This document shows positions 1 through 64,000 of a DNA stretch of 64,000 bases, one piece after another. This DNA is from Terriglobia bacterium (GTDB lineage Bacteria; Acidobacteriota; Terriglobia; Terriglobales; Acidobacteriaceae). How positions within the stretch are numbered: the stretch's first letter is position 1; every line of letters begins with the position of its first letter. Under the pieces are notes generated by a model. It worked only from the letters and a program-made list of their open reading frames with translations. It made no database searches and had not been told where the DNA came from. A program made the position numbers and the translations under genes. Location of the stretch: contig JAIQGL010000015.1 of the NCBI GenBank assembly GCA_020072585.1, positions 62,001 through 126,000 on the forward strand, written 5' to 3'.

Positions 1-1
1 C

Positions 2-814
2 GACAAATTCGCTGCTCTTACACCGGACATTCCGCCCATCAAAGGAGATGGATTTTTCCGGCGGATGGCAGGATTTGGTCACCATGAGATCGTGATCGAA
101 CACCCCCACCACAACATAGATCTCACTGACATGCCAGTTGAACACGTGCTCAAAATATTGCAGGTCTACAGAACGCGTCAGCACGAGCTGCGGAAGGTCA
201 AAAATGTTCGATCTGTCAGTATTTTCAGGAATCATGGTTCTCTTGCCGGTGCGGCCTGCAATCATCCGCATGCGCAGATTATCGCCAGTGCAGTGATTCC
301 GGAACTCACGCATCGCAAGCAGGAAATCGCGAAATCTTATGCCAGCCATACGCAGAGAAACCTCTATTCCGAGATATGGGAGGCTGAGACCTCAAGCGAA
401 CGGCTGATTGAAACAGACGAAACGATGGCCGTATTTGTTCCCTTCGCCGCAGCTGTTCCTTACGAAATGTGGATCATGCCCCGTGCATCCCATCCTTCTT
501 TTTCCATGGCCAGCGACCGCGACCTGGAAGGTCTTGCGGGCATGCTCCATCGGTCCTTATTACGGCTACGAGGCTGCTGGGGGGATGTTGCCTACGGTTT
601 GGTCATTTACTCTTGTGCCGTTGGCGAAGAAGCTCCCTATTATCGATGGCATGTACAGATTACGCCCAGGGTGGCCCGTGCGGCCGGAGCTGAACTAGGT
701 CCTCACATCTGTATTAATCCAATGCTGCCGGAGGATTCTGCGCGTAATCTGCGGCAAGCTTCTCTCAATAGCCATGAAAGTCAACTTCTAGCTGCGACGT
801 ATCTGATCGAATAG
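2..814 (+). CDS. galT: Galactose-1-phosphate uridylyltransferase, 5' end outside the window
   Basis: The frame is open from base 2, so the gene begins upstream; about 270 residues are visible and an internal ATG at 65 is not the true start. GalT moves UMP between UDP-glucose and galactose-1-phosphate in the Leloir pathway, in the cytoplasm. The active-site motif His-Pro-His-Ala-Gln is encoded at about 263-277, where the second His is the uridylylated nucleophile of the family. The region before it (GDGFFRRMAGFGHHEIVIE) also fits the GalT core, and a WHVQI-like second histidine motif follows near the end. Upstream neighbours are not visible. The next recognisable gene starts 413 bases later and belongs to a different functional group, so galT is probably the end of its own operon. 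Confidence 0.9.
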   Translation, partial: DKFAALTPDIPPIKGDGFFRRMAGFGHHEIVIEHPHHNIDLTDMPVEHVLKILQVYRTRQHELRKVKNVRSVSIFRNHGSLAGAACNHPHAQIIASAVIPELTHRKQEIAKSYASHTQRNLYSEIWEAETSSERLIETDETMAVFVPFAAAVPYEMWIMPRASHPSFSMASDRDLEGLAGMLHRSLLRLRGCWGDVAYGLVIYSCAVGEEAPYYRWHVQITPRVARAAGAELGPHICINPMLPEDSARNLRQASLNSHESQLLAATYLIE

Positions 815-1227
815 TGCCGGCAGGTAATGCAACCCATAGCACCGTCTCAGAACGTCAAATGAAATTGTTTTCTGTGGAGAGTCAATGGCGTTTTCTGCCC
901 GTTAATCTTGAACAGAGCCAAAGCCCAGGTCCCTCTATAGGAGCTACTCCAAATGGGCTTCCAGCTTACTTCTCGCGGATCGCTCACCATGATCGCGAGT
1001 TTGGCGAAGCAAGTCGAGGAAGCGGTCAGGACTCTGTAAAGATCTCCTCGCTCAGTTCTTCTGCGTGGCCACAGTCGTGCTGTGACAATTTCTGCATTGA
1101 CGGTGAGAACGATCCCTTGTTGGCGAATTTCACTCTATGTGAGTGTCTCTCAAGTTCAGTGATCCCCATCACGGTCAAGCTGTACCGCTTCTTCTAGACT
1201 CAAGACAAATGCGTTTGGAGGTGAATT
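815..1227. other. Intergenic region with a CRP-like operator
   Basis: No convincing gene. A 127-codon frame opening with a GTG that overlaps the galT stop has unnatural composition and covers the operator at 1158-1173, so I do not accept it. The last 20 bases hold the ribosome binding site TTGGAGGTG for the gene at 1228. Confidence 0.6.
1158..1173 (+). promoter_or_regulatory. CRP-like operator upstream of the baeRF/BON operon
   Basis: AGTGA-TCCCCA-TCACG, matching GTGA-N6-TCAC, lies 54 bases before the ATG at 1228. It is one of a series of such sites in front of the stress genes in the first 15 kb. The inferred binder is a Crp/Fnr-family regulator. Confidence 0.55.
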
Positions 1228-2376
1228 ATGCCAGCAACCACCACTGGTCATCACAGAGACATTGTCACAGCAACTGACCTTACCGAGCTGGCCGGCTTTT
1301 GCGATGAGCAGGCCCATGCGGTTTCGTTCTATTTCAGTCTCGCTACCACACCCGATAACTCACATCGTGAGGAATTTATTGCCGTCAAGCGGCTCATTCA
1401 ACAGGCGCATGAGAGTATTGCACCATCAAATGTACCAACCTCTCTGGCCAAAGACCTGGAGCAGATACTTTCCACTGCTGATGAGATTTCTCTTGATCCC
1501 GCACGGCTGAAAGTAATCTTTGCATGTCGCGAAAGGCAAGCGTGGCAGGAATTTGAGATCCCAACACACCAGTCCATAAGCCTTTTGGATGTGGGAAGAC
1601 GTTTTCGGCTGAGGCCTCTAATGGCGGCATTGCAGGCCTGTGCTCCGTTTTGCGTGGTTATTCTGGAATCCGGAAAGGCGCGAGGATTTGTGATACGCGG
1701 TACCGATATCAAGGAAATAACAGGCCGGCTTTCTGTCGAGGATCTCAGTTTGCATGCGGAAGACTCCCGGGTGGGATGGTCGAGGCATGTTGAGACAAAT
1801 TTGGAAGAGCACGAGCAGGCATATTTCAAAAGACTGTCTCGCCAGGTGCATGAGTTTATGTCAGAACAACAGGCAGCGCACCTCGTCATTGGCTGCCGCG
1901 AAGATTTGTGGGGCGAAGTGGGGCCGCAGTTTGCCAATCTTCAGAATGAATTCATAGGACATTTCCACCTGACGAATTTTGAGGTGGGGCCGGCGGAAGT
2001 GCTGCCTATGGCGCGGCCTCTATTTGAAGAGGCGCGGCGCCAGCGCTGCGTGAATCTTTTGAACGAGATCAATGAAAGCCCATCTCACGCTGCCCTTGGG
2101 CTCGATGACGTGCTGCAGAGCCTCCGCGACGGGCGGGTGCAAAAACTCGTCTTGGGAGCGCTGCCCAACCAGACGATTTCTGAGTGCCAGGATTGCCGCC
2201 GCATGTGGAGCGAAGCCGGTCACAATTGCGTTTTCTGCGGCAGCGGCCGCGTTCGCTATATAGCTGCAGAAGAAGGTTTGATTCGACAAGCTCTTACGAC
2301 TGATTCGGAAATATTGTTGGTGGAAGAAGATGTGATTCCGGGCTTCGGCGGTGCAGCGGCTCTGTTGCGTTATTGA
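1228..2376 (+). CDS. baeRF-like protein (bacterial eRF1/archaeal release-factor homologue)
   Basis: A 382-residue cytoplasmic protein with ribosome binding site TTGGAGGTG. Its layout and the C-terminal GGAAALLRY ending fit the baeRF families, bacterial relatives of the archaeal/eukaryotic release factor eRF1 thought to act on stalled or hibernating ribosomes; their exact role is not settled. A zinc-ribbon-like pair is visible near the C-terminus: CxxC at residues 320-323 and CxxC at 334-337, with the second followed by Gly-Ser-Gly. It is the first gene after a CRP-like operator, and a BON-protein gene follows 58 bases downstream on the same strand, so the pair may be co-transcribed. Its place among Hsp20, USP and CBS genes suggests a role in translation control under stress, which is inference. 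Confidence 0.7.
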
Positions 2377-2434
2377 TCGGAAGAGCGCCTATTTGCGTCG
2401 AACCGTCTTGCCTGTCAGCGCAAGGTGGATTTTC

Positions 2435-3088
2435 ATGAAAACCAATTCTGAACTTCAACGCGATGTCTTGGAGGAACTGAGATACGAGCCCAGTGTCGAT
2501 CCGGCACAGATCGGCGTTACCGCAAGAGATGGAATTGTAACGCTCTCGGGCACCGTAAAGACCCATCCTGAAAAATGGTCTGCCATAAGGGCAGCGCAAC
2601 GAGTCTTGGGGGTCAAGGCCGTGGCGGATGAAATTCAGGTGGAGTTACCATTCGTTTTCCGGCGCACAGACGAAGAAATTGCCCAGGCCGTGCTGGACGC
2701 CCTTCGATGGGACGTGATCGTTCCTGACGAACGCATTCAGGTCAAGGTCAGCGATGGCTGGGTAACGCTCAAAGGAACAGTGGATTACAAATATGAACAC
2801 GCTGCGGCCGAGGCGGCGGTGCACAATCTGACTGGCGTTAAAGGCATCCTAAATCGCATCACAATCAAACCTCTGGCGACACCCTTTGAAGTAAAAGCCC
2901 AGATCCAGAAGGCCTTCCGGCGCACGGCTGAACTGAATGCACGACAAATTAATGTTGACGTCCAGGGAAATAGGGTGAGCCTGCGCGGTACCGTGCACAG
3001 TTGGGCTGAGCGAGATCAGGCGGAGCGAGCCGCATGGTCAGCTCCAGGTGTTTCGCAGGTGGAAGACAATTTAACTGTGGCCGTTTGA
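2435..3088 (+). CDS. Triple BON-domain protein 1
   Basis: A 217-residue protein with three consecutive BON domains, at roughly residues 5-73, 77-145 and 150-217. Each has the V(T/S)LxGTV core with conserved glycines, as in OsmY. The start at 2435 is chosen over the longer frame because AAGGTGG sits just upstream and because the paralogues at 3236 and 5632 start at the equivalent methionine (MKxNxxLQ). There is no signal peptide, so unlike OsmY it should be cytoplasmic. BON domains bind phospholipid or membrane surfaces in characterised cases; the specific role here is unknown. It sits in a run of four BON-containing genes within 6 kb, between the baeRF gene and its closest paralogue. Confidence 0.85.
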
Positions 3089-3235
3089 AGTCGAGCTGTC
3101 GTGGGCACCAAATGGCCGGCAGCGAGCGGCAAGCGAAGCCAGCGCTCATGGGTGAAAGACGAAGGAAGACGGCCATCGCAAGAGGGAACGCAGACGGACA
3201 TTCGCTGGCGCATGGCGAGAAAGGAGAGCCACATC

Positions 3236-3934
3236 ATGAAGAGTAATGTGGAACTGCAACGTGACATTATGGCCGAACTTGCGTATGAGCCGGCGGTAGA
3301 CCCTGCGCAAATTGGTGTCATTGCAAAAGACGGCATGGCGACACTGACAGGTACAGTAAGGAGCCATGCAGAAAGGTTGGCTGCCGCAGAGGCGGCTGAG
3401 CGCGTGCAGGGCGTGCTGGCGGTGATTGATGAAATGCATGTAGAAATACCTTGCATACAACATCGGACCGATGAAGAACTCGCGCGAAGCATCTTAAACA
3501 CACTGAAGTGGGATAGTCGTGTACCGGACGACAAAATAAAGTGCAAGGTCAGCCATGGACGGGTCACATTGGAAGGAACCGTTGATTACAAGCACGAGCA
3601 GAGAGCGGCGGAAGATGCCATTCGCAATCTGATTGGGGTAAGACGCATTGAGAATCTGATCGAGGTCAAACCTCGGGCGATTGCATTTGATATCAGGAAC
3701 CGGATTGAGTCTGCGCTTCGACGATCTGCACAGATAAATGAGCAGGGAATTACTGTCGAAGTCAAAGGGAGCACAGTGATTTTGCGGGGCACCGTACACT
3801 CTCGCGCTGAGCGCAATGAGGCAGAGCGAGTTGCATGGCTCGGATCCGGGATCTCCGAAGTGGAAGATCATTTGACGATTGCAGCTCAGTCATCGACCGT
3901 CTCCTCTGCATTCCAGACTGATGACGCCACATAG
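3236..3934 (+). CDS. Triple BON-domain protein 2
   Basis: A 232-residue paralogue of the products at 2435 and 5632. It has the same start motif, three BON domains in the same order, and the same RTDEE(I/L)A linker between domains 1 and 2 and R(R)SAQIN-type linker before domain 3. A 12-14 residue tail rich in Ser and Thr extends the C-terminus. Ribosome binding site AAGGAGA is 8 bases before the ATG at 3236; an in-frame start at 3101 would add unrelated sequence and is rejected. No signal peptide. The 147-base gap after BON protein 1 shows no terminator, so one transcript is likely. Function beyond probable membrane or surface association cannot be told from sequence. Confidence 0.82.
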   Translation: MKSNVELQRDIMAELAYEPAVDPAQIGVIAKDGMATLTGTVRSHAERLAAAEAAERVQGVLAVIDEMHVEIPCIQHRTDEELARSILNTLKWDSRVPDDKIKCKVSHGRVTLEGTVDYKHEQRAAEDAIRNLIGVRRIENLIEVKPRAIAFDIRNRIESALRRSAQINEQGITVEVKGSTVILRGTVHSRAERNEAERVAWLGSGISEVEDHLTIAAQSSTVSSAFQTDDAT

Positions 3935-3941
3935 AAAAAAT

Positions 3942-4352
3942 ATGTTCCAAATGAAAAGTTGGTTGCAGCAGATACCGTCTACGTACCGGCTGCGAAGTAA
4001 TTTAGAAGAAAAATATTGGCTGGCAAGCGATCTGGCAGGAAAGCGAGGGCCTGGCAAAATGGATGCAATACGAAAAACTGATCTGAATACAGCGACCGCG
4101 AAACATCTCACAGAATTACCTGGCATTCCCATCAATATCGCACGGAGGATTGTCGCCTACCGCAAGAGGCATGGCGGCGTGATTCACACCTGGGAAGAAT
4201 TGCTGAACGTGAATGGATTTCCAGAACAAAGGTTAGACGAGATCAAGGCCCGCGCGGTGTTAGGACTTCCTTCACGCCAAAAGGAGGCAGTCCGGGGTCC
4301 GCTTCTTCATTACTTGCCGGGACAAGGCAAAGGACGAAAGCCGGCGAAGTGA
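3942..4352 (+). CDS. Helix-hairpin-helix (ComEA-like) DNA-binding protein
   Basis: A small basic protein whose C-terminal two thirds is a duplicated helix-hairpin-helix: DLNTATAKHLTELPGI with IARRIVAYR, then the second hairpin WEELLNVNGF. This is the ComEA-type non-specific DNA-binding fold. No signal peptide or membrane anchor is visible, so it differs from true ComEA and is probably cytoplasmic. The start is uncertain: ATG codons at 3942, 3951 and 4059 are possible, the last giving just the HhH core (97 residues) behind a weak GCGAGG. Only 7 bases separate the 3942 start from the preceding BON gene. It may help in DNA binding or repair together with PolX further on, but that is speculation. 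Confidence 0.68.
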   Translation: MFQMKSWLQQIPSTYRLRSNLEEKYWLASDLAGKRGPGKMDAIRKTDLNTATAKHLTELPGIPINIARRIVAYRKRHGGVIHTWEELLNVNGFPEQRLDEIKARAVLGLPSRQKEAVRGPLLHYLPGQGKGRKPAK

Positions 4353-4548
4353 CATTTGGCCAAGGAGGTCCATATGCTTCTGGCGAGGACGCTCTATTAG
4401 CAATGACATAGCAGATGTTGTGACAGAGTGATCACCATCATGCATGCGATTACGACAATCGAACCGGCCGGCTGAGTGCGGCCGTGGAGTCGGTAGCTAA
4501 AAAAATCGGGCAACCCCAGTCAGGAAATGAGTGATTGATCATCTGCTG

Positions 4549-4564
4549 TGTGACCATTGTCACA
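4549..4564 (+). promoter_or_regulatory. CRP-like operator, perfect consensus
   Basis: TGTGA-CCATTG-TCACA, a full match to the TGTGA-N6-TCACA consensus, lies 59 bases before the ATG at 4624. A looser GTGA-N8-TCAC element stands at 4420-4435. Confidence 0.7.
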
Positions 4565-4623
4565 GCTTAATTCGCAGCAATGAATAAGAGTTTATTTAAG
4601 GGGGTGCCCATTGAGGGCTAAAC

Positions 4624-5052
4624 ATGACGATCTCCCCCATTCCCGTGGCGGAAGCTTCCGATGTACATCTGAAGTTGACCCATGCCCATTATGATGCAGC
4701 GGCGCTCGCTCGATTGCTGCACAAGTTTCTTGTAGCAGTCTCTCGGCCTGATCTCCCAGAGACTCGGCAGAGCGCGATACGGCTCGGCGTCGCCCTTGCC
4801 GGAGTTGCAAGAGCGGAGCGGGCGTGCGGATCTGGTTCAGTACAGGAACGCACCTTTCAACAGTACGAGCAAATGCTTCAACAACATTGGCAGGCGTATC
4901 TTACATTTGAACAGTTGTCGACCGATTTAGAAGATACTCTTACATCGCACTGTAGCGATGACGCCTTACTCGCCGCTGAAATCGGCCATCATCTCGATTC
5001 GGCGGAAGCAGCCCACCAAGCGAGTCTCTGTGGGCCACAATCAGACACCTGA
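4624..5052 (+). CDS. Hypothetical alpha-helical protein, 142 aa
   Basis: I do not recognise a family. The 142-residue product is acidic to neutral, has no signal peptide or membrane segment, and appears almost entirely helical, with leucine/alanine-rich stretches between residues 25-70 and 80-130. Supporting it as a gene: a perfect CRP-like operator 59 bases upstream, an AAGGGGGTG-type ribosome binding site around 4599, codon use like its neighbours, and a same-strand CBS-domain gene 68 bases downstream. It is probably a cytoplasmic member of the same stress regulon, perhaps with the CBS and BON genes that follow. No function is assigned. Confidence 0.6.
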   Translation: MTISPIPVAEASDVHLKLTHAHYDAAALARLLHKFLVAVSRPDLPETRQSAIRLGVALAGVARAERACGSGSVQERTFQQYEQMLQQHWQAYLTFEQLSTDLEDTLTSHCSDDALLAAEIGHHLDSAEAAHQASLCGPQSDT

Positions 5053-5120
5053 TCACCAATCAAAACCCTGTTACAACAAGGAGCGCTTGTAGAACGAATA
5101 AAGAATAACTGAGGTGTTAT

Positions 5121-5576
5121 ATGAAAATCGAAAGCATAATGACGAAGCAGCCAATCTGCTGCAGCCCATCGGACACATTGCAGCACGTGGCACAAATGAT
5201 GCGGGAACAGGACGTAGGCGCCCTACCGGTAGTCTCTGATCTTGTGTCAAAACAATTGGTCGGAATCATCACGGATCGCGATTTGTGTGTTTCCGCTATG
5301 GCGGAGGGCAAAGATCCCCATATCACGCCAATCGCCGCCTACTTCACCAAAGACGTAATAACGTCCTTTCCTGCGGACACGCTGGAATCCTGTGAGCAAA
5401 AGATGAAGCAGCACAGGGTCCGGCGGATTCCGGTAGTCGACAAGCAGAACTCCTGCGTGGGTATTGTCGTCCAGGCTGATATCGCGCGCGTGGACAAGCC
5501 GGAAAGCTTCCAGGCGCTGATTCATGAAATTTCCCGGCCCAATATTCGACGCCCGGCTCCGATCGCTGCGGCATGA
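5121..5576 (+). CDS. CBS-domain pair protein
   Basis: A 151-residue protein made of two CBS motifs (about residues 5-60 and 75-130) forming one Bateman module. Signatures visible are IMTKQPICCSPSDTL at the start, DVGALPVV, GIITDRDL, then RIPVVD and GIVVQADIA. CBS pairs bind adenine nucleotides and act as energy sensors. Stand-alone proteins of this length include mycobacterial Hrp1, a member of the DosR dormancy regulon. An AGGTG ribosome binding site precedes the ATG. The third triple-BON gene begins 56 bases after the stop, so the two are probably co-expressed. No catalytic domain is attached, so it may act through a protein partner. Confidence 0.88.
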   Translation: MKIESIMTKQPICCSPSDTLQHVAQMMREQDVGALPVVSDLVSKQLVGIITDRDLCVSAMAEGKDPHITPIAAYFTKDVITSFPADTLESCEQKMKQHRVRRIPVVDKQNSCVGIVVQADIARVDKPESFQALIHEISRPNIRRPAPIAAA

Positions 5577-5631
5577 TGGCTTTAGTTTGCCACTTCGGCG
5601 CGTTTGCAGAAGTCCAGAGAAGGAGCATGGC

Positions 5632-6285
5632 ATGAAAACCAACACGCAGCTTCAATCCGATGTTCTAGATGAACTGGCGTACGAACCCAGTGTGGATGCT
5701 GCCGGGATCGGCGTTACAGTAAAGGACGGCATCGTAACTCTCAGTGGTGACGTGAAAAGCTATGCAGAAAAGTGGTCTGCAACCCGCGCGACTGAACGGG
5801 TCAACGGCGTCAGGGCGGTGGTTGACGAATTGCAGGTAAGACTGCCCGACATTCATCTCCGCACGGATGAAGACATTGCTCGAACTGTATTGAATGCCCT
5901 GAAATGGGATGTCACTGTTCCCGATGATCGTATCAAAGTGAAAGTTGAACACGGATACATCACCTTGGAAGGGACCGTTGACTACAAATATCAGGAAACT
6001 TCCACAATGAATGCAGTTCGCAACTTGGCTGGCGTGAAGGGGATTACCAGTCTTATCACTGTGAAGCCGCAGGCAACGTCTTCAGAAGTGAAAAGGAAGA
6101 TCGAGGGCGCTTTTCGCCGGACTGCCGAATTAGATGCACAACGGATCAAGGTCGACGTTCACGATAACAAGGTCACTCTGCACGGCGTCGTTCATTCCTG
6201 GGCTGAGCGAGACGAAGCGGAAAGGGCGGCATGGTCTGCCCCCGGCATTGCGTTCGTTGAAGACAAACTGATCGTCGCAGCCTGA
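5632..6285 (+). CDS. Triple BON-domain protein 3
   Basis: A 217-residue product, the same length as BON protein 1 and close to it throughout: MKTNxxLQ(R/S)DVL(E/D)EL start, RTDE(D/E)IA linker, FRRTAELxAxxI before the third domain, and the [18 protein letters not shown] stretch near the end. Three BON domains occupy about residues 5-73, 77-145 and 150-217. The start at 5632 follows AAGGAG; longer in-frame starts at 5524 overlap the CBS gene and are rejected. No signal peptide. The near identity to protein 1 across the linkers points to recent duplication, now separated by the HhH, hypothetical and CBS genes. Confidence 0.85.
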   Translation: MKTNTQLQSDVLDELAYEPSVDAAGIGVTVKDGIVTLSGDVKSYAEKWSATRATERVNGVRAVVDELQVRLPDIHLRTDEDIARTVLNALKWDVTVPDDRIKVKVEHGYITLEGTVDYKYQETSTMNAVRNLAGVKGITSLITVKPQATSSEVKRKIEGAFRRTAELDAQRIKVDVHDNKVTLHGVVHSWAERDEAERAAWSAPGIAFVEDKLIVAA

Positions 6286-6342
6286 GTCTAACCGCAAACA
6301 GAAAAGAGCCGGCGTCAGCGCCGCTACATCCTTTCCAACGCG

Positions 6343-6438
6343 TCAGAGCGATTCTGAAGGTTGTTATGGCCGCTCTGAGAAGCCACTCACAGCTATCGCT
6401 ACTGTTTTTGGTCGGCGAAGAATGCTCCACAGTGGAGC
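6343..6438. other. Two inverted repeats upstream of hsp20
   Basis: TCAGAGCG at 6343-6350 pairs with CGCTCTGA at 6371-6378 across a 20-base loop, and GCTCCAC-A-GTGGAGC forms a compact palindrome at 6424-6438. Neither is followed by a T-run and neither is a CIRCE element. They may be mRNA structures or operators for the heat-shock gene at 6547. Confidence 0.35.
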
Positions 6439-6546
6439 GCATGAACTGCAAGGTCCAACCCAGGGAACAAATTCATACGGACCGAGCACCTGAATACAAG
6501 CCGTTAGATCGGAAACCAAGAAAAGAATCAGACTTTGGAGGATCCT

Positions 6547-7050
6547 ATGAAAGCACAAACCGCACTTAGTCCCATTTCCTTTAAACCATTGTCGACGACC
6601 GCATTCTGGACCGATGTTGAGAAACTCATCAGCCAGGTTCGTCAACGCGCATTTCAACTCTTTGAAGGGCGTGGCCGGGCCGACGGGCACGACCTGGATG
6701 ACTGGTTCAAGGCCGAAAGCGAGTTATTGAAGTCTGTCCCTCTTGAGGTCACAGAGAAAGACAACATTGTGCACATCCGCGCCGATGTTCCCGGATTCAA
6801 AGAGAACGAGCTTGACGTCACTTTTGACGGCGGTGTCCTCACCATCAAAGGCGAACACAGTGAGGAGACAGAAAAGAAAGATGAAAAGACCTATCACAGT
6901 GAAAGGCGCGCCCAGCAGATTTTCCGCCGGATGACCTTACCCGTGAACGTGATAGCTGACAAAATGACAGCTACGTTAAAGGATGGCGTACTGGAACTTT
7001 CTGCGCCGAAAGCGGAGGTGGCCAAGAAAGTTGAAATCAAGGCAGCTTGA
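6547..7050 (+). CDS. Small heat-shock protein Hsp20 (alpha-crystallin)
   Basis: A 167-residue ATP-independent holdase chaperone. The alpha-crystallin domain spans about residues 57-155: PLEVTEKDNIVHIRADVPG opens it, GGVLTIKGEH forms the central strands, and ATLKDGVLELSAPK carries the conserved GVL motif near the end. A short VEIKA tail stands in for the IxI anchor that docks into neighbouring subunits during oligomer assembly. The start at 6547 is fixed by TTGGAGGATC eight bases upstream; the ATG at 6535 lies inside that ribosome binding site. The gene is alone on its transcript, preceded by two inverted repeats and convergent with the BON-SRPBCC gene. Hsp20 with USP and CBS proteins is a common dormancy or hypoxia combination. 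Confidence 0.93.
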   Translation: MKAQTALSPISFKPLSTTAFWTDVEKLISQVRQRAFQLFEGRGRADGHDLDDWFKAESELLKSVPLEVTEKDNIVHIRADVPGFKENELDVTFDGGVLTIKGEHSEETEKKDEKTYHSERRAQQIFRRMTLPVNVIADKMTATLKDGVLELSAPKAEVAKKVEIKAA

Positions 7051-7183
7051 TAGATCAAAGTCGCAAGTTGCTCGCTCGGCAGAAGTCTGAGTAGTGTGTT
7101 GCAGGTCAACTGTGGCTACTCAGGCCTCCTGTCGAGATAGAGCTTGCACCGGACGCAGCAACCCGGCAGACAGGGCTCAGGCT

Positions 7184-8356
7184 TCATAACCCAGAAGCGT
7201 TCTGCAATTCGTTCTTCGTTACCTGGTGACCGTGCACCTTGGTTGTGCCCCTTTCAAATAGGGCCTTGAGCCGGATGAAATCCTGGTCCAGCACGTTCTT
7301 TGGATCAAGTCCGAACAGGGTTGCAAAAGCATGCCCTAGTAGACCAGCCGGTGGCCGATAACTCATTTGTATCTGCACCCGCGTGCCGCCATCCTTCGCA
7401 GCTTCAAACCGAATAATGCCATGATTCTCGATGGCCGATCCGGGAAGGCTTCGCCATTCAATGAGTTTTTCCGGGACCCTGCGGACGATCGATCCGGTCC
7501 ATTTCAGAGCTGTTCCGGCGAGCCCGGAAAGGCGCCATTGATAAGCCTCGTCTTCCAGGCGGCAGACTTCCTGGATATGGGGGAATACCTTGGGATAGTT
7601 CTCCGGATTGTTCCAGAACTCAAAAAGCTCCGCAGGCGTGGCCGCGATATGGATGGTTTTTTGGACATGAATTCCTGTTGATGGGTCGACCCCGACAGCG
7701 GCAGCCCAAGGGACATTTAATATGGAGCGTGCCAGCAGTAGACTGCCGGCAATGCCGGCCGCATTGGTGATCGATTTCCAGCGGCTAATTCCATAAGTGG
7801 CAAGTCCAAGTCCGGCAAATGCCGCGATTGCCCTGGTTGTCGGCGACCATCGTTGCTGCAAGAGTTCAGGTACGTGCTTGCGCCGGGCCCCTCCCTGGAG
7901 CCCTGGAATGTGTTCAGGTCCGGTTGAGGTATTCAAATAGCTGGTGAAATCTTTTACGCCTTCGATTGACGCGACCGCTCTCTCAACATCTTCTGCTTCC
8001 TCGGTCAAGACCCAGCCAGTCAAGAATACCGATCCATCCTTAGCGCTTACCTCAATGGCACTGGGATGTGATACCACGCGTCCCAGTGCAGTGTGCACCC
8101 TCTGCTCAAGAACATAATCCGATGTAGGGACATGCTGGAAGAGACGTTGCGCTTCGGCAAGCACCCCTTCTGTCCGGTTCTCAACATCACGGCTTAAGCG
8201 CCCCGCGAATTTCTCAAGCTCGTGTTTGGAATGGGTCAACGTATCGCCCAGTTCCGCCCTTCGTCTTTTTCCGCGCTGCGGGTCAAGGAAATACATGGTC
8301 AAGAGTCCGGCACCGTATGCGCCTGCCAAGATAGTGGTGATGTCACGATTCCGCAT
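7184..8356 (-). CDS. Membrane-anchored BON-SRPBCC fusion protein
   Basis: A 390-residue protein with four parts. An N-terminal hydrophobic stretch ends in FLDPQRGKRRR, as in YtxH-like stress proteins. A BON domain lies at about residues 80-150. A second hydrophobic segment (about 175-220) follows. The C-terminal SRPBCC/polyketide-cyclase domain (about 235-370) starts at VQKTIHIAATPAELFEFW. SRPBCC domains bind hydrophobic ligands; similar YtxH/BON/cyclase mixtures occur in acidobacteria and proteobacteria without a known substrate. The start at 8356 is chosen because GGAGGT lies 6 bases upstream; the ATG at 8368 overlaps that site. A CRP-like operator is 88 bases upstream. It is convergent with hsp20. 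Confidence 0.78.
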   Translation of the reverse strand: MRNRDITTILAGAYGAGLLTMYFLDPQRGKRRRAELGDTLTHSKHELEKFAGRLSRDVENRTEGVLAEAQRLFQHVPTSDYVLEQRVHTALGRVVSHPSAIEVSAKDGSVFLTGWVLTEEAEDVERAVASIEGVKDFTSYLNTSTGPEHIPGLQGGARRKHVPELLQQRWSPTTRAIAAFAGLGLATYGISRWKSITNAAGIAGSLLLARSILNVPWAAAVGVDPSTGIHVQKTIHIAATPAELFEFWNNPENYPKVFPHIQEVCRLEDEAYQWRLSGLAGTALKWTGSIVRRVPEKLIEWRSLPGSAIENHGIIRFEAAKDGGTRVQIQMSYRPPAGLLGHAFATLFGLDPKNVLDQDFIRLKALFERGTTKVHGHQVTKNELQNASGL

Positions 8357-8444
8357 AAATACCTCCAAATGGGAGCCGATCCCAAGATGTAATTTGGGCA
8401 GATCAGAGCAGTTAACCTACACGCGCTGGGATGGCATCGGCGAA

Positions 8445-8460
8445 CGTGAGTGAGGTCACT
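8445..8460 (-). promoter_or_regulatory. CRP-like operator upstream of the BON-SRPBCC gene
   Basis: CGTGA-GTGAGG-TCACT fits GTGA-N6-TCAC and lies 88 bases before the minus-strand start at 8356, in the short gap after the lysine-rich gene. Confidence 0.5.
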
Positions 8461-8478
8461 GCGGATCAGTTTGCATGA

Positions 8479-8736
8479 CTATGTTCCGAACTCCTGGTCC
8501 TGATCGTCCACCAGTACAGTGGGGTTCTCGTATATCTCGGTTTCGATCACTTCATAGATGGCGACTGATGCTTCCGGAGCATTGGAGGGTTCTTTCGGGC
8601 CACTCCTTACCCGCTTTTTCGCTTGGGTACTGATTGCTCTCTTCGAAGCTTTCTGCATTGCTTTGCTTGCTGCTTTCTTAGGATTGCGTTTTGTGCTCCT
8701 CGCCTTGGTCGCAAGTTTCCTTTTTCTTGTCATCAT
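8479..8736 (-). CDS. Lysine/alanine-rich histone H1-like small protein
   Basis: An 85-residue product with a very basic N-terminal half (TRKRKLATKARSTKRNPKK, then AAS/KAMQKASKR repeats) and an acidic C-terminal tail ending DDQDQEFGT. The basic half resembles histone H1/AlgP-like nucleoid proteins, which bind DNA non-specifically; the acidic tail could be autoinhibitory. The ribosome binding site GAGGTG precedes a double ATG. It lies between the micro-membrane ORF at 8941 and the BON-SRPBCC gene on the same strand. Low sequence complexity makes family assignment weak, but the operon position, ribosome binding site and uninterrupted frame support a real gene. A chromatin-compacting role in dormancy is inferred. 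Confidence 0.6.
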   Translation of the reverse strand: MMTRKRKLATKARSTKRNPKKAASKAMQKASKRAISTQAKKRVRSGPKEPSNAPEASVAIYEVIETEIYENPTVLVDDQDQEFGT

Positions 8737-8839
8737 TGTTGCACCTCATCTCATTCTGCATTGCAGGCCACGCTGCTTTTTTGCTGCGTTTTGCTAAATT
8801 CGTCAATCGCCTGGACGTTCATAGTTCTCTCGGCGTGCA

Positions 8840-8941
8840 TTACTCGGCGTTTGTTCGGGTACGGAACCAAAGGAAGGCAAATGCAACGATGAGCAGGATC
8901 ATCCAAAATCCATCTTCAACTGCTCCAGGCATCGAACTCAT
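8840..8941 (-). CDS. Putative 33-aa single-pass membrane microprotein
   Basis: A short frame with a start at 8941 and AGGAAGAAG about 14 bases upstream. The product begins MSSMPGAVEDG, has one strongly hydrophobic helix (FWMILLIVAFAFLWF) and ends with basic RTRTNAE, a plausible single-pass inner-membrane topology. A perfect CRP-like site lies 86 bases upstream, the same spacing as between the 8445 site and its gene. An upstream in-frame extension to 9124 would read through that operator and is rejected. The size makes it tentative. Confidence 0.4.
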   Translation of the reverse strand: MSSMPGAVEDGFWMILLIVAFAFLWFRTRTNAE

Positions 8942-9027
8942 AAGAATCTGCTTCTTCCTGAACGTAGCGTGACCTCTGGCGCTCATGGCTACACACTTCA
9001 TTATGCTCATCTTGTCCTGGGTGTTGC

Positions 9028-9043
9028 TGTGACCCGGATCACA
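9028..9043 (-). promoter_or_regulatory. CRP-like operator, perfect consensus
   Basis: TGTGA-CCCGGA-TCACA, full consensus, 86 bases before the minus-strand start at 8941. It may control the microprotein and histone-like genes. Confidence 0.65.
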
Positions 9044-9168
9044 GCGCGTGGATTGTGGCGATCGGCCGCGAAGTATCAAGATTCCGATTCTTGCTTGCGA
9101 CTGCTTCAGGAATCGCAGGTTCATGAGAAGGCGACAATAATTTAAAAGGGCTGCGACTTAGCTGTGTT

Positions 9169-9312
9169 CTAGCTGACTGGCTTCCAGAAGAAGTCGGTCA
9201 GTGTGGAAACATTGCCATTGCAGCCCTTGATGTGATCACTGCTTTCGCAGTCCCAAGCCTCAACACCATCCTTTGGGAAGTCGTTGATTTTTTCGGGTTT
9301 GGTTGCCGCCAA
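9169..9312 (-). CDS. Possible 47-aa protein with TTG start
   Basis: A minus-strand frame starting at a TTG after AAGGCGAC. The product (about KPEKINDFPKDGVEAWDCE in its first half, FFWKPVS at its end) has an amino-acid mix like a real soluble protein, with two cysteines and three Trp/Phe-rich positions. No homologue comes to mind and the start is weak, so this could equally be a gene remnant. Confidence 0.22.
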   Translation of the reverse strand: MAATKPEKINDFPKDGVEAWDCESSDHIKGCNGNVSTLTDFFWKPVS

Positions 9313-9425
9313 GTCGCCTTGGCTGGCTGGTCACTCAGTCTACTTCAGTATTCGCAACCTGCTGGAAACGAATCCTTTTTCGACCGTCGACGCTTCCTAA
9401 TTTAGTGATTCAGCGAGTCATCGGA

Positions 9426-9441
9426 TGTGACGCGGCTCACG
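9426..9441 (+). promoter_or_regulatory. CRP-like operator upstream of polX-nrdJ (distal)
   Basis: TGTGA-CGCGGC-TCACG, nine of ten consensus positions, 154 bases before the polX ATG. Confidence 0.5.
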
Positions 9442-9518
9442 GCTGTTTGTGATCTCAGCAGTCCGCTGTCTCACCTCGCTCGCTTTCAAATTAGCTCCTC
9501 CCCGCCTTTGCTTTTCCC

Positions 9519-9534
9519 TGTGTCCGCCATCACA
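9519..9534 (+). promoter_or_regulatory. CRP-like operator upstream of polX-nrdJ (proximal)
   Basis: TGTGT-CCGCCA-TCACA, one mismatch to consensus, 61 bases before the polX ATG, the same distance as the perfect site before 4624. Confidence 0.45.
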
Positions 9535-9595
9535 GCACGATTGAACCCTATGAGGTAAAAAGAGTAGCAAGGCCCAGTAGCCACTTGAGACACGT

Positions 9596-11362
9596 ATGCA
9601 AGCCCCGATCCACAATGAAGACATTGCTCACATCTTCGAGAAAATGTCCCGCGTTCTCTCGCTGAAAGGACAGAATCTCTTCCGCGTCCTCGCATACGAA
9701 AACGCAGCTCGTTCCATCCGTGAACTGGATGAAGATCTAGCCAAGGTTGCTGCTGATGGAAAATTAGAAGAGATCTCCGGGATCGGTAAGGACCTGGCTG
9801 GCAAAATAGAAGAAGCGTTGCGCACAGGACATATCCGCGAGTGTGAGCGCGAGTGCGGCAGGATCCCTGATTCTCTGTTGGCTTTGTTTGATGTTCGCGG
9901 CCTTGGTCCCAAGACTATTGCATTGCTGCATAAGAAATTTCGAGTCAATACCGTCGAGGACCTTTCGCGCGTACTTGACTCGGGCGCCCTTGCTCGAATG
10001 CGCGGCTTTGGAGAGAAGAAGATTTCAGCATTGCGCGAGTCGCTCGAATCCTGGACCGCCAGCCAGGAAAGGATGCTCCTTGGCCTGGTGCTGCCACATG
10101 CAGAAGAACTAATGGGCAAGATCCGCAAACTCCGGCTGGTCACTCGGGCGGAGCTGGCGGGTTCATTGCGCCGGGGGCGTGAGACCATCGGCGACGTAGA
10201 CCTCCTGGTTACTTCCAAAGAAAGTCCCAGAGCGCTTCGGGAGATTAGCCGTCTTCCGGAAGTCACGCGCATTCTAGCCGTGGGGCCCACGCGAGCCACG
10301 TTGATGATGGGGACCGTGCAGGTAGATGTGCGCGCGGTTGCGCCGGAGTCCTTCGGGGCAGCGCTGCAATATTTTACGGGATCAAAAAAGCACAATACGC
10401 ATCTGCGCGCCATCGCGCGCCAGCACGGTCTCAAGATCAATGAATATGGGGTATTTCGCGGCATCAGACGTCTGGGAGGAACGGAAGAAGAGGACGTTTA
10501 CCGTCTGGTTGGCATGCCCCTTATCCCGCCCGAGCTGCGCGAAGATCGCGGCGAAATTGAATCGGCACTGAAAGGTGAGCTTCCAAAGCTTGTGCAGTTG
10601 AATGAGATACGCGGGGAGCTGCATGCGCACAGCACATATTCAGATGGGCACTCCAGCATGGCAGATATGGTTGCGCGAGCGGAAGCCATGAATTACGAGT
10701 ACCTGGCTTTGACAGACCATTCCCCATCGCAGCGCATAGCTCGAGGTCTGGATCGAACCCGGCTGCACAAGAAGATTCGGGAATTGGAAAAGCTGCGCCA
10801 AGCTCGGGGCAACAGCGGACCTCGCCTGCTACTTGGCGCGGAGGTTGATATTTTGCCCGACGGCAAACTGGATTATCCCGATGGCATACTCGCGCTGTTC
10901 GATGTCGTGATTGCTGCAATCCATGGGAACTTCAACCAAACCCGCAAAGAAATGACAGAACGGCTGCTGCGCGCAATTGACCACCCCTGCGTCAACATCA
11001 TCGCCCATCCGACCGCGCGTCTCATTGGAAAGCGCGAGCCCATCGAATTTGATTTCGATCGGGTTGTCTCCGCTGCTACGAAGGCCAACGTTGCGCTGGA
11101 AATTGACGGTTCTCCCTGGCGGCTGGATCTCAACGACATTCTGGCCCGTTCTGCCGCTGACGCAGGCGCCCTTCTATCGATAACGGCGGATGCGCATAGC
11201 GCCGCGCAGCTTGGCTATCTGCGTTTCGGGGTGCTGCAGGCCCGGCGAGCCTGGATCGGAGCAGCTTCGATCGTGAATACCTGGTCATGGAAACAGCTGC
11301 ATGAATGGTTGGGTATCCGTAGCCCACGAAAGGCTGCTGTAGAGATGAAAGCGGCCGGATAA
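9596..11362 (+). CDS. polX: DNA polymerase/3'-5' exonuclease PolX
   Basis: A 588-residue family X polymerase of full bacterial length, used in gap-filling base-excision repair. Order of domains: an 8-kDa-like and helix-hairpin-helix region (1-150, with GIGKDLAGKI and VRGLGPK), a polymerase beta palm with GSLRRGRETIGDVDLLV at 188-204 carrying the first metal-binding Asp pair, a third Asp in VQVDVRA around 243, and a C-terminal PHP domain. The PHP domain opens with HAHSTYSDG at 343-351 and supplies the Mn-dependent 3'-5' exonuclease. No strong ribosome binding site is seen. Its stop is 11 bases from nrdJ, so repair synthesis and dNTP supply are co-transcribed behind two CRP-like sites. Confidence 0.95.
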   Translation: MQAPIHNEDIAHIFEKMSRVLSLKGQNLFRVLAYENAARSIRELDEDLAKVAADGKLEEISGIGKDLAGKIEEALRTGHIRECERECGRIPDSLLALFDVRGLGPKTIALLHKKFRVNTVEDLSRVLDSGALARMRGFGEKKISALRESLESWTASQERMLLGLVLPHAEELMGKIRKLRLVTRAELAGSLRRGRETIGDVDLLVTSKESPRALREISRLPEVTRILAVGPTRATLMMGTVQVDVRAVAPESFGAALQYFTGSKKHNTHLRAIARQHGLKINEYGVFRGIRRLGGTEEEDVYRLVGMPLIPPELREDRGEIESALKGELPKLVQLNEIRGELHAHSTYSDGHSSMADMVARAEAMNYEYLALTDHSPSQRIARGLDRTRLHKKIRELEKLRQARGNSGPRLLLGAEVDILPDGKLDYPDGILALFDVVIAAIHGNFNQTRKEMTERLLRAIDHPCVNIIAHPTARLIGKREPIEFDFDRVVSAATKANVALEIDGSPWRLDLNDILARSAADAGALLSITADAHSAAQLGYLRFGVLQARRAWIGAASIVNTWSWKQLHEWLGIRSPRKAAVEMKAAG

Positions 11363-11373
11363 GAGGTGGATCC

Positions 11374-13182
11374 ATGTATCGCACCATCATTCCCGATCGC
11401 AGAGAGATAGAGCCGAAGCTGAATGAGAACACCATGCGCGTCTTGTCGGCTCGTTACCTGCGCCGCGACGTCAAGGGTATTGTGGTTGAGATGCCGCAGC
11501 AGATGTTTGAGCGTGTGGCACGCGCTGTCTCAGAAGCAGAACTCATCTTCGGTCCGGTCAGCAACGCACGGCTATGGGAAGAACGGTTTTGCGAGATGCT
11601 GTGGTCTCTAGACTTCTTACCCAATTCACCGACCTTGATGAATGCAGGGACGCAGCTTGGGCAGCTTTCTGCCTGCTTTGTGTTGCCCATTGAGGATACC
11701 CTGGAATCGATTTTTCAGGCGCTGAGCAACATGGCTTTGATCCAGCGCTCCGGCGGAGGCACCGGATTCTCTTTCTCCCGTCTTCGCGCTATGGGAGAGA
11801 TGCTGAGGTCAAGTGGGGGCGTCTCCTCCGGCCCGGTTTCCTTCATGAAGATCTTCGACGCGGCCACGGAGAATATCAAACTCGGAGGACGGCGTCGCGG
11901 CGCCAACATGGCGGTGCTGCGGGTGGACCATCCCGACATTGTGGCCTTCATTGACAGCAAGCGGGATGGCCATTCTGGGCTGTCGAACTTTAATCTCTCG
12001 GTGGCCGCAACCGATGAATTCATGTCGGCAGTCGAATCGGGGGGCGAACTGGCGTTGCACGCCTCGAATGGCCAAGTCATCAGAACCCTTCCGGCACGTG
12101 CAGTTTTTGATCGTATCTGCCAAGCTGCCTGGGAGACCGGCGACCCCGGGCTCATTTTCATCGACACAATCAACAGTGCGAATCCAATAGCGGCCGACGG
12201 AATGCTTGAGAGCACGAATCCCTGCGGAGAAGTTCCCTTATTGCCCTATGAGTCCTGCAACCTGGGATCAATCAATCTCACACACTTTATTACAACAGCA
12301 GACGGCGAAGGAAAACTGGAATGGAACCGGTTGCGACGGACAATCCACGATGCCGTTCGCTTTCTCGATGACGTAATCACGGTCAATCGTTACCCTCTGG
12401 CGGAGGTCAAGGATGCTACGGAGGCCTACCGTAAAATCGGGCTTGGGATCATGGGTTTCGCTGAGGCGTGCATCCTCTGCGGCATTTCCTACGCCGATGA
12501 AACGGCCCTCGCGTTTGCGAACGAATTAATGCAATTTATCGCTGCCGAAGCGCGAAATGCCTCCGCGCTCCTTGCCGATGAACGGGGAACCTTCCCAGCG
12601 TGGGGCCGCAGCCATTTTGCGCTCTCTGGCTTGAAGCTGCGGAATGCGACCCAGACCTCAATTGCGCCCACCGGCACTATTAGCTTGATTGCGGGAACCA
12701 GCCCCGGAATTGAGCCTCTTTTTGCGCTCGCGTATCGGCGGATGGGAGTTCTGGGTAACGAAACGCTGGTCGAATTCAATCCAGTCTTTGCACGCTACCT
12801 GGGAGATGACGACAGGGCTGACAAAACCCTGGAATTGGTCAAGCGTGCAGGATCGCTGGCTGATTGTGCCGAGATTGCACCGGAACTGAAGCGACTGTTT
12901 GTAACTGCACTGGAGGTCCCGCCGGAGCAGCATGTGCGCATCCAGGCAGCATTCCAGAAACACGTCGACAATGCGGTTTCCAAGACTGTCAATCTGCCGG
13001 CAGATGCCACGGTTGAGCAGGTTGCCGGTGTTTATTCACTGGCGCACAAGCTAGGATGCAAAGGCGTAACAATATTTCGTTATGGATCCAAACTCGAACA
13101 GGTCCTGCACCTCGGCGCCGAGGAGGAGCCATATGAACGTGAATACTTCACCCGCTGTGATCCTGGGGCGTGCAAGCTGTGA
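11374..13182 (+). CDS. nrdJ: Adenosylcobalamin-dependent (class II) ribonucleotide reductase
   Basis: A 602-residue enzyme reducing ribonucleotides to deoxyribonucleotides without oxygen, using coenzyme B12 to make the thiyl radical. Visible signatures are LSACFVLP near residue 100 (first redox Cys), FSRLR, the catalytic NPCGE at 282-286, SIAPTGTISL around 430, and a C-terminal RYGSK followed by a CDPGAC shuttle Cys pair. It is a short form lacking the N-terminal ATP cone and the long C-terminal extension of larger NrdJ proteins. Ribosome binding site AAGAGGTG lies before the ATG. Paired with polX by 11 bases. A B12-type reductase works under low oxygen, consistent with a hypoxia or dormancy set. 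Confidence 0.93.
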   Translation: MYRTIIPDRREIEPKLNENTMRVLSARYLRRDVKGIVVEMPQQMFERVARAVSEAELIFGPVSNARLWEERFCEMLWSLDFLPNSPTLMNAGTQLGQLSACFVLPIEDTLESIFQALSNMALIQRSGGGTGFSFSRLRAMGEMLRSSGGVSSGPVSFMKIFDAATENIKLGGRRRGANMAVLRVDHPDIVAFIDSKRDGHSGLSNFNLSVAATDEFMSAVESGGELALHASNGQVIRTLPARAVFDRICQAAWETGDPGLIFIDTINSANPIAADGMLESTNPCGEVPLLPYESCNLGSINLTHFITTADGEGKLEWNRLRRTIHDAVRFLDDVITVNRYPLAEVKDATEAYRKIGLGIMGFAEACILCGISYADETALAFANELMQFIAAEARNASALLADERGTFPAWGRSHFALSGLKLRNATQTSIAPTGTISLIAGTSPGIEPLFALAYRRMGVLGNETLVEFNPVFARYLGDDDRADKTLELVKRAGSLADCAEIAPELKRLFVTALEVPPEQHVRIQAAFQKHVDNAVSKTVNLPADATVEQVAGVYSLAHKLGCKGVTIFRYGSKLEQVLHLGAEEEPYEREYFTRCDPGACKL

Positions 13183-13246
13183 CCGTCACGACAAATATGC
13201 AAGAGCTGAGGAAAGAATGAACCAACCCGGCCATGCGTTTAATAGC

Positions 13247-13262
13247 TGTGACCCGCATCACT
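13247..13262 (+). promoter_or_regulatory. CRP-like operator upstream of the universal stress protein gene
   Basis: TGTGA-CCCGCA-TCACT, nine of ten consensus positions, 49 bases before the ATG at 13312. Confidence 0.6.
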
Positions 13263-13311
13263 GTGGCTCTTCCCGCCCTGGTTAGACAATTATTAAGTTG
13301 AGGAGGCCAAT

Positions 13312-13776
13312 ATGACCAATAAAGTCCTTGTTGCTATTGACGATACCGGACTATCCGACGTTGTCGTCCAATCATTGTCGGCACAGATGCAGCCTGACCA
13401 GACTGAAGTGCTGGTCCTGCAAATTGTGGAGCCGCTTATTTACTCGGCTCCGCCCGAAATGGCGCCGGGATACCAACCCGAAATGGCGGCACGACGGAAA
13501 GAGCGTCAGGAGCGCGCCAAAAGCAGCGTTGATTCCGCAGTGGACGTTCTTAGCAAGTCGGGATTCAAGGCGACTTCGAACGTGATCGAGAGCGAAATCA
13601 AAGAAGGGATCCTCGATATGGCCGCGAAATGGGGTGCGGATTTGATCGTTGTGACATCTCATGCCCGCAAGGGAGTGGCGAAGTTCCTCCATCGCAGCGT
13701 GGCTGAAGGGATCGTCCACAAAGCGCCGTGTTCGGTGTTGGTGCTGAAAGAATTGCCCAAGAAGGCCGCGGCATAA
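13312..13776 (+). CDS. Universal stress protein (UspA family)
   Basis: A 154-residue single-domain USP. It opens with KVLVAIDDT, the first beta strand and Asp of the nucleotide pocket, has a helical basic insert at about residues 55-80, and ends with GADLIVVTSHARKGVAKFL then HRSVAE and APCSVLVLK. The G-x-HRS region corresponds to the ATP-binding loop, though the classic G-2X-G spacing is loose, so binding is probable rather than certain. AGGAGG precedes the ATG. It stands alone behind its own CRP-like operator, and a weak hairpin 80 bases after the stop may end the transcript. Cytoplasmic; family members promote survival under starvation or low oxygen. Confidence 0.92.
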   Translation: MTNKVLVAIDDTGLSDVVVQSLSAQMQPDQTEVLVLQIVEPLIYSAPPEMAPGYQPEMAARRKERQERAKSSVDSAVDVLSKSGFKATSNVIESEIKEGILDMAAKWGADLIVVTSHARKGVAKFLHRSVAEGIVHKAPCSVLVLKELPKKAAA

Positions 13777-13854
13777 GCATCCGCTCGGGTTAGAAGCCCA
13801 CGAAGCCCAGAATAGACAGGAAGGGTGACCTGTCAACTGCTGTTCGACCTGCCT

Positions 13855-13877
13855 CCCCGGTGCCGGGCGGTTTCTTT
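13855..13877 (+). terminator. Weak terminator-like hairpin after the USP gene
   Basis: CCCGG-TG-CCGGG (13856-13867) is followed by CGGTTTCTTT. The stem is only five base pairs, so this is tentative. Confidence 0.3.
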
Positions 13878-14038
13878 GATACCGGCAGGGAGTACGAACC
13901 GGGGCAGAATTTCGTGCGGAACCCATATTGGGTTTCAAATCGAAGGCACCCTCAAATCCTTGCGAGGTATAGAAAGAACGACGATGAAGGCCGTGGGACC
14001 TGTCGTTTATGACCAACTCCGGAGGTGCCGGCTATGGA

Positions 14039-14266
14039 ATGTTTCCGAACAGTTCCTTCCGGCAGCAACTGCCCCAGAACTTGAAGCGGGTGGTGCGGTT
14101 CCTGGCGCAATACAACCCTACGCCGGCATTCAGCGCGCGTGAAGACATCAGAGGAAACAGGAAGAATGAACTGAACCAAGACAAAACGAATCCTAAAAGA
14201 CCACAGCAACACCGCTCCAAAGGAACTTCCATTCATCCCGCCTACTTTTTCAACAGTCCCAGATGA
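14039..14266 (+). CDS. Doubtful small ORF, 75 aa
   Basis: An ATG with GGAGGTG about 15 bases upstream opens a 75-codon frame. Its first half (SSFRQQLPQNLKRVVRFLA) uses codons like nearby genes, while the second half is Asn/Lys/Gln-rich and looks non-coding. No family recognised; it may be a remnant. Confidence 0.22.
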   Translation: MFPNSSFRQQLPQNLKRVVRFLAQYNPTPAFSAREDIRGNRKNELNQDKTNPKRPQQHRSKGTSIHPAYFFNSPR

Positions 14267-14520
14267 TTGTGGAACTAACCTGTGTTGTAAAGCCGCGATA
14301 ATTCTTGTACGACGCCGCCAACCGCCTCAGCCGCGATTTCAATAGCTAACGATAAATTTTGCAAAACCCGCTGTTGTTCAGTAAAGACGGTAAACGTGGG
14401 GGTTGCGACCGAAATTAGAACACATGCTCAATTCGTCTGGGGTCGGCGCGAGATTTTCATCAACCTGTAGATCCACGGCGGCAGCAGCGGTCTTGAGTGA
14501 CAAGGGCCATGAACTACGAC

Positions 14521-14536
14521 CGTGATCTAGATCACA
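14521..14536 (+). promoter_or_regulatory. CRP-like operator upstream of the electron-transfer operon
   Basis: CGTGA-TCTAGA-TCACA, with GTGATCTAGATCAC fully palindromic, lies 125 bases before the ATG at 14662. It ties the respiratory operon to the stress genes. Confidence 0.6.
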
Positions 14537-14661
14537 CTTCACATGACCAATGTTGCGTAAGATTGCGCCACGTTCGTGCACATCACAGAGCAATGTGATT
14601 TTCTGGGTGAGCGTGAATCTGAGTTCAATCGGTTACCAATAGTCTCATTTAAGGAGCTCTC

Positions 14662-16275
14662 ATGAGTACCTGTTCAGCAAGAAAGCAATATGGGCTATGG
14701 TGCATCTGTCTGCTGCTCTTCTTGGCCCTTCCCACAGTCAGCCACGCAATTCCGGCTTTTGCCAGGCAGTATCAGACTTCATGCTCGACTTGCCACAGTG
14801 ATTTTCCCAAGCTCAATGACTTTGGCAAGGCCTTTAAAGACGCGGGCTTCAAGTTTCCCGTCGATGATGCCGGGATGTTGAAAGTCCCGCCGGTCCTGTT
14901 GGGAGCGCCGGCGCAAAAAGAGATGTTCCCGCACAGTGTCTGGCCGGGAAGCATTCCGGGAATGCCGCCGATCGGACTGAAGGTGAGCACATACTTTCAG
15001 AAGACCAGCGGAAATCGAGGCAGATTCGATTCCCTGGTCCCTGCGGGCACGGTCCCACCCTTCATTCCCAAGACGGACTTCAGCACCGGATTGTTCAGCC
15101 TGTTTGCCGCAGGCAACTTTGGGAGCGACATTGCCTTCTGGGTGGATGAAGACATCAGCGTTGCCGGTGACAACGCAGCCGGCGGTTTGGGCGACGGTTA
15201 TTTGAAATTCGTAAATCTGGGCAGACTCATCAAACTACCCAAGGATGCCCTCAGCCTGCGTGTGGGCCGGTTTGAGCTGGACCTTCCGGTCAGCCAGGCG
15301 CGCAACATTAATATCAGCGGTTACGACATATGGGACCAGGCCAACATCGGCGCCCAGAACCCGGCATTCAACCAGCAGAACGTCAACAATCAGCTGACCA
15401 TGGCGGACGGGATGAACGGCATTGAGTTCAGCGGCGGCCATATGACCGGCGGGTATCATTATTCCATCGCTTTTGTCGATCAGAACACCAGCGGCATTAG
15501 CCAGGCGGACAACAACAGTGACTTTGTGCCATCGCCCGCGGGGTTCGCCTCTGATTCCAACTTCAAGAATATCTATGCCCGCTTCGCTTATCGTTTCAAT
15601 CTGGAGCGAGACCCGGCCAGCCGCAATGCCGTCCAGGCCGCTGGAGCCACGGGGCCGCGGGACCATACCTATGTGACCCTGGGCACGTATTACCTCTACG
15701 GGCGTTCCGTGCAGCGCTTCAGCGGTGAGAACCTGGCTGCTGAGCCTGTAGTACTGACAGTAAGAGAACCCTACTACCGGGTGGGCGGCGATTTCGGGTT
15801 CAACTATCGCACTCTCAATATCTACGGCCTCTTCATGTATGGCCATGACACGAATCAGCTTCCTGTGGATGGAACCGGCACGCCAGTTCCGCTGCCTTTG
15901 CCCGTGGAGCCGCCATCGACGGCGACCGGATTCATTCACGGCGGCCCGGCAACTTTCACCGGCGGCTTTGTGCAAGCTGACTGGCTGGCTTATCCGTGGC
16001 TGATGGCCATTCTGCGTTGGGACGCGGTCAACTCCGGACCTGACCGGCTGAACAGTCTCGCAGGAGCTGCTCCACTCGCTGTTAGATCCACACGCAACCG
16101 ATTCACTCCGGGCGTGCAGTTCCTGATCCACGCCAACATCAAAGCGTCCTTCGAGTATCAGTTCCGGCCGCAGCAGTTCGTAACCGTCATCACCAATCCC
16201 ATCACCGGACTTCCGACTGCAATTCAGCCTTTCCGTACCAACACGGCAGTAGTAGCCCTGGATTGGGTGTTCTAA
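14662..16275 (+). CDS. Cyc2-like fused outer-membrane porin-cytochrome c
   Basis: A 537-residue exported protein. A signal peptide (about 1-29, ending VSHA) is followed at once by IPAFARQYQTSCSTCH, with one heme motif CSTCH at 41-45, then FPKLNDFGKAFKDAGF. This order, AFAR-CxxCH-FPxLNxFGxxFK, is the recognisable N-terminus of the Cyc2 family, outer-membrane iron-oxidising cytochromes in which a small heme domain plugs a porin. The remaining 480 residues are rich in alternating aromatic strands and end in ALDWVF, an outer-membrane barrel terminus. Length fits Cyc2 (about 400-550). A ribosome binding site AAGGAG precedes it. First in the operon, so it is the probable cell-surface entry or exit point for electrons; whether the partner is Fe(II) is inferred. 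Confidence 0.78.
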   Translation: MSTCSARKQYGLWCICLLLFLALPTVSHAIPAFARQYQTSCSTCHSDFPKLNDFGKAFKDAGFKFPVDDAGMLKVPPVLLGAPAQKEMFPHSVWPGSIPGMPPIGLKVSTYFQKTSGNRGRFDSLVPAGTVPPFIPKTDFSTGLFSLFAAGNFGSDIAFWVDEDISVAGDNAAGGLGDGYLKFVNLGRLIKLPKDALSLRVGRFELDLPVSQARNINISGYDIWDQANIGAQNPAFNQQNVNNQLTMADGMNGIEFSGGHMTGGYHYSIAFVDQNTSGISQADNNSDFVPSPAGFASDSNFKNIYARFAYRFNLERDPASRNAVQAAGATGPRDHTYVTLGTYYLYGRSVQRFSGENLAAEPVVLTVREPYYRVGGDFGFNYRTLNIYGLFMYGHDTNQLPVDGTGTPVPLPLPVEPPSTATGFIHGGPATFTGGFVQADWLAYPWLMAILRWDAVNSGPDRLNSLAGAAPLAVRSTRNRFTPGVQFLIHANIKASFEYQFRPQQFVTVITNPITGLPTAIQPFRTNTAVVALDWVF

Positions 16276-16296
16276 CATTTAGGAGAAGATGCAATC

Positions 16297-16872
16297 ATGA
16301 AAATGAAATACGTGCTTTCAGTCAGCGTTCTGGCGCTCTTCGCCGCACAAGCGGCTATGGCAGGAAGTGTCAAAGGCAAAGTAACTCCGGGAAAATCGGT
16401 TGTCTATCTAGAATCTGCCGGCGCGCCAACGCCGGCGGCGAGTGACAAACCCGTAACCATGGACCAGAAAGGTCTGCGCTTTGAACCCCACGTGATGGTG
16501 GTCCAGGTGGGAACTACTGTGGATTTCCTGAACAGTGACAAGGTACAACACAACGTTTTTTGGCCGTCCATTTCCGGTGATAAAAAGAAGACGCACAACA
16601 TGGGCACCTGGCCCCAGGGACAAAAGAAGTCATTCAAGTTCAACGATCCCGGAGTAGTAACGCTGCTCTGCAACGTTCATCCCGAGATGTCAGGCTTCAT
16701 CATTGTTTCTCCAACTCCATACTTTGCTGAGACGGACGCCGATGGCGCTTACAACCTCGCCAATGTGCCGGATGGGCAATACACCATCAACGCATGGCAT
16801 GAAGGCAAAAAGCTCCAATCTAAGAAAATAACCGTCAGCGGCGCCACCACCGCCGACTTCACGTTGCAATAA
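16297..16872 (+). CDS. Periplasmic cupredoxin with C-terminal carboxypeptidase-regulatory-like domain
   Basis: A 191-residue exported protein with a signal peptide to about residue 22. The cupredoxin domain spans about 50-138, and all four type-1 copper ligands are visible: H85 (in QHNVFW), C125, H128 and M131 (LLCNVHPEM). A second beta-sandwich of about 50 residues follows (DADGAYNLANVPDGQYTI), as in carboxypeptidase regulatory-like domains. It should be a soluble or loosely attached periplasmic electron carrier. Twenty-one bases separate it from the porin-cytochrome gene, so it is the natural partner taking electrons from or giving them to that protein, as rusticyanin does with Cyc2 in acidophilic iron oxidisers. 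That pairing is inference from context. Confidence 0.85.
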   Translation: MKMKYVLSVSVLALFAAQAAMAGSVKGKVTPGKSVVYLESAGAPTPAASDKPVTMDQKGLRFEPHVMVVQVGTTVDFLNSDKVQHNVFWPSISGDKKKTHNMGTWPQGQKKSFKFNDPGVVTLLCNVHPEMSGFIIVSPTPYFAETDADGAYNLANVPDGQYTINAWHEGKKLQSKKITVSGATTADFTLQ

Positions 16873-16881
16873 ACCGCAGAA

Positions 16882-16907
16882 GGCAGGATGGCCACGGTCA
16901 TCCTGCC
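16882..16907 (+). other. Strong intercistronic hairpin
   Basis: GGCAGGATG (16882-16890) pairs perfectly with CATCCTGCC (16899-16907) over an 8-base loop, between the cupredoxin stop and the flavoprotein start. With no T-run it is better read as an mRNA-stabilising or partial attenuation structure than a terminator. Confidence 0.5.
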
Positions 16908-16939
16908 CTGCACATCCCCAGCGACTGACAAAACGCCCC

Positions 16940-18889
16940 ATGCAGAAACGGTTCCAGGACAAAACGGTGAGCCGGGATTGGCTGAACACCAATTTCCCCT
17001 GCATGATGGCGTGTCCGGCCCACACCAATGCCGGACGGTACGTCGCGCTGATCGCGGAAGGCAGATTTGAGGAAGCTTACCGCTTCGCCCGCGATCCCAA
17101 TCCCCTGGCCAGCATCTGCGGAAGAGTTTGCGCGCATCCATGTGAGACTGCCTGCCGTCGCGGCGAGATTGACAAGCCCATCCAGATTCGCGCCCTCAAG
17201 CGCTTCCTGACGGAACGCCACGGCCCCGAATCCAAGAACTTCAAGCCCAATCCAGCGGAAAAGCAACCTGCGCTGCCCTACAAGGTCGCCGTAATCGGTG
17301 CAGGTCCTGTAGGACTCTCCGCTGCTCACGACCTGGCCCTGATGGGATATCCCGTCACCATCTTTGAAGCGGCAGCGGTTCCCGGCGGCATGCTGTATCT
17401 GGGGATTCCCGAGTATCGCCTGCCCCGCGACGTGGTGGAAGCGCAGGTGCGAGAGATTCTGGAGACCGGCGACGTTACGCTCAAACTGAACCAGCGGGCC
17501 GGTAAAGACTTTTCGATTGAAGACCTTCGGGCGCAGGGCTTTGACGCTGTGCTGATCGCGGTTGGAGCGCACCGCAGCCGCGATCTTGCCATTCCCGGCG
17601 TCGAACTCGACGGCGTGCACAAGGGAATCGATTTTCTGCTGAACGTGAACCTGGGCTATAAGTTCACCATCGGCAAAAAAGTTGTAGTGATCGGCGGCGG
17701 TAACGTCGCCATGGACGTGGCACGCTCCGCCGCGCGTGAAGTGGTCCGCCAGCACGAAATGCAGACTGAAGACTGGGCCAAAAATCTCACCGCTGTGGCT
17801 TCACATGAGATGGTCGATATCTCGCTTTCCGCTCTGCGCATGGGAGCCAGCGAGGTGCATATCGTTTGCATCGAGAGACGCGATGAGATGCCGGCGGCGC
17901 TTGAAGAAGTGGAAGAAGCAGAGACCGAGGGTGTGACCATTCATGCCGGTTTCGGCCCCAACAAGGTTGTCGGGCGGGAAGGTCGCGTGACGGCCCTCGA
18001 AACCGTTCGCACCAGCCGGGTCTTTGATGAGAACGGAAGATTCAATCCCCAGTTCGCGACCGGCAGCGAATCGCTGATCGAGTGTGACACGGTCATCCTG
18101 GCCATCGGCCAGGCCCCCAACCTGGATTTTCTTGGGACCACGAGCAAGATCGAATTGTCGCCACGCGGGCTGATTGCGGTAGACCGTAACAACCTGATGA
18201 CCTCAGTCCCGGGGATCTTTGCCGGTGGCGATTGCGTCTTTGGCCCTCGCCTGATCATTGATAGCGTTGCCGATGGCAAACGCGCGGCGGTAGGCATCGA
18301 CGAGTTTCTGCGTGGAAAGAAGCATGCCGACCCCATCCTTGAAGTTGAAGTCTTTGATATGCACCAGATGATTACCAACTACATGGAGATCGCGCGCCAG
18401 TCCGTGCCCATGTTGCCGCTGGAACGGCGCACCGGCATGACCGAAGTGGAGATTGGCTTCGATGAGCAGAGCGCCGTGCAGGAAGCGCAGCGCTGCCTGC
18501 ACTGTTGGATCAATACGGTTTTCGAAGGCACCGAAGTCGATGGCAGCGAGTGTGTTCTGTGTGGCGGCTGTGTCGATGTCTGTCCGGAGCAGTGCCTGGA
18601 GCTGGTCCCGCTGGAGAACTTTGAATTCCCGGAGCCGGTGCTCGCCCACCTGGAGCAGAATGAAGCCGCGTATGGGGTCGAACTGCGTGGCATGAAGCCG
18701 CAGGAACTCGCGGCCGGAACAGTCACCGGCGCGGTCATGGTAAAGGACGAGACACGTTGCATCCGCTGCGGACTGTGCGCGATGCGCTGTCCGGTGAAGG
18801 AAATTACGATGGAAGCGTTCCACTTCAGATCGGCCGAAAGCACCGGACTGATCCCGATCCAGTCATTCGATTTGAGGAGCAGCAAATGA
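16940..18889 (+). CDS. GltD-like FAD/NAD(P) oxidoreductase with N- and C-terminal Fe-S domains
   Basis: A 649-residue cytoplasmic flavoprotein. The N-terminal Fe-S domain has Cys 21, 25, 60, 64, 68 and 72 (CGRVCAHPCETACRRG), the arrangement of GltD/NfnL. Two Rossmann folds follow: VAVIGAGPVGLSAA near 117-130 for FAD and VVVIGGGNVAMDVA near 250 for NAD(P), then FAGGDC closing the FAD site. The C-terminal part adds a two-[4Fe-4S] ferredoxin, CVLCGGCVDVC near 537 and CIRCGLCAMRC near 607. No ribosome binding site is obvious. Its stop overlaps the Rieske start (ATGA). In this position it resembles the NAD(P)-oxidoreductase subunits beside Rieske/cyt b complexes in anammox bacteria, suggesting coupling of the quinone pool to NAD(P). 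It could instead be a free ferredoxin:NADP reductase. Confidence 0.82.
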   Translation: MQKRFQDKTVSRDWLNTNFPCMMACPAHTNAGRYVALIAEGRFEEAYRFARDPNPLASICGRVCAHPCETACRRGEIDKPIQIRALKRFLTERHGPESKNFKPNPAEKQPALPYKVAVIGAGPVGLSAAHDLALMGYPVTIFEAAAVPGGMLYLGIPEYRLPRDVVEAQVREILETGDVTLKLNQRAGKDFSIEDLRAQGFDAVLIAVGAHRSRDLAIPGVELDGVHKGIDFLLNVNLGYKFTIGKKVVVIGGGNVAMDVARSAAREVVRQHEMQTEDWAKNLTAVASHEMVDISLSALRMGASEVHIVCIERRDEMPAALEEVEEAETEGVTIHAGFGPNKVVGREGRVTALETVRTSRVFDENGRFNPQFATGSESLIECDTVILAIGQAPNLDFLGTTSKIELSPRGLIAVDRNNLMTSVPGIFAGGDCVFGPRLIIDSVADGKRAAVGIDEFLRGKKHADPILEVEVFDMHQMITNYMEIARQSVPMLPLERRTGMTEVEIGFDEQSAVQEAQRCLHCWINTVFEGTEVDGSECVLCGGCVDVCPEQCLELVPLENFEFPEPVLAHLEQNEAAYGVELRGMKPQELAAGTVTGAVMVKDETRCIRCGLCAMRCPVKEITMEAFHFRSAESTGLIPIQSFDLRSSK

Positions 18890-19407
18890 GCGACGTCAAA
18901 ACACAGGAGCACGCGGCCGGCGAGGCCGCCAAGGACTGCGATTGCAAGGACAGTAGCCGCAGGGCGTTCTTTGCCAAGGTGGGCATGGGTTCATTGGTCG
19001 TGGCCGCGGCCGGCACGGGCTTGTTCTCCTATGAATATTTCTCACCCAACGTGCTGTTTGAATCCGCCCCCATCATCAAAGCCGGTAAGCCGGACCAGTT
19101 CGCGGCCGGCACAGTCACCCTGGATGCACAAAGCGGAATTTACTTGATTAACGGCGTCAAGGGTTTTTACGCGCTGGGGGCGATCTGTACTCATCTGGGC
19201 TGTCTCACTGCGTGGAAGCCGGAGCTGGGCACGGACGGCCAGATTGCATGCCCGTGCCACGGCAGCCGCTTCAATCGCGATGGCATCAAGGTGGCAGGGC
19301 CCGCGCCGCAGCCGCTTCCCTGGCTGAAGGTCTGGCTAGCCGAGGACGGGAACCTGATGGTCGATCGCTCCACCACGCTGAAGGAACCGGAGTACGTGAA
19401 GGTATGA
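18886..19407 (+). CDS. Rieske iron-sulfur protein
   Basis: A 173-residue Rieske subunit. The N-terminus carries a Tat-type motif SSRRAFFAK then a hydrophobic segment (about 33-50), which acts as signal anchor. The [2Fe-2S] cluster ligands are C101/H103 in CTHLGC and C122/H125 in CPCHG, with the structural disulfide cysteines C106 and C124 both present, as in high-potential bc and b6f Rieske proteins. The start at 18886 overlaps the previous stop by four bases, so translation is coupled; a longer frame from 18757 lies inside the flavoprotein and is rejected. It passes electrons from quinol to cytochrome c in the complex formed with the next three products. Confidence 0.95.
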
Positions 19408-20153
19408 GCATGGCCACCACAATCAAGTCAGAGTTCGAGCGGCTCAGGAATACCGAGGTCTGGCGCACGATCTTTCGCAGTGGCAGCGGCGCCAGCAATC
19501 TGCATCGGGCGCAAGCCGTGCAGCAGAACATTTTTCTGCACCTGTTCTCGGTCAAGGTCCGTTCGCGCGCGCTGGAGTTCAGTCCCACGTGGTATCTGGG
19601 AGCGCTGACCCTGAGCACGTTTTTCATCCTGATCGCGACCGGTATTCTGCTCATGTTCTATTACCATCCGTCGGTGCCGCAGGCCTATGCCGACATGAAG
19701 GACCTGCAGTTTGTGGTGGCGTCCGGGGTCTTTTTGCGCAACCTGCATCGCTGGTCGGCCCATGCAATGGTGTTTCTGGTGTTCGCGCATATGTTCAAAG
19801 TTTTCTATCGCGGCGCCTATCGTCCGCCGCGCCAGTTCAACTGGGTGGTCGGCGTCTTTCTGCTGTTGCTGACCTTGCTGCTCAGTTACACCGGTTATCT
19901 GCTGCCCTGGGACCAGTTGGCGTTCTGGGCGGTGACAGTCGGCTCCAACATCGCCAAAGCCGTTCCGTTCATGGGAAAACAGATCCGCTTCCTGATGCTC
20001 GGCGGAAATGAGGTCAACGCCAACGCGCTGCTGCGTTTCTACGTGCTGCACTGCGTGATCCTGCCGCTGGCCGCGATTCTTATGGTCGGCGTCCACTTCT
20101 GGCGTATCCGCAAGGATGGCGGCCTGTACGTTCCGGAGAAGAAGAAGCTATGA
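19404..20153 (+). CDS. Cytochrome b6-type subunit (N-terminal half of cytochrome b)
   Basis: A 249-residue four-helix membrane protein binding two b hemes. Heme ligands are H115 and H129, then H216 and H231. The second pair is 15 apart, the b6f-type spacing, where mitochondrial-type cytochrome b has 14. RGAYRPPRQ follows the first pair and LPWDQ stands in the loop after helix C. The start at 19404 overlaps the Rieske stop by four bases (an in-frame ATG at 19410 is also possible). The C-terminal half of cytochrome b is a separate gene immediately downstream, again overlapping by four bases, so the complex is of the split b6/subunit IV kind. Confidence 0.94.
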
Positions 20154-20854
20154 CCGACGATCCGAAGATGCAGGCGGAGGTACAGTCAGACGTGCGCAAG
20201 AACCCGCGGCGCATCGCCTTCATTCTGCGGCGTACTTCGCCGCACGTGAAAACGCAGGACGATACGCGTGTGATGACCTACCCTACGGCGTTGTCGCGGT
20301 TCGTGATTGCGCTGGAAGTTGCCTTCGTGCTGCTGGTGTGGATTTCATTGCTGGCCAACGCGCCGCTGGAAGGCATCGCCGATCCCATGCATACGCCCAA
20401 CCCCGCCAAAGCGCCATGGTATTTCCTTGGGTTGCAGGAACTGCTGCATTATTTTCCGCCCATGGTGGCTGGCGTGCTGGTTCCAGGGCTGGTGGTGGGT
20501 GCTCTCATCGTGATCCCGTATTTCAATATCAACATTGAAGGCGAGAGCCTGTGGGCCCGCGACCGCAAGCGGCGTTTGCTTGTACTGGGCGTGGTGCTGG
20601 CTGCGTTCTGCGTTTTTCTTCTGGTCTTTGACGTGATTGTGGCCCTGGTCCCGACGATTCTTATAGGCGGACTAATGCTGTGGTCGGCGCGGTTCTCGGC
20701 GGAGTCGCCGAAACTGTTTCAGCGCTGGCTCTCTTCCAAGCCGCTTTCATTCTGGATCATGTCCTGGTTTCTGGTGGAGCTTACGGTCCTCACCGTGGTG
20801 GGCACATTCTTTCGCGGTCCTGGATGGTCCTGGGTTTTGCCATGGAAAAGCTAA
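20150..20854 (+). CDS. Cytochrome b C-terminal half (subunit IV-like), extended
   Basis: A 234-residue membrane protein. Residues 1-50 are a charged cytoplasmic leader, then three helices form the subunit IV-type core, and further hydrophobic segments extend it to about six helices. The quinol-site motif, PEWY in most bc complexes, is [16 protein letters not shown] here: the Glu is replaced by Pro, with a Glu available in QELL. Such changes are often seen in complexes using low-potential menaquinone. The start overlaps the b6-type gene by four bases. No heme His pair is present, as expected for this half. Confidence 0.88.
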
Positions 20855-20875
20855 TGCAGGGATGGAGAAGCTCTA

Positions 20876-22930
20876 GTGGACAATAACAACCAACCCGGTC
20901 CTTTGCGCAGCCGCCCCACGCTGCGCGAGCTGGCCTACTTTGGCGTGGTTAGCCTGGTGCTACTGGTTTCGCTGGCCATTGCTCCCGCCAAGAATTATTT
21001 CAGTGACTGGCGCCATTATCAGAAGTCCTATTTGAAGATCGCGGGCGAGCGTCAGAGCGGCACTCTAGTGCGCAGCTTCCAGGGCGGCATTCGCCAGACT
21101 TGGATCGCCAAGCTGGGCGTGGTGGACCGCTGCGAGAGCTGTCACGTCAACTTGACTGGCGCTCTGGTGGGAGCGACGGGGCAACCGTTCAGAAAGCATC
21201 CAATCATTCCCCATGATCTTGAGCAGTTCGGCTGTGCGATCTGCCATCGCGGACAAGGGCCGGCAACATCGGTAGAAGAAGCCCACTACACCACCGAAGC
21301 ATGGGAACAACCGCTGCTGCCTGCGCGATACCTGGAGTCCGGATGCGGGCAGTGCCACCTTGGCCCGCTGCAAGGCGCGCCCAGGCTCAATGAAGGCCGG
21401 GCGCTTCTATCGAGCCAGGGATGCGTCCACTGCCACATCGTCGCGCAGCCGGATGGAAACGTGCTGAAGCCCGAGGATAACCCGCCACCACTCACGCACA
21501 TCGCGGAAAAGACCAGCAGGGAATGGATCTATGCCTGGATCAGGAACCCGCAGTCCTATGCTGCCTCCGCCACCATGCCCAACTTCCAGCTCAATGAGCA
21601 GGATGCCGCTGATATTTCGGCCTTTCTGATGGCGCAGAGCACGGCTTCTCCGACTTCGCACATTGAGATAACAACTGCGTCAACAGCGGCTGCACCGGGC
21701 GCAGATGCATCGACGGAAGCCGCCACCTTGTATGGTGCGTCGTTCTGCTCGTCCTGCCACGCCGTCCAGAATGAAGCCGGTAATCTTGTGGGCGGCAACT
21801 TTGGTCCGGAGTTGACCCGGGTTGGCGCCAAAGTAAATCCAGATTGGCTGCGGCGCTGGCTTAGCAATCCTGCCGCGTATCATCCAGCAACACGCATGCC
21901 GCACTATCGCATGGACCCTAAACAGGTGGCCTTGCTTTCCGGCTTTCTGCTGGCGAAAAAAGACAGCGATTTTCTGGCCAACGCCCATCTTGCACCCGCC
22001 AGCGCGGACAGCGTTGCCCGCGGTAAAAAACTGGTTACTGAAACCGGGTGCGCCGCCTGCCACCAGATCAACGGCGTGAACCCGCCGCAGAATTTTGCTC
22101 CCGACCTCACGCATGTGGGCAGCCGGGCGCTGGCGCAGGTGGTGTTTGCGCCGGGCATGAAACACAATCTGCCGGACTACATTTCCGCCAAAATCCATGA
22201 TCCGCGCTCCTTCGGGCCGGGCCTCAAGATGCCCAAGTTCACGCTCGGCGAATCACAGATTGACGCGCTCACCACTGCCCTGCTGTCGCAGACAGACCAC
22301 GCCGCGAGCTTTCCCAAAGAGCTGATCATCAGTGGCGGGCGCACATCGAACTATCATCCCGGCGGCGAGGCCGGTCGCATCATGGACGATCTTCGCTGCC
22401 TGAGCTGCCATGCCATCAACGGCAACGGCGGTGACATGGCGCCTGATCTGACCTGGGAAGGAAGCGCTGTACAGCGCGCATGGCTGGAAGATTTTCTCAA
22501 GAACCCGAACACCCTGCGGCCGGCGCTAATCCGTCGCATGCCCAAGTTCAACCTCAGCCCGGGTGAAATCAAGACGCTTACGGATTACATCCTGACCGCG
22601 TATCAATCGCCCGGATTTGATGCCCAAACTATGGACGCTCACGCTTTGAACGCGGACGCGGCAGCGCGCGGCAAGCAGTTGTTTTATGCCAAGTATGGCT
22701 GCCAGTCCTGCCACATCGCCGACTACAAAAATGACAAGGGCTATGTGGGCCCGGCCCTGACCAGCGTGGGCAACCGCTTGACGCCGGCGTGGACATACAA
22801 GTGGTTGAAGGATCCCAGCGCGCTTCGTCCCGCGACCATCATGCCCAACTTCAGTTTGAAAGATGATGAGGCCCGCGACCTGACGGCCTTCCTAATGACT
22901 TTGAAAGCCAAGCAAGGAGGTGGCAAATGA
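20876..22930 (+). CDS. Membrane-anchored octaheme cytochrome c
   Basis: A 684-residue protein starting at GTG after GATGGAGAAG. An N-terminal membrane anchor (about residues 17-38) is followed by a large periplasmic part with eight CxxCH motifs: CESCH, CAICH, CGQCH, CVHCH, CSSCH, CAACH, CLSCH and CQSCH. The first three hemes form a compact N-terminal group. The last five sit in repeated mono-heme cytochrome c domains, each with an axial Met motif such as ATMPNF, TRMPHY, LKMPKF, IRRMPKF and TIMPNF. It replaces cytochrome f/c1 as electron acceptor of the bc-type complex and could wire it to the cupredoxin. The stop overlaps the next start by four bases. Confidence 0.92.
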   Translation: MDNNNQPGPLRSRPTLRELAYFGVVSLVLLVSLAIAPAKNYFSDWRHYQKSYLKIAGERQSGTLVRSFQGGIRQTWIAKLGVVDRCESCHVNLTGALVGATGQPFRKHPIIPHDLEQFGCAICHRGQGPATSVEEAHYTTEAWEQPLLPARYLESGCGQCHLGPLQGAPRLNEGRALLSSQGCVHCHIVAQPDGNVLKPEDNPPPLTHIAEKTSREWIYAWIRNPQSYAASATMPNFQLNEQDAADISAFLMAQSTASPTSHIEITTASTAAAPGADASTEAATLYGASFCSSCHAVQNEAGNLVGGNFGPELTRVGAKVNPDWLRRWLSNPAAYHPATRMPHYRMDPKQVALLSGFLLAKKDSDFLANAHLAPASADSVARGKKLVTETGCAACHQINGVNPPQNFAPDLTHVGSRALAQVVFAPGMKHNLPDYISAKIHDPRSFGPGLKMPKFTLGESQIDALTTALLSQTDHAASFPKELIISGGRTSNYHPGGEAGRIMDDLRCLSCHAINGNGGDMAPDLTWEGSAVQRAWLEDFLKNPNTLRPALIRRMPKFNLSPGEIKTLTDYILTAYQSPGFDAQTMDAHALNADAAARGKQLFYAKYGCQSCHIADYKNDKGYVGPALTSVGNRLTPAWTYKWLKDPSALRPATIMPNFSLKDDEARDLTAFLMTLKAKQGGGK

Positions 22931-23643
22931 AGCTCCTCCCCATTACGGTATTGATTTCTGCGGCGCTGGTGGCGGGTTGCAAACAATCCGGCCCGCCGCC
23001 GCTTAAGCCCGCAGCCTACGGAACACAGATCACTGAAGTCAGCGGCGGCAAACAGTTGGCCCAGGTTGGATCGACCCTGCCTCAGCCGCTGGTCTTGCAG
23101 GTGAACGGCGCCGACGGTAATCCCGTTACCGGCGCTCTGGTTTCTTTGCACGGTGACGGCTTACAATTCAATCCGGTCCAGAAGCTGACCGATTCCAGCG
23201 GTCAGGTCACGGTCGAGGCACAATTGGGATTCAATCCCGGTGACTATCAGGTGATTGCTGAAACACCAAAATCCGGCGGAGGCAGCGCCACGCTCAACCT
23301 GCGGGAAATTGCGCTGGGTTACGAACAGGCAGTGGGCAAGGCGGTCAATGACCAGTACTGCATCCGCTGCCATGATCCTGAATCAACGCCGGAGCGCGTC
23401 TCCAATCTTGATAATCTTTCGCCCGCTCCTCACCAGTTCACCGACGGAGGCACGCTTAACCGGATGTCGGATGCCGATCTCACCAACATGATTGCCCATG
23501 GTGGCCCGGCGCTGGGCAAATCGCCACAAATGCCGGCTTACGCTGCCACCCTGAAGCCCGCGGAAATCAAGGCCGTTCTTTCCTATATCCGCACCGTCGC
23601 GGACCCGCCGTACCAAACGCCAGGAGTGAAATATGGGAAATAA
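22927..23643 (+). CDS. Lipoprotein with Ig-like domain and one cytochrome c heme
   Basis: A 238-residue product with a lipoprotein signal (lipobox LVAGC, Cys 18). An Ig-like/Big-type beta-sandwich follows (about 35-125: PLVLQVNGADGNPVTGALVSL), then a monoheme cytochrome c domain with CIRCH near residue 145 and a probable axial Met in PQMPAY near 200. It is a lipid-anchored periplasmic electron carrier. Four-base overlap with the octaheme gene means coupled translation and probable membership of the same complex. The Ig-like part suggests attachment to a surface or partner protein. A fusion of this kind is unusual, but I cannot say how rare without a search. Confidence 0.82.
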   Translation: MKLLPITVLISAALVAGCKQSGPPPLKPAAYGTQITEVSGGKQLAQVGSTLPQPLVLQVNGADGNPVTGALVSLHGDGLQFNPVQKLTDSSGQVTVEAQLGFNPGDYQVIAETPKSGGGSATLNLREIALGYEQAVGKAVNDQYCIRCHDPESTPERVSNLDNLSPAPHQFTDGGTLNRMSDADLTNMIAHGGPALGKSPQMPAYAATLKPAEIKAVLSYIRTVADPPYQTPGVKYGK

Positions 23644-24925
23644 AGTTTTTGTTCGGATTCTGGTTGTTGCGCTTGGCCTCTTCAGCCTTTCCTGCGCTGC
23701 GCAGGTATTGTCCCTGGGCAGGATGACTGACCCGGTTTCACGGCAGCTGCAAAAGCAATACTTTGCGCAACTGCAACAACTTTCTTCCGACGCCGCGGCG
23801 CTTCACTTTCCTTACCCGTTCTATTTCAGCCAGGTGTTGGACGTTGATGAAGCGCGGCAGAAGCAGCTACCGCAAGGGTCAATCCGCTTCGACCAGTTCA
23901 ATGGCCAGACCGTGCTTGCCATTTCCGGAAACTATTACATCTCCTATTCGGCAGAGCTGCTCAACCGCAACCAGCGAGCGCGCAAAACTTATGAAGATGT
24001 GGTGGTGCCGCTCCTGAAAGCGGCGGTCGCGCGGGTGGACCACGGCGTTCCTTTTGACGCTTATGCTTTTGAGGTCTCTCACCACGTTCGCCGCAAGGTG
24101 ATGAAGGTCAACACCGAGGGAGCGGAAAACCTGATGGTCGTCTTCCCACGGGCCATTGCGGCGCGCCTGGTACGAGCCAAGGACGCAGAGTCGCAACAAA
24201 GCGCGTTGCTGGAGAGCGAAATCTACCTCAACGGCGAACCGTTCACGCTCTGGCTGGGGGGAGATGATGCGCCCGACGATGTAAAGGACCATTATCTGGC
24301 GCGGCATGGACACAGCGACACAAAAAAGACTTCGTTATCGGCCGAGCCGCCGGAGCCTGGAACCCTGGTGAACTCCAATCTTGTTCCGGAATCTGAGCTG
24401 GCCAGGACCGTCCGGGAGCGGAGGAACGCGCCCCACGACATTTCTCCGGTTAAGCTGGAGAAGCTATACACCGCTTATCAAGGTACATTGCAGCAGCTCG
24501 TCCCGGAGCTGAAACAGCAAGCCCACTTCGTGGAGTATGCACCTCCGGCCTTCATCGCGTTCCACGATGGAGCGTACCTCCAATTCAGCATGAACACGGA
24601 CCTAGAGCAGCCCGCCGGATCGTCACAATACCGGATCGCCGCCATGGCTTTTGAGAGCCACATCTCCCATGTCTTGCGTCCGGTGGCAAAATACTTCCAT
24701 GACAACCCGCAGTTTGACGGTGTCGACTTCACGACGACTGTCCATCAGTCCGTCCAACCTAGCAGCATGTCAGTAGAGTTTGTTGTACCGTTCTCCGCCC
24801 TGGTCTGCTATGAGAAGTATGACTGTACTGGTCAGGAGCTGGTCAACCGCAGCATCGTTCTTATCAATGGAGAGAGGGTTGCTTTAGACCTGCAACGCGC
24901 GGAAACAGATTCTCTTGCTAAATGA
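23633..24925 (+). CDS. Secreted protein of unknown function, 430 aa
   Basis: Not recognised. A signal peptide ends near residue 24 (LFSLSCAAQ). The mature part has two similar-looking halves, each with aromatic strands and a F(N/H)DGQTVLAI or FHDGAYLQFS type stretch, which hints at internal duplication. There is no CxxCH, copper site or other cofactor motif. It overlaps the preceding cytochrome gene by 11 bases and is the last gene in the operon, so it is probably an assembly factor or accessory periplasmic subunit of the electron-transfer system. No terminator is evident after it. Confidence 0.65.
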   Translation: MGNKVFVRILVVALGLFSLSCAAQVLSLGRMTDPVSRQLQKQYFAQLQQLSSDAAALHFPYPFYFSQVLDVDEARQKQLPQGSIRFDQFNGQTVLAISGNYYISYSAELLNRNQRARKTYEDVVVPLLKAAVARVDHGVPFDAYAFEVSHHVRRKVMKVNTEGAENLMVVFPRAIAARLVRAKDAESQQSALLESEIYLNGEPFTLWLGGDDAPDDVKDHYLARHGHSDTKKTSLSAEPPEPGTLVNSNLVPESELARTVRERRNAPHDISPVKLEKLYTAYQGTLQQLVPELKQQAHFVEYAPPAFIAFHDGAYLQFSMNTDLEQPAGSSQYRIAAMAFESHISHVLRPVAKYFHDNPQFDGVDFTTTVHQSVQPSSMSVEFVVPFSALVCYEKYDCTGQELVNRSIVLINGERVALDLQRAETDSLAK

Positions 24926-25574
24926 GTGGACCGCGCCCACGTTCCATAGCTTCATTCTTTCTAGTGAGTGGCCATGCTCCATGCTACCAATAAAGGAGTG
25001 GGATCATCAGATGGAACAGGGACATGCCATGGGACAGAATCCCACGTCTAATTAGAGAAGACAGGGACGAATCTTTTCCTCTCTGTGGAATCATGCACCC
25101 ATTGCGTAAGCCATTGGTCACTTGAGTTATGTTTGTCCGACGAGATTTTGCGAACCACAAGGCTCCAAAATGGAATTTCCTTAAAAAAGATCGAGTCTTC
25201 CAAGTTGCAGTTCGACCCATTTTTGAACTGGATGGCTGCGTCTGCGACAAACCATGCTTGCAAAGTTTTTCACTTCGCATTGAGATCGGCACTCTATAAA
25301 GAAATGACAGTGAAAAGGCACAGTCTGCGGTTGACAAACAATTGCTCGTGATGGATAGTGTGTCGGGTATTCGCGGGAAATCAACTTAGGGCAGAAGTCC
25401 GCCAGATGCAAGCTGCCAAGTACAGCAGGCAATCCCCACACCACATACTAGCTTTGAGCACGAGCCTAGAGGATTTGCCGCCCCGGCGATGTTCAGTCTT
25501 TGCGCTTGTTGGGGCATCTTTAGTTGTTGGGCCAATCACAAAAGACTACATCGGGATTCACAGGAGAATTTGGC
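24926..25574. other. AT-richer leader region of the giant-protein operon
   Basis: 649 bases with lower GC than the surroundings. Several short frames on both strands lack a ribosome binding site and recognisable composition. It contains a promoter candidate at 25331-25359 and the ribosome binding site CAGGAG of the first giant-operon gene. Confidence 0.5.
25331..25359 (+). promoter_or_regulatory. Candidate sigma70 promoter of the giant-protein operon
   Basis: TTGACA (25331-25336), a 17-base spacer and GATAGT (25354-25359): perfect -35 and four of six at -10. It lies about 215 bases before the ATG at 25575, which leaves a long untranslated leader. Confidence 0.4.
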
Positions 25575-27185
25575 ATGCCGGTCCCGGGTCATGATTATGG
25601 TGTTGATACTGCCCTACAGTTGAAGGACCTCAACTGGGGGAACATTCAGGCGCAACGGAATGCAAATCCTGTTTTTGCCGGACGATATTTCAATCCTAAC
25701 GTCTCCGTTACCTGGGTGGATGAAGAAACCAAGAACGTAAAAGCGGCAAATCCAGACCTGGCGCATATCTTTCCCATGCAGAGCCCTGGTCTGCGTGAAC
25801 TTACGAGCCGTGTCCAGGGCATCGATCACATTCGTGTGGAGATCGATCCGCCTCGGATTGTTGCCCGGGCTGGAGCCGTAACCCTTTCTTCCACCGGAGC
25901 CATCACGGCCATCGCTGTTGCGAAAGGTGGGGCCGGCTATACAGCTCCACCAGCCGTAAAGATCATCAGCAGCTCAGGCGCAGGCGCCAAGGCAACCACA
26001 AACATCAATGCGCAGGGAGAAGTAACTAGTATCAACGTGACTGCTGGCGGCGCGGGGTATCGCTCAAACGTCAGAATCGTCGTGAATATCAACGCGCCTC
26101 CCGCCGGAGGAGCAACCGCCAGGGCCGGCGTTGTGACCCTTTCCGCGGCGGGAGCCATCACGAACATCGCAGTTGCAGGGGGTGGAGCGGGATATAAAAA
26201 GCCCCCGGCTATCGTCATCAAAGGTGGAAACTCAGAGGCCACCGCGACCGCCGCGATCAATGCTCTGGGAGCGGTTACAGCAATCAATGTGACATCAACG
26301 GGCTCCGGCTATCACCAGGGAATTACGGTTGACATTGATCCTCCGCCTGCGCCTGGAAGAAGAGCAACCGCCGGCGGAGTAAGTTTCACGAGCGCAGGAG
26401 CGGTGAGCGGGATTGCAATCGCAAAGCGGGGAAGCGGATACGTTGCGGCTCCGGCAGTGCATATTTCCAGCGACATCGGTCTTGGCGCGGGTGCGACCGC
26501 AACGGCAAACATTGTTGGAGGAGAAGTCACCAGCATAACCATAGTTACCGGCGGTTCATACCGGTTCGCCAACGTTGATTTCGTTCGCCGATGGGGAGAG
26601 GTTGATGCCAAGGCAACCTGTAGCCGGGTTTGGGATGTGGTGAAGGGCGGGGAACTTGCGTTTCCTGATTCCAAGACGGTCATTATCTATCTGGATATTG
26701 AAGCCATGGTCCGGCTGAATCCCCAGTATTGGGCGGGATGGGCTTCCAGCGTTTACTGGTACTGCACGGGCTTCTTTCAATGGCCTTTCTATCCTGGCCT
26801 GTACTGTACTACCAAGCACAATCCCCAGGACCACGGCGCCAACGCATTCCTGCACCGTGTTCCATCCGATGACGTGCAGGACGGCCTTACTTTGCCGCCG
26901 AATGGTTGCGCCAGCAAATGCTGGGGTGTATTTGCGACGAATCCCCAGCTTCCCAACCGTTTCGATCCAAACTACCAGCCTGACTGGCAGAACAGATTTG
27001 ATGACTGGGTCCAGACCGTTCATGTGTTTTTTGGATTGTTTGCATGGTCAGTGAAGGTCAAGGTTTTGCTATGGCAATATGGAATGCAAGGCGGATCTCC
27101 ACCGGCGTTTGATGCTTTGAATATTGACCTGGAAGAATCGTCCCCCAGCGGCGAGGCAACGCGCCGCATGCTGAAAATACCGTAA
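25575..27185 (+). CDS. DUF1906-like (glycoside-hydrolase-like) protein interrupted by three GGxGY repeats
   Basis: A 536-residue product; the start at 25575 follows CAGGAG. The N-terminal part (DYGVDTALQLKDLNWG then FAGRYFNP) and the later TVIIYLDIEAMVRLNPQYW segment look like two pieces of one Rv2525c/DUF1906-type TIM-barrel-like fold. Between them, residues about 96-332 form three tandem repeats of about 80 residues. Each has two GGxGY or GSGY turns (GGAGYTAPPAV, GGAGYRSNV, GGAGYKKPPAI, GSGYHQG, GSGYVAAPAV), as in phage and surface adhesion repeats. There is no signal peptide. Three Cys pairs occur only in the C-terminal third. First gene of a six-gene operon. A peptidoglycan- or glycan-directed role is inferred and the barrel's catalytic acid is not assigned. 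Confidence 0.62.
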   Translation: MPVPGHDYGVDTALQLKDLNWGNIQAQRNANPVFAGRYFNPNVSVTWVDEETKNVKAANPDLAHIFPMQSPGLRELTSRVQGIDHIRVEIDPPRIVARAGAVTLSSTGAITAIAVAKGGAGYTAPPAVKIISSSGAGAKATTNINAQGEVTSINVTAGGAGYRSNVRIVVNINAPPAGGATARAGVVTLSAAGAITNIAVAGGGAGYKKPPAIVIKGGNSEATATAAINALGAVTAINVTSTGSGYHQGITVDIDPPPAPGRRATAGGVSFTSAGAVSGIAIAKRGSGYVAAPAVHISSDIGLGAGATATANIVGGEVTSITIVTGGSYRFANVDFVRRWGEVDAKATCSRVWDVVKGGELAFPDSKTVIIYLDIEAMVRLNPQYWAGWASSVYWYCTGFFQWPFYPGLYCTTKHNPQDHGANAFLHRVPSDDVQDGLTLPPNGCASKCWGVFATNPQLPNRFDPNYQPDWQNRFDDWVQTVHVFFGLFAWSVKVKVLLWQYGMQGGSPPAFDALNIDLEESSPSGEATRRMLKIP

Positions 27186-27197
27186 ACCGGAGAGAGC

Positions 27198-30100
27198 ATG
27201 AGCGCCGAAGCGTTTGTTAGCGGGTTGCTCAAGAACTTTTGGCAGGCCATACAGCCGCTGATTGATGCTGTAGCGCCTCTCGGCGGCGTTCCTCCTTCCA
27301 CCAACGGCATATCGGCTTTGCTCGCCGAATTTGGTTGGGCGCTGGATCCCAATGCAGATCCCGCGGCCATGCAGAGAGTGTTTGCCGACCTTGTGCGCGA
27401 CCTGAACGCGATCGTGGCCGACGCAACCAGGCTCGATCCGCATTCGTCGCAGGCGGACATCAACCGCGTGACAGCCGATCTCGCCGCACTCCTGGCGGAC
27501 ATTGGAAATCTCGCATCCGCAGGAAGCGGCCTCACTTTCTCTCCATTCAACCAGCAGGAGTTCTGGTCGGGTCCTCAGAGCTTTCCGGTTTTGCTATGGC
27601 CATATCTGGTACACCGCTATTTGCGCAGCCAGGTCAGTATTCTTTATGGAGCGCTCCGCTTTCTCGGCATCCTGACCGAAACTTCGCACTCTGCGGTAGA
27701 CAACGGGCGCGGTGGCTATATTGAAAGGAAGATCAACTGGGAGCGAATTCCCCGGTATGCCTCGCAGCCGGGAAGCACCTTTGCCGGCGTTTATCACTGG
27801 GGTGATAGCGCTACGCCGCTCGATCATGTCGCGCTCATCCAGGGAATGGGGGCACTCGCTGGAACTTTTCCGATTGCCAGCGTGGTTGATGCGCCCAGTG
27901 AAGAAGTTCAGGACATTTTCTATCCGGCAGGAGCTCCACCCAATCTCTTGCAGTTGAGTGCATCTCCAATACCGTCATTGGACATCGACGGCCCGATACA
28001 AATTTTGCTCAAGCTGATCCTGGGCATAATTCCTGTTCCAGCGGCCGGAGGCACGCCCGCCGATCCAGTAGGGATCGCCCTCTTTCCCGTTCTGGATGGC
28101 GAAGCCGCAGCGCAATTTCAGGTGACGGAGACGTTTGCCATCACCGTGGAGGGACACTTCCAGTCCATTCCGGTGGTAGTGGAATTCCGCCCCGCACCCG
28201 GCGGTGGAATCAGCGCACAGGTGAGCCAGGTAACCCTCGATGCGCTGGCGTCGCAGACACAAATCGCCGGAACAGTGACTCTTAGCGCAAAAGCGCCGGC
28301 CGCTGCCCCATGGATTCCCCTTGGGGTTGCATCCTCGAATCGTCTTGAACTGGCAGGAGCGCATCTTGCGGTGAGGACCACAGGACCGCTCGACAAGCTC
28401 GACTACGAAGTCGAAGTCGGTTTCGATGGGGCCAAGCTGGTTTTGGACCTCTCTGATTCAGATGGATTTCTGCAAAGCCTAATGGGAAGCGGACCACAGG
28501 GCATTGATGTCTCCTGCACTATCAAATGGTCACGGAAAACCGGATTCAGCTTTAACGGACAATCCAGCGTCTCAGCAACCATCCCGGTTCACAATACATT
28601 TGCCAACGTCCTGGCCGTGGACACGATTTCATTAGCCATGGGCGCCGGGAGCGGCGCCGATACTGCAATGCTGTCAATCGCCGCTTCCGGGGGCCTTGTT
28701 TTAGGGCCAATTGCTGCTTCGGTGGAAAAAGTAGGGGCACAGCTCCAGTTCAAGAATGACCCATCGCACCACGGAAACCTTGGCGATTTCGATCTGCGTT
28801 TCAGCTTCCAGCCACCAAGCGGTATCGGGCTGGTAATTGATGCGCCCTCGGTGACGGGCGGTGGTTATCTGTTCTTCGATTTTCAAAAAGAACAATACAC
28901 CGGGATATTGCAACTGGAGATTGCAGAAACCATCGCGGTCAAAGCTATCGGTCTTCTTACCACCCGCATGCCTGATGGCTCCAAGGGCTTTTCGCTGCTG
29001 GTGATCATTACGGTGGAAGGCTTTACCCCTATCCAGCTTGGTTTTGGATTCACGCTGACTGGCATCGGCGGGCTGCTGGGAGTAAACCGCACGGCAGCGG
29101 TGGACGCGTTGCGCTCCGGTATCAAGGCCGGAGCACTCGGCTCTATCCTCTTTCCGGTTGATCCGGTGCGTAATGCGCCGCGCATCGTAAGCGATGTTGG
29201 CACGGTATTCCCGGTGGCGCTGAACCGCTACGTTTTTGGTCCCATGGTAATGATCAACTGGGGCACGCCAGTCATCCTGACTCTTGAACTCGGATTGGTG
29301 CTGGAGGTGCCGGACCCGGTTCGGTTGTTCATTCTGGGCCGTCTACAGGTCATCCTGCCGGAACCAAAAAATGCGCTGGCACAGATACGCATGGATTCGC
29401 TTGGCGTCGTTGATTTTAGCAAGGCTGAGGTCTCGCTCGACGCTACTTTATACGATTCAAAAATTCTCTCCTTTGCGCTCACCGGGGACATGGCATTGCG
29501 CGCAAACTTCGGCAGCAATCATGGCTTTCTGCTGGCTATCGGCGGCTGGAATCCGCGGTTCCCCTCTCCCGCCGGTTTTCCCAGGCTCTCGCGGATGGCG
29601 ATTACGCTCTCCAGCAGTGACAATGCGCGGCTGCGCCTGGAATCCTATTTGGCCGTTACCTCAAACACCGTTCAGTTTGGCGCCCGCGCCGATTTCTTTT
29701 TTGGCGCAGGACCTTTCGGCGTTGAAGGCTATCTTGGTTTTGATGCCCTGTTCCACTTTGCTCCTTTTTCATTCATCGCCGATCTGAGCGCAAGCGTCGC
29801 CTTGCGCGCCGGGAGCACCATACTGATGAGTGTGGGACTCACCATGACGCTCACAGGCCCGTCACCCTGGCACGTCTGGGGAACAGCGTCATTCACCATT
29901 TTGTTCGTGAAACAATCGGTGACCTTTGATGCCACGTATGGTCCTGATCCGCCTCCTGTTCTGCCTGATCCCGTCAATGTCAAGTCCCTGCTGATCGCCG
30001 CTCTCAACGATGCGCGCAACTGGAGCAGTGAATTACCGGCAAATGCGCGCCCGCTGGTTACCTTCCGCCCCGCGGCAGGCGCAACCGGTGCATTGCGCGT

Positions 30101-30566
30101 GCACCCCCTGGCGGAGCTTGCGGTCCGTGAACGCGTGGCGCCGCTGGACATGGCCATCAACAGGTTTGGTAATGCGCCGGTAAGTGGCGGCAACCTGTTC
30201 TCTTTGAAGGCGGTCCGCAGCGATACCGGGGCTGAGATACCTTCACAAAGCATCAGTGATGCGTTTGCGCTTGCCCAATTCCTGGAGATGAGCGACGACC
30301 AGAAATTGTCCGCTCCGGCTTTTACCAGCGAGCATGCTGGCATTCGCTTTACTACGGGTGATTTTGCATACGGATATGAACCTTCTCTGGATACGGCCAT
30401 CACCTACGAAACCGTAACGGTTGTGCCGGGGCAAGCGGCTGCACAACAGTTAAGGACCTTCTTCATGCCCGCAACCGCCATGGAAGGGACGATCTCGTTG
30501 GCGGCAGCGGCGCAGGCAATCAAGCAACAGACTGCCGCCAGCAGACGCGGCATAAGAACAAGGTGA
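27198..30566 (+). CDS. Giant DUF6603-like beta-rich protein, 1122 aa
   Basis: A 1122-residue protein with no signal peptide, 12 bases after the previous gene. Residues 1-240 are helical and Trp/Tyr-containing. About 300-930 is a long run of amphipathic beta strands with the stretch GGGYLFFDFQKEQYTGILQL and ITVEGFTPIQLGFGFTLTGIGG, which I associate with DUF6603, a domain without known function. The strands repeat with a period suggesting an elongated sheet or prism. The last 180 residues are less ordered and end in a basic SRRGIRTR tail. No catalytic motif, Cys pair or heme site is seen. It is probably a structural component of an assembly built with the downstream products; this is inference. 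Confidence 0.6.
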   Translation: MSAEAFVSGLLKNFWQAIQPLIDAVAPLGGVPPSTNGISALLAEFGWALDPNADPAAMQRVFADLVRDLNAIVADATRLDPHSSQADINRVTADLAALLADIGNLASAGSGLTFSPFNQQEFWSGPQSFPVLLWPYLVHRYLRSQVSILYGALRFLGILTETSHSAVDNGRGGYIERKINWERIPRYASQPGSTFAGVYHWGDSATPLDHVALIQGMGALAGTFPIASVVDAPSEEVQDIFYPAGAPPNLLQLSASPIPSLDIDGPIQILLKLILGIIPVPAAGGTPADPVGIALFPVLDGEAAAQFQVTETFAITVEGHFQSIPVVVEFRPAPGGGISAQVSQVTLDALASQTQIAGTVTLSAKAPAAAPWIPLGVASSNRLELAGAHLAVRTTGPLDKLDYEVEVGFDGAKLVLDLSDSDGFLQSLMGSGPQGIDVSCTIKWSRKTGFSFNGQSSVSATIPVHNTFANVLAVDTISLAMGAGSGADTAMLSIAASGGLVLGPIAASVEKVGAQLQFKNDPSHHGNLGDFDLRFSFQPPSGIGLVIDAPSVTGGGYLFFDFQKEQYTGILQLEIAETIAVKAIGLLTTRMPDGSKGFSLLVIITVEGFTPIQLGFGFTLTGIGGLLGVNRTAAVDALRSGIKAGALGSILFPVDPVRNAPRIVSDVGTVFPVALNRYVFGPMVMINWGTPVILTLELGLVLEVPDPVRLFILGRLQVILPEPKNALAQIRMDSLGVVDFSKAEVSLDATLYDSKILSFALTGDMALRANFGSNHGFLLAIGGWNPRFPSPAGFPRLSRMAITLSSSDNARLRLESYLAVTSNTVQFGARADFFFGAGPFGVEGYLGFDALFHFAPFSFIADLSASVALRAGSTILMSVGLTMTLTGPSPWHVWGTASFTILFVKQSVTFDATYGPDPPPVLPDPVNVKSLLIAALNDARNWSSELPANARPLVTFRPAAGATGALRVHPLAELAVRERVAPLDMAINRFGNAPVSGGNLFSLKAVRSDTGAEIPSQSISDAFALAQFLEMSDDQKLSAPAFTSEHAGIRFTTGDFAYGYEPSLDTAITYETVTVVPGQAAAQQLRTFFMPATAMEGTISLAAAAQAIKQQTAASRRGIRTR

Positions 30567-30570
30567 TGCA

Positions 30571-33270
30571 ATGACCGACGTGAATCTTGCGGCAATCAGC
30601 TTCTTGTCATGGGTGCGCCAGGGACTGGCGGCGCGAAGCGGGATTGCCGGCAGTGTCGGAGTAAAGGACGGGCATCTTGCCCTTCCCGTAAGTCTCAGCC
30701 TCAATGGCGCCAAGCTCTCAGCTTTGCCGGTGCAAATCTACGGGCCAGGCGATATTACAGGCATCGACGCGCAGGAAATAATTCGCACTGAACCGCCGCA
30801 CTTGATGGCGAATTTTGAGCCTAATTATTTCCCCTTCATTGAATTTGATCATCCTGACTTTCCCTGGATGTTTACTCCGGCGAACGCCGGAGCCGCTGGG
30901 ACCTTGCAGCCGTGGCTATGTCTTGTGGTGGTGCGAAGAGACACAGCCAACATAAGCATGGATACACGCAAGCCGTTGCCTGTGCTGGCTTGCCCATTGT
31001 GGGAGCTGCCTAATCCGGCAGAAGCCTGGGCCTGGGCTCATGCCCAAGTGGCTCGAACCGGGTCAGTGCCAAATATCAATGATGCCTTGGCGCTGCCAGA
31101 GCGTAATCTCTCGCGGATTTTATGCCCGCGAAGACTGGATCCAACGACTGCCTACTACGCATGCCTGGTGCCGACATTTGACGTAGGGCGAAAAGCCGGT
31201 TTAGGCCAGACGTTCACCAAAGATGAAGAGACAGCGTTGTTGCTTGCCTGGACGCCCGCGCCCGCTGGTGACACGCAAACTCGTGCTCAACTGCCTGTGT
31301 ATTATCACTGGGAGTTCACGACCGGAGTGGAAGGGGATTTTGAAGCGCTGGTGCGCCGCTTGCAACCGCGCGACCTGCCGGCAAGCGTTGGAGTGAGCGA
31401 AGTGGATGTGAGCACGCCGGGGTGGGGTGTTGGCCCTTATCCAACCACTGCGGCAGGGGCTGTGATGCAGATGGAAGGGGCGCTTCGCAACCCTGCCAGG
31501 CCCGCCACGCCATGGGCCGATGATGTGCGTATCCCGCTGCAAACCAAATTGAGGCAAATCCTCGATACAACGGCTAAGCCCGCAGGCAGCCAGCCCTCTG
31601 TGGTGGGCCCTCCCCTTTATGGGCAGTGGTATCCCAAGCTAGACAGCCTGCCGCCAGCGGGCAGTCCTCCTTTGTGGTTTAGCGAGGCGAACCTGGAACT
31701 ACGATTCCGGATTGCCGCCGGCTTGGGAGCCCAGGTTGTACGTTTTGAACAGGAAGATCTGATGGCTTCCGCATGGGACCAGTTGGCCGCGCAAAGCGTG
31801 GACAATGAGCAGATCAAGAGTGCTCAACTTGCGGAAGAAGTGGGACAGGCCTTGGTGGATAAGCACCTGTCCTCTCTGAATGTGGCCCGGTTTCTTCAGG
31901 TAACGGCCCCACTTCATGCAGCCGTTGTACAAAACGCCGCAGGCACATCCTCTGCAAAGGTTGCGAGCGTGACTGCGCCATCCGCGAAGGACGTTAAGCC
32001 TGCGCCCAGCGCAGTGCGACTGGCGGGGACGGAATCTACAGCCGCTTTCCGGCGGCTAGCCAGGGCTCGTGGTCCGATTGCGCGGCGTGTGGCTGCTGCC
32101 CGGGGCAAGGCGGTTCCGACTGTCGCGCAGAAGAACGTTGCTAAAATTGCGAGTGGCGCTGCTTCTCCATTCGCGCCTACAACGCCACGCGCCACCCGTG
32201 CAGTTACTTTGCTGCGCGAGACCATTGCGGGAACCGCAGTTCCAGCACCCAGCAATCCTTCGATCATGGGCACGATGCTGGGGCAAATCAATCCGTCTGC
32301 AACGGCCCTGGCGGCGGTCCAGCAGGATGCTCCCCAGGCGCAGAGCACGGATCTCCTTCGTTTCGCGCCCACGTTTTCCCAACCCATGTATGAGGCATTG
32401 CGGGACTTCTTTTCAGACATGCTGTTGCCGGGGCTGGAAAATGTCCCCCCGAATAGCATCACGCTGCTGGAGACAAATCCCCAGTTCGTGGAAGCCTATA
32501 TGCTTGGCCTGAACCATGAGATGAGCCGTGAGCTGTTGTGGCGTGGCTATCCCACGGACCAGCGAGGTACATACTTCCGGCAGTTTTGGGACGTGAGCGG
32601 ACGGGTCCCGCCTCCAACTGCGGAAGAGAGAGCGCAGCTTCTAGACATTCAACCCGCAGCCGCGTGGCAGGATAATACTCATCTTGGCGATCATGCGCTG
32701 AACAATACAGCGCCGGCAATGATCGTGCTGGCGTTGCGCGGCGATCTGCTGAACCGCTATCCACGCGCAATCATTTATTCGGTCCAGGCCCAGTGGTCAT
32801 CTGTGGCGGCCGATGCGCAACGAACTCTGGGAACCACGGAACTGTATCCGATGTTTCGCGTAACTCGGGCGCCGGATATCACCTTGCTCGGTTTTGCCTT
32901 GACTGCACAGCAGGCCCGCGGAGCGGATGTCCCAAGCGCGGCTACAGGCGCGCCGTCCACTCCCAGCAATGACGCCGGGTGGTTTTTCGTGCTTCAGGAG
33001 CAGCCAACCGAGCCGCGATTCGGACTGGACGCGGCCGCCGACAATCTTTTCGGGGCCATGCCCGCCCAATGGAGCGATCTTTCATGGGCCCATCTGGCTG
33101 CCAACGCAGCCGCATTGCGACAACTTACCCATGCCTCCGTGAATGGAAGATTGACAGGACTTATTTTGGGCAGCGCAACGTGGGGAAAAAACAGTGCGCA
33201 TATGGCCTTTATCGTTCGGCAAAGCCCTTTCCGGATGGCGGTGCACGCGAGGACATGGCTTCGGGCTTGA
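30571..33270 (+). CDS. Unknown 899-aa protein of the giant-protein operon
   Basis: Not assigned to a named family. The 899-residue product starts four bases after the DUF6603-like gene behind AGGTGATG. The N-terminal 130 residues carry a striking block: GPGDITGIDAQEIIRTEP, FEPNYFPFIEFDHPDFPW and LQPWLCLVVV. The middle (about 470-570) is an Ala/Arg/Pro-rich low-complexity linker. The C-terminal 330 residues resume ordered sequence, with LGLNHEMSRELLWRGYPTDQRGTYF near 650 and FVLQEQPTEPRFGLD near 810. No signal peptide and no membrane segment. Sequence resemblance to unnamed proteins with the same FP-EFD-DFPW block is from memory only. Confidence 0.6.
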   Translation: MTDVNLAAISFLSWVRQGLAARSGIAGSVGVKDGHLALPVSLSLNGAKLSALPVQIYGPGDITGIDAQEIIRTEPPHLMANFEPNYFPFIEFDHPDFPWMFTPANAGAAGTLQPWLCLVVVRRDTANISMDTRKPLPVLACPLWELPNPAEAWAWAHAQVARTGSVPNINDALALPERNLSRILCPRRLDPTTAYYACLVPTFDVGRKAGLGQTFTKDEETALLLAWTPAPAGDTQTRAQLPVYYHWEFTTGVEGDFEALVRRLQPRDLPASVGVSEVDVSTPGWGVGPYPTTAAGAVMQMEGALRNPARPATPWADDVRIPLQTKLRQILDTTAKPAGSQPSVVGPPLYGQWYPKLDSLPPAGSPPLWFSEANLELRFRIAAGLGAQVVRFEQEDLMASAWDQLAAQSVDNEQIKSAQLAEEVGQALVDKHLSSLNVARFLQVTAPLHAAVVQNAAGTSSAKVASVTAPSAKDVKPAPSAVRLAGTESTAAFRRLARARGPIARRVAAARGKAVPTVAQKNVAKIASGAASPFAPTTPRATRAVTLLRETIAGTAVPAPSNPSIMGTMLGQINPSATALAAVQQDAPQAQSTDLLRFAPTFSQPMYEALRDFFSDMLLPGLENVPPNSITLLETNPQFVEAYMLGLNHEMSRELLWRGYPTDQRGTYFRQFWDVSGRVPPPTAEERAQLLDIQPAAAWQDNTHLGDHALNNTAPAMIVLALRGDLLNRYPRAIIYSVQAQWSSVAADAQRTLGTTELYPMFRVTRAPDITLLGFALTAQQARGADVPSAATGAPSTPSNDAGWFFVLQEQPTEPRFGLDAAADNLFGAMPAQWSDLSWAHLAANAAALRQLTHASVNGRLTGLILGSATWGKNSAHMAFIVRQSPFRMAVHARTWLRA

Positions 33271-33300
33271 ACGCCGATTTCAATTGGAAGAGGACGAGAC

Positions 33301-34149
33301 GTGGTTTATCTCACAAACGAACTATCGTTATGGCAGGCGGAGTCACAGCGTCTTGATGCCGGAATTGCGCAATTGATAGCCGGCGCCGCACAACAGGACC
33401 AGGCGGCCGCCGCGGCGCGCGCGCGCGCTTCCGCTGCCCGGGCTGATGCAGCGCGCCTGAGCGGTGAAGCCAGCGCATTGCAATCCCAGGCAGCAGCCGC
33501 CGACGCACAGGTGGCAAGTCTGGACCAGCAGATTGCAGAACAAGTCATGAATGAACCCGACGAGTTCATTGAGGTGGGTGGCAGATCCAGACGTAATCCG
33601 GAATGGACAGTCTGGAAAGCGCGATTGGATGATTTGAATGCGCAACGCGCCCAGGCTTTCTCGTCAGCAACCAGTCTCCATGCCCAGGCCAACCAGCGCA
33701 GCGCTGCCGCGGCCCAGTCCCAGAGCGTGGCCGCCGCTGCTGATAACGATGCAGCCACCGCGACCGCTCTTGCAGGACAACTCCGGCAGCAGGCCGTGCA
33801 ACTGGCGCCGCAGAAAGCTGCCGCCGACCAGCAGATCACGAATATCACGCGATGGCAGCAGGAGCTTGCGCGCCAGCCAATGAATCGAACTGCGCTGGAG
33901 ACAACAGCGAGTGAAATTTTCAGCCAGACCAATTCTCTGGAAGGCGAGTACAAATCGTTCGTCGACCAGGCAAACGCCGCCGAGAAAAGACTATGGTACC
34001 TGCAAACACTGGCGCAGGAATTGAACAGCAAACTTGGTGATTGGCTAGGCCAACTCCTGCCGGCAGCTACCGAGGTTGCGAATGCCACAGCGGCGCTGAA
34101 CGACGTACAAACACGAATTCAGCACGTGCTGCAAAGGATACCAGAATGA
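33301..34149 (+). CDS. Alanine/glutamine-rich coiled-coil protein, 282 aa
   Basis: A 282-residue product from a GTG start behind GGAAGAGGACG. Almost the entire length is helical with heptad character and extreme Ala/Gln content, especially residues 10-75 and 120-190. A short non-helical break with NEPDEFIEVGGRSRRNPEWTVW lies at about 83-102. The two arms could fold back as an antiparallel hairpin. No export signal. Its stop overlaps the start of the 2058-residue gene (ATGA), so translation is coupled. The N-terminus of that giant protein is also coiled coil, so the two may interact directly. Function unknown. Confidence 0.62.
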   Translation: MVYLTNELSLWQAESQRLDAGIAQLIAGAAQQDQAAAAARARASAARADAARLSGEASALQSQAAAADAQVASLDQQIAEQVMNEPDEFIEVGGRSRRNPEWTVWKARLDDLNAQRAQAFSSATSLHAQANQRSAAAAQSQSVAAAADNDAATATALAGQLRQQAVQLAPQKAAADQQITNITRWQQELARQPMNRTALETTASEIFSQTNSLEGEYKSFVDQANAAEKRLWYLQTLAQELNSKLGDWLGQLLPAATEVANATAALNDVQTRIQHVLQRIPE

Positions 34150-37100
34150 GGCCTGTCACTTCTCCTGAACCAATAGAGATTGATCCGGATCTGGAGTTGC
34201 AGCGTACACAGCGTCTCCAGGAGTTGAGGGCGCTGTATGACGCAGCGGTGACGCGTTTGGAGACGGCCAAGCGCCATCAATCAGACGTTCAAGTGGCGAG
34301 CAATCAAATGCAAAATGAACTGAACCAGACCCAGGCTCAGGTGCCGGCGGCGCAGCAGGATGCAGCAACGAAACGATCAGCCGCGGATACGCGGAAGGCA
34401 CGGGTTGCCGAACTTCGGGCCGCATACGACGCGGCCACCGCGCGCCTGCTGGGCAGTGTAGACACGCGTCAGCCGATTCTGCTCCTTCCCATCCGCCTGG
34501 AAACCAGATTCATGCGCTCCTCCCTTGCTGGGCCAGTGGAATTGCTGATCCGCATTTATCCGGATGACATTCATATCGATACCCACGAGCCATTGCTGAC
34601 CGCGGATGAACAGCGCTGGGGAGTGTTTTTCCAGCAACAAAAGAACGCCACAGACGATGTGAAGAAGAGGGCATGGCGGCAGTTGGTGGAACGCTTCGGC
34701 GTGCGACGTGCGGCATGGATCGGGCGGATCTCAGCATTGCCTCCTACTACGCCGCGCACCGCTTCATGGACGCGTGCTCCTTATTCCAAAGTGCTGCCGG
34801 ATCGATGGGTGGCTGTGGCTTATCGCGGTGATCAACCGGCAGCCACAGTATGGGGAAAGGATATATTGGGAAATGATATCGGAGACTTCCTCCCCACCGG
34901 ACCCGCGCCTGTAACACCGGCCACTCCGCCCACAGCTTCCAACCCCGCATTACCTGCCGTGGACGACGGAATGCGCTGGATGGTCGATTTCGCTGTGGCC
35001 GAAAATGCGGGCATGGCACTGCGCATCCCGCTCACAGACGAGCAGGCGGCCCGTGGATTTGAACGCCTCATCGTGGTTGGTGTCAGGAACCTGGATACGA
35101 CGAATACAGCGGCGCTTGTAGTAGAGATGCTGGAGGCGCAACATTACACGCAAGGCCTTTCACTGCTGCCACAAAACACGCCGACCAACAACACGGAAGC
35201 TGCGGCTTCAGGATTTGGCGCCGGTGAGCGCGATGCAGACGTTGCCTACAGCGTGGAACAGGGAAGTCCGCTCCTAGCCGCCACGCCTCCGCTCACAGAT
35301 AACTGGTTGGATGGACACTGGCTTGCTTGGGCGCTCGGTATTACGACTGCGACCTTCGAGCATATCCACTATGCTGACGGTACGGAGCAGCGCGATGCCC
35401 GCCGAACCAACCGGCAGTTGTGGCCGCAGGATACTCCCTGGCTGCGCCGGTTGCTGATCAGCGGAGATGCAGGAAACATCTCTGATTTCATCCGTGACCA
35501 TTTCTCCAGCTATGTGATCGCGCGGGGCCCGCTTCCCACTCTCAGGGTAGGTACCCAGCCTTACGGATTGTTGCCGGTGACTGCATTTGAACGGCTCTGC
35601 CTGCGTCCCCGCTCGGGTCTGGAAGCTCTGTTCTTGCAACGTTTCCGTTCGCTCCAAAGCGTATGGAAGCGGGCGGCGGCGCTTGCTCCCTCGGTCACGC
35701 GTGGCAATGACCTGGTGCAAGTGATGGCAGGATCGGGCACAGCCTGTCGTTATCTAGCTCAGGATTTTCAAAACAATACACCGCTACCGGCAGTTGAGGT
35801 TGCGCTAGCCGATCTTGTGCCTAAGTTGCTGCTGGGTGGAAACCCTGTCCTCCTGGCTGAGACCCTGGACGCCTGCTCGCATCGTTTTGATGCCTGGGTA
35901 ACTTCGCTGGCCGCACGCCGCCTGGATGAACTGCGCAGGAGCAGCGCAGACGGCATCCGTTTAGGCGGATATGGATGGCTCGAGGATGTGCGTCCCTCGC
36001 CGCCATGGCAAACGGCAACTCCACCCGCAGGTGTGCCCGGCCCTGTATTCCAGTCACCCAGCAACATGGGATTTGTGCAGGCGCCGTCACTTGCTCATGC
36101 CACTACAGCGGCGATCTTACGCAGCGGATATCTTTCCCACCTGGATCAGGGAGATGGCAATCCATTCGCAATCAACCTCTCTTCTGATCGTGTACGCCGG
36201 GCCGAATGGCTGCTACAAGGAGTGCGGCAGGGGCAATCTCTGGGCGCGCTGCTCGGATATCGTTTTGAAAGACGCCTGCATGAGAACAACCTGGACCAAT
36301 ACATCGCCCGTTTTCGCACGCTGGCCGCTATTAAACAGAATGATGAGTTGGCCAATGCCTATGCCCAGGTCAGGATCAAACAACAACTCTACGATGATGT
36401 AAAAACGCTGCGCGACGAAGCAGCCCAGGCGCGGGCGAGCGCCACTGCGTGGCGAATCGAGAAAGAGTCACGACAACTGACGCGCCAGCAATACCAGAAC
36501 ACGATGGATGTCTTTGTGGCGCTCCAGGCCCAGGTACAAAGCGCTGCCACAGCCAGCGCAAGCGCACTCACCGCCGCAAACCAGCATCGCGCCGCCATTC
36601 TGCAAAGCACGCTCCACCGGACAACCATCAATAAGCCAGGCTTCGGTGCGGTGGAGATAGTGGACAGCGCAAGCCTGATTGAAGAAGTGGATGTCGATGG
36701 CTGGAAGGCCGCGCAGGCACAGCTTGACGCCGCATTGCAGCAAGCCCGGACCACGGAAGCGAACTTGCGTCAGAGACTGGCGGATGCCAAGCCGGCATAC
36801 GATATCGCGGTGCAGCAGGCGGCACGGCTCGATGATCCTAACAATCCGCAATCTGTTCCCGCAGCCAAAGCCGCGGAAGATCAGCAGACCCATCTTGCGG
36901 ATGGATTTGACCTTCAGGCCACAACCAAAGAAGGGCAGCCAGGCAAAGCCGAACAGGATCTCGCAGCGGCTCGGCTCACCCTTGCGCAGACGATCACCGC
37001 ACAATGGCAGAAATCCTTGGTGTCTGTAGCCGCCAACAACGTGGTGGACGGTCTGGAGTTGCGGCGGAGATGGAGTACTGGACGGCAAACACCAACCCGC

Positions 37101-40100
37101 TGGGACGCAACAACCATACCTTTTGGCGATGCCGTGCTCGGGTTTCCTGCCTCAGGTACGCCTGACTTCAATCGGCTGACCGCACAGCTGCAATGGCTTG
37201 ATGAAATGGTGGATGCAGTCGGCGACCTGGTGTTGGCGGAGAGTACTCATCACCTGGTGCAGGGGAATCCGTTGCGTTCCGGAGCAACCCTGGATGCAAT
37301 TGCCGGTGGAGAGATTCCCCCACATGAGATGGAGGTGATTCGAACGCCTCGAACCGGTATCGGGCTTACGCACCGGATGCTCGTGCTCTTCTCCAAGGCC
37401 CCCAGTTATCCGACTCCAGGCTGGCCCTTGAATGCAACGCACATGCGGGCCGTGGTTGAACCGGTAATGAATACGCTGGCGGCGCAGCTTCTGCCCGATC
37501 CGTCCCGTACCCAGTGCCGTATTGAATTTGTCAATCGTACGAGCGGGCTTGTGGTGGGAGCGGCCGATGTCGCGCTCACAGCGCTTCAGATTTCAGCGCT
37601 TGACGCCGTCTACATGACGCAAAGTTTGCAGGGACCGCAGCGCGCGGAGATCGAAGAGCGGTTGCTCTATTTCGCAATCAAGACCCAACCGATTCCCGCC
37701 AACGCCGATCTTCGGCTCAATTATGATTTGCCATCAACACCTGGAAACTTTACTCTCCGGCAATTTGCTGAAGTTGCCCGTACCGTGCGAGGTCTGATTG
37801 GCAACGCACGCGCCATCGACGGACGTGACCTCGCCATGCCCGGAGACACAGCGAACCCGGCAATGGATTTAGCCGAGGTGAGCACACGTGTTACAGCGAT
37901 ACAGCAATCGTTCAACAACGCTCTCACCACGCTCCTGGCAGCGATAGCAAGTGTGAGGGGCGCGTCCGCGACAAGCGTGGACGTGCTTGCCAACGCCTTG
38001 TTCCCGGCGGCTGCATTCGGAATTCCGGGCGCAGTCCCGGTCATTACCGTGGGAAATACGGCACAAACCCGGGCTGACATGCTCTTCCAGGGTGACTCGG
38101 TAGCCAGAGAGATGGATACGCGCCTGAAGCGGATCGCCAATTTGTCCCTCCCCGCCGGTTCCACGCCGGAGGCGCAACGTGACTACGAGCTAACTCGCTT
38201 GCGTGAGCTATTTGGTGCGGACTTCAGGATCATGTTCTGGATCACGCCCCAGAATGCAGCCAGCCTTAAGACTACATTTGCCGCCAGCACAAGCTTACAG
38301 GGAACAAATCCCATGGAATCGATTACATGGTTCCAACGCGCCGCGAATGTGCGCAACGGCGTGGCCCGGCTGCGCGACGCGCTTGAATATGCTGAGGCGC
38401 TCGGAACAGGCGCAAAACTCGCCTTGCAAGTCGGACAGCTTCCATATCAAAACGGTGACCGCTGGGCCGCTCTGAAGGGAACATTTCCGCCCGGACTGCT
38501 ATCTCTGGTAGCGCATATGCCACTTCCTCAGGCAGTTACATTTGATCAACCGGTGGCAGGGCTGCTCATCGATGAATGGAATGAGATGATCCCGAAAGCG
38601 AAGGAAATTACCGGCCTCACATTTCACTATGATCAGCCGAGCGCCGCGCCTCCACAAACCATGTTGCTGGCAGTGGCGCCGGATGACCGTCCGGTGTGGG
38701 ACCTGGATACGCTTCAGGCAACGCTGGTGGATACGCTCAATCTGGCAAAGGTGCGGGCTTTTCCGGCGGACCGCCGGACAGAGCTGCCCTGGGTTGAAGG
38801 CCGGCTGCCGCGAGGCGCGCAAATGAGCGCTGACAATGAAACCTGGCAATGGTCAACGCACGATCCCACGCCGCTTTCGACTGCGCCGGCTCATGTATCG
38901 GCAATACTTGCAGGTGAGCACCAACATTTCTTTTATGGAGCCACTGAGACGCTCAAGATTGCGCCCGGCGATACTCTGTTTGCTTACGTCTACCTTGATC
39001 CTGTCAATCCTCCGAGGGAAGTCATGCTCCAATGGAATGATGGCACCTGGGAACATCGTGCGTATTGGGGTGAGAACCTCATCGGATGGGGACAGGATGG
39101 CACAATATCCCGGCGCTGCATCGGAGCGCTTCCACCTTTGGGACAGTGGCTGCGTCTCGAAGTCCCCGCTGCCCTGGTGGGATTGGAAGGACGTGATCTG
39201 AATGGCATGGCATTTACTTTGTGGGATGGACGGGCTGCCTGGGACCGCAGCGGCCGTCTTCCGGCGCAGCCCATGTCAGTCAATGTTGCTGATGATCGCA
39301 ATGAAACTGTGTGGTTTGACGAAAAGCTTCCTGTAGGCGCCTCTCTTTTTTCGAATGCCGATTCCTGGCAGTGGGTGACGCGTGACCCGGCGCCGCGTGA
39401 CGCCAGCTTCATTCATCAGTCAAACAACACCGGGGCTGTGCATCAACATTATTTTCTGCTCCCGAGCGAGGTCGCTTGGGTGGATGATGAGTTACCAGCA
39501 GGCGCAGTTCCGAGTGCTGATCCCATTGCGGAGACCTGGCAATGGGTCAGCCAGAATCCCGCACCGCTGTTTGGGAGCCTGGCGCATCAGTCGGCCATTG
39601 TTGCCGGCGGGCATCAGCACTATTTTTCCGGAGCCGCTGCGCTCCGCGTGGCCCCGGGAGCCATGCTGTTTGCTCATGTCTACCTTGATCCTGCAAACCC
39701 GCCCAGGGAAGTGATGTTGCAATGGAATGACGGTTCCTGGGAACACCGCGCTTACTGGGGCGAAAACATGATCGCGTGGGGAACTGCCGGCACGATCAGC
39801 CGCTACTTCATGGGGCCCCTGCCGCAGCCGGGACAGTGGGTGCGACTGGAAGTTCCGGCCAGGCTCGTTGGCCTGGAAAATCACGACATCAACGGCATGG
39901 CTTTCACGCTTTGGGATGGACGCGCAACCTGGGACCACGCCGGCATTACGCCGCAGCAGTCGGCATTCAATGTGGGAAAAGGCGATGTTCTCTACGCCGA
40001 CGTTTATCTGGACGTGGTCAACACCCCTGCCACGGTAATGCTGCAATGGAACGATGGAAGTTGGGAGCATCGTGCTTACTGGGGTGCAAATAATATTCCC

Positions 40101-40322
40101 TACGGCGTGGACCAGAGTCCAAGCCGTAGACCCATGGGCGCGCTGCCCATGGCGGGACAATGGGTGCGACTTACTGTCCCGGCCAGACTGGTAGGACTGG
40201 AAGGACGAGAGGTGAAAGGTATGGCTTTTTCGCTCTCCAATGGCCGCGCCAGTTGGAATCGGGCTGGAACAATTTCCGCGCCGCTGTCACCGTCACTGGT
40301 GTTTGCGGCTGGAGTGATTTGA
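34146..40322 (+). CDS. Giant 2058-aa protein with C-terminal WQW/HQHYF and VMLQWNDG repeats
   Basis: A 2058-residue protein; the start at 34146 overlaps the coiled-coil gene by four bases. Residues 10-100 are coiled coil. A conserved-looking domain follows (LLLPIRLETRF, IRIYPDDIHIDTHEPLLT, then RAAWIGRI and LRVGTQPYGLLPV). Another coiled coil occupies about 720-960, and a mixed region extends to about 1540. The C-terminal 500 residues hold two kinds of repeat: a WQW...HQH(Y/F)F unit three times and a YLD-VMLQWNDG-WEHRAYWG-N unit three times (38784-40290), beta-sandwich-like and probably glycan- or protein-binding. No signal peptide, membrane helix or catalytic motif is seen. It is presumably the scaffold or tip of an assembly made by this operon. 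Confidence 0.65.
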   Translation: MRPVTSPEPIEIDPDLELQRTQRLQELRALYDAAVTRLETAKRHQSDVQVASNQMQNELNQTQAQVPAAQQDAATKRSAADTRKARVAELRAAYDAATARLLGSVDTRQPILLLPIRLETRFMRSSLAGPVELLIRIYPDDIHIDTHEPLLTADEQRWGVFFQQQKNATDDVKKRAWRQLVERFGVRRAAWIGRISALPPTTPRTASWTRAPYSKVLPDRWVAVAYRGDQPAATVWGKDILGNDIGDFLPTGPAPVTPATPPTASNPALPAVDDGMRWMVDFAVAENAGMALRIPLTDEQAARGFERLIVVGVRNLDTTNTAALVVEMLEAQHYTQGLSLLPQNTPTNNTEAAASGFGAGERDADVAYSVEQGSPLLAATPPLTDNWLDGHWLAWALGITTATFEHIHYADGTEQRDARRTNRQLWPQDTPWLRRLLISGDAGNISDFIRDHFSSYVIARGPLPTLRVGTQPYGLLPVTAFERLCLRPRSGLEALFLQRFRSLQSVWKRAAALAPSVTRGNDLVQVMAGSGTACRYLAQDFQNNTPLPAVEVALADLVPKLLLGGNPVLLAETLDACSHRFDAWVTSLAARRLDELRRSSADGIRLGGYGWLEDVRPSPPWQTATPPAGVPGPVFQSPSNMGFVQAPSLAHATTAAILRSGYLSHLDQGDGNPFAINLSSDRVRRAEWLLQGVRQGQSLGALLGYRFERRLHENNLDQYIARFRTLAAIKQNDELANAYAQVRIKQQLYDDVKTLRDEAAQARASATAWRIEKESRQLTRQQYQNTMDVFVALQAQVQSAATASASALTAANQHRAAILQSTLHRTTINKPGFGAVEIVDSASLIEEVDVDGWKAAQAQLDAALQQARTTEANLRQRLADAKPAYDIAVQQAARLDDPNNPQSVPAAKAAEDQQTHLADGFDLQATTKEGQPGKAEQDLAAARLTLAQTITAQWQKSLVSVAANNVVDGLELRRRWSTGRQTPTRWDATTIPFGDAVLGFPASGTPDFNRLTAQLQWLDEMVDAVGDLVLAESTHHLVQGNPLRSGATLDAIAGGEIPPHEMEVIRTPRTGIGLTHRMLVLFSKAPSYPTPGWPLNATHMRAVVEPVMNTLAAQLLPDPSRTQCRIEFVNRTSGLVVGAADVALTALQISALDAVYMTQSLQGPQRAEIEERLLYFAIKTQPIPANADLRLNYDLPSTPGNFTLRQFAEVARTVRGLIGNARAIDGRDLAMPGDTANPAMDLAEVSTRVTAIQQSFNNALTTLLAAIASVRGASATSVDVLANALFPAAAFGIPGAVPVITVGNTAQTRADMLFQGDSVAREMDTRLKRIANLSLPAGSTPEAQRDYELTRLRELFGADFRIMFWITPQNAASLKTTFAASTSLQGTNPMESITWFQRAANVRNGVARLRDALEYAEALGTGAKLALQVGQLPYQNGDRWAALKGTFPPGLLSLVAHMPLPQAVTFDQPVAGLLIDEWNEMIPKAKEITGLTFHYDQPSAAPPQTMLLAVAPDDRPVWDLDTLQATLVDTLNLAKVRAFPADRRTELPWVEGRLPRGAQMSADNETWQWSTHDPTPLSTAPAHVSAILAGEHQHFFYGATETLKIAPGDTLFAYVYLDPVNPPREVMLQWNDGTWEHRAYWGENLIGWGQDGTISRRCIGALPPLGQWLRLEVPAALVGLEGRDLNGMAFTLWDGRAAWDRSGRLPAQPMSVNVADDRNETVWFDEKLPVGASLFSNADSWQWVTRDPAPRDASFIHQSNNTGAVHQHYFLLPSEVAWVDDELPAGAVPSADPIAETWQWVSQNPAPLFGSLAHQSAIVAGGHQHYFSGAAALRVAPGAMLFAHVYLDPANPPREVMLQWNDGSWEHRAYWGENMIAWGTAGTISRYFMGPLPQPGQWVRLEVPARLVGLENHDINGMAFTLWDGRATWDHAGITPQQSAFNVGKGDVLYADVYLDVVNTPATVMLQWNDGSWEHRAYWGANNIPYGVDQSPSRRPMGALPMAGQWVRLTVPARLVGLEGREVKGMAFSLSNGRASWNRAGTISAPLSPSLVFAAGVI
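38784..40290 (+). repeat. Tandem repeats at the C-terminus of the 2058-aa protein
   Basis: In-frame repeats in the order A1-B1, A2, A3-B2, B3. A units (about 50 residues) share LPxGA, WQW, xPxP and HQH(Y/F)F. B units (about 95 residues) share VYLD, VMLQWNDG, WEHRAYWG, GQW(L/V)RL and GMAF(T/S)L. B1 and B2 are nearly identical at DNA level over short stretches, pointing to recent duplication. Confidence 0.8.
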
Positions 40323-40324
40323 CG

Positions 40325-42058
40325 ATGAAACAGCTTGATCTGGTAAATCAATGCCCTGATATGCGAGACGGATTGCAGGCCCGCGTGCACGATCCGCTGT
40401 TGTTGCTGGCGCGCCAGTGGCAGACGGGAGAATTCAAGGCCGACGATGCAGGATCACCGGTAGGCGCATACCTGAGCGTCGAGAACACCGCCGTGAGCCG
40501 GTATCGGCTCGGTGTTGTCGCCACGAATCCAGCCAGGGACTATCTCAAGGACAAGCTGCCGCTGGAGACTCTGGTGGAAAGAGAGTCTATTGTCCCGGCA
40601 GCAGGAAAACATCTCCGGACTGCCGTTCAATCAGGGCAACATTTTGTACGGTTGCTGAATGGAGCCGGACTGGCGCGCTATGTTCCCGCGCTGCTCAATG
40701 CTTTTAAACTCCAGCCTCCCACTCCAACAGAGCGAGCCTCGTTAGACAACGACACGTTGAGTTACCTGGGAGTTATGGCGACACGCGTCATCGATGGTAT
40801 TGCGCTCTATAACAAACTTGTTCCAGGCCGTCAGTCCAGCGGCCAGATAGTGCTGCCTACTGATGCGCCTTTCAATACCGTGGTGGCCGCGGACCAGCCG
40901 GCCATGATAGGGGTAGTGAGTAATTTACTGACGTGGCACGAAACACTCTTCAGCCAACCCAGTGGAAATGAAAGCGCGTGGATCAAGGAGCGGATGGAGT
41001 ATACCTTCGCCGTCTCTGGAGCAACGACAAAGGGAGAACTGGCGCTCAATGCTCCCGAATATCATGACGGAACTCTCGACTGGTTCAGCTTCGATGTCGA
41101 CACGACGCAAACACTTGGAGCTGGCGTTCAGGCGGCGAGCACGTCCTCTACGTTCCTGCCGTCACCAGTTACCTTCCGGGGTATGCCGTCAAACCGGTTC
41201 TGGGAGTTGGAAGATGGCAGCGTTAACTTTGCCAACATCGAGGCTGCGCCGCGGGACCTGGCACGCGCATTGCTTGTAACTTTTGCTTTGGAGTTCGGCA
41301 ATGATTGGTTCCTGGTGCCCGTGGAAACTCCTGTAGGCTCTCTGAGCGCCATAAGAGCGCTGGTTGTCACCAACACATTTGGGGAAAAACTACTGCTGCG
41401 GCATACCACCGCGGTCGATGGCGCAACGCCGGCATGGCGAATGTTTGGTTTGTCATCCAGCCAGGGCAGTGATGCCGCCACGGCGGCAAAGTTCACGGAT
41501 GTATTCTTTCTTCCTCCAGTGCTCGGGCCCAATCTTGAAGCTGATCCGGTGGAAGATGTGCTGCTGCTCCGCGATGAGATGGCGAGCATGGCATGGGCTG
41601 TTGAACGCACAGTGGAAAGCCCGGGAGGCCGCCGTCTGGACCGGTATGAGAACACTGTCCAAAAACCGCAGCCAGCCGCAACGGGAGCAACAGCGACTGG
41701 CTCGCAGCCAGGCGCATTGAAACGATTTGTGTATCGCATGGGCACGAGTGTGCCTGATTACTGGATTCCATTTTTGCCTGTACAGACAGGATCGGCAGTG
41801 CAACTCAGACGCGGATCATTGCCGGGAATACAGCCGGGCAGCATGATCCAGCCGCTGGGCCGCCTCCTTGTTCCCGGACAGGACCTGTTTCTGCGCGATG
41901 AGGAAGTTCCACGCGAAGGAGCGCGCGTCACTCGCAGCTATCAGCATGCGCGCTGGTCGGATGGTTCCACGCATGTATGGGTGGGACGCCGCAAAGAACC
42001 AGGCCGTGGCGAAGGATCGAGCGGTTTGCGGTTCGACATTCTCGACTCGCACTCATGA
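40325..42058 (+). CDS. Unknown 577-aa protein, last gene of the giant-protein operon
   Basis: A 577-residue product starting two bases after the giant gene. The opening MRDGLQARVHDPLLLLARQWQ then GEFKADDAGSPV is a strong, regular signature that I recall from unnamed proteins in several phyla but cannot name. The middle contains WFSFDVDTTQTLG and a WELEDGSVNFANIEA block, then EDVLLLRDEMASMAWAVER, all looking like a conserved soluble fold. The end (FLRDEEVPREGARVTRSYQ, then WVGRRKEPGRGEGSSGL) is basic. No signal peptide or membrane segment. Tight spacing argues that all six proteins act together. A start from 40160 would lie within the giant gene and is rejected. Confidence 0.62.
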   Translation: MKQLDLVNQCPDMRDGLQARVHDPLLLLARQWQTGEFKADDAGSPVGAYLSVENTAVSRYRLGVVATNPARDYLKDKLPLETLVERESIVPAAGKHLRTAVQSGQHFVRLLNGAGLARYVPALLNAFKLQPPTPTERASLDNDTLSYLGVMATRVIDGIALYNKLVPGRQSSGQIVLPTDAPFNTVVAADQPAMIGVVSNLLTWHETLFSQPSGNESAWIKERMEYTFAVSGATTKGELALNAPEYHDGTLDWFSFDVDTTQTLGAGVQAASTSSTFLPSPVTFRGMPSNRFWELEDGSVNFANIEAAPRDLARALLVTFALEFGNDWFLVPVETPVGSLSAIRALVVTNTFGEKLLLRHTTAVDGATPAWRMFGLSSSQGSDAATAAKFTDVFFLPPVLGPNLEADPVEDVLLLRDEMASMAWAVERTVESPGGRRLDRYENTVQKPQPAATGATATGSQPGALKRFVYRMGTSVPDYWIPFLPVQTGSAVQLRRGSLPGIQPGSMIQPLGRLLVPGQDLFLRDEEVPREGARVTRSYQHARWSDGSTHVWVGRRKEPGRGEGSSGLRFDILDSHS

Positions 42059-42170
42059 CATCCCGAGCCATGAAATATTCTTGAGCTCGTGTAGTCAAAA
42101 AAGTCCTGAAAATGGATTTTTGTTTTTCCTATATATCAAGGAAGGAATGTTGTTTGGAGCTGGGATTTTG

Positions 42171-44543
42171 CTACTGAATTTTTCCGTATTCTCTTTTTGC
42201 CTGCTGCAGGATCGGCGTGTCCGGATCGGCGTTTGACCAGGCGGAGAAGAAATCAGCGTAGGCCTTGCGGGCGCCCACGACATCGCCAGTCAACATCAGG
42301 GAGCGGGCTAATCCCAGATAGGCGAGAGCATGCCGCTGCGAGGAGGCATTGATGCCTGGATGGTCCAAGATTTTCTGGAATTGCTCTGCCGCCTCCCGCC
42401 CCCGATGGGCCCGGCGATAAGCTTCGCCACGAAGATATACCGGCGATAACCCGGCAAATTCACAAAGATCATAGGGAGCAGCCTGCTCCAGCAACACGAT
42501 GGCCTTTAATGGATTGTTGCGCTGCAATTCAATCGCGGCCTGGGTGCTCGCGAGGGCGGCATGGTTGAGCACTGAGTGCCGGGGGAAGCGTTGGTGCAGG
42601 CTATCCACCAGCTCTTGCGCTCGGCGGACATCGCCGGATAGTGCCAGGGCCTCCGCGGCTGTTTCCTCGGCATCAATTCCGTGCCCGATTTTCAGCGCGG
42701 CTGCTGCATGCTCCCGTGCGGTTTTATAGTCACCGAAATCGGCTTCCGCCAGGCCTGCGCCGGCCATGGAATAAGCAGGACTGTCGCTGAGCCCACTTTC
42801 CTGTGAACTCGTCCAGCTGCGCGAGAATAACTGTTCGGCCGATGCTAGCCTTCCTGCGGCGGCGAGCGAAGCTGCCTGCGTGGTCAGCATGTCATTCTCG
42901 CGGTCTGTACCATGCGCCCAATCCATCTCCTGCTGCATTGCCGCCTGGTCATGATGAAGCATGGCGATCTCAAACAGCACCTGGTGTGTGTACAGGCTAT
43001 CGTGCTTGCCGGCACTGGCCTGCTGGCTGATCTGCTTTGCATCATCGATTCGGTTCAACGCCAGATACGCCATGGCCAGATTGGCATACGGCACGTAGCG
43101 GTTTGGGTCAAGAGCCAGCGCGCTTTGAGCGGCTGCTGCCGCCCGTTCATATTGTCCCACGACCTGGTAAACAGCGCTCAGATTGCTGAATGGCTGCGGG
43201 TCGCGAGGATACATCGCAGTCGCTACCTCATATGTCTCTATCAGCTTGTCTGTTTCGCCCAGGGCTTGATAGTAACGGGCGGTGAGATAAAGTCTTTCCC
43301 GTTCACTGAGGTTGGCCCGCAGATCAAAGGCCTTCTTGAAACACTCGTTCGATCGCTCGCTTTCACCAAGGTTGCGGTAGATCGTGCCCATCTGCGCATA
43401 GGCCAGGGCAAAATTAGGATCAAGCTCGATTGCGTGCTGGAAAAGAGGGAGCGCCTCCTTCTCTGCCGCGCGAGCGCGTTGTTCCATTCCCAACGAGTAA
43501 GCCTTCAGGGCTTCCAGTGATGTTGTTGTCGCCTGCTCGAGGGGAACATCAAACTTCTGGATTGTGGCCAGCGATTCACCCAGCCGCGCGCGCATTCTGG
43601 ACGCGGCCTTGCCCAGTAGGGGCAGGACCTCTTCTTTGTTTCTCGCCTCAACCTGCTCTCTAGCCAGCGTTGTTGCATCAGCACAATTGTCAGCCTCAAT
43701 GGAAACCACATAAGTGGTGCCCAGGCGCGTAATGGAACCTGCAATCAGGACCTTGGTTCCCAACCGCTGACAGACTTCCCGGGCTAAGGGCATGAGGACT
43801 TTCGCCTCGGCCGGACGCCCCATCAATCGCAGGGTCTCGCGCACGCGTTGCGTGGAAGCCAGTTCCAGGAACGGCGACTGGCCAAGTTCAACCGCCATGC
43901 CCTCCTTTAAAGTGCCATCGAAGACAGACTCGCCGGTGGAATTTTCAAAGTCGGCGAGAAGAATGGAATCCTTTACACTCAAAGCTCCGGAAGCGCTCAG
44001 GTGTCCTGATCCAGTTCGCACCGTTATAATAAGGATGGCCGCGATGGTGACGGACATGGCAATCCATGTCCTGACGCCAATTCGCGACGTCCATGAAGAC
44101 AATTGTGCGTGGAGCCCCGTGGCTCTGGACTCCTGGAGCGTAATTTCTTCCCGGGAATGTTGTTCGATGACGATGGTTTCTTGCGCAGTAGCATCGATGC
44201 CAGCTTCACCTCTGGAAAGCTCTCGTACTTCAGCTACAAACCGGTAGCCTTGACCGGGTACAGTTGCAATGTAGCGCCGGTCCTGGGGGGAATCTCCCAG
44301 GGCTTTTCGCAACATGGAGACATGTTGCGTCAGATTGGCCTCCTCAACAAAGGTGTTTGGCCACACCGCCTTAAGCAGGGCGTCCTTTGAAACGGTCTGG
44401 TTAGGATGCTGGATCAGGACCAGCAGGATCTCGAAGGTCTTGGCAGTAAGCGATACCGCCTTATCTTCCTCAAGGAGCACTCCCCGGTCTGCGTCCACCC
44501 GAAATTTGCCGAATTCATACAAGTGATTGACTACAACCGGCAT
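42171..44543 (-). CDS. CadC-like transcription regulator: winged helix, membrane segment, TPR array
   Basis: A 790-residue protein of a type very common in acidobacteria. The N-terminal OmpR/CadC winged helix (about 1-105) shows LTAKTFEILLVLIQHPNQTVSK and YRFVAEV. A single membrane helix lies near 165-190 (WIAMSVTIAAILIITV). The next domain (about 200-340) resembles the TolB-N-like FlgO domain of this family. TPR-type helical repeats fill 350-770. The DNA-binding part is cytoplasmic and the TPR part should be periplasmic. It is convergent with the giant operon, ending 112 bases from its last gene, so it may sense or regulate that operon, though no operator could be identified. Confidence 0.85.
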   Translation of the reverse strand: MPVVVNHLYEFGKFRVDADRGVLLEEDKAVSLTAKTFEILLVLIQHPNQTVSKDALLKAVWPNTFVEEANLTQHVSMLRKALGDSPQDRRYIATVPGQGYRFVAEVRELSRGEAGIDATAQETIVIEQHSREEITLQESRATGLHAQLSSWTSRIGVRTWIAMSVTIAAILIITVRTGSGHLSASGALSVKDSILLADFENSTGESVFDGTLKEGMAVELGQSPFLELASTQRVRETLRLMGRPAEAKVLMPLAREVCQRLGTKVLIAGSITRLGTTYVVSIEADNCADATTLAREQVEARNKEEVLPLLGKAASRMRARLGESLATIQKFDVPLEQATTTSLEALKAYSLGMEQRARAAEKEALPLFQHAIELDPNFALAYAQMGTIYRNLGESERSNECFKKAFDLRANLSERERLYLTARYYQALGETDKLIETYEVATAMYPRDPQPFSNLSAVYQVVGQYERAAAAAQSALALDPNRYVPYANLAMAYLALNRIDDAKQISQQASAGKHDSLYTHQVLFEIAMLHHDQAAMQQEMDWAHGTDRENDMLTTQAASLAAAGRLASAEQLFSRSWTSSQESGLSDSPAYSMAGAGLAEADFGDYKTAREHAAAALKIGHGIDAEETAAEALALSGDVRRAQELVDSLHQRFPRHSVLNHAALASTQAAIELQRNNPLKAIVLLEQAAPYDLCEFAGLSPVYLRGEAYRRAHRGREAAEQFQKILDHPGINASSQRHALAYLGLARSLMLTGDVVGARKAYADFFSAWSNADPDTPILQQAKREYGKIQ

Positions 44544-45228
44544 AGCGGCCTTTCAGACCATTTTAGAAGATTTTAGAGCTGCGATGAGGACATTTGAGTC
44601 CAGTCCCATGCAGGATCAGCACGTGTTGGAGCGTTGATGACCGCCGCCTGTGAAGATCAGCGGTTGGTGATCACCTCAGGAGGCACCCGTCAGGTATGAC
44701 GAGAATCTCTCGGAATTGATTGAGAGCAGCCGAATCACCGTTTATCGCCGGCGATATGCCCCGAGCGTCTGCCAACAATGTGGTCAAAAAATGGAAATGA
44801 TGAAATCGAGCCTTGACGACATTGTGATCAACAAACGAGAACAACTCATCGAGTTTGAGAAATCTTCTCTCCTTCAAAAGAGCGAGACATGGCCTCAATC
44901 TCTGTTCAGCCGGCTATTCAAGTCCATTGGTCGAACGCACCCAACATGAGCAAGCAACATGGATGCTCGCTCCGCCCCATGCGATTCAGAAAATATGCGT
45001 GCAGTTGGGTGCAGTACCGCAAAAGATTTAAGGAGAGAGCATGAATGTGCTGGCTATTCGACGAGATTGCATCTTTGGCCACAGAACAACGTGGCCATAC
45101 TGAGTAGCCCTTTGCGCGAAGTACTGGAGGCCCGGGCTCGGGGCCCGTGTCTCCAGTCACTTTGGACAGAGAAGGACCAAGAAGAAAGATTTGCGGCACC
45201 AGACATTACAGGACTAAGGAGATTCCAG
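44544..45228. other. Intergenic region before the methyltransferase
   Basis: 685 bases. The only candidate is a TTG-initiated 77-codon frame at 44716-44949 with a CxxCG zinc-ribbon-like motif, too weak to accept. A GGTGATCACC palindrome lies at 44666-44675. The methyltransferase frame is open upstream to 44959 but its ribosome binding site places the start at 45229. Confidence 0.5.
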
Positions 45229-46269
45229 ATGAACACAGAGCAGCTCAAATCAGCTACCAATCAAGGCGAGGCCATACGTTCGGGACCGTCGCCCGAAAAA
45301 TTCTTCGAGACCATAACGGCGTATCAGCGCACCGCAGCGTTGAAGGCAGCCATCGATCTTGATCTTTTTACCGCCATTGGCGAAGGCCAAAAGACCGTTC
45401 CGCTGTTGGCGAAGAGAATCGACAGCACAGAGCGTTCGGTGCGGATCCTTTGCGACGCACTCGCGGCGATTGGATTTCTCACCAAGGCAGGAGACAGGTA
45501 CGGACTCACGGCAGACACGGCAGTGTTTCTCGATAAAAAATCACCGGCCTATGTCGGATCAGCAACGGTTTTCATGGCGTCGCTGGCCGTCACCGGCGCC
45601 TTCACAGACCTTGCCACCGTGGCGCGTTCTGGCCGCCCGCAGCAGCTATTTACTGAGGTCGAACATACAGCGTGGGTTGATTTTGCCAGCAGCATGGCAC
45701 CGTTGTCTTATCTGGCAGCCCAGGAGACAGCCAAGCTTCTGGGCAAGGGTTCGCCAATGAAGGTACTGGACATTGCAGCGGGACACGGGATGTATGGGAT
45801 TGCTGTGGCCCAGCAGAACCCTAAAGCGAAAGTTGTTGCCCTGGATTGGCCAACCGTGCTGGCAGTCGCTCAGGAGAACGCCCGGCGGGCCGGGATCGCT
45901 GACCGCTACATTTTGCTTCCCGGCGATGCCTTGGAGATCGGCTTTGGTTCTGGATTCGACGCTGTGCTTGTTCCAAATCTGTTGCATCACTGGGACCGGC
46001 CAACGAATGAACGCTTTCTGCAAAAGGTCTATAACGCCCTGGGCGCCGGAGGCCGTGTTGTTATCGTCGAATTCACTCCCAATGAGGACCATGTTTCGCC
46101 GACCATTCCGGCTCTCTTTGCCTTGAACATGCTTGCGCTCACAGCCGGGGGCGACGCATATTCCGTTAAAGAACACCTGACGATGCTCAGCGCCGCAGGG
46201 TTCTCGCATTGTGAGATCCAGGCGCTGTTACCAACCCCGCTCACTGCGATTGTTGCAATAAAAAGTTAG
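45229..46269 (+). CDS. SAM-dependent O-methyltransferase (dimerisation-domain type)
   Basis: A 346-residue class I methyltransferase. An N-terminal winged-helix dimerisation domain (about 20-105: KAAIDLDLFTAIGEG then VRILCDALAAIGFL) is followed by a Rossmann domain with motif I VLDIAAGHGMYGIAVA near 180 and acidic motif LDWPTV. LVPNLLHHWD near 245 matches the post-motif-III region of hydroxyneurosporene/acetylserotonin-type O-methyltransferases. The start at 45229 follows TAAGGAGATT. Cytoplasmic. It heads a same-strand row with a secreted cupin, a flavin monooxygenase, a small membrane protein and a dehydrogenase fragment, perhaps a small secondary-metabolite or detoxification set. Substrate unknown. 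Confidence 0.85.
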   Translation: MNTEQLKSATNQGEAIRSGPSPEKFFETITAYQRTAALKAAIDLDLFTAIGEGQKTVPLLAKRIDSTERSVRILCDALAAIGFLTKAGDRYGLTADTAVFLDKKSPAYVGSATVFMASLAVTGAFTDLATVARSGRPQQLFTEVEHTAWVDFASSMAPLSYLAAQETAKLLGKGSPMKVLDIAAGHGMYGIAVAQQNPKAKVVALDWPTVLAVAQENARRAGIADRYILLPGDALEIGFGSGFDAVLVPNLLHHWDRPTNERFLQKVYNALGAGGRVVIVEFTPNEDHVSPTIPALFALNMLALTAGGDAYSVKEHLTMLSAAGFSHCEIQALLPTPLTAIVAIKS

Positions 46270-46368
46270 CGGCCGCAGAGAGCTGACTATTCGCAAATCA
46301 GCATGCCGGAAGACGAAGGAGATGCAGGGCTTTTTACCGAAAGTGCAGCTGCTGTCAGGGGAGAGATC

Positions 46369-46956
46369 ATGAGGAAAATTGGAAATATCCGCTTAGTAAT
46401 CGTAGTTCTTGTTTGCGCTGGATTTGTCTATGCGGCTCGATCGCAGTCAGTGCCTGCCGCGAGTAAGAGTACTGCCGGCCGGTCAGTCCCTCTTGTCCTG
46501 GAGAAGAACGAGGGTGAACGACGGATCCATCGGCCTGCGGGAAACAAAATGGGGACCGCGCCCTTCACGATCAAGGTTGATCCTAAGAACGGCGCATCCC
46601 GACATCTGGTGATGTTCACCGAAGACTTGCCTCCCGGCGCTTCGATTCCCGCACATAAACATCCAGAGATGGAAGAGATCATCGTCCTGCAAACGGGCCG
46701 GTCTCGTGTGCATCTGGGGGATACCGTGCGAGAGGTAGGCCCTGGAGCAACCGTGTTTATTCCTCCGGGTACCTGGATTTCGGTCGACAGTATTGGAACT
46801 GAGCCCGTGAGCCTGGTCGCCATTTTTTCCCAGCCAGGATTTGAGGAATACATGCGCGCCATCTCTGTGCGTGAAGGAGAGACCAATGCGCCGCTGTCAA
46901 AAGAGCAGTTGGATGGAATCCGTGCACACCATCCGCACGCCGTGACATACAAGTGA
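46369..46956 (+). CDS. Secreted cupin-domain protein
   Basis: A 195-residue protein with a signal peptide to about residue 26. The cupin barrel (about 75-170) shows the metal-binding motif PAHKHPEMEEIIVLQTG, with two His and a Glu, then GPGATVFIPPGTW. The second-motif His is replaced by a Trp, so the metal site may lack one ligand. The start at 46369 follows AGGGGAGAG; in-frame upstream starts lack a ribosome binding site. It is periplasmic, between the methyltransferase and monooxygenase genes. Stand-alone secreted cupins of this sort may bind small molecules or act as dioxygenases or isomerases; the reaction cannot be read from sequence. Confidence 0.78.
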   Translation: MRKIGNIRLVIVVLVCAGFVYAARSQSVPAASKSTAGRSVPLVLEKNEGERRIHRPAGNKMGTAPFTIKVDPKNGASRHLVMFTEDLPPGASIPAHKHPEMEEIIVLQTGRSRVHLGDTVREVGPGATVFIPPGTWISVDSIGTEPVSLVAIFSQPGFEEYMRAISVREGETNAPLSKEQLDGIRAHHPHAVTYK

Positions 46957-47023
46957 AGGATTCAGAGCGAACACATAACGGAATCGCATTACAAATCGAT
47001 ACGTCGGATTTTTGGAGTAGATA

Positions 47024-48151
47024 ATGAACGATGCTAAGAAAACAAAGAGTGTTGAGACTCTGGTGATTGGCGGGGGACAAGCAGGGCTCGCGGCAGGTTA
47101 TCATCTGGCCCGGCGCGGCCTTCCTTTTCTGATTCTGGATGCCAACCTGCACATTGGAGATGCGTGGCGCAACCGGTGGGACTCGTTGCGTCTTTTCACT
47201 CCGAACCGCTATAACTCGCTTCCCGGCCTGAGATTTCCTGGCCCCGGTGACGCTTTTCCCACGAAAGATGCCATGGCGGACTATCTGGAAACGTATGCCA
47301 GACATTTCCGCCTGCCTATGCAGACAGGTGTGAAGGTTGAGCGTCTCGCGAGAGAAGGAGGGCGTTTCGCCATAACGGCAGGCTTGATGCGGTTTGAAGC
47401 AGAACATGTAATTGTAGCCATGTCGAATTATCAGCGACCGCGACTGCCTGGGTTCGCCAAGGACCTCGCTCCCCACGTCTGGCAAATGCATGCGCACAAC
47501 TACAGGAATTCTCAGCAATTGCAGAGCGGAAGGACCCTGATTGTAGGCGTGGGCAACTCGGGCGCAGATATAAGCATGGATGTCGCGCGCACTCACCAAA
47601 CCTGGCTTGCAGGAAAAGAGAGTGGTCATATTCCATATCGCACAGACGGTTTCATGGGGCGCTTTGTGATGGTCCGAATCATGCGGTTCGTCGGCCATCA
47701 CATTCTTTCCCTGGGTACGCCGGTGGGCAGAAAAGCACGCCCCAAACTCCTTCACCGTACTCCCCCGCTGATTCGGGTGAAGCCTTCGGACCTGGACCGC
47801 GCTGGAATCCAGCGCGTGGCCAGAGTAGTCGGCGTACGGAACGGAATGCCCCTGCTGGAGGATGGCCGCACGCTGGAGGTGGAGAATGTGATTTGGTGTA
47901 CAGGTTATGATCCCGGTTATTCATGGATTGATATTCCCGTCTTCGATGAGCAGGGCGACCCGGTTCATCAACGAGGGGTTGCCGCAATTGATGGACTGTA
48001 CTTTCTTGGCCTTCAATTCCTTTATTCCATGACGTCTGCAACGGTCACCGGTGTTGGAAGGGATGCTGCTTATGTTGTACAGAATATAGCGTCTCGCGTG
48101 CAGAGCCGTTCAAAGAATCCACGACTTGTTCAGGCGGCAGATGCAGCATGA
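47024..48151 (+). CDS. Flavin-containing monooxygenase-like NAD(P)/FAD oxidoreductase
   Basis: A 375-residue flavoprotein. FAD-binding LVIGGGQAGLAAGYHLARRG is at residues 14-32. A typical group B FMO block follows, DAWRNRWDSLRLFTPNRYN, which places FAD and substrate. A second Rossmann motif LIVGVGNSGADISMDVAR near 172-190 binds NADPH. The C-terminal VIWCTGYDPGYSWIDIP closes the FAD site. Families of this kind oxidise S, N or ketone groups, for example YUCCA-like or CzcO-like enzymes; CzcO-like is closest by length and motif spacing. GGAG lies 8 bases before the ATG. Same strand as its neighbours, 67 bases after the cupin gene. Confidence 0.88.
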   Translation: MNDAKKTKSVETLVIGGGQAGLAAGYHLARRGLPFLILDANLHIGDAWRNRWDSLRLFTPNRYNSLPGLRFPGPGDAFPTKDAMADYLETYARHFRLPMQTGVKVERLAREGGRFAITAGLMRFEAEHVIVAMSNYQRPRLPGFAKDLAPHVWQMHAHNYRNSQQLQSGRTLIVGVGNSGADISMDVARTHQTWLAGKESGHIPYRTDGFMGRFVMVRIMRFVGHHILSLGTPVGRKARPKLLHRTPPLIRVKPSDLDRAGIQRVARVVGVRNGMPLLEDGRTLEVENVIWCTGYDPGYSWIDIPVFDEQGDPVHQRGVAAIDGLYFLGLQFLYSMTSATVTGVGRDAAYVVQNIASRVQSRSKNPRLVQAADAA

Positions 48152-48343
48152 CTACACAGGGACGAGATGGCTTACGATTATTGCCGGCGCATCCTGAATA
48201 CGATTTGGCAAAAAACCGGTCAACACGTGAGTTTTTGACATCGAATATCTACGGGTCTGGAAGACCATGGGAAAATCCTGCTGGCTGGTGGCATCTTTTC
48301 TATGCCCGTGCGTTCCAAACCAGACAAGGAGTGACAGAGATTG

Positions 48344-48763
48344 ATGAAGCTGAGAACTGCACCGTTAATCATCGTCCTTACACATCTGGCAATCCTGTTG
48401 TGGCACGGGGCGGCGCATTCGCACTTAGCCATTGGAACAAATTTCTGGCAAACCGTCTTTATAGCCCTGGTAATTTTTGCCGGGCCGGTGCTGGCGCTGG
48501 TTCTGTTCTGGACCCGGCTGCAACAAGCAGGCACGGCTCTGATGGGAGTTGCTATGGCCGGCTCGCTGGTCTTCGGCGTTGTTTACCACTTCATTATCGC
48601 TGGCCCGGATAACGTCAACAGCATGAACAGCTCTGGGTGGGGAGGCATGTTCCGTACGACAGCCGTGTTGCTGGCTGTGGTTGAGGCTTTCGCTTGTGGC
48701 TGGTCTATGTGGGTCTTGAAGGGCAATGCCGGGCAAAGAGTTGGTTTGGAGCGCATGAAATGA
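48344..48763 (+). CDS. Four-helix membrane protein, 139 aa
   Basis: A 139-residue integral membrane protein with four hydrophobic helices, about residues 7-25, 35-55, 65-85 and 105-127. His residues cluster at the start of helix 1 and its following loop ([19 protein letters not shown]) and one lies in helix 3 (VVYHFI). These could be heme or metal ligands, but no family is recognised. AGGAGTGACAG precedes the ATG at 48344; a TTG three bases earlier is also in frame. The stop overlaps the start of the dehydrogenase fragment by four bases (ATGA), so that enzyme was once translationally coupled to it. Confidence 0.7.
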
Positions 48764-49305
48764 AGATTTCAATATTGGATGACTACCACGACACTCTGCG
48801 AACGCTTGCCTGTTTTGAAAAACTCCAGGACCACGATGTGACCATGTGGACAGACCATGTTCAGGATGTCACAGCTCTGGCCGAACGATTAAAAGAGACG
48901 GAAGCGCTGGTGCTCATATGGGAGCGAACGCAGATTCGCGCTCCGCTGCTGGAGCGGCTCGACAAACTCAAGCTCATCAGCCAACGCAGCGTCTATCCAC
49001 ACATTGACATTGGGGCATGCACCAGGCGCGGCGTGATAGTGTCGTCCAACCAGCATGCCACCACGCCATCGTATGCGGCCGCCGAATTGACCTGGGGGCT
49101 GGTGCTTGCGGCTGCACGGCAGATTCCCCAGCAGATGGCGGCGCTTCAATCGGGTCAATGGCAAATTGGCATTGGCAGTACTCTCCGGGGCAAGATCATG
49201 GGAGTTTGGGGCTATGGCCGCATTGGCAAGGTGGTTGCTGCAAGGTGCATCGATCGGGGGCGGCACCGCTCCCAGCACACCGGGAACAGTCGCTCTCGCA
49301 GGTGA
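48760..49305 (+). pseudogene. D-2-hydroxyacid dehydrogenase, C-terminally truncated
   Basis: The first 165 codons match the D-isomer 2-hydroxyacid dehydrogenase family: [14 protein letters not shown] start, [26 protein letters not shown] near 107-119, and the NAD-binding [13 protein letters not shown] near 150-162. A normal enzyme has about 310-330 residues and the catalytic Arg, Glu and His lie in the missing half. After GKVVA the frame runs into unrelated, basic sequence ([14 protein letters not shown]) and stops at 49305, so the NAD domain is broken off just after the dinucleotide fingerprint. The product should be inactive. The junction near 49245 marks a deletion or recombination point. 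Confidence 0.75.
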
Positions 49306-49734
49306 CCCATGGTGGACCGACTACCGACTCCGTGTACGTGTATACTCTGCTGTCGGTGTCATCTTTTTGCCCACGCTGCGACTGCCGGACTCGGTCAAAA
49401 GTTGTTGAAGGACGCGTTCCGACTGCTCATACTCCCCTTCTCCGAAGACGTGATGGCGAATGCTGCCCTGGGCGTCGGCGAAGTAGAGAGAGCTGCTGGA
49501 GATTGAACCAATCAGACGGAGCTTCCGCGCCACGTGCATCAACTAAAGCCAGGTCATCATTGCTGCCCTTCCAGCCGAGCTTTTGGCCTACTTGCGACAT
49601 ATAGGAAAACCCGTGTTCGTCATTTCCGCAGCAAAGCGCGTGAGCACAGGATTCACCCTTCGAGGAGACAAAAGTTATGAAGAAAGTAATTTTGCTCGCT
49701 CTCTCGTTCTGGTCCTGATTCCGCTTCTTGCGAC
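49306..49734. other. Junk-like region at a rearrangement junction
   Basis: 429 bases with no acceptable gene. One plus-strand frame crossing 49250-49408 encodes DPWWTDYRLRVRVYSAVGVIF, which resembles a strand pattern of LamG/concanavalin-like domains, cut off after about 25 codons. It suggests the dehydrogenase tail was replaced by debris of another gene. Confidence 0.4.
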
Positions 49735-50721
49735 TCACGGGTGCCAGTTCGGCTCGAAACAATCTGTATTGAGCATTGTGACCTTGGTTACAGGTTTTTG
49801 TCCGGAGCCATCGGCATTCATCACCCAGATGTTTACCACGAAATTGGTGTTCGGGACATCACTTCCATCCAGGGCCCGCGCTGAGGTAAACGCGATCTTG
49901 GTGCCGTCCTTAAGCCAGGGAAGCGTATTCTGGTTTGGCCTGTTGCCACCCAAGCTCACCGCCGCTGGGCCCATTGCGGCCAATGTCGTCAAGTGTGTCG
50001 GGGATGTCCCATCAACATTCATGACCCATACATTGGTGGTGTTATTCGTGTTGGCCGTATCGCTTCCGTCCAGAGCGCGAGTTGAGGCAAAGGCGATCTT
50101 GCTGCCGTCTGGCGAGATGGAGGGAAACAGGTTCGCCGCCGTAGTGAAGTTGGTTAATGGCGTTGGATTAAGGGGAAAGACATTCGGATCGGCGGCCCAA
50201 ATATTGGGTATCCCAAACGCATCGCCGACCAGAGCCGCATTGATGCTGTAGACGATCTTGCTGCCGTTCGGAAGCCATGTGTAGGTGGTGGGGAATGTGC
50301 CGCCAGTGGTGTAGAACGTCAGGGGAAGCCGCCCGGAACCGTCGGCAGAATTGATGATCCAAATGTTGGGGGTAGAGTTTGTGTTCGGCAGCTTGGTGCC
50401 GTCCACAGCACGAGCGGAGGCAAAGACAATCTTCGTTCCATCCGGCGACCATATGGGATCACTGCTATTGGTGGTGCCGCCTCCAACGATAGAGTTGTCG
50501 TCGGTCAGGGGTATGTCGTTGGTGTCATCGGCATTGATGACCCAAACATTGGTGACTATAAACGGGCCGCCGGGATTGGTGTTATCGGTGCCGTCCAGGA
50601 CGCGCCCTGACGTGTAGGCGATCTTTTTTCCGTTCGGGCGCATGGGGAGGCGCTCGGCGGAGGCAGCCAGGGAAAGCGCCAGCAGCACCAGTACAATGGC
50701 GAACATCCAGCTTCGACGCAC
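49735..50721 (-). CDS. Secreted PD40/TolB-like beta-propeller protein
   Basis: A 328-residue exported protein. The signal peptide is about residues 1-22 (FAIVLVLLALSLAASA). The rest consists of PD40-type propeller blades, each with the SPDG(T/S)KI(V/A)F(A/T)S consensus followed by NVW(V/I)(M/I)NADG: WSPDGTKIVFASARAVDG, LPNGSKIVYSINAAL, ISPDGSKIAFASTRALDG and LKDGTKIAFTSARALDG. About six blades are present with ALDGSD(V/T)(P/A)NTN insertions. It is periplasmic or extracellular, and propellers of this kind often act as protein-binding platforms. No signal for function and no operon partner. The first blade lacks the SPDG start, which is typical of the closing blade. Confidence 0.85.
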   Translation of the reverse strand: MRRSWMFAIVLVLLALSLAASAERLPMRPNGKKIAYTSGRVLDGTDNTNPGGPFIVTNVWVINADDTNDIPLTDDNSIVGGGTTNSSDPIWSPDGTKIVFASARAVDGTKLPNTNSTPNIWIINSADGSGRLPLTFYTTGGTFPTTYTWLPNGSKIVYSINAALVGDAFGIPNIWAADPNVFPLNPTPLTNFTTAANLFPSISPDGSKIAFASTRALDGSDTANTNNTTNVWVMNVDGTSPTHLTTLAAMGPAAVSLGGNRPNQNTLPWLKDGTKIAFTSARALDGSDVPNTNFVVNIWVMNADGSGQKPVTKVTMLNTDCFEPNWHP

Positions 50722-51088
50722 AACTTTGCTCTAATTCTTGTTCAGGATGAGTACCGGGATATTTTAGTTTGCCCATCTCCTCCTGCTTGCCCCGCGTTCA
50801 TAAGTTTTCCGATGGCAGCTCCTGGACGGAGATGTTTGAGAATGGCGTATCTGAGTACGCTCCATCGACTGATTTTCACAATGGTCAAATCGGCCCAGCA
50901 ACTCCGGACACCTGCTCCGCAGAAACTGGAAACCACACCGGTTGAGCAGCTCACAATGCCGGAAATTCACATGATCGAGACCGAAGGAAAGAGCATTACC
51001 GGTTTTTTGTCCGTTTGTGTCAGGGCCGCTTGATGCGGAGTGGGTGAGTATCGTAAAGGCCCTGCTCCACAGCCATTCTTAAAATGGT
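50722..51088. other. Intergenic region
   Basis: 367 bases between two minus-strand genes. No gene with a plausible ribosome binding site and no clear hairpin was seen. Confidence 0.5.
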
Positions 51089-52777
51089 TTAATGGGCAGC
51101 CGCGTCGTAAACTACCTGCCCGCCAATGATCGTCATCACGTTCTTGGTCTTCAGAATTTCCGGCTCGGGAATTTTCATGATGTCGGCTGAGAGCACCGTG
51201 AAATCGGCCAGCTTGCCCGCAGAGACGGTTCCCTTCAAATCTTCTTCGAATGCCGCGTAAGCCGCCCACAACGTGAACGATTTGAGCGCCTGCTCGCGAG
51301 TCATGGCTTCTTCCGGATGCCAGCCTTCCATCGACGCGCCCTGCGCTCGTGCAGGAAGCGGCTTGCGCGCCACAGCGGCGTAGAACTCGATCATGGGCTC
51401 GCCGCGTTCCACAGGCGCATCTGATCCGCCGGCGATCTGCGTGCCGGACTTGATCAGCGTCTCCCATGCATACGCGCCTTGCAGGCGCTCCATGCCGATC
51501 CGCCGGGATGCAAAAAACAGATCGCCAATAGCGTGCGAAGGTTGCATGGAGGGAATCACATGCAGTTTAGCAAAGCGCGGCAGGTCGGCTGGATTCACGA
51601 TCTGCGTGTGTTCATCACGCCAGCGCGGCTCAGCGATTTTGCGCTCTCCCGCGGGCACGGCCTTGAAGGCGCGCTCATATTCGTCAAGGATGAAGCGGTT
51701 GGCGCGGTCGCCGATGGCATGCGTCTCCACCTGAATACCCTGTTTGAGCGCAGAGACCAGCATGGGACGCAGCGGCTCGGCTTCTACCGTGAGAAAACCG
51801 GAGGTATCGGATTTATCGGAGTAGGGCGCCAGCATGGCGGCTCCGCGCGATCCCAGCGCGCCATCGGACACCACCTTGATGGAGCGCACCGTGAGATGGT
51901 GGTCAAACAGGCCGATCTGGGCACCTTCGCGCAACAGGCGGTCAGCCTGCGGACCGGGACCCGACACGGCTTTATACATCCGCACCTTCAGCTTGCCCTG
52001 CTGGTAGAGCTTGCGATAGACATCCACGTCATTCCATGTTCCGCCCGGGTCCTGCACTTCACACCAGCCAAGCATGATGCTGCGCTGGTCGGCGGCCACT
52101 GCGGACTTCTCCGGGTCGGCAGCCGCTTCCGGCGGTACCTTGGATCGCACCAGTCCCTGCGCGTGATCGAGAAGCATGCCGTTGGGCTCTCCATTTTTGT
52201 CTTTGGAGATTTCTCCGCCGAAGGGATTAGGAGTATTGCGGTCAATGCCGGCAACCTTGAGCGCCGCCGAGTTGACCACCGCGCCATGGCCGTCAGCCCG
52301 TCCCAGGATCACGGGATTGTTCGGTGAAACTTTATCGAGGTCTGAGCGCGTGGGAAAGACCGGCGGGTTCCAGAAAGTCTCGATCCATCCCCGGCCGACG
52401 ATCCATTCGCCGGGCTTGGCTGCTGCGGCCCGCTCTTTCACCCGCGCCAGTAAATCCTGAAGACTCTTTGTGCCTTCCAGGTTGAAAGTGAGCTCGCGCG
52501 CGCCCACACCCAGGAAGTGGTAATGCGCGTCGGTAAGGCCGGGCACCACGGTCGCGCTTTTCAGATCGAGGACGCGTGTGCCAGGGCCGACCCTGGACTG
52601 CACTTCAGAGTCAGAGCCGACGAAGACGATCTTGTCTCCCTTCACGGCGACGGCCTGCGCGTGCGGCTTGTGTTCGTCAACGGTGTAGATGTTGGCATTC
52701 TTCAGGACCAGGTCGGCAGGCTGGTTCTGCGGGAAGGCAGCGGCGGTCAGCAGGAGTAATGCAAAGATGGATTTCAT
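51089..52777 (-). CDS. Secreted amidohydrolase (YtcJ-like)
   Basis: A 562-residue amidohydrolase-superfamily enzyme. The start at 52777 gives a signal peptide MKSIFALLLLTAAAFPQ, which the longer frame to 52816 would bury. ADLVLKNANIYTVD opens the composite beta domain, then VVPGLTDAHYHFLG carries the HxH metal motif. Later VETHAIGDRAN supplies a further His, and GSDAPVE gives the metal-binding Asp. DFTVLSADIMKIPE returns to the beta domain at the end. The YtcJ/AepA-like subfamily contains metal-dependent deacetylases and hydrolases of N-acyl or cyclic amide substrates; the substrate is not evident. Probably periplasmic. No partner gene. Confidence 0.88.
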   Translation of the reverse strand: MKSIFALLLLTAAAFPQNQPADLVLKNANIYTVDEHKPHAQAVAVKGDKIVFVGSDSEVQSRVGPGTRVLDLKSATVVPGLTDAHYHFLGVGARELTFNLEGTKSLQDLLARVKERAAAAKPGEWIVGRGWIETFWNPPVFPTRSDLDKVSPNNPVILGRADGHGAVVNSAALKVAGIDRNTPNPFGGEISKDKNGEPNGMLLDHAQGLVRSKVPPEAAADPEKSAVAADQRSIMLGWCEVQDPGGTWNDVDVYRKLYQQGKLKVRMYKAVSGPGPQADRLLREGAQIGLFDHHLTVRSIKVVSDGALGSRGAAMLAPYSDKSDTSGFLTVEAEPLRPMLVSALKQGIQVETHAIGDRANRFILDEYERAFKAVPAGERKIAEPRWRDEHTQIVNPADLPRFAKLHVIPSMQPSHAIGDLFFASRRIGMERLQGAYAWETLIKSGTQIAGGSDAPVERGEPMIEFYAAVARKPLPARAQGASMEGWHPEEAMTREQALKSFTLWAAYAAFEEDLKGTVSAGKLADFTVLSADIMKIPEPEILKTKNVMTIIGGQVVYDAAAH

Positions 52778-53211
52778 AGGACGGGGAAGATTAAGGCAGA
52801 TGGGAGCAAATAGCAATTGGCCAGTTTCATGAGCTTCTTCCGTACTCGCACCGGGAGGCTTTGCCGCAGCTGGTACGATTCTCGCCCTTGGCGACCCAAC
52901 CTACGGGGTGATCCAGACCCAATGCGACGCTCTGAGTCGCGTAAACCAGGTAACCGAGCAAGACGGCAGCTTCAGCACACGTCAAGCGGCTTCGATGCCG
53001 GCAACGACTCGGTTGCTCAAATACTACCAGCGCGAGGCAACATGATTGCACAATCGAAGAATTTTCTTAGCCGATGCAAAGAGAGAAGAAGCTAGGGCTC
53101 TTGCTGTGAATTCCCTTAAGCGCAGCCTCTACTCACCTTTGCATTTTTCAATTCTCTTTCAGTTGCATTTCAAACTAAGCTCATCCTCGTTCAACCGTCC
53201 CTTGAAGCCCG
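52778..53211. other. Intergenic region with a possible gene remnant
   Basis: 434 bases. A plus-strand frame from about 52840 to 53045 without a start codon encodes a natural-looking stretch (GFAAAGTILALGDPTYGVIQ, later RQAASMPATTRLLKYYQRE). It could be the tail of a lost gene; no family recognised. Confidence 0.35.
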
Positions 53212-54667
53212 TTAGTGCAGGAGGCGGCTTGCACGCGACTTGTTAACACCCTCGTTGTGCTGAGCGGTTGGTGCTGTTCCAAATTTGAGTACTGGCGTTG
53301 GACTTGGTGTTGGCGTGGGACTGGGTGTGGGTGTTGGTGTTGCAGTGCTCAATATCACGGAGGAACCCAGCGTGGTCCCTGGGACGCTGACCCGCACGTT
53401 ATCGGCCGCTGTGACAGTTATGGAGGCCACAGCCTGTCCATTGGTCGCCGTCACGATCGTGGTCGAAGCGCCATCGGGGGAAATGTCTCCATTATTGAAT
53501 GTAACGCCGCCGGTCGTACTGGTAAAAGTTACCGGGATTCCTGGGAGCTCGTTGGAGACCGCCAGCACGGTTGACGTGATCGCCACTTCTTCCCCAACCG
53601 GAACGCTTGAAGACGGCCCCACGGAGATGATCTGATCGGGGGGCAGCGCAGGGCCGTTCACCGTCCCTTGTGAACCAATCGCCTCGTTCGAGCTTAGTAG
53701 ACCCCAGGCTACAGTGCCCAGGGGGGCAGAACTGGAGAATCCGAACCCCGAAATTTGCGTTCCAGGAGCAAATGACGCGTCTACAGTCGCCCGGAAAGTA
53801 ACAAAGTTGCTGTCGGACGAATCCACCACCCAACCGCCGTAGGCGGGGTCTGATGCCGGACTCGAGACAAACGGGATCTGGATACCGAAAGCTGCGATAG
53901 AGAAGGTGTCGCCCGCTTTTAAGTCGGTGTCTATGCCGATGAATGGATCGGCATCAGTACCGGAACCACCCAGCGCGTTCACGTTCAATGTATAGCTCCA
54001 ATTGTTGCCGTTAGCACTGGCAACTGCGGTAACCGCCTCGGCCGATAATCCATTTGGCCCAGGAAATAATTGCGTAACCTGGGTCGTGACTCCGCCACTG
54101 GTGAATTTGATGTCGCCAAAATTTTTCGGGGCCGGATAGACATCTGTGCCGATAATTCTCCACCGGTACACACCGCCGACATAAGCTCCAGCCGTCTTGT
54201 TTATGGTGAGCTTGTTTGTGACCGGATCATACGAGTAGTCCCAGTCGTTTTTGCCGTTCGGAGGAGGCTCATAATTGAACCAAGTCACCTTGGTGAATTG
54301 CTTCGGCTTCCCATTGCGCAGTTTCGTGAAAGCCTTGTTGGGCCTATTCCTGCCCGCTGGAAATGTGCACGCACCGACCCAGACGGCATCTTTATCCTTC
54401 GCTCCCGCCGGCTTGTACAACACTCCAAAATCTGGACCACCGTGGGCTGCATTGGCCTGAAGGCACCAGATCTGAATCTTGTTCCCGTTCGCGTCTGCCT
54501 CCTTGTCCTCAAGCAGCCAGCCCGTCTCGCCCGGCTTGCCCGGCACCGGCTTTGCCGGCGGTCTCGGATTAGGGGGCGGGCCAGCTAAGTTGTGCGAAGG
54601 CGGTATGGGAGACCGAAAGCATCGAGAGCGCCAGGATGGCGGCCGCGAATCGAGAATGAACGTGCAT
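53212..54667 (-). pseudogene. Secreted bacterial-Ig protein with a frameshift after the signal peptide
   Basis: A ribosome binding site AAGGAG and ATG at 54667 open a clean signal peptide (AAAILALSMLSVSHTAFAQL) that hits a TAA at 54569. The next frame is then open for the main body: GPPPNPRPPAKP linker and GETGWLLEDKEADANG, a lectin-like or exosortase-target-like region (FGDIKFTSGGVTTQV), a beta-sandwich (about 54150-53650), a Big_1-type Ig domain (VPVGEEVAITSTVLA) and a TPTPSPTP linker near the C-terminus. One base added or lost in the C-rich stretch near 54575-54590 would join both parts into about 480 residues. Either a recent pseudogene, a sequencing error, or programmed slippage on CCCCC. 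The ending SRASRLLH lacks a sorting motif. Confidence 0.7.
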
Positions 54668-55556
54668 AGAAGAACTCCTTATGCGGAAACTGGAACCAGG
54701 ACTTTAACGGGCCATGGGAAGTTTCGAACAAAAATTTGTTTTTGTTCGAAATCCGAAAGGCCTTGGAATTATTTACTCATTCGCTTGTAATTAGGATCAG
54801 ACTGCCTAAGCTCGATTTATGAAGAACTTGGTGAGGTCTTCTGCGACGTTCCTTTTCGGGAAAACGAATGAGTTTTCAGTGAAGTTAAGGGTTCCAGAAT
54901 TTACAAGATATTGAAGCGCCGCGCCCGACTACTGCACAGTCAAATTTACAAACGGTGAGGGCCTGCATGCTGGACGTAGTCGAACTGGTCGCCATCACCG
55001 AGATCGGATAGGTCCCTACAGGCGTACCGTGTCGTCCGCCGCAACCGACGAGAACCAGCAGGAGTACAAAACCTCCGAGCAACCTTGCCGCTCGTGGCCT
55101 GGAACTCTTGCTCTTCCGTCCACGGAGAGGCTAGTGCAGGCCCCAAAGCAGACCATCGAAAATGAAATTTGCCTTCATTTCCCCAGGACCCTGGAAATCA
55201 GGATGCATGAGGAAAAGCTGAACGAGCTGCACGTTGTACTTCCAATCAATATAGAGACATGCGCCGAATAGCCATTGCTCCTCATTGCAGGTGCAATCAG
55301 TCGCTGTCTGGGCATTGTAAGCACCCGCTGCCTAGTTGTACGTGCTTTTGAGAGACCGTAACCTCCATGGATTCACGGTGGTCTCGCTAAGATCGAAGCT
55401 TTGTTTGCCCGTATAAAGTAGCGGATGGGACCGCAACCCAGCATTAGCGAACCTGATCATGCACACGGGTAAGGTAGGACACGCATGATTTCATCTATTG
55501 TTGTGGAGTGTTGTGGGGAAAATGGCCAGGATGCCGCTAAGTCATTGATTTCTTGG
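54668..55556. other. Gene graveyard between the Ig protein and tRNA-Glu
   Basis: 889 bases without an intact gene. They include the Ig C-terminal remnant at 54929-55130 (minus). A second minus-strand open fragment at 55131-55331 lacks a start codon but reads like a protein end (QWLFGACLYIDWKYNVQ, then IFDGLLWGLH and a stop). Nothing else is recognised. Confidence 0.4.
54929..55130 (-). pseudogene. Degraded C-terminus of an acidobacterial Ig-like surface protein
   Basis: The minus strand reads RLLGGFVLLLVLVGCGGRHG then GTPVGTYPISVMATSS and LTV. After a one-base shift it ends NLTVQ and a TAG at 54929. The hydrophobic-GCGG block followed by GTPxGTYxxxVxATS and a final LTVQ stop is the usual C-terminal tail of large acidobacterial Ig/propeller proteins. 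Only this tail survives, with a frameshift near 54950, and no body is found upstream. Confidence 0.6.
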
Positions 55557-55631
55557 CGTCCCCGACGGGATTTGAACCCGTGTTACCGCCGTGAAAGGGC
55601 GATGTCCTAGGCCGGGCTAGACGACGGGGAC
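55557..55631 (-). tRNA. tRNA-Glu (anticodon TTC)
   Basis: A complete 75-base cloverleaf: acceptor GTCCCCG/CGGGGAC with G discriminator, D arm GTCTAG...CTAGGAC, anticodon arm CGCC-CTTTCAC-GGCG with TTC in the loop, and T arm ACGGG-TTCAAAT-CCCGT. CCA is not encoded. It is the only RNA gene seen; the flanks contain gene debris on one side and AT-rich DNA on the other. Confidence 0.95.
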
Positions 55632-56279
55632 GCTAATGGAGAAAAATTGAACGGCGGATGCTGTTCGTTTGACTCGTTTGATGCCTTCTCGATACTAGCA
55701 GCGGCGGAAAGAAGCTGTCAAAAGGGAGGGCAGCTGGCAAAGCATAGTGCAAACACAGCTGATTGCAAATTATCCTTAATTCATGGCGGCAAATCGTCTT
55801 TTTTGACTCAGATCATGAAACAAGAATTACGACCCCCAAATCGTCTGGTTTATATAGGCGGATCATCCCACAGTTAAATCATCCTACCAGTTAAAAGGTC
55901 TATAGTTAATTGATTTGCAGCTATGGGCGGGTATCCCATCTGGCATAGCCATTCTGTTGAGCGCTAGAAAAGAAATTCATCCGCACAAGGTCAAGGGTCC
56001 CAAGCTGATTTTTCGCTTTTAATTCGCCTATGTTTATGTCAGAGTAAAACTTTTATTTACAACGGTTTATGTGTGTTGGCCAGGGCAATAGCCTAGTCTT
56101 TTGGACAATAGGATATTACAAGGCAATCGCGAGAATTATCGCCAAATAAGGTGCTTGGCGGAGCTGGAAAGCAAGGTGTGCAGCTGGGACTGGTGCACCT
56201 CACTAGGGCGGTCATCCCCGGGGTTGAATTCCGTAAGCACTTTAGAATCATAGATGAGGGTAAGGGGGCAGAATTGAAT
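55632..56279. other. AT-rich non-coding stretch next to the tRNA
   Basis: About 650 bases, noticeably AT-richer than the rest. No gene with a ribosome binding site, no clear direct repeat of the tRNA 3' end and no terminator was seen. It is a candidate old integration or excision scar. Confidence 0.4.
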
Positions 56280-56942
56280 GTGACTTCACGGACGGCGGTG
56301 GTGTTGGGAGCATCAGGGCTGGTTGGCGGTTTCTGCCTGAGGACCCTGGTGGACGATCCGGATACCACGCGCGTGTTGACTTTTGGTAGAAGGGAGCTGC
56401 CTTTGCTTACCCGAGCTAAGGTTACGCAAAGGGTGGCGGAGTTGGGCAGCCTGACGGCTGAAGATTTCCATGGCGCGCAGGATGTGTACTGTGCGCTGGG
56501 AACCACGATTCGCAAAGCGGGATCGCAGGCAGCATTCCGGCTGGTAGACCTGGAGTGGCCGTTACGCGCGGCGCAGGAATCACTTAAGGCCGGTGCGGAG
56601 CAGTTTGTTGTGGTGTCGTCCGTTGGGGCGGACCCGGCGAGCAAGAATTTTTATCTGCGCACCAAGGGCGAACTGGAGAGGGAGCTGGCCAGGCTGCCGT
56701 TCAAGGCGGTCCATATTCTGCGCCCGAGCCTGCTGATCGGCAGGCGTACGGAATTCAGGATGGGAGAGACGATCATGATGAAGATTGCGCCCGCGCTGGA
56801 CCTGCTTGCGCTGGGGCCGCTGCGCAAGTATCACTCCATGCGGGCGGAGATCGCGGGCAAGGCAATGGTGGGAGCGGCAAAGCAGGGAAAGAATGGGACG
56901 TTGATCTATGAATATCAGGAGATCGTAAAGATGGCAGCGTGA
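56280..56942 (+). CDS. NAD(P)-binding Rossmann protein, HTATIP2/TIP30-like SDR
   Basis: A 220-residue atypical short-chain dehydrogenase. It starts TAVVLGASGLVGGFCLRTL, the GxxGxxG nucleotide fingerprint, then VLTFGRR, VYCALGTTIRKAGS and VVVSSVGADPASKNFYLRTK, where Ser and the YxxxK pair give the SDR active site. HILRPSLLIG is typical of the HTATIP2-like group. The start is uncertain: GTG at 56280 or TTG at 56274, both behind TAAGGGGG. The longer frame from 56151 adds non-homologous sequence. Stand-alone and cytoplasmic; family members act as oxidoreductases of unknown substrate. Confidence 0.8.
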   Translation: MTSRTAVVLGASGLVGGFCLRTLVDDPDTTRVLTFGRRELPLLTRAKVTQRVAELGSLTAEDFHGAQDVYCALGTTIRKAGSQAAFRLVDLEWPLRAAQESLKAGAEQFVVVSSVGADPASKNFYLRTKGELERELARLPFKAVHILRPSLLIGRRTEFRMGETIMMKIAPALDLLALGPLRKYHSMRAEIAGKAMVGAAKQGKNGTLIYEYQEIVKMAA

Positions 56943-57076
56943 TGTTGAAGATGCATGACGCATCGAGCACCATACCGTCTAATGAACGATGTGAATTGCG
57001 CGATTGAAGCGGCGGGGTTCTTGACGGCGGTGCAGCGCAAGATTACGCTTCTCGCGCCAAGAGAATGGAGGGAATT

Positions 57077-59068
57077 ATGAGACGAGCGTATCCGATTCTT
57101 GCAAGTTTGCGTTCAGCAACTTTGCTCGCTGTAATCCTGATGACGGGTTCGGTAGCGTTGGCGCAGGGCGCTCCGGCAGACCAGCCGGCCGTGCTGAAAC
57201 CCGGCGACAACCTGGTGGTGGAAAACATTCCCGCGGTGCCGGCGGCCATTGCGGAAAAAGCCAACCAGTACGGTGAATTTCGCGGCGCCGGGCTGCAGGA
57301 CTGGGACCCGGTGAGGCGGGAGATGCTGATCGGCACGCGTTTTGCCGACGTGCCGGAGATTCATCGTGTGAAGATGCCCGGCGGCGATCGCACGCAGCTC
57401 ACGTTCTTCCCGGACCGCACGGGCGGGGGACATTTCGGTCCCAAAGGCGAATACTTCACCTTCACCAAAGACGTGGGAGGCGGCGAGTGGTTCCAGTTTT
57501 ATCGCTATGACGTGGCCAACGGCAACGTGACCCTGCTGACGGACGGAAAGTCGCGCAACGGCGGGCGCAGCTTCGCCCACAATGACAACCGCATTGCGTA
57601 CACCTCTACTCGCCGCACGGGCAAAGACACCGATATCTGGATCATGGACCCGACCAATCCAAAGTCGGACAAGATGCTGCTGCAATTGGAAGGCGGCGGA
57701 TGGGGCGTGGCTGACTGGTCGCCCGATAACAAGAAGCTGCTGGTGGTCGAGGGCATTTCCGCTAATCAGACTTTTCTCTGGCTGGCGGACGTAGCCACGG
57801 GCGAAAAGAAATTGCTGACATCCAAAGACGGTGGCGAAGAAGTTGCTTACAGTGGCGGCCCGTTCAGCAAAGACGGCAAGGGCTTTTACAGCACCACCGA
57901 TCGCGACTCGGAATTCCAGCGCCTGGCGTATTTCGATCTGGCCACGATGAAGCCTACGTATCTTACAACTGACATCAAGTGGGACGTGGATGAAGTTGAC
58001 CTGAGCGAAGACGGCAAGACGCTGGCGTTTGTCACTAATGAAGACGGCATCAGCAAGCTCTACCTGATGGATACGGCCACGCGCAAGTACCATCCCGTTG
58101 CAGGCGTTCCCACTGGGTTGATCGGCGGATTGCATTTTCACAGGAACAATCATGATCTGGGATTCGTCGTTACATCGGCGAGGTCTACCGCCGACATTTA
58201 CTCGCTGGATGTGGTGACGGGCAAGATTGAGCGCTGGACCTTCAGCGAGACCGGTGGGCTGAACACGGCAACCTTCGCCGAGCCACAGCTGATCAAGTGG
58301 CAAACCTTTGACGGCAAAACCATCTCCGGCTTCCTCTATATGCCGGACGCAGGGAAGTTTCCCGGCAAGCTGCCGGTGATGGTGAACATTCACGGCGGCC
58401 CCGAAGGGCAATACCGCCCGGGCTTTCTGGGAAGAAACAACTTTTACCTGAACGAACTGGGTGTGGCGCTGATCTTTCCCAATGTGCGCGGATCAACCGG
58501 CTACGGCAAGACGTTTTTGAAGCTTGATAATGGCGTGAACCGCGACCACACGCACAAAGACATTGGCGCGCTGCTGGACTGGATCGGCAAGAACCCGGCG
58601 CTCGATGCCGGCAAGATCATGATTACGGGCGGCAGTTACGGCGGCTATATGACGTGGGCCATCGCCACCGACTACAACGACAAGATTTGCTGCTCGCTGC
58701 CGATCGTGGGACCGTCAAACCTGGTGACGCTGCTGGAACACACAGAAGCCTATCGCCGCGACCTGCGCCGCGTGGAATACGGCGATGAGCGCGATCCCAA
58801 AATACGCGAGTACCTGGAGAAGACCGCGCCGTTGAATAACTCAGAGAAGATACGCAAGCCGGTGTACGCCGTGGTGGGCAAGAATGATCCGCGCGTGCCC
58901 TGGACGGAGTCGCGGCAGATGCTGGACAAGCTGAAGAGCAACGGTATCCAGACCTGGTTCCTGATGGCCAACGATGAAGGCCATGGCTACGCCAAGAAGA
59001 AGAACCAGGATTTCCTGTTCTATTCGACCATTCTGTTTGTGCAGCGGTTCTTGTTGGGAGAACAGTAA
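57077..59068 (+). CDS. Secreted S9 family (prolyl oligopeptidase-type) serine peptidase
   Basis: A 663-residue exported peptidase. Signal peptide about 1-32 (SATLLAVILMTGSVALAQ). Residues 50-400 form the beta-propeller that gates the active site, with PD40-like blades (WSPDNKKLLVVEG, LSEDGKTLAFVTNEDG). The alpha/beta-hydrolase domain follows, with the nucleophile in GGSYGGYM near 525, Asp in VVGKNDPRVP near 612 and His in DEGHGYAKK near 643. GGAGGGAATT precedes the ATG at 57077; an in-frame ATG at 57065 overlaps that site. It probably acts in the periplasm on short peptides. Such peptidases are numerous in acidobacteria. Confidence 0.93.
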   Translation: MRRAYPILASLRSATLLAVILMTGSVALAQGAPADQPAVLKPGDNLVVENIPAVPAAIAEKANQYGEFRGAGLQDWDPVRREMLIGTRFADVPEIHRVKMPGGDRTQLTFFPDRTGGGHFGPKGEYFTFTKDVGGGEWFQFYRYDVANGNVTLLTDGKSRNGGRSFAHNDNRIAYTSTRRTGKDTDIWIMDPTNPKSDKMLLQLEGGGWGVADWSPDNKKLLVVEGISANQTFLWLADVATGEKKLLTSKDGGEEVAYSGGPFSKDGKGFYSTTDRDSEFQRLAYFDLATMKPTYLTTDIKWDVDEVDLSEDGKTLAFVTNEDGISKLYLMDTATRKYHPVAGVPTGLIGGLHFHRNNHDLGFVVTSARSTADIYSLDVVTGKIERWTFSETGGLNTATFAEPQLIKWQTFDGKTISGFLYMPDAGKFPGKLPVMVNIHGGPEGQYRPGFLGRNNFYLNELGVALIFPNVRGSTGYGKTFLKLDNGVNRDHTHKDIGALLDWIGKNPALDAGKIMITGGSYGGYMTWAIATDYNDKICCSLPIVGPSNLVTLLEHTEAYRRDLRRVEYGDERDPKIREYLEKTAPLNNSEKIRKPVYAVVGKNDPRVPWTESRQMLDKLKSNGIQTWFLMANDEGHGYAKKKNQDFLFYSTILFVQRFLLGEQ

Positions 59069-59111
59069 GTGAACCATTGAAACACGGAGAAAAGGAGTCA
59101 GCGGAGGAAAA

Positions 59112-59520
59112 GTGGAATATTCAGATGTTACTGGAAAAATCATTGCTGCTGCGATGAAAGTGCATTCAGCAATTGGGCCCGGGAGTGCTAGAGAGCGTTT
59201 ACAAGACTTGCATGGCACATGAACTCACAAAAAGTAGCATTACAGTTTCATCTGAAGTTGTTCTTCCGGTTATATATGACGGGTTGAGACTTGATTCTGG
59301 ATTTCGAATCGATCTACTGGTTGCAGACTTAGTGGTAGTGGAATTGAAATGCGTGGACGCGTTGCTCCCAATCCACAAAGCTTAGTTACTGACATATTTG
59401 CGACTAACTAATAAACCAATTGGCTTGCTCTTGAACCTCAAAGTGGTGCATATGCGCGATGGCATTCAGCGGATTCTCAATAATAAGCCTCAGTTGTCAT
59501 TGGCGAGGGGACAAGGATAG
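59112..59520 (+). pseudogene. GxxExxY-family protein, broken by a frameshift and a stop
   Basis: The GTG at 59112 follows GAGGAAAAG. MEYSDVTGKIIAAAMKVHSA reads into GPG, where one extra base (near 59183) shifts the frame; the next frame continues LESVYKTCMAHEL, RIDLLVADLVVVELKCVDAL and LPIHKA. A TAG at 59383 stands where the family has Gln (HKAQLLTYL), and the rest reads on correctly: TYLRLTNKPIGLLLNFK-like and MRDGIQRI to 59520. The intact protein would have about 135 residues and the PD-(D/E)XK-like core (D..VELK). Two independent lesions show that it is dead. Confidence 0.85.
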
Positions 59521-59611
59521 GGTTGGCAACAAGTGAGTATCAGAAATTTTTATCCTCCGTGTCCTCCTTTCCTCTGTGTTTCAAGATGTTGGTGTTACGT
59601 TATGAAATAAG

Positions 59612-59641
59612 AAGGGGGCCGCTTTGTCAGCGGCCCCCTTT
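59612..59641 (-). terminator. Strong terminator for the beta-helix gene
   Basis: An 11-bp GC-rich stem, AAGGGGGCCGC (59612-59622) and GCGGCCCCCTT (59630-59640), with a 7-base loop. On the minus strand it is followed by CTTATTT. It lies 16 bases after the stop of the minus-strand gene. Confidence 0.85.
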
Positions 59642-59656
59642 GAAGAAAGACCCACA

Positions 59657-60832
59657 TCAGTGGATCGGGACTGTCTGGAAAGCAAGCCCGCATTTCTTGG
59701 GCTTGTAGGGGCTTACATCGCCGGAGACAAGCGAGCCGTTGTTGCAGTTGAGTGCCAGATTGCCTGTGGTCGGGGTAATTGTGTCAGGCAAAGCGAATTT
59801 GAGCACGGAGAGAGTGTTCAATACCACGGCATCACCAGTGTTGTTGGTGATGGTGTTGCCGCCCAGGCTGTTGAGTAATGAGCTGAGATCGATCAGGAGT
59901 CCTACGCCGGTGTTGCCGGAGATGACGATTCCGCCGTCAAGGTAAGCGTCAGAATGGTCAGTGATTTCCACTCCGCCGGCAGCGTTGCTGTTGATATTGG
60001 TAGTGCCGGAGAATTCGCAGTGGCTGGTCTCACCGCAGTGGACGCCCACGCCCGTGTTGTTATTGATAATGCCATCGGACATGAGTACCGAGCTGGTGTG
60101 GACAGCTTCAAGACCAACGGTTCCGTTGAAAGTAATCTGGTTGTCGCCGCTAATGTCACCTTCCGCGGTATTGAAAAGCGCAACTCCCACCAAGCCGTTG
60201 TGGCTGATGACGTTTGCTGTGCCAGGAGTCCCATCTCCGCCATTCAGGATCAAGTGGGCGGTGACGGCGCTGACTCCGCTACGCAGGTTATTGGTGACGT
60301 TGACGCCGCTGTCAAGATAGAAAGTGCCGCCGCCCACGCTGATGCCAGAGCGCGAATTGTTATTGATGGTGCTGTTGGAGACGTGGGTAAGAGAATCGAT
60401 TGCGGTAATTCCGATTCCGGCGCCGTTCTGGACCGTGTCGGAATCAAAGCTGACGTCAGTGCTGGTATTGATGAAGATTCCGCGTCCGCCGTTAAAAACT
60501 ATGTTGTTGACGGAAATGCGTTGTGAACCGGACAGGAACATGGGGCGGCCTGTTACCGTTGCCGGCTGAATTGTTGCATTGGGATTGCCAAAAATCGAGA
60601 GGTCCGTACGGTTGAACACGAAGACATTCTCCGTGCAGGTGCCGGAGATCGCGATGGAATTGGGCCCGGCAGCAGGCAAGGATGCCAGAGCGGCATTAAT
60701 ACTGGTAAAGTCCCCAGGCGTTCCGCCCGGACAGCCTACAGTGGTGTCCGTGGCAAATGCCCGGCTGGACGACAGAAGAAGGACTAACAGCCCCATCAAT
60801 AGCAGTTTGGACCCCGAAGAACTAATATGCAT
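59657..60832 (-). CDS. Secreted right-handed beta-helix protein
   Basis: A 391-residue exported protein; the ATG at 60832 follows GAGGGAACG and gives a signal peptide (LLLMGLLVLLLSSSRAFA). The mature part is built of pectate-lyase-like coils: DFTSINAALASLPAAG at the N-terminus is the cap motif of this fold, followed by repeated NNxxxGIxV or NTGVGV(H/L) turns such as NNSRSGISVGGGTF, HNGLVGVALF, NNNTGVGVHC and GNTGVGLLI. The ends carry Cys pairs. No catalytic Asp triplet typical of pectate lyase is evident, so it may bind rather than cleave glycans. The longer frame to 60886 would bury the signal peptide. A strong terminator follows. Confidence 0.85.
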   Translation of the reverse strand: MHISSSGSKLLLMGLLVLLLSSSRAFATDTTVGCPGGTPGDFTSINAALASLPAAGPNSIAISGTCTENVFVFNRTDLSIFGNPNATIQPATVTGRPMFLSGSQRISVNNIVFNGGRGIFINTSTDVSFDSDTVQNGAGIGITAIDSLTHVSNSTINNNSRSGISVGGGTFYLDSGVNVTNNLRSGVSAVTAHLILNGGDGTPGTANVISHNGLVGVALFNTAEGDISGDNQITFNGTVGLEAVHTSSVLMSDGIINNNTGVGVHCGETSHCEFSGTTNINSNAAGGVEITDHSDAYLDGGIVISGNTGVGLLIDLSSLLNSLGGNTITNNTGDAVVLNTLSVLKFALPDTITPTTGNLALNCNNGSLVSGDVSPYKPKKCGLAFQTVPIH

Positions 60833-61207
60833 AGTTTCGTTCCCTCGCGCTTTTGGATTTAGTTTTTGAAAAAATTTCAGGCACACTCTACCTCGGCAAA
60901 CTTGTGCTTGCCAAGAAAGTAGTGAGCCATATCAGGAAAACGCATCACGAGTACGTAAGAATTTCACGAAATTATTCTCGGTCCGCTATGCAAGGTTTTG
61001 CACCAGGGCCGCTGCTGACAAAATATGGCAAAAAATGTCAGTTTGCCGAGCGTCGTATGCTGACACGTCAAGGATTCTGACTCCGCAACAAGGGTCGGAA
61101 ACGCAGCAACCAGTGCGTTGAGCATGGGAATTTGCATCCATGTGCCTTTATGATACGGTGCACAAAGACAAAACGGATTGAGCAATTATCTGATCGCGAA
61201 GCCTGGT
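60833..61207. other. Intergenic region
   Basis: 375 bases between two minus-strand genes. No gene, repeat or hairpin with a T-run was found. Confidence 0.5.
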
Positions 61208-62137
61208 TTATACAGGGAAGTTTGCCAGTTCAGCGTTGGAACCACACAGTACTACGCCGACGCGTTCTCCTGAGTGTGGCTTATAAACGCCGGAGAGAAG
61301 GGCTGCCAGCGCGGTAGCACCTCCTGGCTCGGCAATCAGGCGCAGTTTTCGCCACAACAGTCTCTGGGCCTCAATGATCTGATCGTCGGCTACCAGCAGT
61401 GCTTGCGGCACAAACTTCTGCGCGATGGGAAACATTAATTCGCCTACTCGGCGGGCTCCAAGCGAGTCCGCGGCAACACCGCCTGTCTCCACTTCCACTA
61501 CCTGTCCCGCCGCCAGCGAGTTATGCAACGTGGGCGCACGCGCCGGTTCAACACCGATCACACGCACACGGTCCTGGTACCAGGCGGCAGCGCCGCCGAT
61601 CAATCCGCCGCCGCCAACGGCGATGAGCACGGAATCCAGACCGCGCACCTGCTCTTCAAATTCCATTCCCAGAGTGCCCTGGCCGGCAAGCACGCGAGGA
61701 TCGTCATAGGCGTGAATTGAAACTGCGCCTGTTTCCGCGGCACGCTCGCGGCTGGCGGTAAGCGCTTCAGAATAATTATTGCCCGTAACGTTGATGGTCG
61801 CTCCGTACTGGCGCAGCCGCTCTACTTTGTTCGGCGGTGTAATCACCGGAACAAAAATTTCAGCGCGGTGTCCAAGTTTCTGTGCGGCGTAAGCAACGGC
61901 CGCGCCGTGGTTACCGCCGGAAGCCGCGATAATGCCGGCCTCAGGGACCGTGGAAGTAAGAATGCAGTTGAATGCACCGCGAGGTTTGAACGAACCGGTA
62001 TGCTGAAGGCATTCAAGCTTGAAAAAGACTTTGGCGTCAAGGCCAAAGGCCTTTTCCTCCAACGCCATCACCGGAGTGCGGCGTACATGCATAGAGATGC
62101 GCCGGCCGGCATCCTGAATCTCAGTGCGAGAGATCAT
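61208..62137 (-). CDS. Threonine/serine dehydratase-like PLP enzyme
   Basis: A 309-residue fold-type II PLP enzyme. The PLP lysine is in TGSFKPRGA near residue 50. ASGGNHGAAVAYAA binds the substrate carboxylate, and GGGGLIGG near 173 holds the cofactor phosphate. The C-terminal GVVLCGSN provides the residue contacting the PLP ring nitrogen. There is no ACT regulatory domain, so it fits the short catabolic threonine dehydratase/serine racemase group rather than biosynthetic IlvA. It deaminates threonine or serine to 2-ketoacids, or racemises serine. The start overlaps the stop of the nitrilase gene by four bases, so both enzymes are made from one transcript. Confidence 0.88.
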   Translation of the reverse strand: MISRTEIQDAGRRISMHVRRTPVMALEEKAFGLDAKVFFKLECLQHTGSFKPRGAFNCILTSTVPEAGIIAASGGNHGAAVAYAAQKLGHRAEIFVPVITPPNKVERLRQYGATINVTGNNYSEALTASRERAAETGAVSIHAYDDPRVLAGQGTLGMEFEEQVRGLDSVLIAVGGGGLIGGAAAWYQDRVRVIGVEPARAPTLHNSLAAGQVVEVETGGVAADSLGARRVGELMFPIAQKFVPQALLVADDQIIEAQRLLWRKLRLIAEPGGATALAALLSGVYKPHSGERVGVVLCGSNAELANFPV

Positions 62138-63123
62138 TCAGTTTGTGTTGACTTCACTTTCATGCTCGCGGTGGCCACGGGCGGTTTGGGCTGGTCGTCG
62201 ACCATGAGGCGAAAGATGTCTGGTCGCGAATAATGACCTACAACGTCAAAATCGAATTTGGCTTTGGGCAGCTGGCCGCGGTCGAGCTGGGCAACCAGAA
62301 TTGTTTCATCTTCAAAGTTCGGGCCGGCCAGGAACTCGCCGAACGGGCCAACAATACAGCTTCCACCACGCGAGATCACGGTTTCAGGCTCTTCACCAAA
62401 CGCGGTGGAGTAATGTTTGGGAAAGTCACGGCGGCGATTGAACTGGTTGCAGCCGAGCACGAAGCAGCGCCCTTCCGTGGCGATATGCTGCATGGTGGCA
62501 GACCAAGTGGTGCGATGGTCGGCCGTGGGCGCGCAATAGATTTCAATGCCCTGGGAATACATGAACGTGCGCAACAGCGGCATGTAATTTTCCCAGCAGA
62601 TCACGGCGCCAAGCTTGCCCAGAGGCGTATCAAACACCGGCAAGGTGGATCCATCGCCATAACCCCAGATCAGCCGCTCAGAAGCAGTGGGCATCACCTT
62701 GCGGTGCTTGCCCAGAAATGTTCCATCGGGCGCAAAGAACAGTACGCAGCAATAGAGCGTTCCGCGTTCGCGTTCAATCACTCCCATCACCAGATAAACG
62801 GAGTTGGAGCGCGCGGCCTTGCTCAGCGCATCCACGATTGGGCCGGGCACTTCCACGGCGCTTTCAAAGTAGCGCTTAAAGTCTTCACGGCCGGCATCAC
62901 TGCGCGCGCCGACCACAGCGCCAAAGTCGAGCCCACGCGGATAACCGGAGATGAATGCCTCAGGGAAGAGTACAAGCTGAGCTCCGCGCTTTGCCGCGTC
63001 GCGGGTGAGATCAAGGGCCTTGGCCAGCGTCTTCTTCTGATCAAAGGCAACCGACGCGGCCTGGACCACAGCCACCGTTACAGTGCTGCTACTGGAGCTT
63101 TGCTTTGTTGCGCCATTTTTCAT
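62134..63123 (-). CDS. Nitrilase (C-N hydrolase family)
   Basis: A 329-residue nitrilase-superfamily enzyme. The Glu-Lys-Cys triad is visible: Glu in LVLFPEAFISGYPRG near 55, Lys in FLGKHRKVMPT near 139 and Cys in AVICWENYMP near 173. GYPRG and CWENYMPLLR are typical of true nitrilases cleaving nitriles to acid and ammonia, rather than of amidases. Length and the C-terminal extension (DVVGHYSRPDIFRL) agree with that group, which forms spiral oligomers. No signal peptide; cytoplasmic. Translationally coupled to the PLP dehydratase downstream. The pair could salvage nitrogen from nitriles and amino acids; the shared pathway is inferred. Confidence 0.9.
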   Translation of the reverse strand: MKNGATKQSSSSSTVTVAVVQAASVAFDQKKTLAKALDLTRDAAKRGAQLVLFPEAFISGYPRGLDFGAVVGARSDAGREDFKRYFESAVEVPGPIVDALSKAARSNSVYLVMGVIERERGTLYCCVLFFAPDGTFLGKHRKVMPTASERLIWGYGDGSTLPVFDTPLGKLGAVICWENYMPLLRTFMYSQGIEIYCAPTADHRTTWSATMQHIATEGRCFVLGCNQFNRRRDFPKHYSTAFGEEPETVISRGGSCIVGPFGEFLAGPNFEDETILVAQLDRGQLPKAKFDFDVVGHYSRPDIFRLMVDDQPKPPVATASMKVKSTQTE

Positions 63124-63348
63124 GGAGAGACAAACTATACCGTAAACGATTGGTTGACTGCAGAAAGGCTTGCGCTAAGAAATCGGTGGCGGCAAACGCT
63201 ACCTTTATTGTTATTGGAAAGTCTAATCGTTGCCGCTCTCGTCGCAATAAGAAATAGTTGTATTTTCAGCTATTTGCAACAATTTTATTCGACAAATCGA
63301 TGGAGCGGGATGACAATAGCTGATTGCAGCTTCTGGAGCCAGGGTTAA

Positions 63349-64000
63349 GTGTCTTTCACCCGAAATCGGTTGAACCGGCGCGTCCGTTCTTTTTGTGGCG
63401 TGATGGCGGTGTTGTGTCTGCTCCATGGTTACAGCTTTGCCCAGAGTGCACCTCCGGACACGAGCCAGCCGATCGAAGCAGCCGGCGGCTTCCTGCAAAG
63501 CCAGGGCGCGCAGCCAAGGTTTGAGGCAGCCAGTAAACTTTCCCGTGACGCTCGCGCCGCGATGAGAGAGGGGCGCGTGTTCAGCGTGCCTTATTTCTCC
63601 GGATCGTTTGCGTGGCAGGGCAACGCCTATCCCTACACCATGGTCGGAAGTAAACCGCAGTCCGGCGGTACCACGGAAGTGCCGGCGCAAATCGTTCCCA
63701 TCTCCATGTTCTTCGAAGAGTTTGTGGATGAGAGCGGCTCGCCGTTGGTCCTGGACCCCGCGCAGGTCCTGCCACGGGTGCAGTCGTCGCCGAATTTTCA
63801 CAAGGCGCAGTATGCGACTGGGTTAACGCAATTTGCCGATGCGGTCCAGCTGGCGCAGTTCTACCGCTCCGCAGGCCCGGACTGGCACACACTGCTGGGC
63901 CAGCCGGCAATCTTGAAGCCGGTGAGGATCGCCGTGCCCCGAGGCGCCGCCAAGGTCTATCGCAACCGCAGCACCGGCGTGACGTATGCGATCGTGGACA
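63349..64000 (+). CDS. Acidobacterial-type secreted protein, 3' end outside the window
   Basis: A frame from GTG at 63349 stays open to the window edge (217 codons seen). A signal peptide (VRSFCGVMAVLCLLHGYSFAQ) is followed by FSVPYFSGSFAWQGNAYPYTMVG, VPAQIVPISMFF, LVLDPAQVLP and SPNFHKAQYATGLTQFADAVQ, then WHTLLGQPAILKPVRIAVP. This block order recurs in secreted acidobacterial proteins of unknown function. The start is uncertain because no clear ribosome binding site is seen; ATG at 63403 is also in frame but would shorten the signal peptide's basic region. A 200-base intergenic stretch separates it from the divergent nitrilase gene. Confidence 0.7.
   Translation, partial: MSFTRNRLNRRVRSFCGVMAVLCLLHGYSFAQSAPPDTSQPIEAAGGFLQSQGAQPRFEAASKLSRDARAAMREGRVFSVPYFSGSFAWQGNAYPYTMVGSKPQSGGTTEVPAQIVPISMFFEEFVDESGSPLVLDPAQVLPRVQSSPNFHKAQYATGLTQFADAVQLAQFYRSAGPDWHTLLGQPAILKPVRIAVPRGAAKVYRNRSTGVTYAIVD

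What the first reader, a model, noticed from the sequence alone, without database searches (positions are those of the whole stretch)
25331..42058. Six-gene operon of giant uncharacterised proteins (16.5 kb)
Genes of 536, 1122, 899, 282, 2058 and 577 codons are separated by 12, 4, 30, -4 and 2 bases. They combine a glycan-hydrolase-like fold, DUF6603-like beta prism, coiled coils and binding repeats. No transposase, tail-sheath, baseplate or AAA gene is present, so it is not an ordinary phage tail or contractile system. Signature blocks (HDPLLLLARQWQ, LLPIRLETRF, FDHPDFPWMF) are regular enough to define a new conserved cassette.
Basis: partly seen in the sequence, partly recalled or inferred. 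Interest (0 to 1): 0.85.

Follow-up and report, generated by a model that had tools for sequence, protein, structure and literature searches.

The report
Conserved giant-protein cassette with swappable hydrolases
A block of large, unstudied genes that many bacteria and some archaea share looks like a protein assembly whose core stays the same while the enzyme at its head and the sticky domains on its surface are exchanged.

Summary
The six genes are real, sized and spaced as described. Proteins C, E and F belong to no family in the libraries searched; B carries Pfam DUF6603. B-C-E-F is a conserved cassette: E lies before F in 77 of 78 loci, C before them in 63 of 66, B before C in 53 of 62. 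It occurs in nine bacterial phyla and in haloarchaea. All 50 F-bearing genomes tested hold B and C. It is patchy, with signs of transfer between phyla.

New here: the gene before B is a variable slot. In 23 of 46 loci it is a hydrolase (17 PhoD-like, else PLD-like, subtilase, M64, one weak trypsin-like). C, E and F carry exchangeable inserts, some of binding type. A crude scan saw no signal peptide. DUF6603 is modelled as about 26 amphipathic strands. F has no fold match.

Best reading, inferred: a non-contractile particle that carries a swappable hydrolase. It is filed under no known system, and function is untested. 'Glycan-hydrolase fold' and 'beta prism' were not supported.

The parts
25575..27185 (+). 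Gene A (536 aa): lead-slot protein of this copy; GGxGY-type repeats flanked by unassigned domains; no family
27198..30566 (+). Gene B (1122 aa): helical N-terminus plus DUF6603 (aa 470-1034); about 26 amphipathic strands
   Evidence: Pfam PF20248 E 3.8e-134; model and strand analysis
30571..33270 (+). Gene C (899 aa): core family in two conserved halves with a variable insert between them in relatives; motif FDHPDFPWMF
33301..34149 (+). Gene D (282 aa): coiled-coil protein, related to a gene at the same place in N. defluvii
34146..40322 (+). Gene E (2058 aa): core family (about aa 105-1550); motif LLPIRLETRF; three C-terminal MLQWNDG..EHRAYWG repeats
38781..40319 (+). C-terminal repeat region of E, a decoration whose relatives sit in F of L039 and in C of L041
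40325..42058 (+). Gene F (577 aa): core family; motif LARQWQ; predicted fold without a match
25331..25359 (+). Promoter-like TTGACA-17-GATAGT before gene A (not above chance)

Best explanation
The block is one copy of a widespread cassette that builds a multi-protein, non-contractile assembly. C, E and F (with D in this subgroup) form a conserved chassis. B carries a giant amphipathic beta sheet and pairs with the enzyme coded just before it. The lead slot is exchangeable and in half of the loci holds a hydrolase. Insert sites in C, E and F hold exchangeable domains, some of binding type. No export signal was seen, so the assembly most likely acts as a preassembled particle released by lysis or an unknown route. 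The decorations would choose the target surface, and B would present the hydrolase to, or help it cross, a membrane. Shown: gene conservation, order, co-occurrence, lead-slot variety with catalytic motifs kept, decoration swaps, amphipathic strands in the model, and no signal peptide by a simple scan. Inferred: that the proteins bind one another, that the particle leaves the cell, and that it delivers the enzyme.
For: Same-strand order: E within 1.5 kb before F in 77 of 78, C before F in 63 of 66, B before C in 53 of 62 loci with enough DNA; in four of the nine B misses B lies before C just outside the stretch, by the coordinates. B and C present in 50 of 50 F-bearing genomes. Lead slot in 46 loci (list): PhoD-like 17, PLD-like 2, subtilase 2, M64 peptidase 1, weak trypsin-like 1. 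In N. defluvii the order is PLD - B1 - M64 peptidase - B2 - C - D - E - F, two enzyme-B pairs before one chassis. Motifs kept in 16 of 17 lead proteins tested: GDQIYADD in 10 of 10 PhoD-like, two HxKxxxxD in both PLD-like, GTS and H motifs in both subtilases, HExxH in both M64; none found in the weak trypsin-like one. Lead swap between sisters: window F groups with four Nitrospira (99*), yet the lead gene is A here and PLD-like in the two of these four looked at. Inserts in seven proteins scanned: FG-GAP in C of L071 and L098, PA14 in F of L039; below cut-off FG-GAP (L037), Lamin-tail (F of L092), F5/8C (L039). A Sec-like N-terminus in 0 of 43 C, 0 of 80 F, 0 of 14 B and 0 of 16 lead enzymes by a crude scan. 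26 strands with mean face difference 2.99 against 1.23 in shuffles, highest 1.85 of 2000.
Against: 11 of 46 loci show no clear gene in the lead slot, 3 have WD40 proteins there, and 9 have other or unknown genes, among them a GH59 gene 361 bases away. Gene A of the window itself has no recognised enzyme domain. Of six PhoD-like leads given to Pfam, four pass the cut-off, L122 falls below it and L098 shows only a peptidoglycan-binding domain. Most chassis proteins show no known insert: 0 of 35 C and 1 of 29 E rows match Pfam at 0.01, although the longest C were not among them. PLD, M64 and S8 leads do not each go with one clade of B. No lysis or export gene was seen to recur beside the cassette (downstream genes read by eye). 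The signal scan used mechanical or trimmed start sites and only the window's E. The model of B has pTM 0.49, and its ten best fold hits have TM 0.09-0.16 to the query.
Confidence: 0.4

Rival explanations
1. An intracellular lipid- or envelope-handling complex: the DUF6603 sheet is a hydrophobic groove or shell for lipid, and the PhoD-like, PLD-like and other enzymes process the bound material inside the cell.
For: Amphipathic strands with one hydrophobic face; weak fold hits include LptD and human ApoB100; 19 of 46 lead genes are PhoD-like or PLD-like; no export signal seen.
Against: Subtilase and M64 peptidases in the same slot, and FG-GAP and PA14 inserts, fit extracellular targets better. 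Patchy spread across phyla is unlike a housekeeping complex.
Confidence: 0.22
2. A surface array or giant adhesin set: the proteins coat the cell by an unrecognised export route, and the lead hydrolase degrades polymers for nutrition.
For: Binding-type inserts and a GH59-ricin lectin gene near one copy.
Against: No signal peptides seen, and no linked secretion genes noticed (by eye); anchors were not tested.
Confidence: 0.18
3. A relative of contractile injection systems or phage tails that lost the sheath.
For: A second, partial E-F copy in the same genome lies about 4 kb from a contractile system with sheath, gp19-like tube, AAA and Pvc16 genes. Repeats of gene A match phage structural PHROGs.
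Against: By BLAST, none of ten proteins of that contractile system found a relative in the other loci held, except its AAA ATPase in L075 (32% over 172 aa); diverged sheaths could be missed. B, C, D, E and F have no structural PHROG match, and F has no viral fold match at 0.001. No relative of F in viral contigs.
Confidence: 0.07
4. An anti-phage or other defence system.
For: Patchy, apparently transferred and modular.
Against: No PADLOC match for A, B, C, E or F; clustering with defence genes was not tested.
Confidence: 0.06

Closest known systems
Pfam DUF6603 (PF20248)
   Same: Gene B is a clear member.
   Different: The family is of unknown function and is wider than this cassette. No paper in the library searched names it.
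Extracellular contractile injection systems (features recalled)
   Same: Works-like idea: preassembled, signal-less particle with exchangeable cargo and binding parts.
   Different: No sheath, tube, baseplate or AAA gene in the block, and none of ten such proteins found beside the relatives by BLAST save one AAA.
Tc toxin complexes (recalled)
   Same: Large signal-less multi-protein assembly with a variable enzyme, as an analogy only.
   Different: No Pfam match to any of their domains in B, C, E or F.
Sibling 'type II' DUF6603 cassettes (seen here)
   Same: DUF6603 gene followed by a distant relative of C (L016, E 2.7e-9) in Streptomycetaceae and Acidobacteriota loci.
   Different: No E or F by profile in the ten stretches held; two other conserved proteins (about 340 aa, sometimes fused, and about 1000 aa) follow.

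Membership tests
DUF6603 family | Pfam PF20248 match over its cut-off | tested here: met
   448.4 bits against a cut-off of 27
Contractile injection system / phage tail | Sheath and tube genes | tested here: not met
   None by Pfam or PHROGs in the block; none near relatives by BLAST
Contractile injection system / phage tail | AAA ATPase and baseplate genes | tested here: not met
   one AAA hit in L075; gene A repeats match baseplate and other structural PHROGs over its repeats only
Tc toxin complex | TcA, TcB and TcC domains (recalled) | tested here: not met
   No such Pfam match in B, C, E, F
Anti-phage defence system | Match to a known or candidate defence model | tested here: not met
   A, B, C, E, F against PADLOC
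Outer-membrane beta barrel | Signal peptide and an outer membrane in the host | tested here: not met
   No Sec-like N-terminus in 14 B by a crude scan; present in Streptomyces, Neobacillus and haloarchaea
Outer-membrane beta barrel | Amphipathic antiparallel strands | tested here: met
Glycoside hydrolase (gene A) | Match to a glycosidase family | tested here: not met

The most novel reading that the evidence does not exclude
A new class of polymorphic, non-contractile delivery machine shared by bacteria and archaea. One chassis (C-E-F) takes exchangeable enzyme-plus-B units, as the tandem PLD-B1 and M64-B2 units of Nitrospira defluvii suggest, and the giant amphipathic beta sheet of B is the membrane-engaging part.
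Probability: 0.25. Interest if true: 0.92.

Novelty: categorically new. Interest (0 to 1): 0.74.

Why it matters
Three large protein families with no match in the libraries searched, one of them with a good model and no fold match, travel together across nine bacterial phyla and haloarchaea, often beside an exchangeable hydrolase. Such linkage usually marks a molecular machine. If the reading holds, this is a delivery or display system that our searches found no description of, with ready-made natural variants for testing.

Tried and rejected
Rejected: 'Contractile system' (none of its genes near the relatives save one AAA; only the partial second copy lies near one). 'Viral' (no hit in viral contigs; the one hit in the phage collection, MT835531, is an unannotated, unverified record that also holds pieces of B, C and E, so it reads like a bacterial contig). 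'Defence'. 'Glycoside hydrolase A'. 'Beta prism'. A first count of lead genes was too low because B start sites were placed too far upstream in GC-rich genomes; it was redone. The PhoD-like profile was built from 10 of the 17 proteins that it counts.

Led nowhere: C48 copy as a clue to function; plasmid search for relatives of the A C-terminal part and of the E repeats (none); E-F likeness by profile comparison (probability 37, not used); literature searches (nothing on this cassette; the two papers were seen as a listing with the start of their abstracts, and no paper was opened).

Not done: a structure for C or E (the two prediction jobs went to F and B); co-occurrence of E in Streptomycetaceae.
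Full report
Observation. Six + strand genes stand as described: 536, 1122, 899, 282, 2058 and 577 aa with gaps 12, 4, 30, -4, 2. The first ATG is at 25575; 25331 is a promoter-like hexamer, not above chance. I call them A to F. The window lies in a 6.9 Mb genome. Its genus-mate G006 holds a contig whose length equals that of a record titled Acidobacteriaceae bacterium (33855 bases), so the window is most likely Acidobacteriaceae (inference).

Families. B holds DUF6603 (E 3.8e-134). A, C, E and F have no Pfam match at 0.1 as whole proteins (E had one at 0.12, chance level; its C-terminal part alone one at 0.031, below cut-off) and no NCBIfam match; D has only weak coiled-coil matches. The short repeats of A match phage structural PHROGs. 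No PADLOC match (D not given). Profiles of F (62 rows), C (35) and E (29) find no solved structure at E 1; the profile of B finds only weak matches, mostly to helical proteins over its N-terminal part (best E 0.0044). Of the C rows 0 of 35, and of the E rows 1 of 29, match any Pfam family at 0.01.

Conserved cassette. A scan of one genome per species found 126 relatives of F; the best 80 were kept. Scored by profiles on the same strand, E lies within 1.5 kb before F in 77 of 78 loci with DNA there, C before F in 63 of 66, and B before C in 53 of 62. Misses told: L067 has a broken F and none of the rest; L054 has no C in the stretch held; L062 has C and B on the other strand behind F; L064, L081 and L097 have B behind F with two further genes between; in L060, L087, L092 and L094 B was not in the stretch, but the coordinates put it just before C. 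E and F share one frame in L026 and in several Streptomyces and related loci. All 50 F-bearing genomes searched hold DUF6603 and C. In 297 genomes of the family of a Streptomyces centre, F rings in 25 and DUF6603 in 65; 23 have both; the two F genomes without it (G447, G531) have partial F matches. In the 42 with DUF6603 but without F, C rings weakly in 2. So C goes with F, while DUF6603 is used more widely. Against strict linkage: the C48 copy of the own genome has E and a truncated F without B and C, and a Streptomyces plasmid (L099) has F with only a remnant of E. In Acidobacteriota F rings in 5 of 297 genomes, one of them (G212) in pieces.

Spread. The tree of 62 F proteins puts the window with four Nitrospira (99*) and far from its own genus-mate L011; a Mesorhizobium copy sits among Streptomyces and relatives (quick method, so stars are to be trusted less). 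Phyla named in that tree: Actinomycetota, Pseudomonadota, Nitrospirota, Bacteroidota, Acidobacteriota, Verrucomicrobiota, Bacillota, Chloroflexota, Cyanobacteriota. Haloarchaeal copies occur on plasmids; in Salinigranum marinum the row is annotated with a DUF6603 protein and a lamin-tail protein.

Lead slot. I looked upstream of B in 46 loci (40, and L013, L014, L098, L100, L101, L103). PhoD-like 17 (with a profile built from 10 of them; six were given to Pfam: L013, L109, L112, L131 pass the PhoD cut-off, L122 falls below it, L098 matches only a peptidoglycan-binding domain); PLD-like 2 (L107, L125); subtilase 2 (L108, L111); M64 peptidase 1 (L142); weak trypsin-like 1 (L143); WD40 3 (L123, L136 by Pfam, L138 by likeness); the genes of the three alphaproteobacterial loci 3; DUF2515 1 (L104); no family 4 (L115, L124, L126, L127; L127 had only weak hits); a GH59-ricin lectin gene 361 bases off 1 (L139); no clear gene in the same direction 11 (L101, L103, L106, L110, L117, L120, L129, L133, L134, L135, L141). 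N. defluvii carries PLD - B1 - M64 peptidase - B2 - C - D - E - F. Catalytic motifs are kept in 16 of 17 lead proteins tested, all but the weak trypsin-like one; for one subtilase (L108) my pattern for the Asp motif did not match. On a tree of 44 B proteins the lead labels need 16 changes against 24.0 in shuffles, as low in 0 of 200; relatedness alone can cause this, and PLD, M64 and S8 leads are not one clade each.

Decorations. The stretch between the two halves of C varies from a few to about 750 residues. Seven proteins were scanned: FG-GAP repeats in C of L071 and L098 (below cut-off in L037), a Lamin-tail domain in F of L092 (below cut-off), PA14 with a weak F5/8C domain in F of L039, none in C of L041 and L103. 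Relatives of the C-terminal repeats of window E sit in F of L039 and in C of L041. D is related to the gene at the same place in N. defluvii (score 258; highest of 200 shuffles 124).

Export signal. A crude scan for a hydrophobic, uncharged N-terminal stretch is positive in 0 of 43 C, 0 of 80 F, 0 of 14 B and 0 of 16 lead enzymes, and positive in three secreted-looking neighbours in the window. Start sites were mechanical or trimmed, so single proteins may be misjudged. E was checked in the window only.

Structure. F: pLDDT 82.9, pTM 0.80; no PDB match at 0.001 (best 0.13), none in viral models (best 0.0037, probability 0.06). B: pLDDT 76.0, pTM 0.49. The 26 strands of residues 458-914 alternate between a hydrophobic and a polar face far beyond within-strand shuffles. 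The best fold hits are FimD ushers, LptD and other large barrels (best 4.4e-5) with TM to the query of 0.09-0.16 in the first ten, and ApoB100 lower down. Since the family lives in Gram-positive bacteria and archaea and shows no signals, an ordinary outer-membrane barrel is unlikely; a membrane-inserting or lipid-binding sheet is my inference.

Sibling cassettes. In ten other DUF6603 loci (L015, L016, L160-L167) a relative of the L016 C-like protein was found by BLAST in all ten, and of the L016 protein of 342 aa in nine, L016 itself counted. The C profile matched at 0.001 in L016, L160 and L162. This suggests a second cassette type built on the same B-C pair.

Mechanism. My best reading is a released particle with a fixed chassis, exchangeable binding parts and an exchangeable hydrolase unit. 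Steps shown and inferred are listed under Best explanation. Novelty rests on the searches named above and on no paper found for DUF6603, PF20248, its InterPro number as I recalled it, or the F motif; most subscription papers and preprints are not in that library.

Noticed in passing
G000:C48, L017 5445-10382 and L144: A second E with a truncated F, without B and C, about 4 kb from a contractile injection system (sheath, gp19-like tube, AAA, Pvc16 genes).
   Followed up: partly
L015, L016, L160-L167: A sibling type of cassette: DUF6603 protein, distant C relative, a protein of about 340 aa with FFYIDRSWTD (sometimes fused), and one of about 1000 aa.
   Followed up: partly
L158 1455-20000: N. 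defluvii has two enzyme-B pairs before one chassis.
   Followed up: partly
L064, L081, L097 downstream of F: Three alphaproteobacterial copies hold two further large genes between F and B, with no Pfam match over cut-off in those scanned.
   Followed up: partly
L102 (MT835531): A record named Bacteriophage sp. holds pieces of B, C, E and F and looks bacterial.
   Followed up: partly
L159 8043-9808: F in pieces in Acidobacteriota genome G212.
   Followed up: no
L099 17664-19686: Streptomyces plasmid with F and only a short remnant of E.
   Followed up: no
window 42171-44543: Convergent regulator with Trans_reg_C and TPR repeats directly after the cassette; a similar-looking regulator follows L039 (by eye).
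   Followed up: no
window 16940-23643: Redox block before the cassette: flavin/4Fe-4S oxidoreductase, cytochrome b and multi-haem cytochrome c genes.
   Followed up: no
window 55554-55631: tRNA-Glu (ttc) on the - strand.
   Followed up: no
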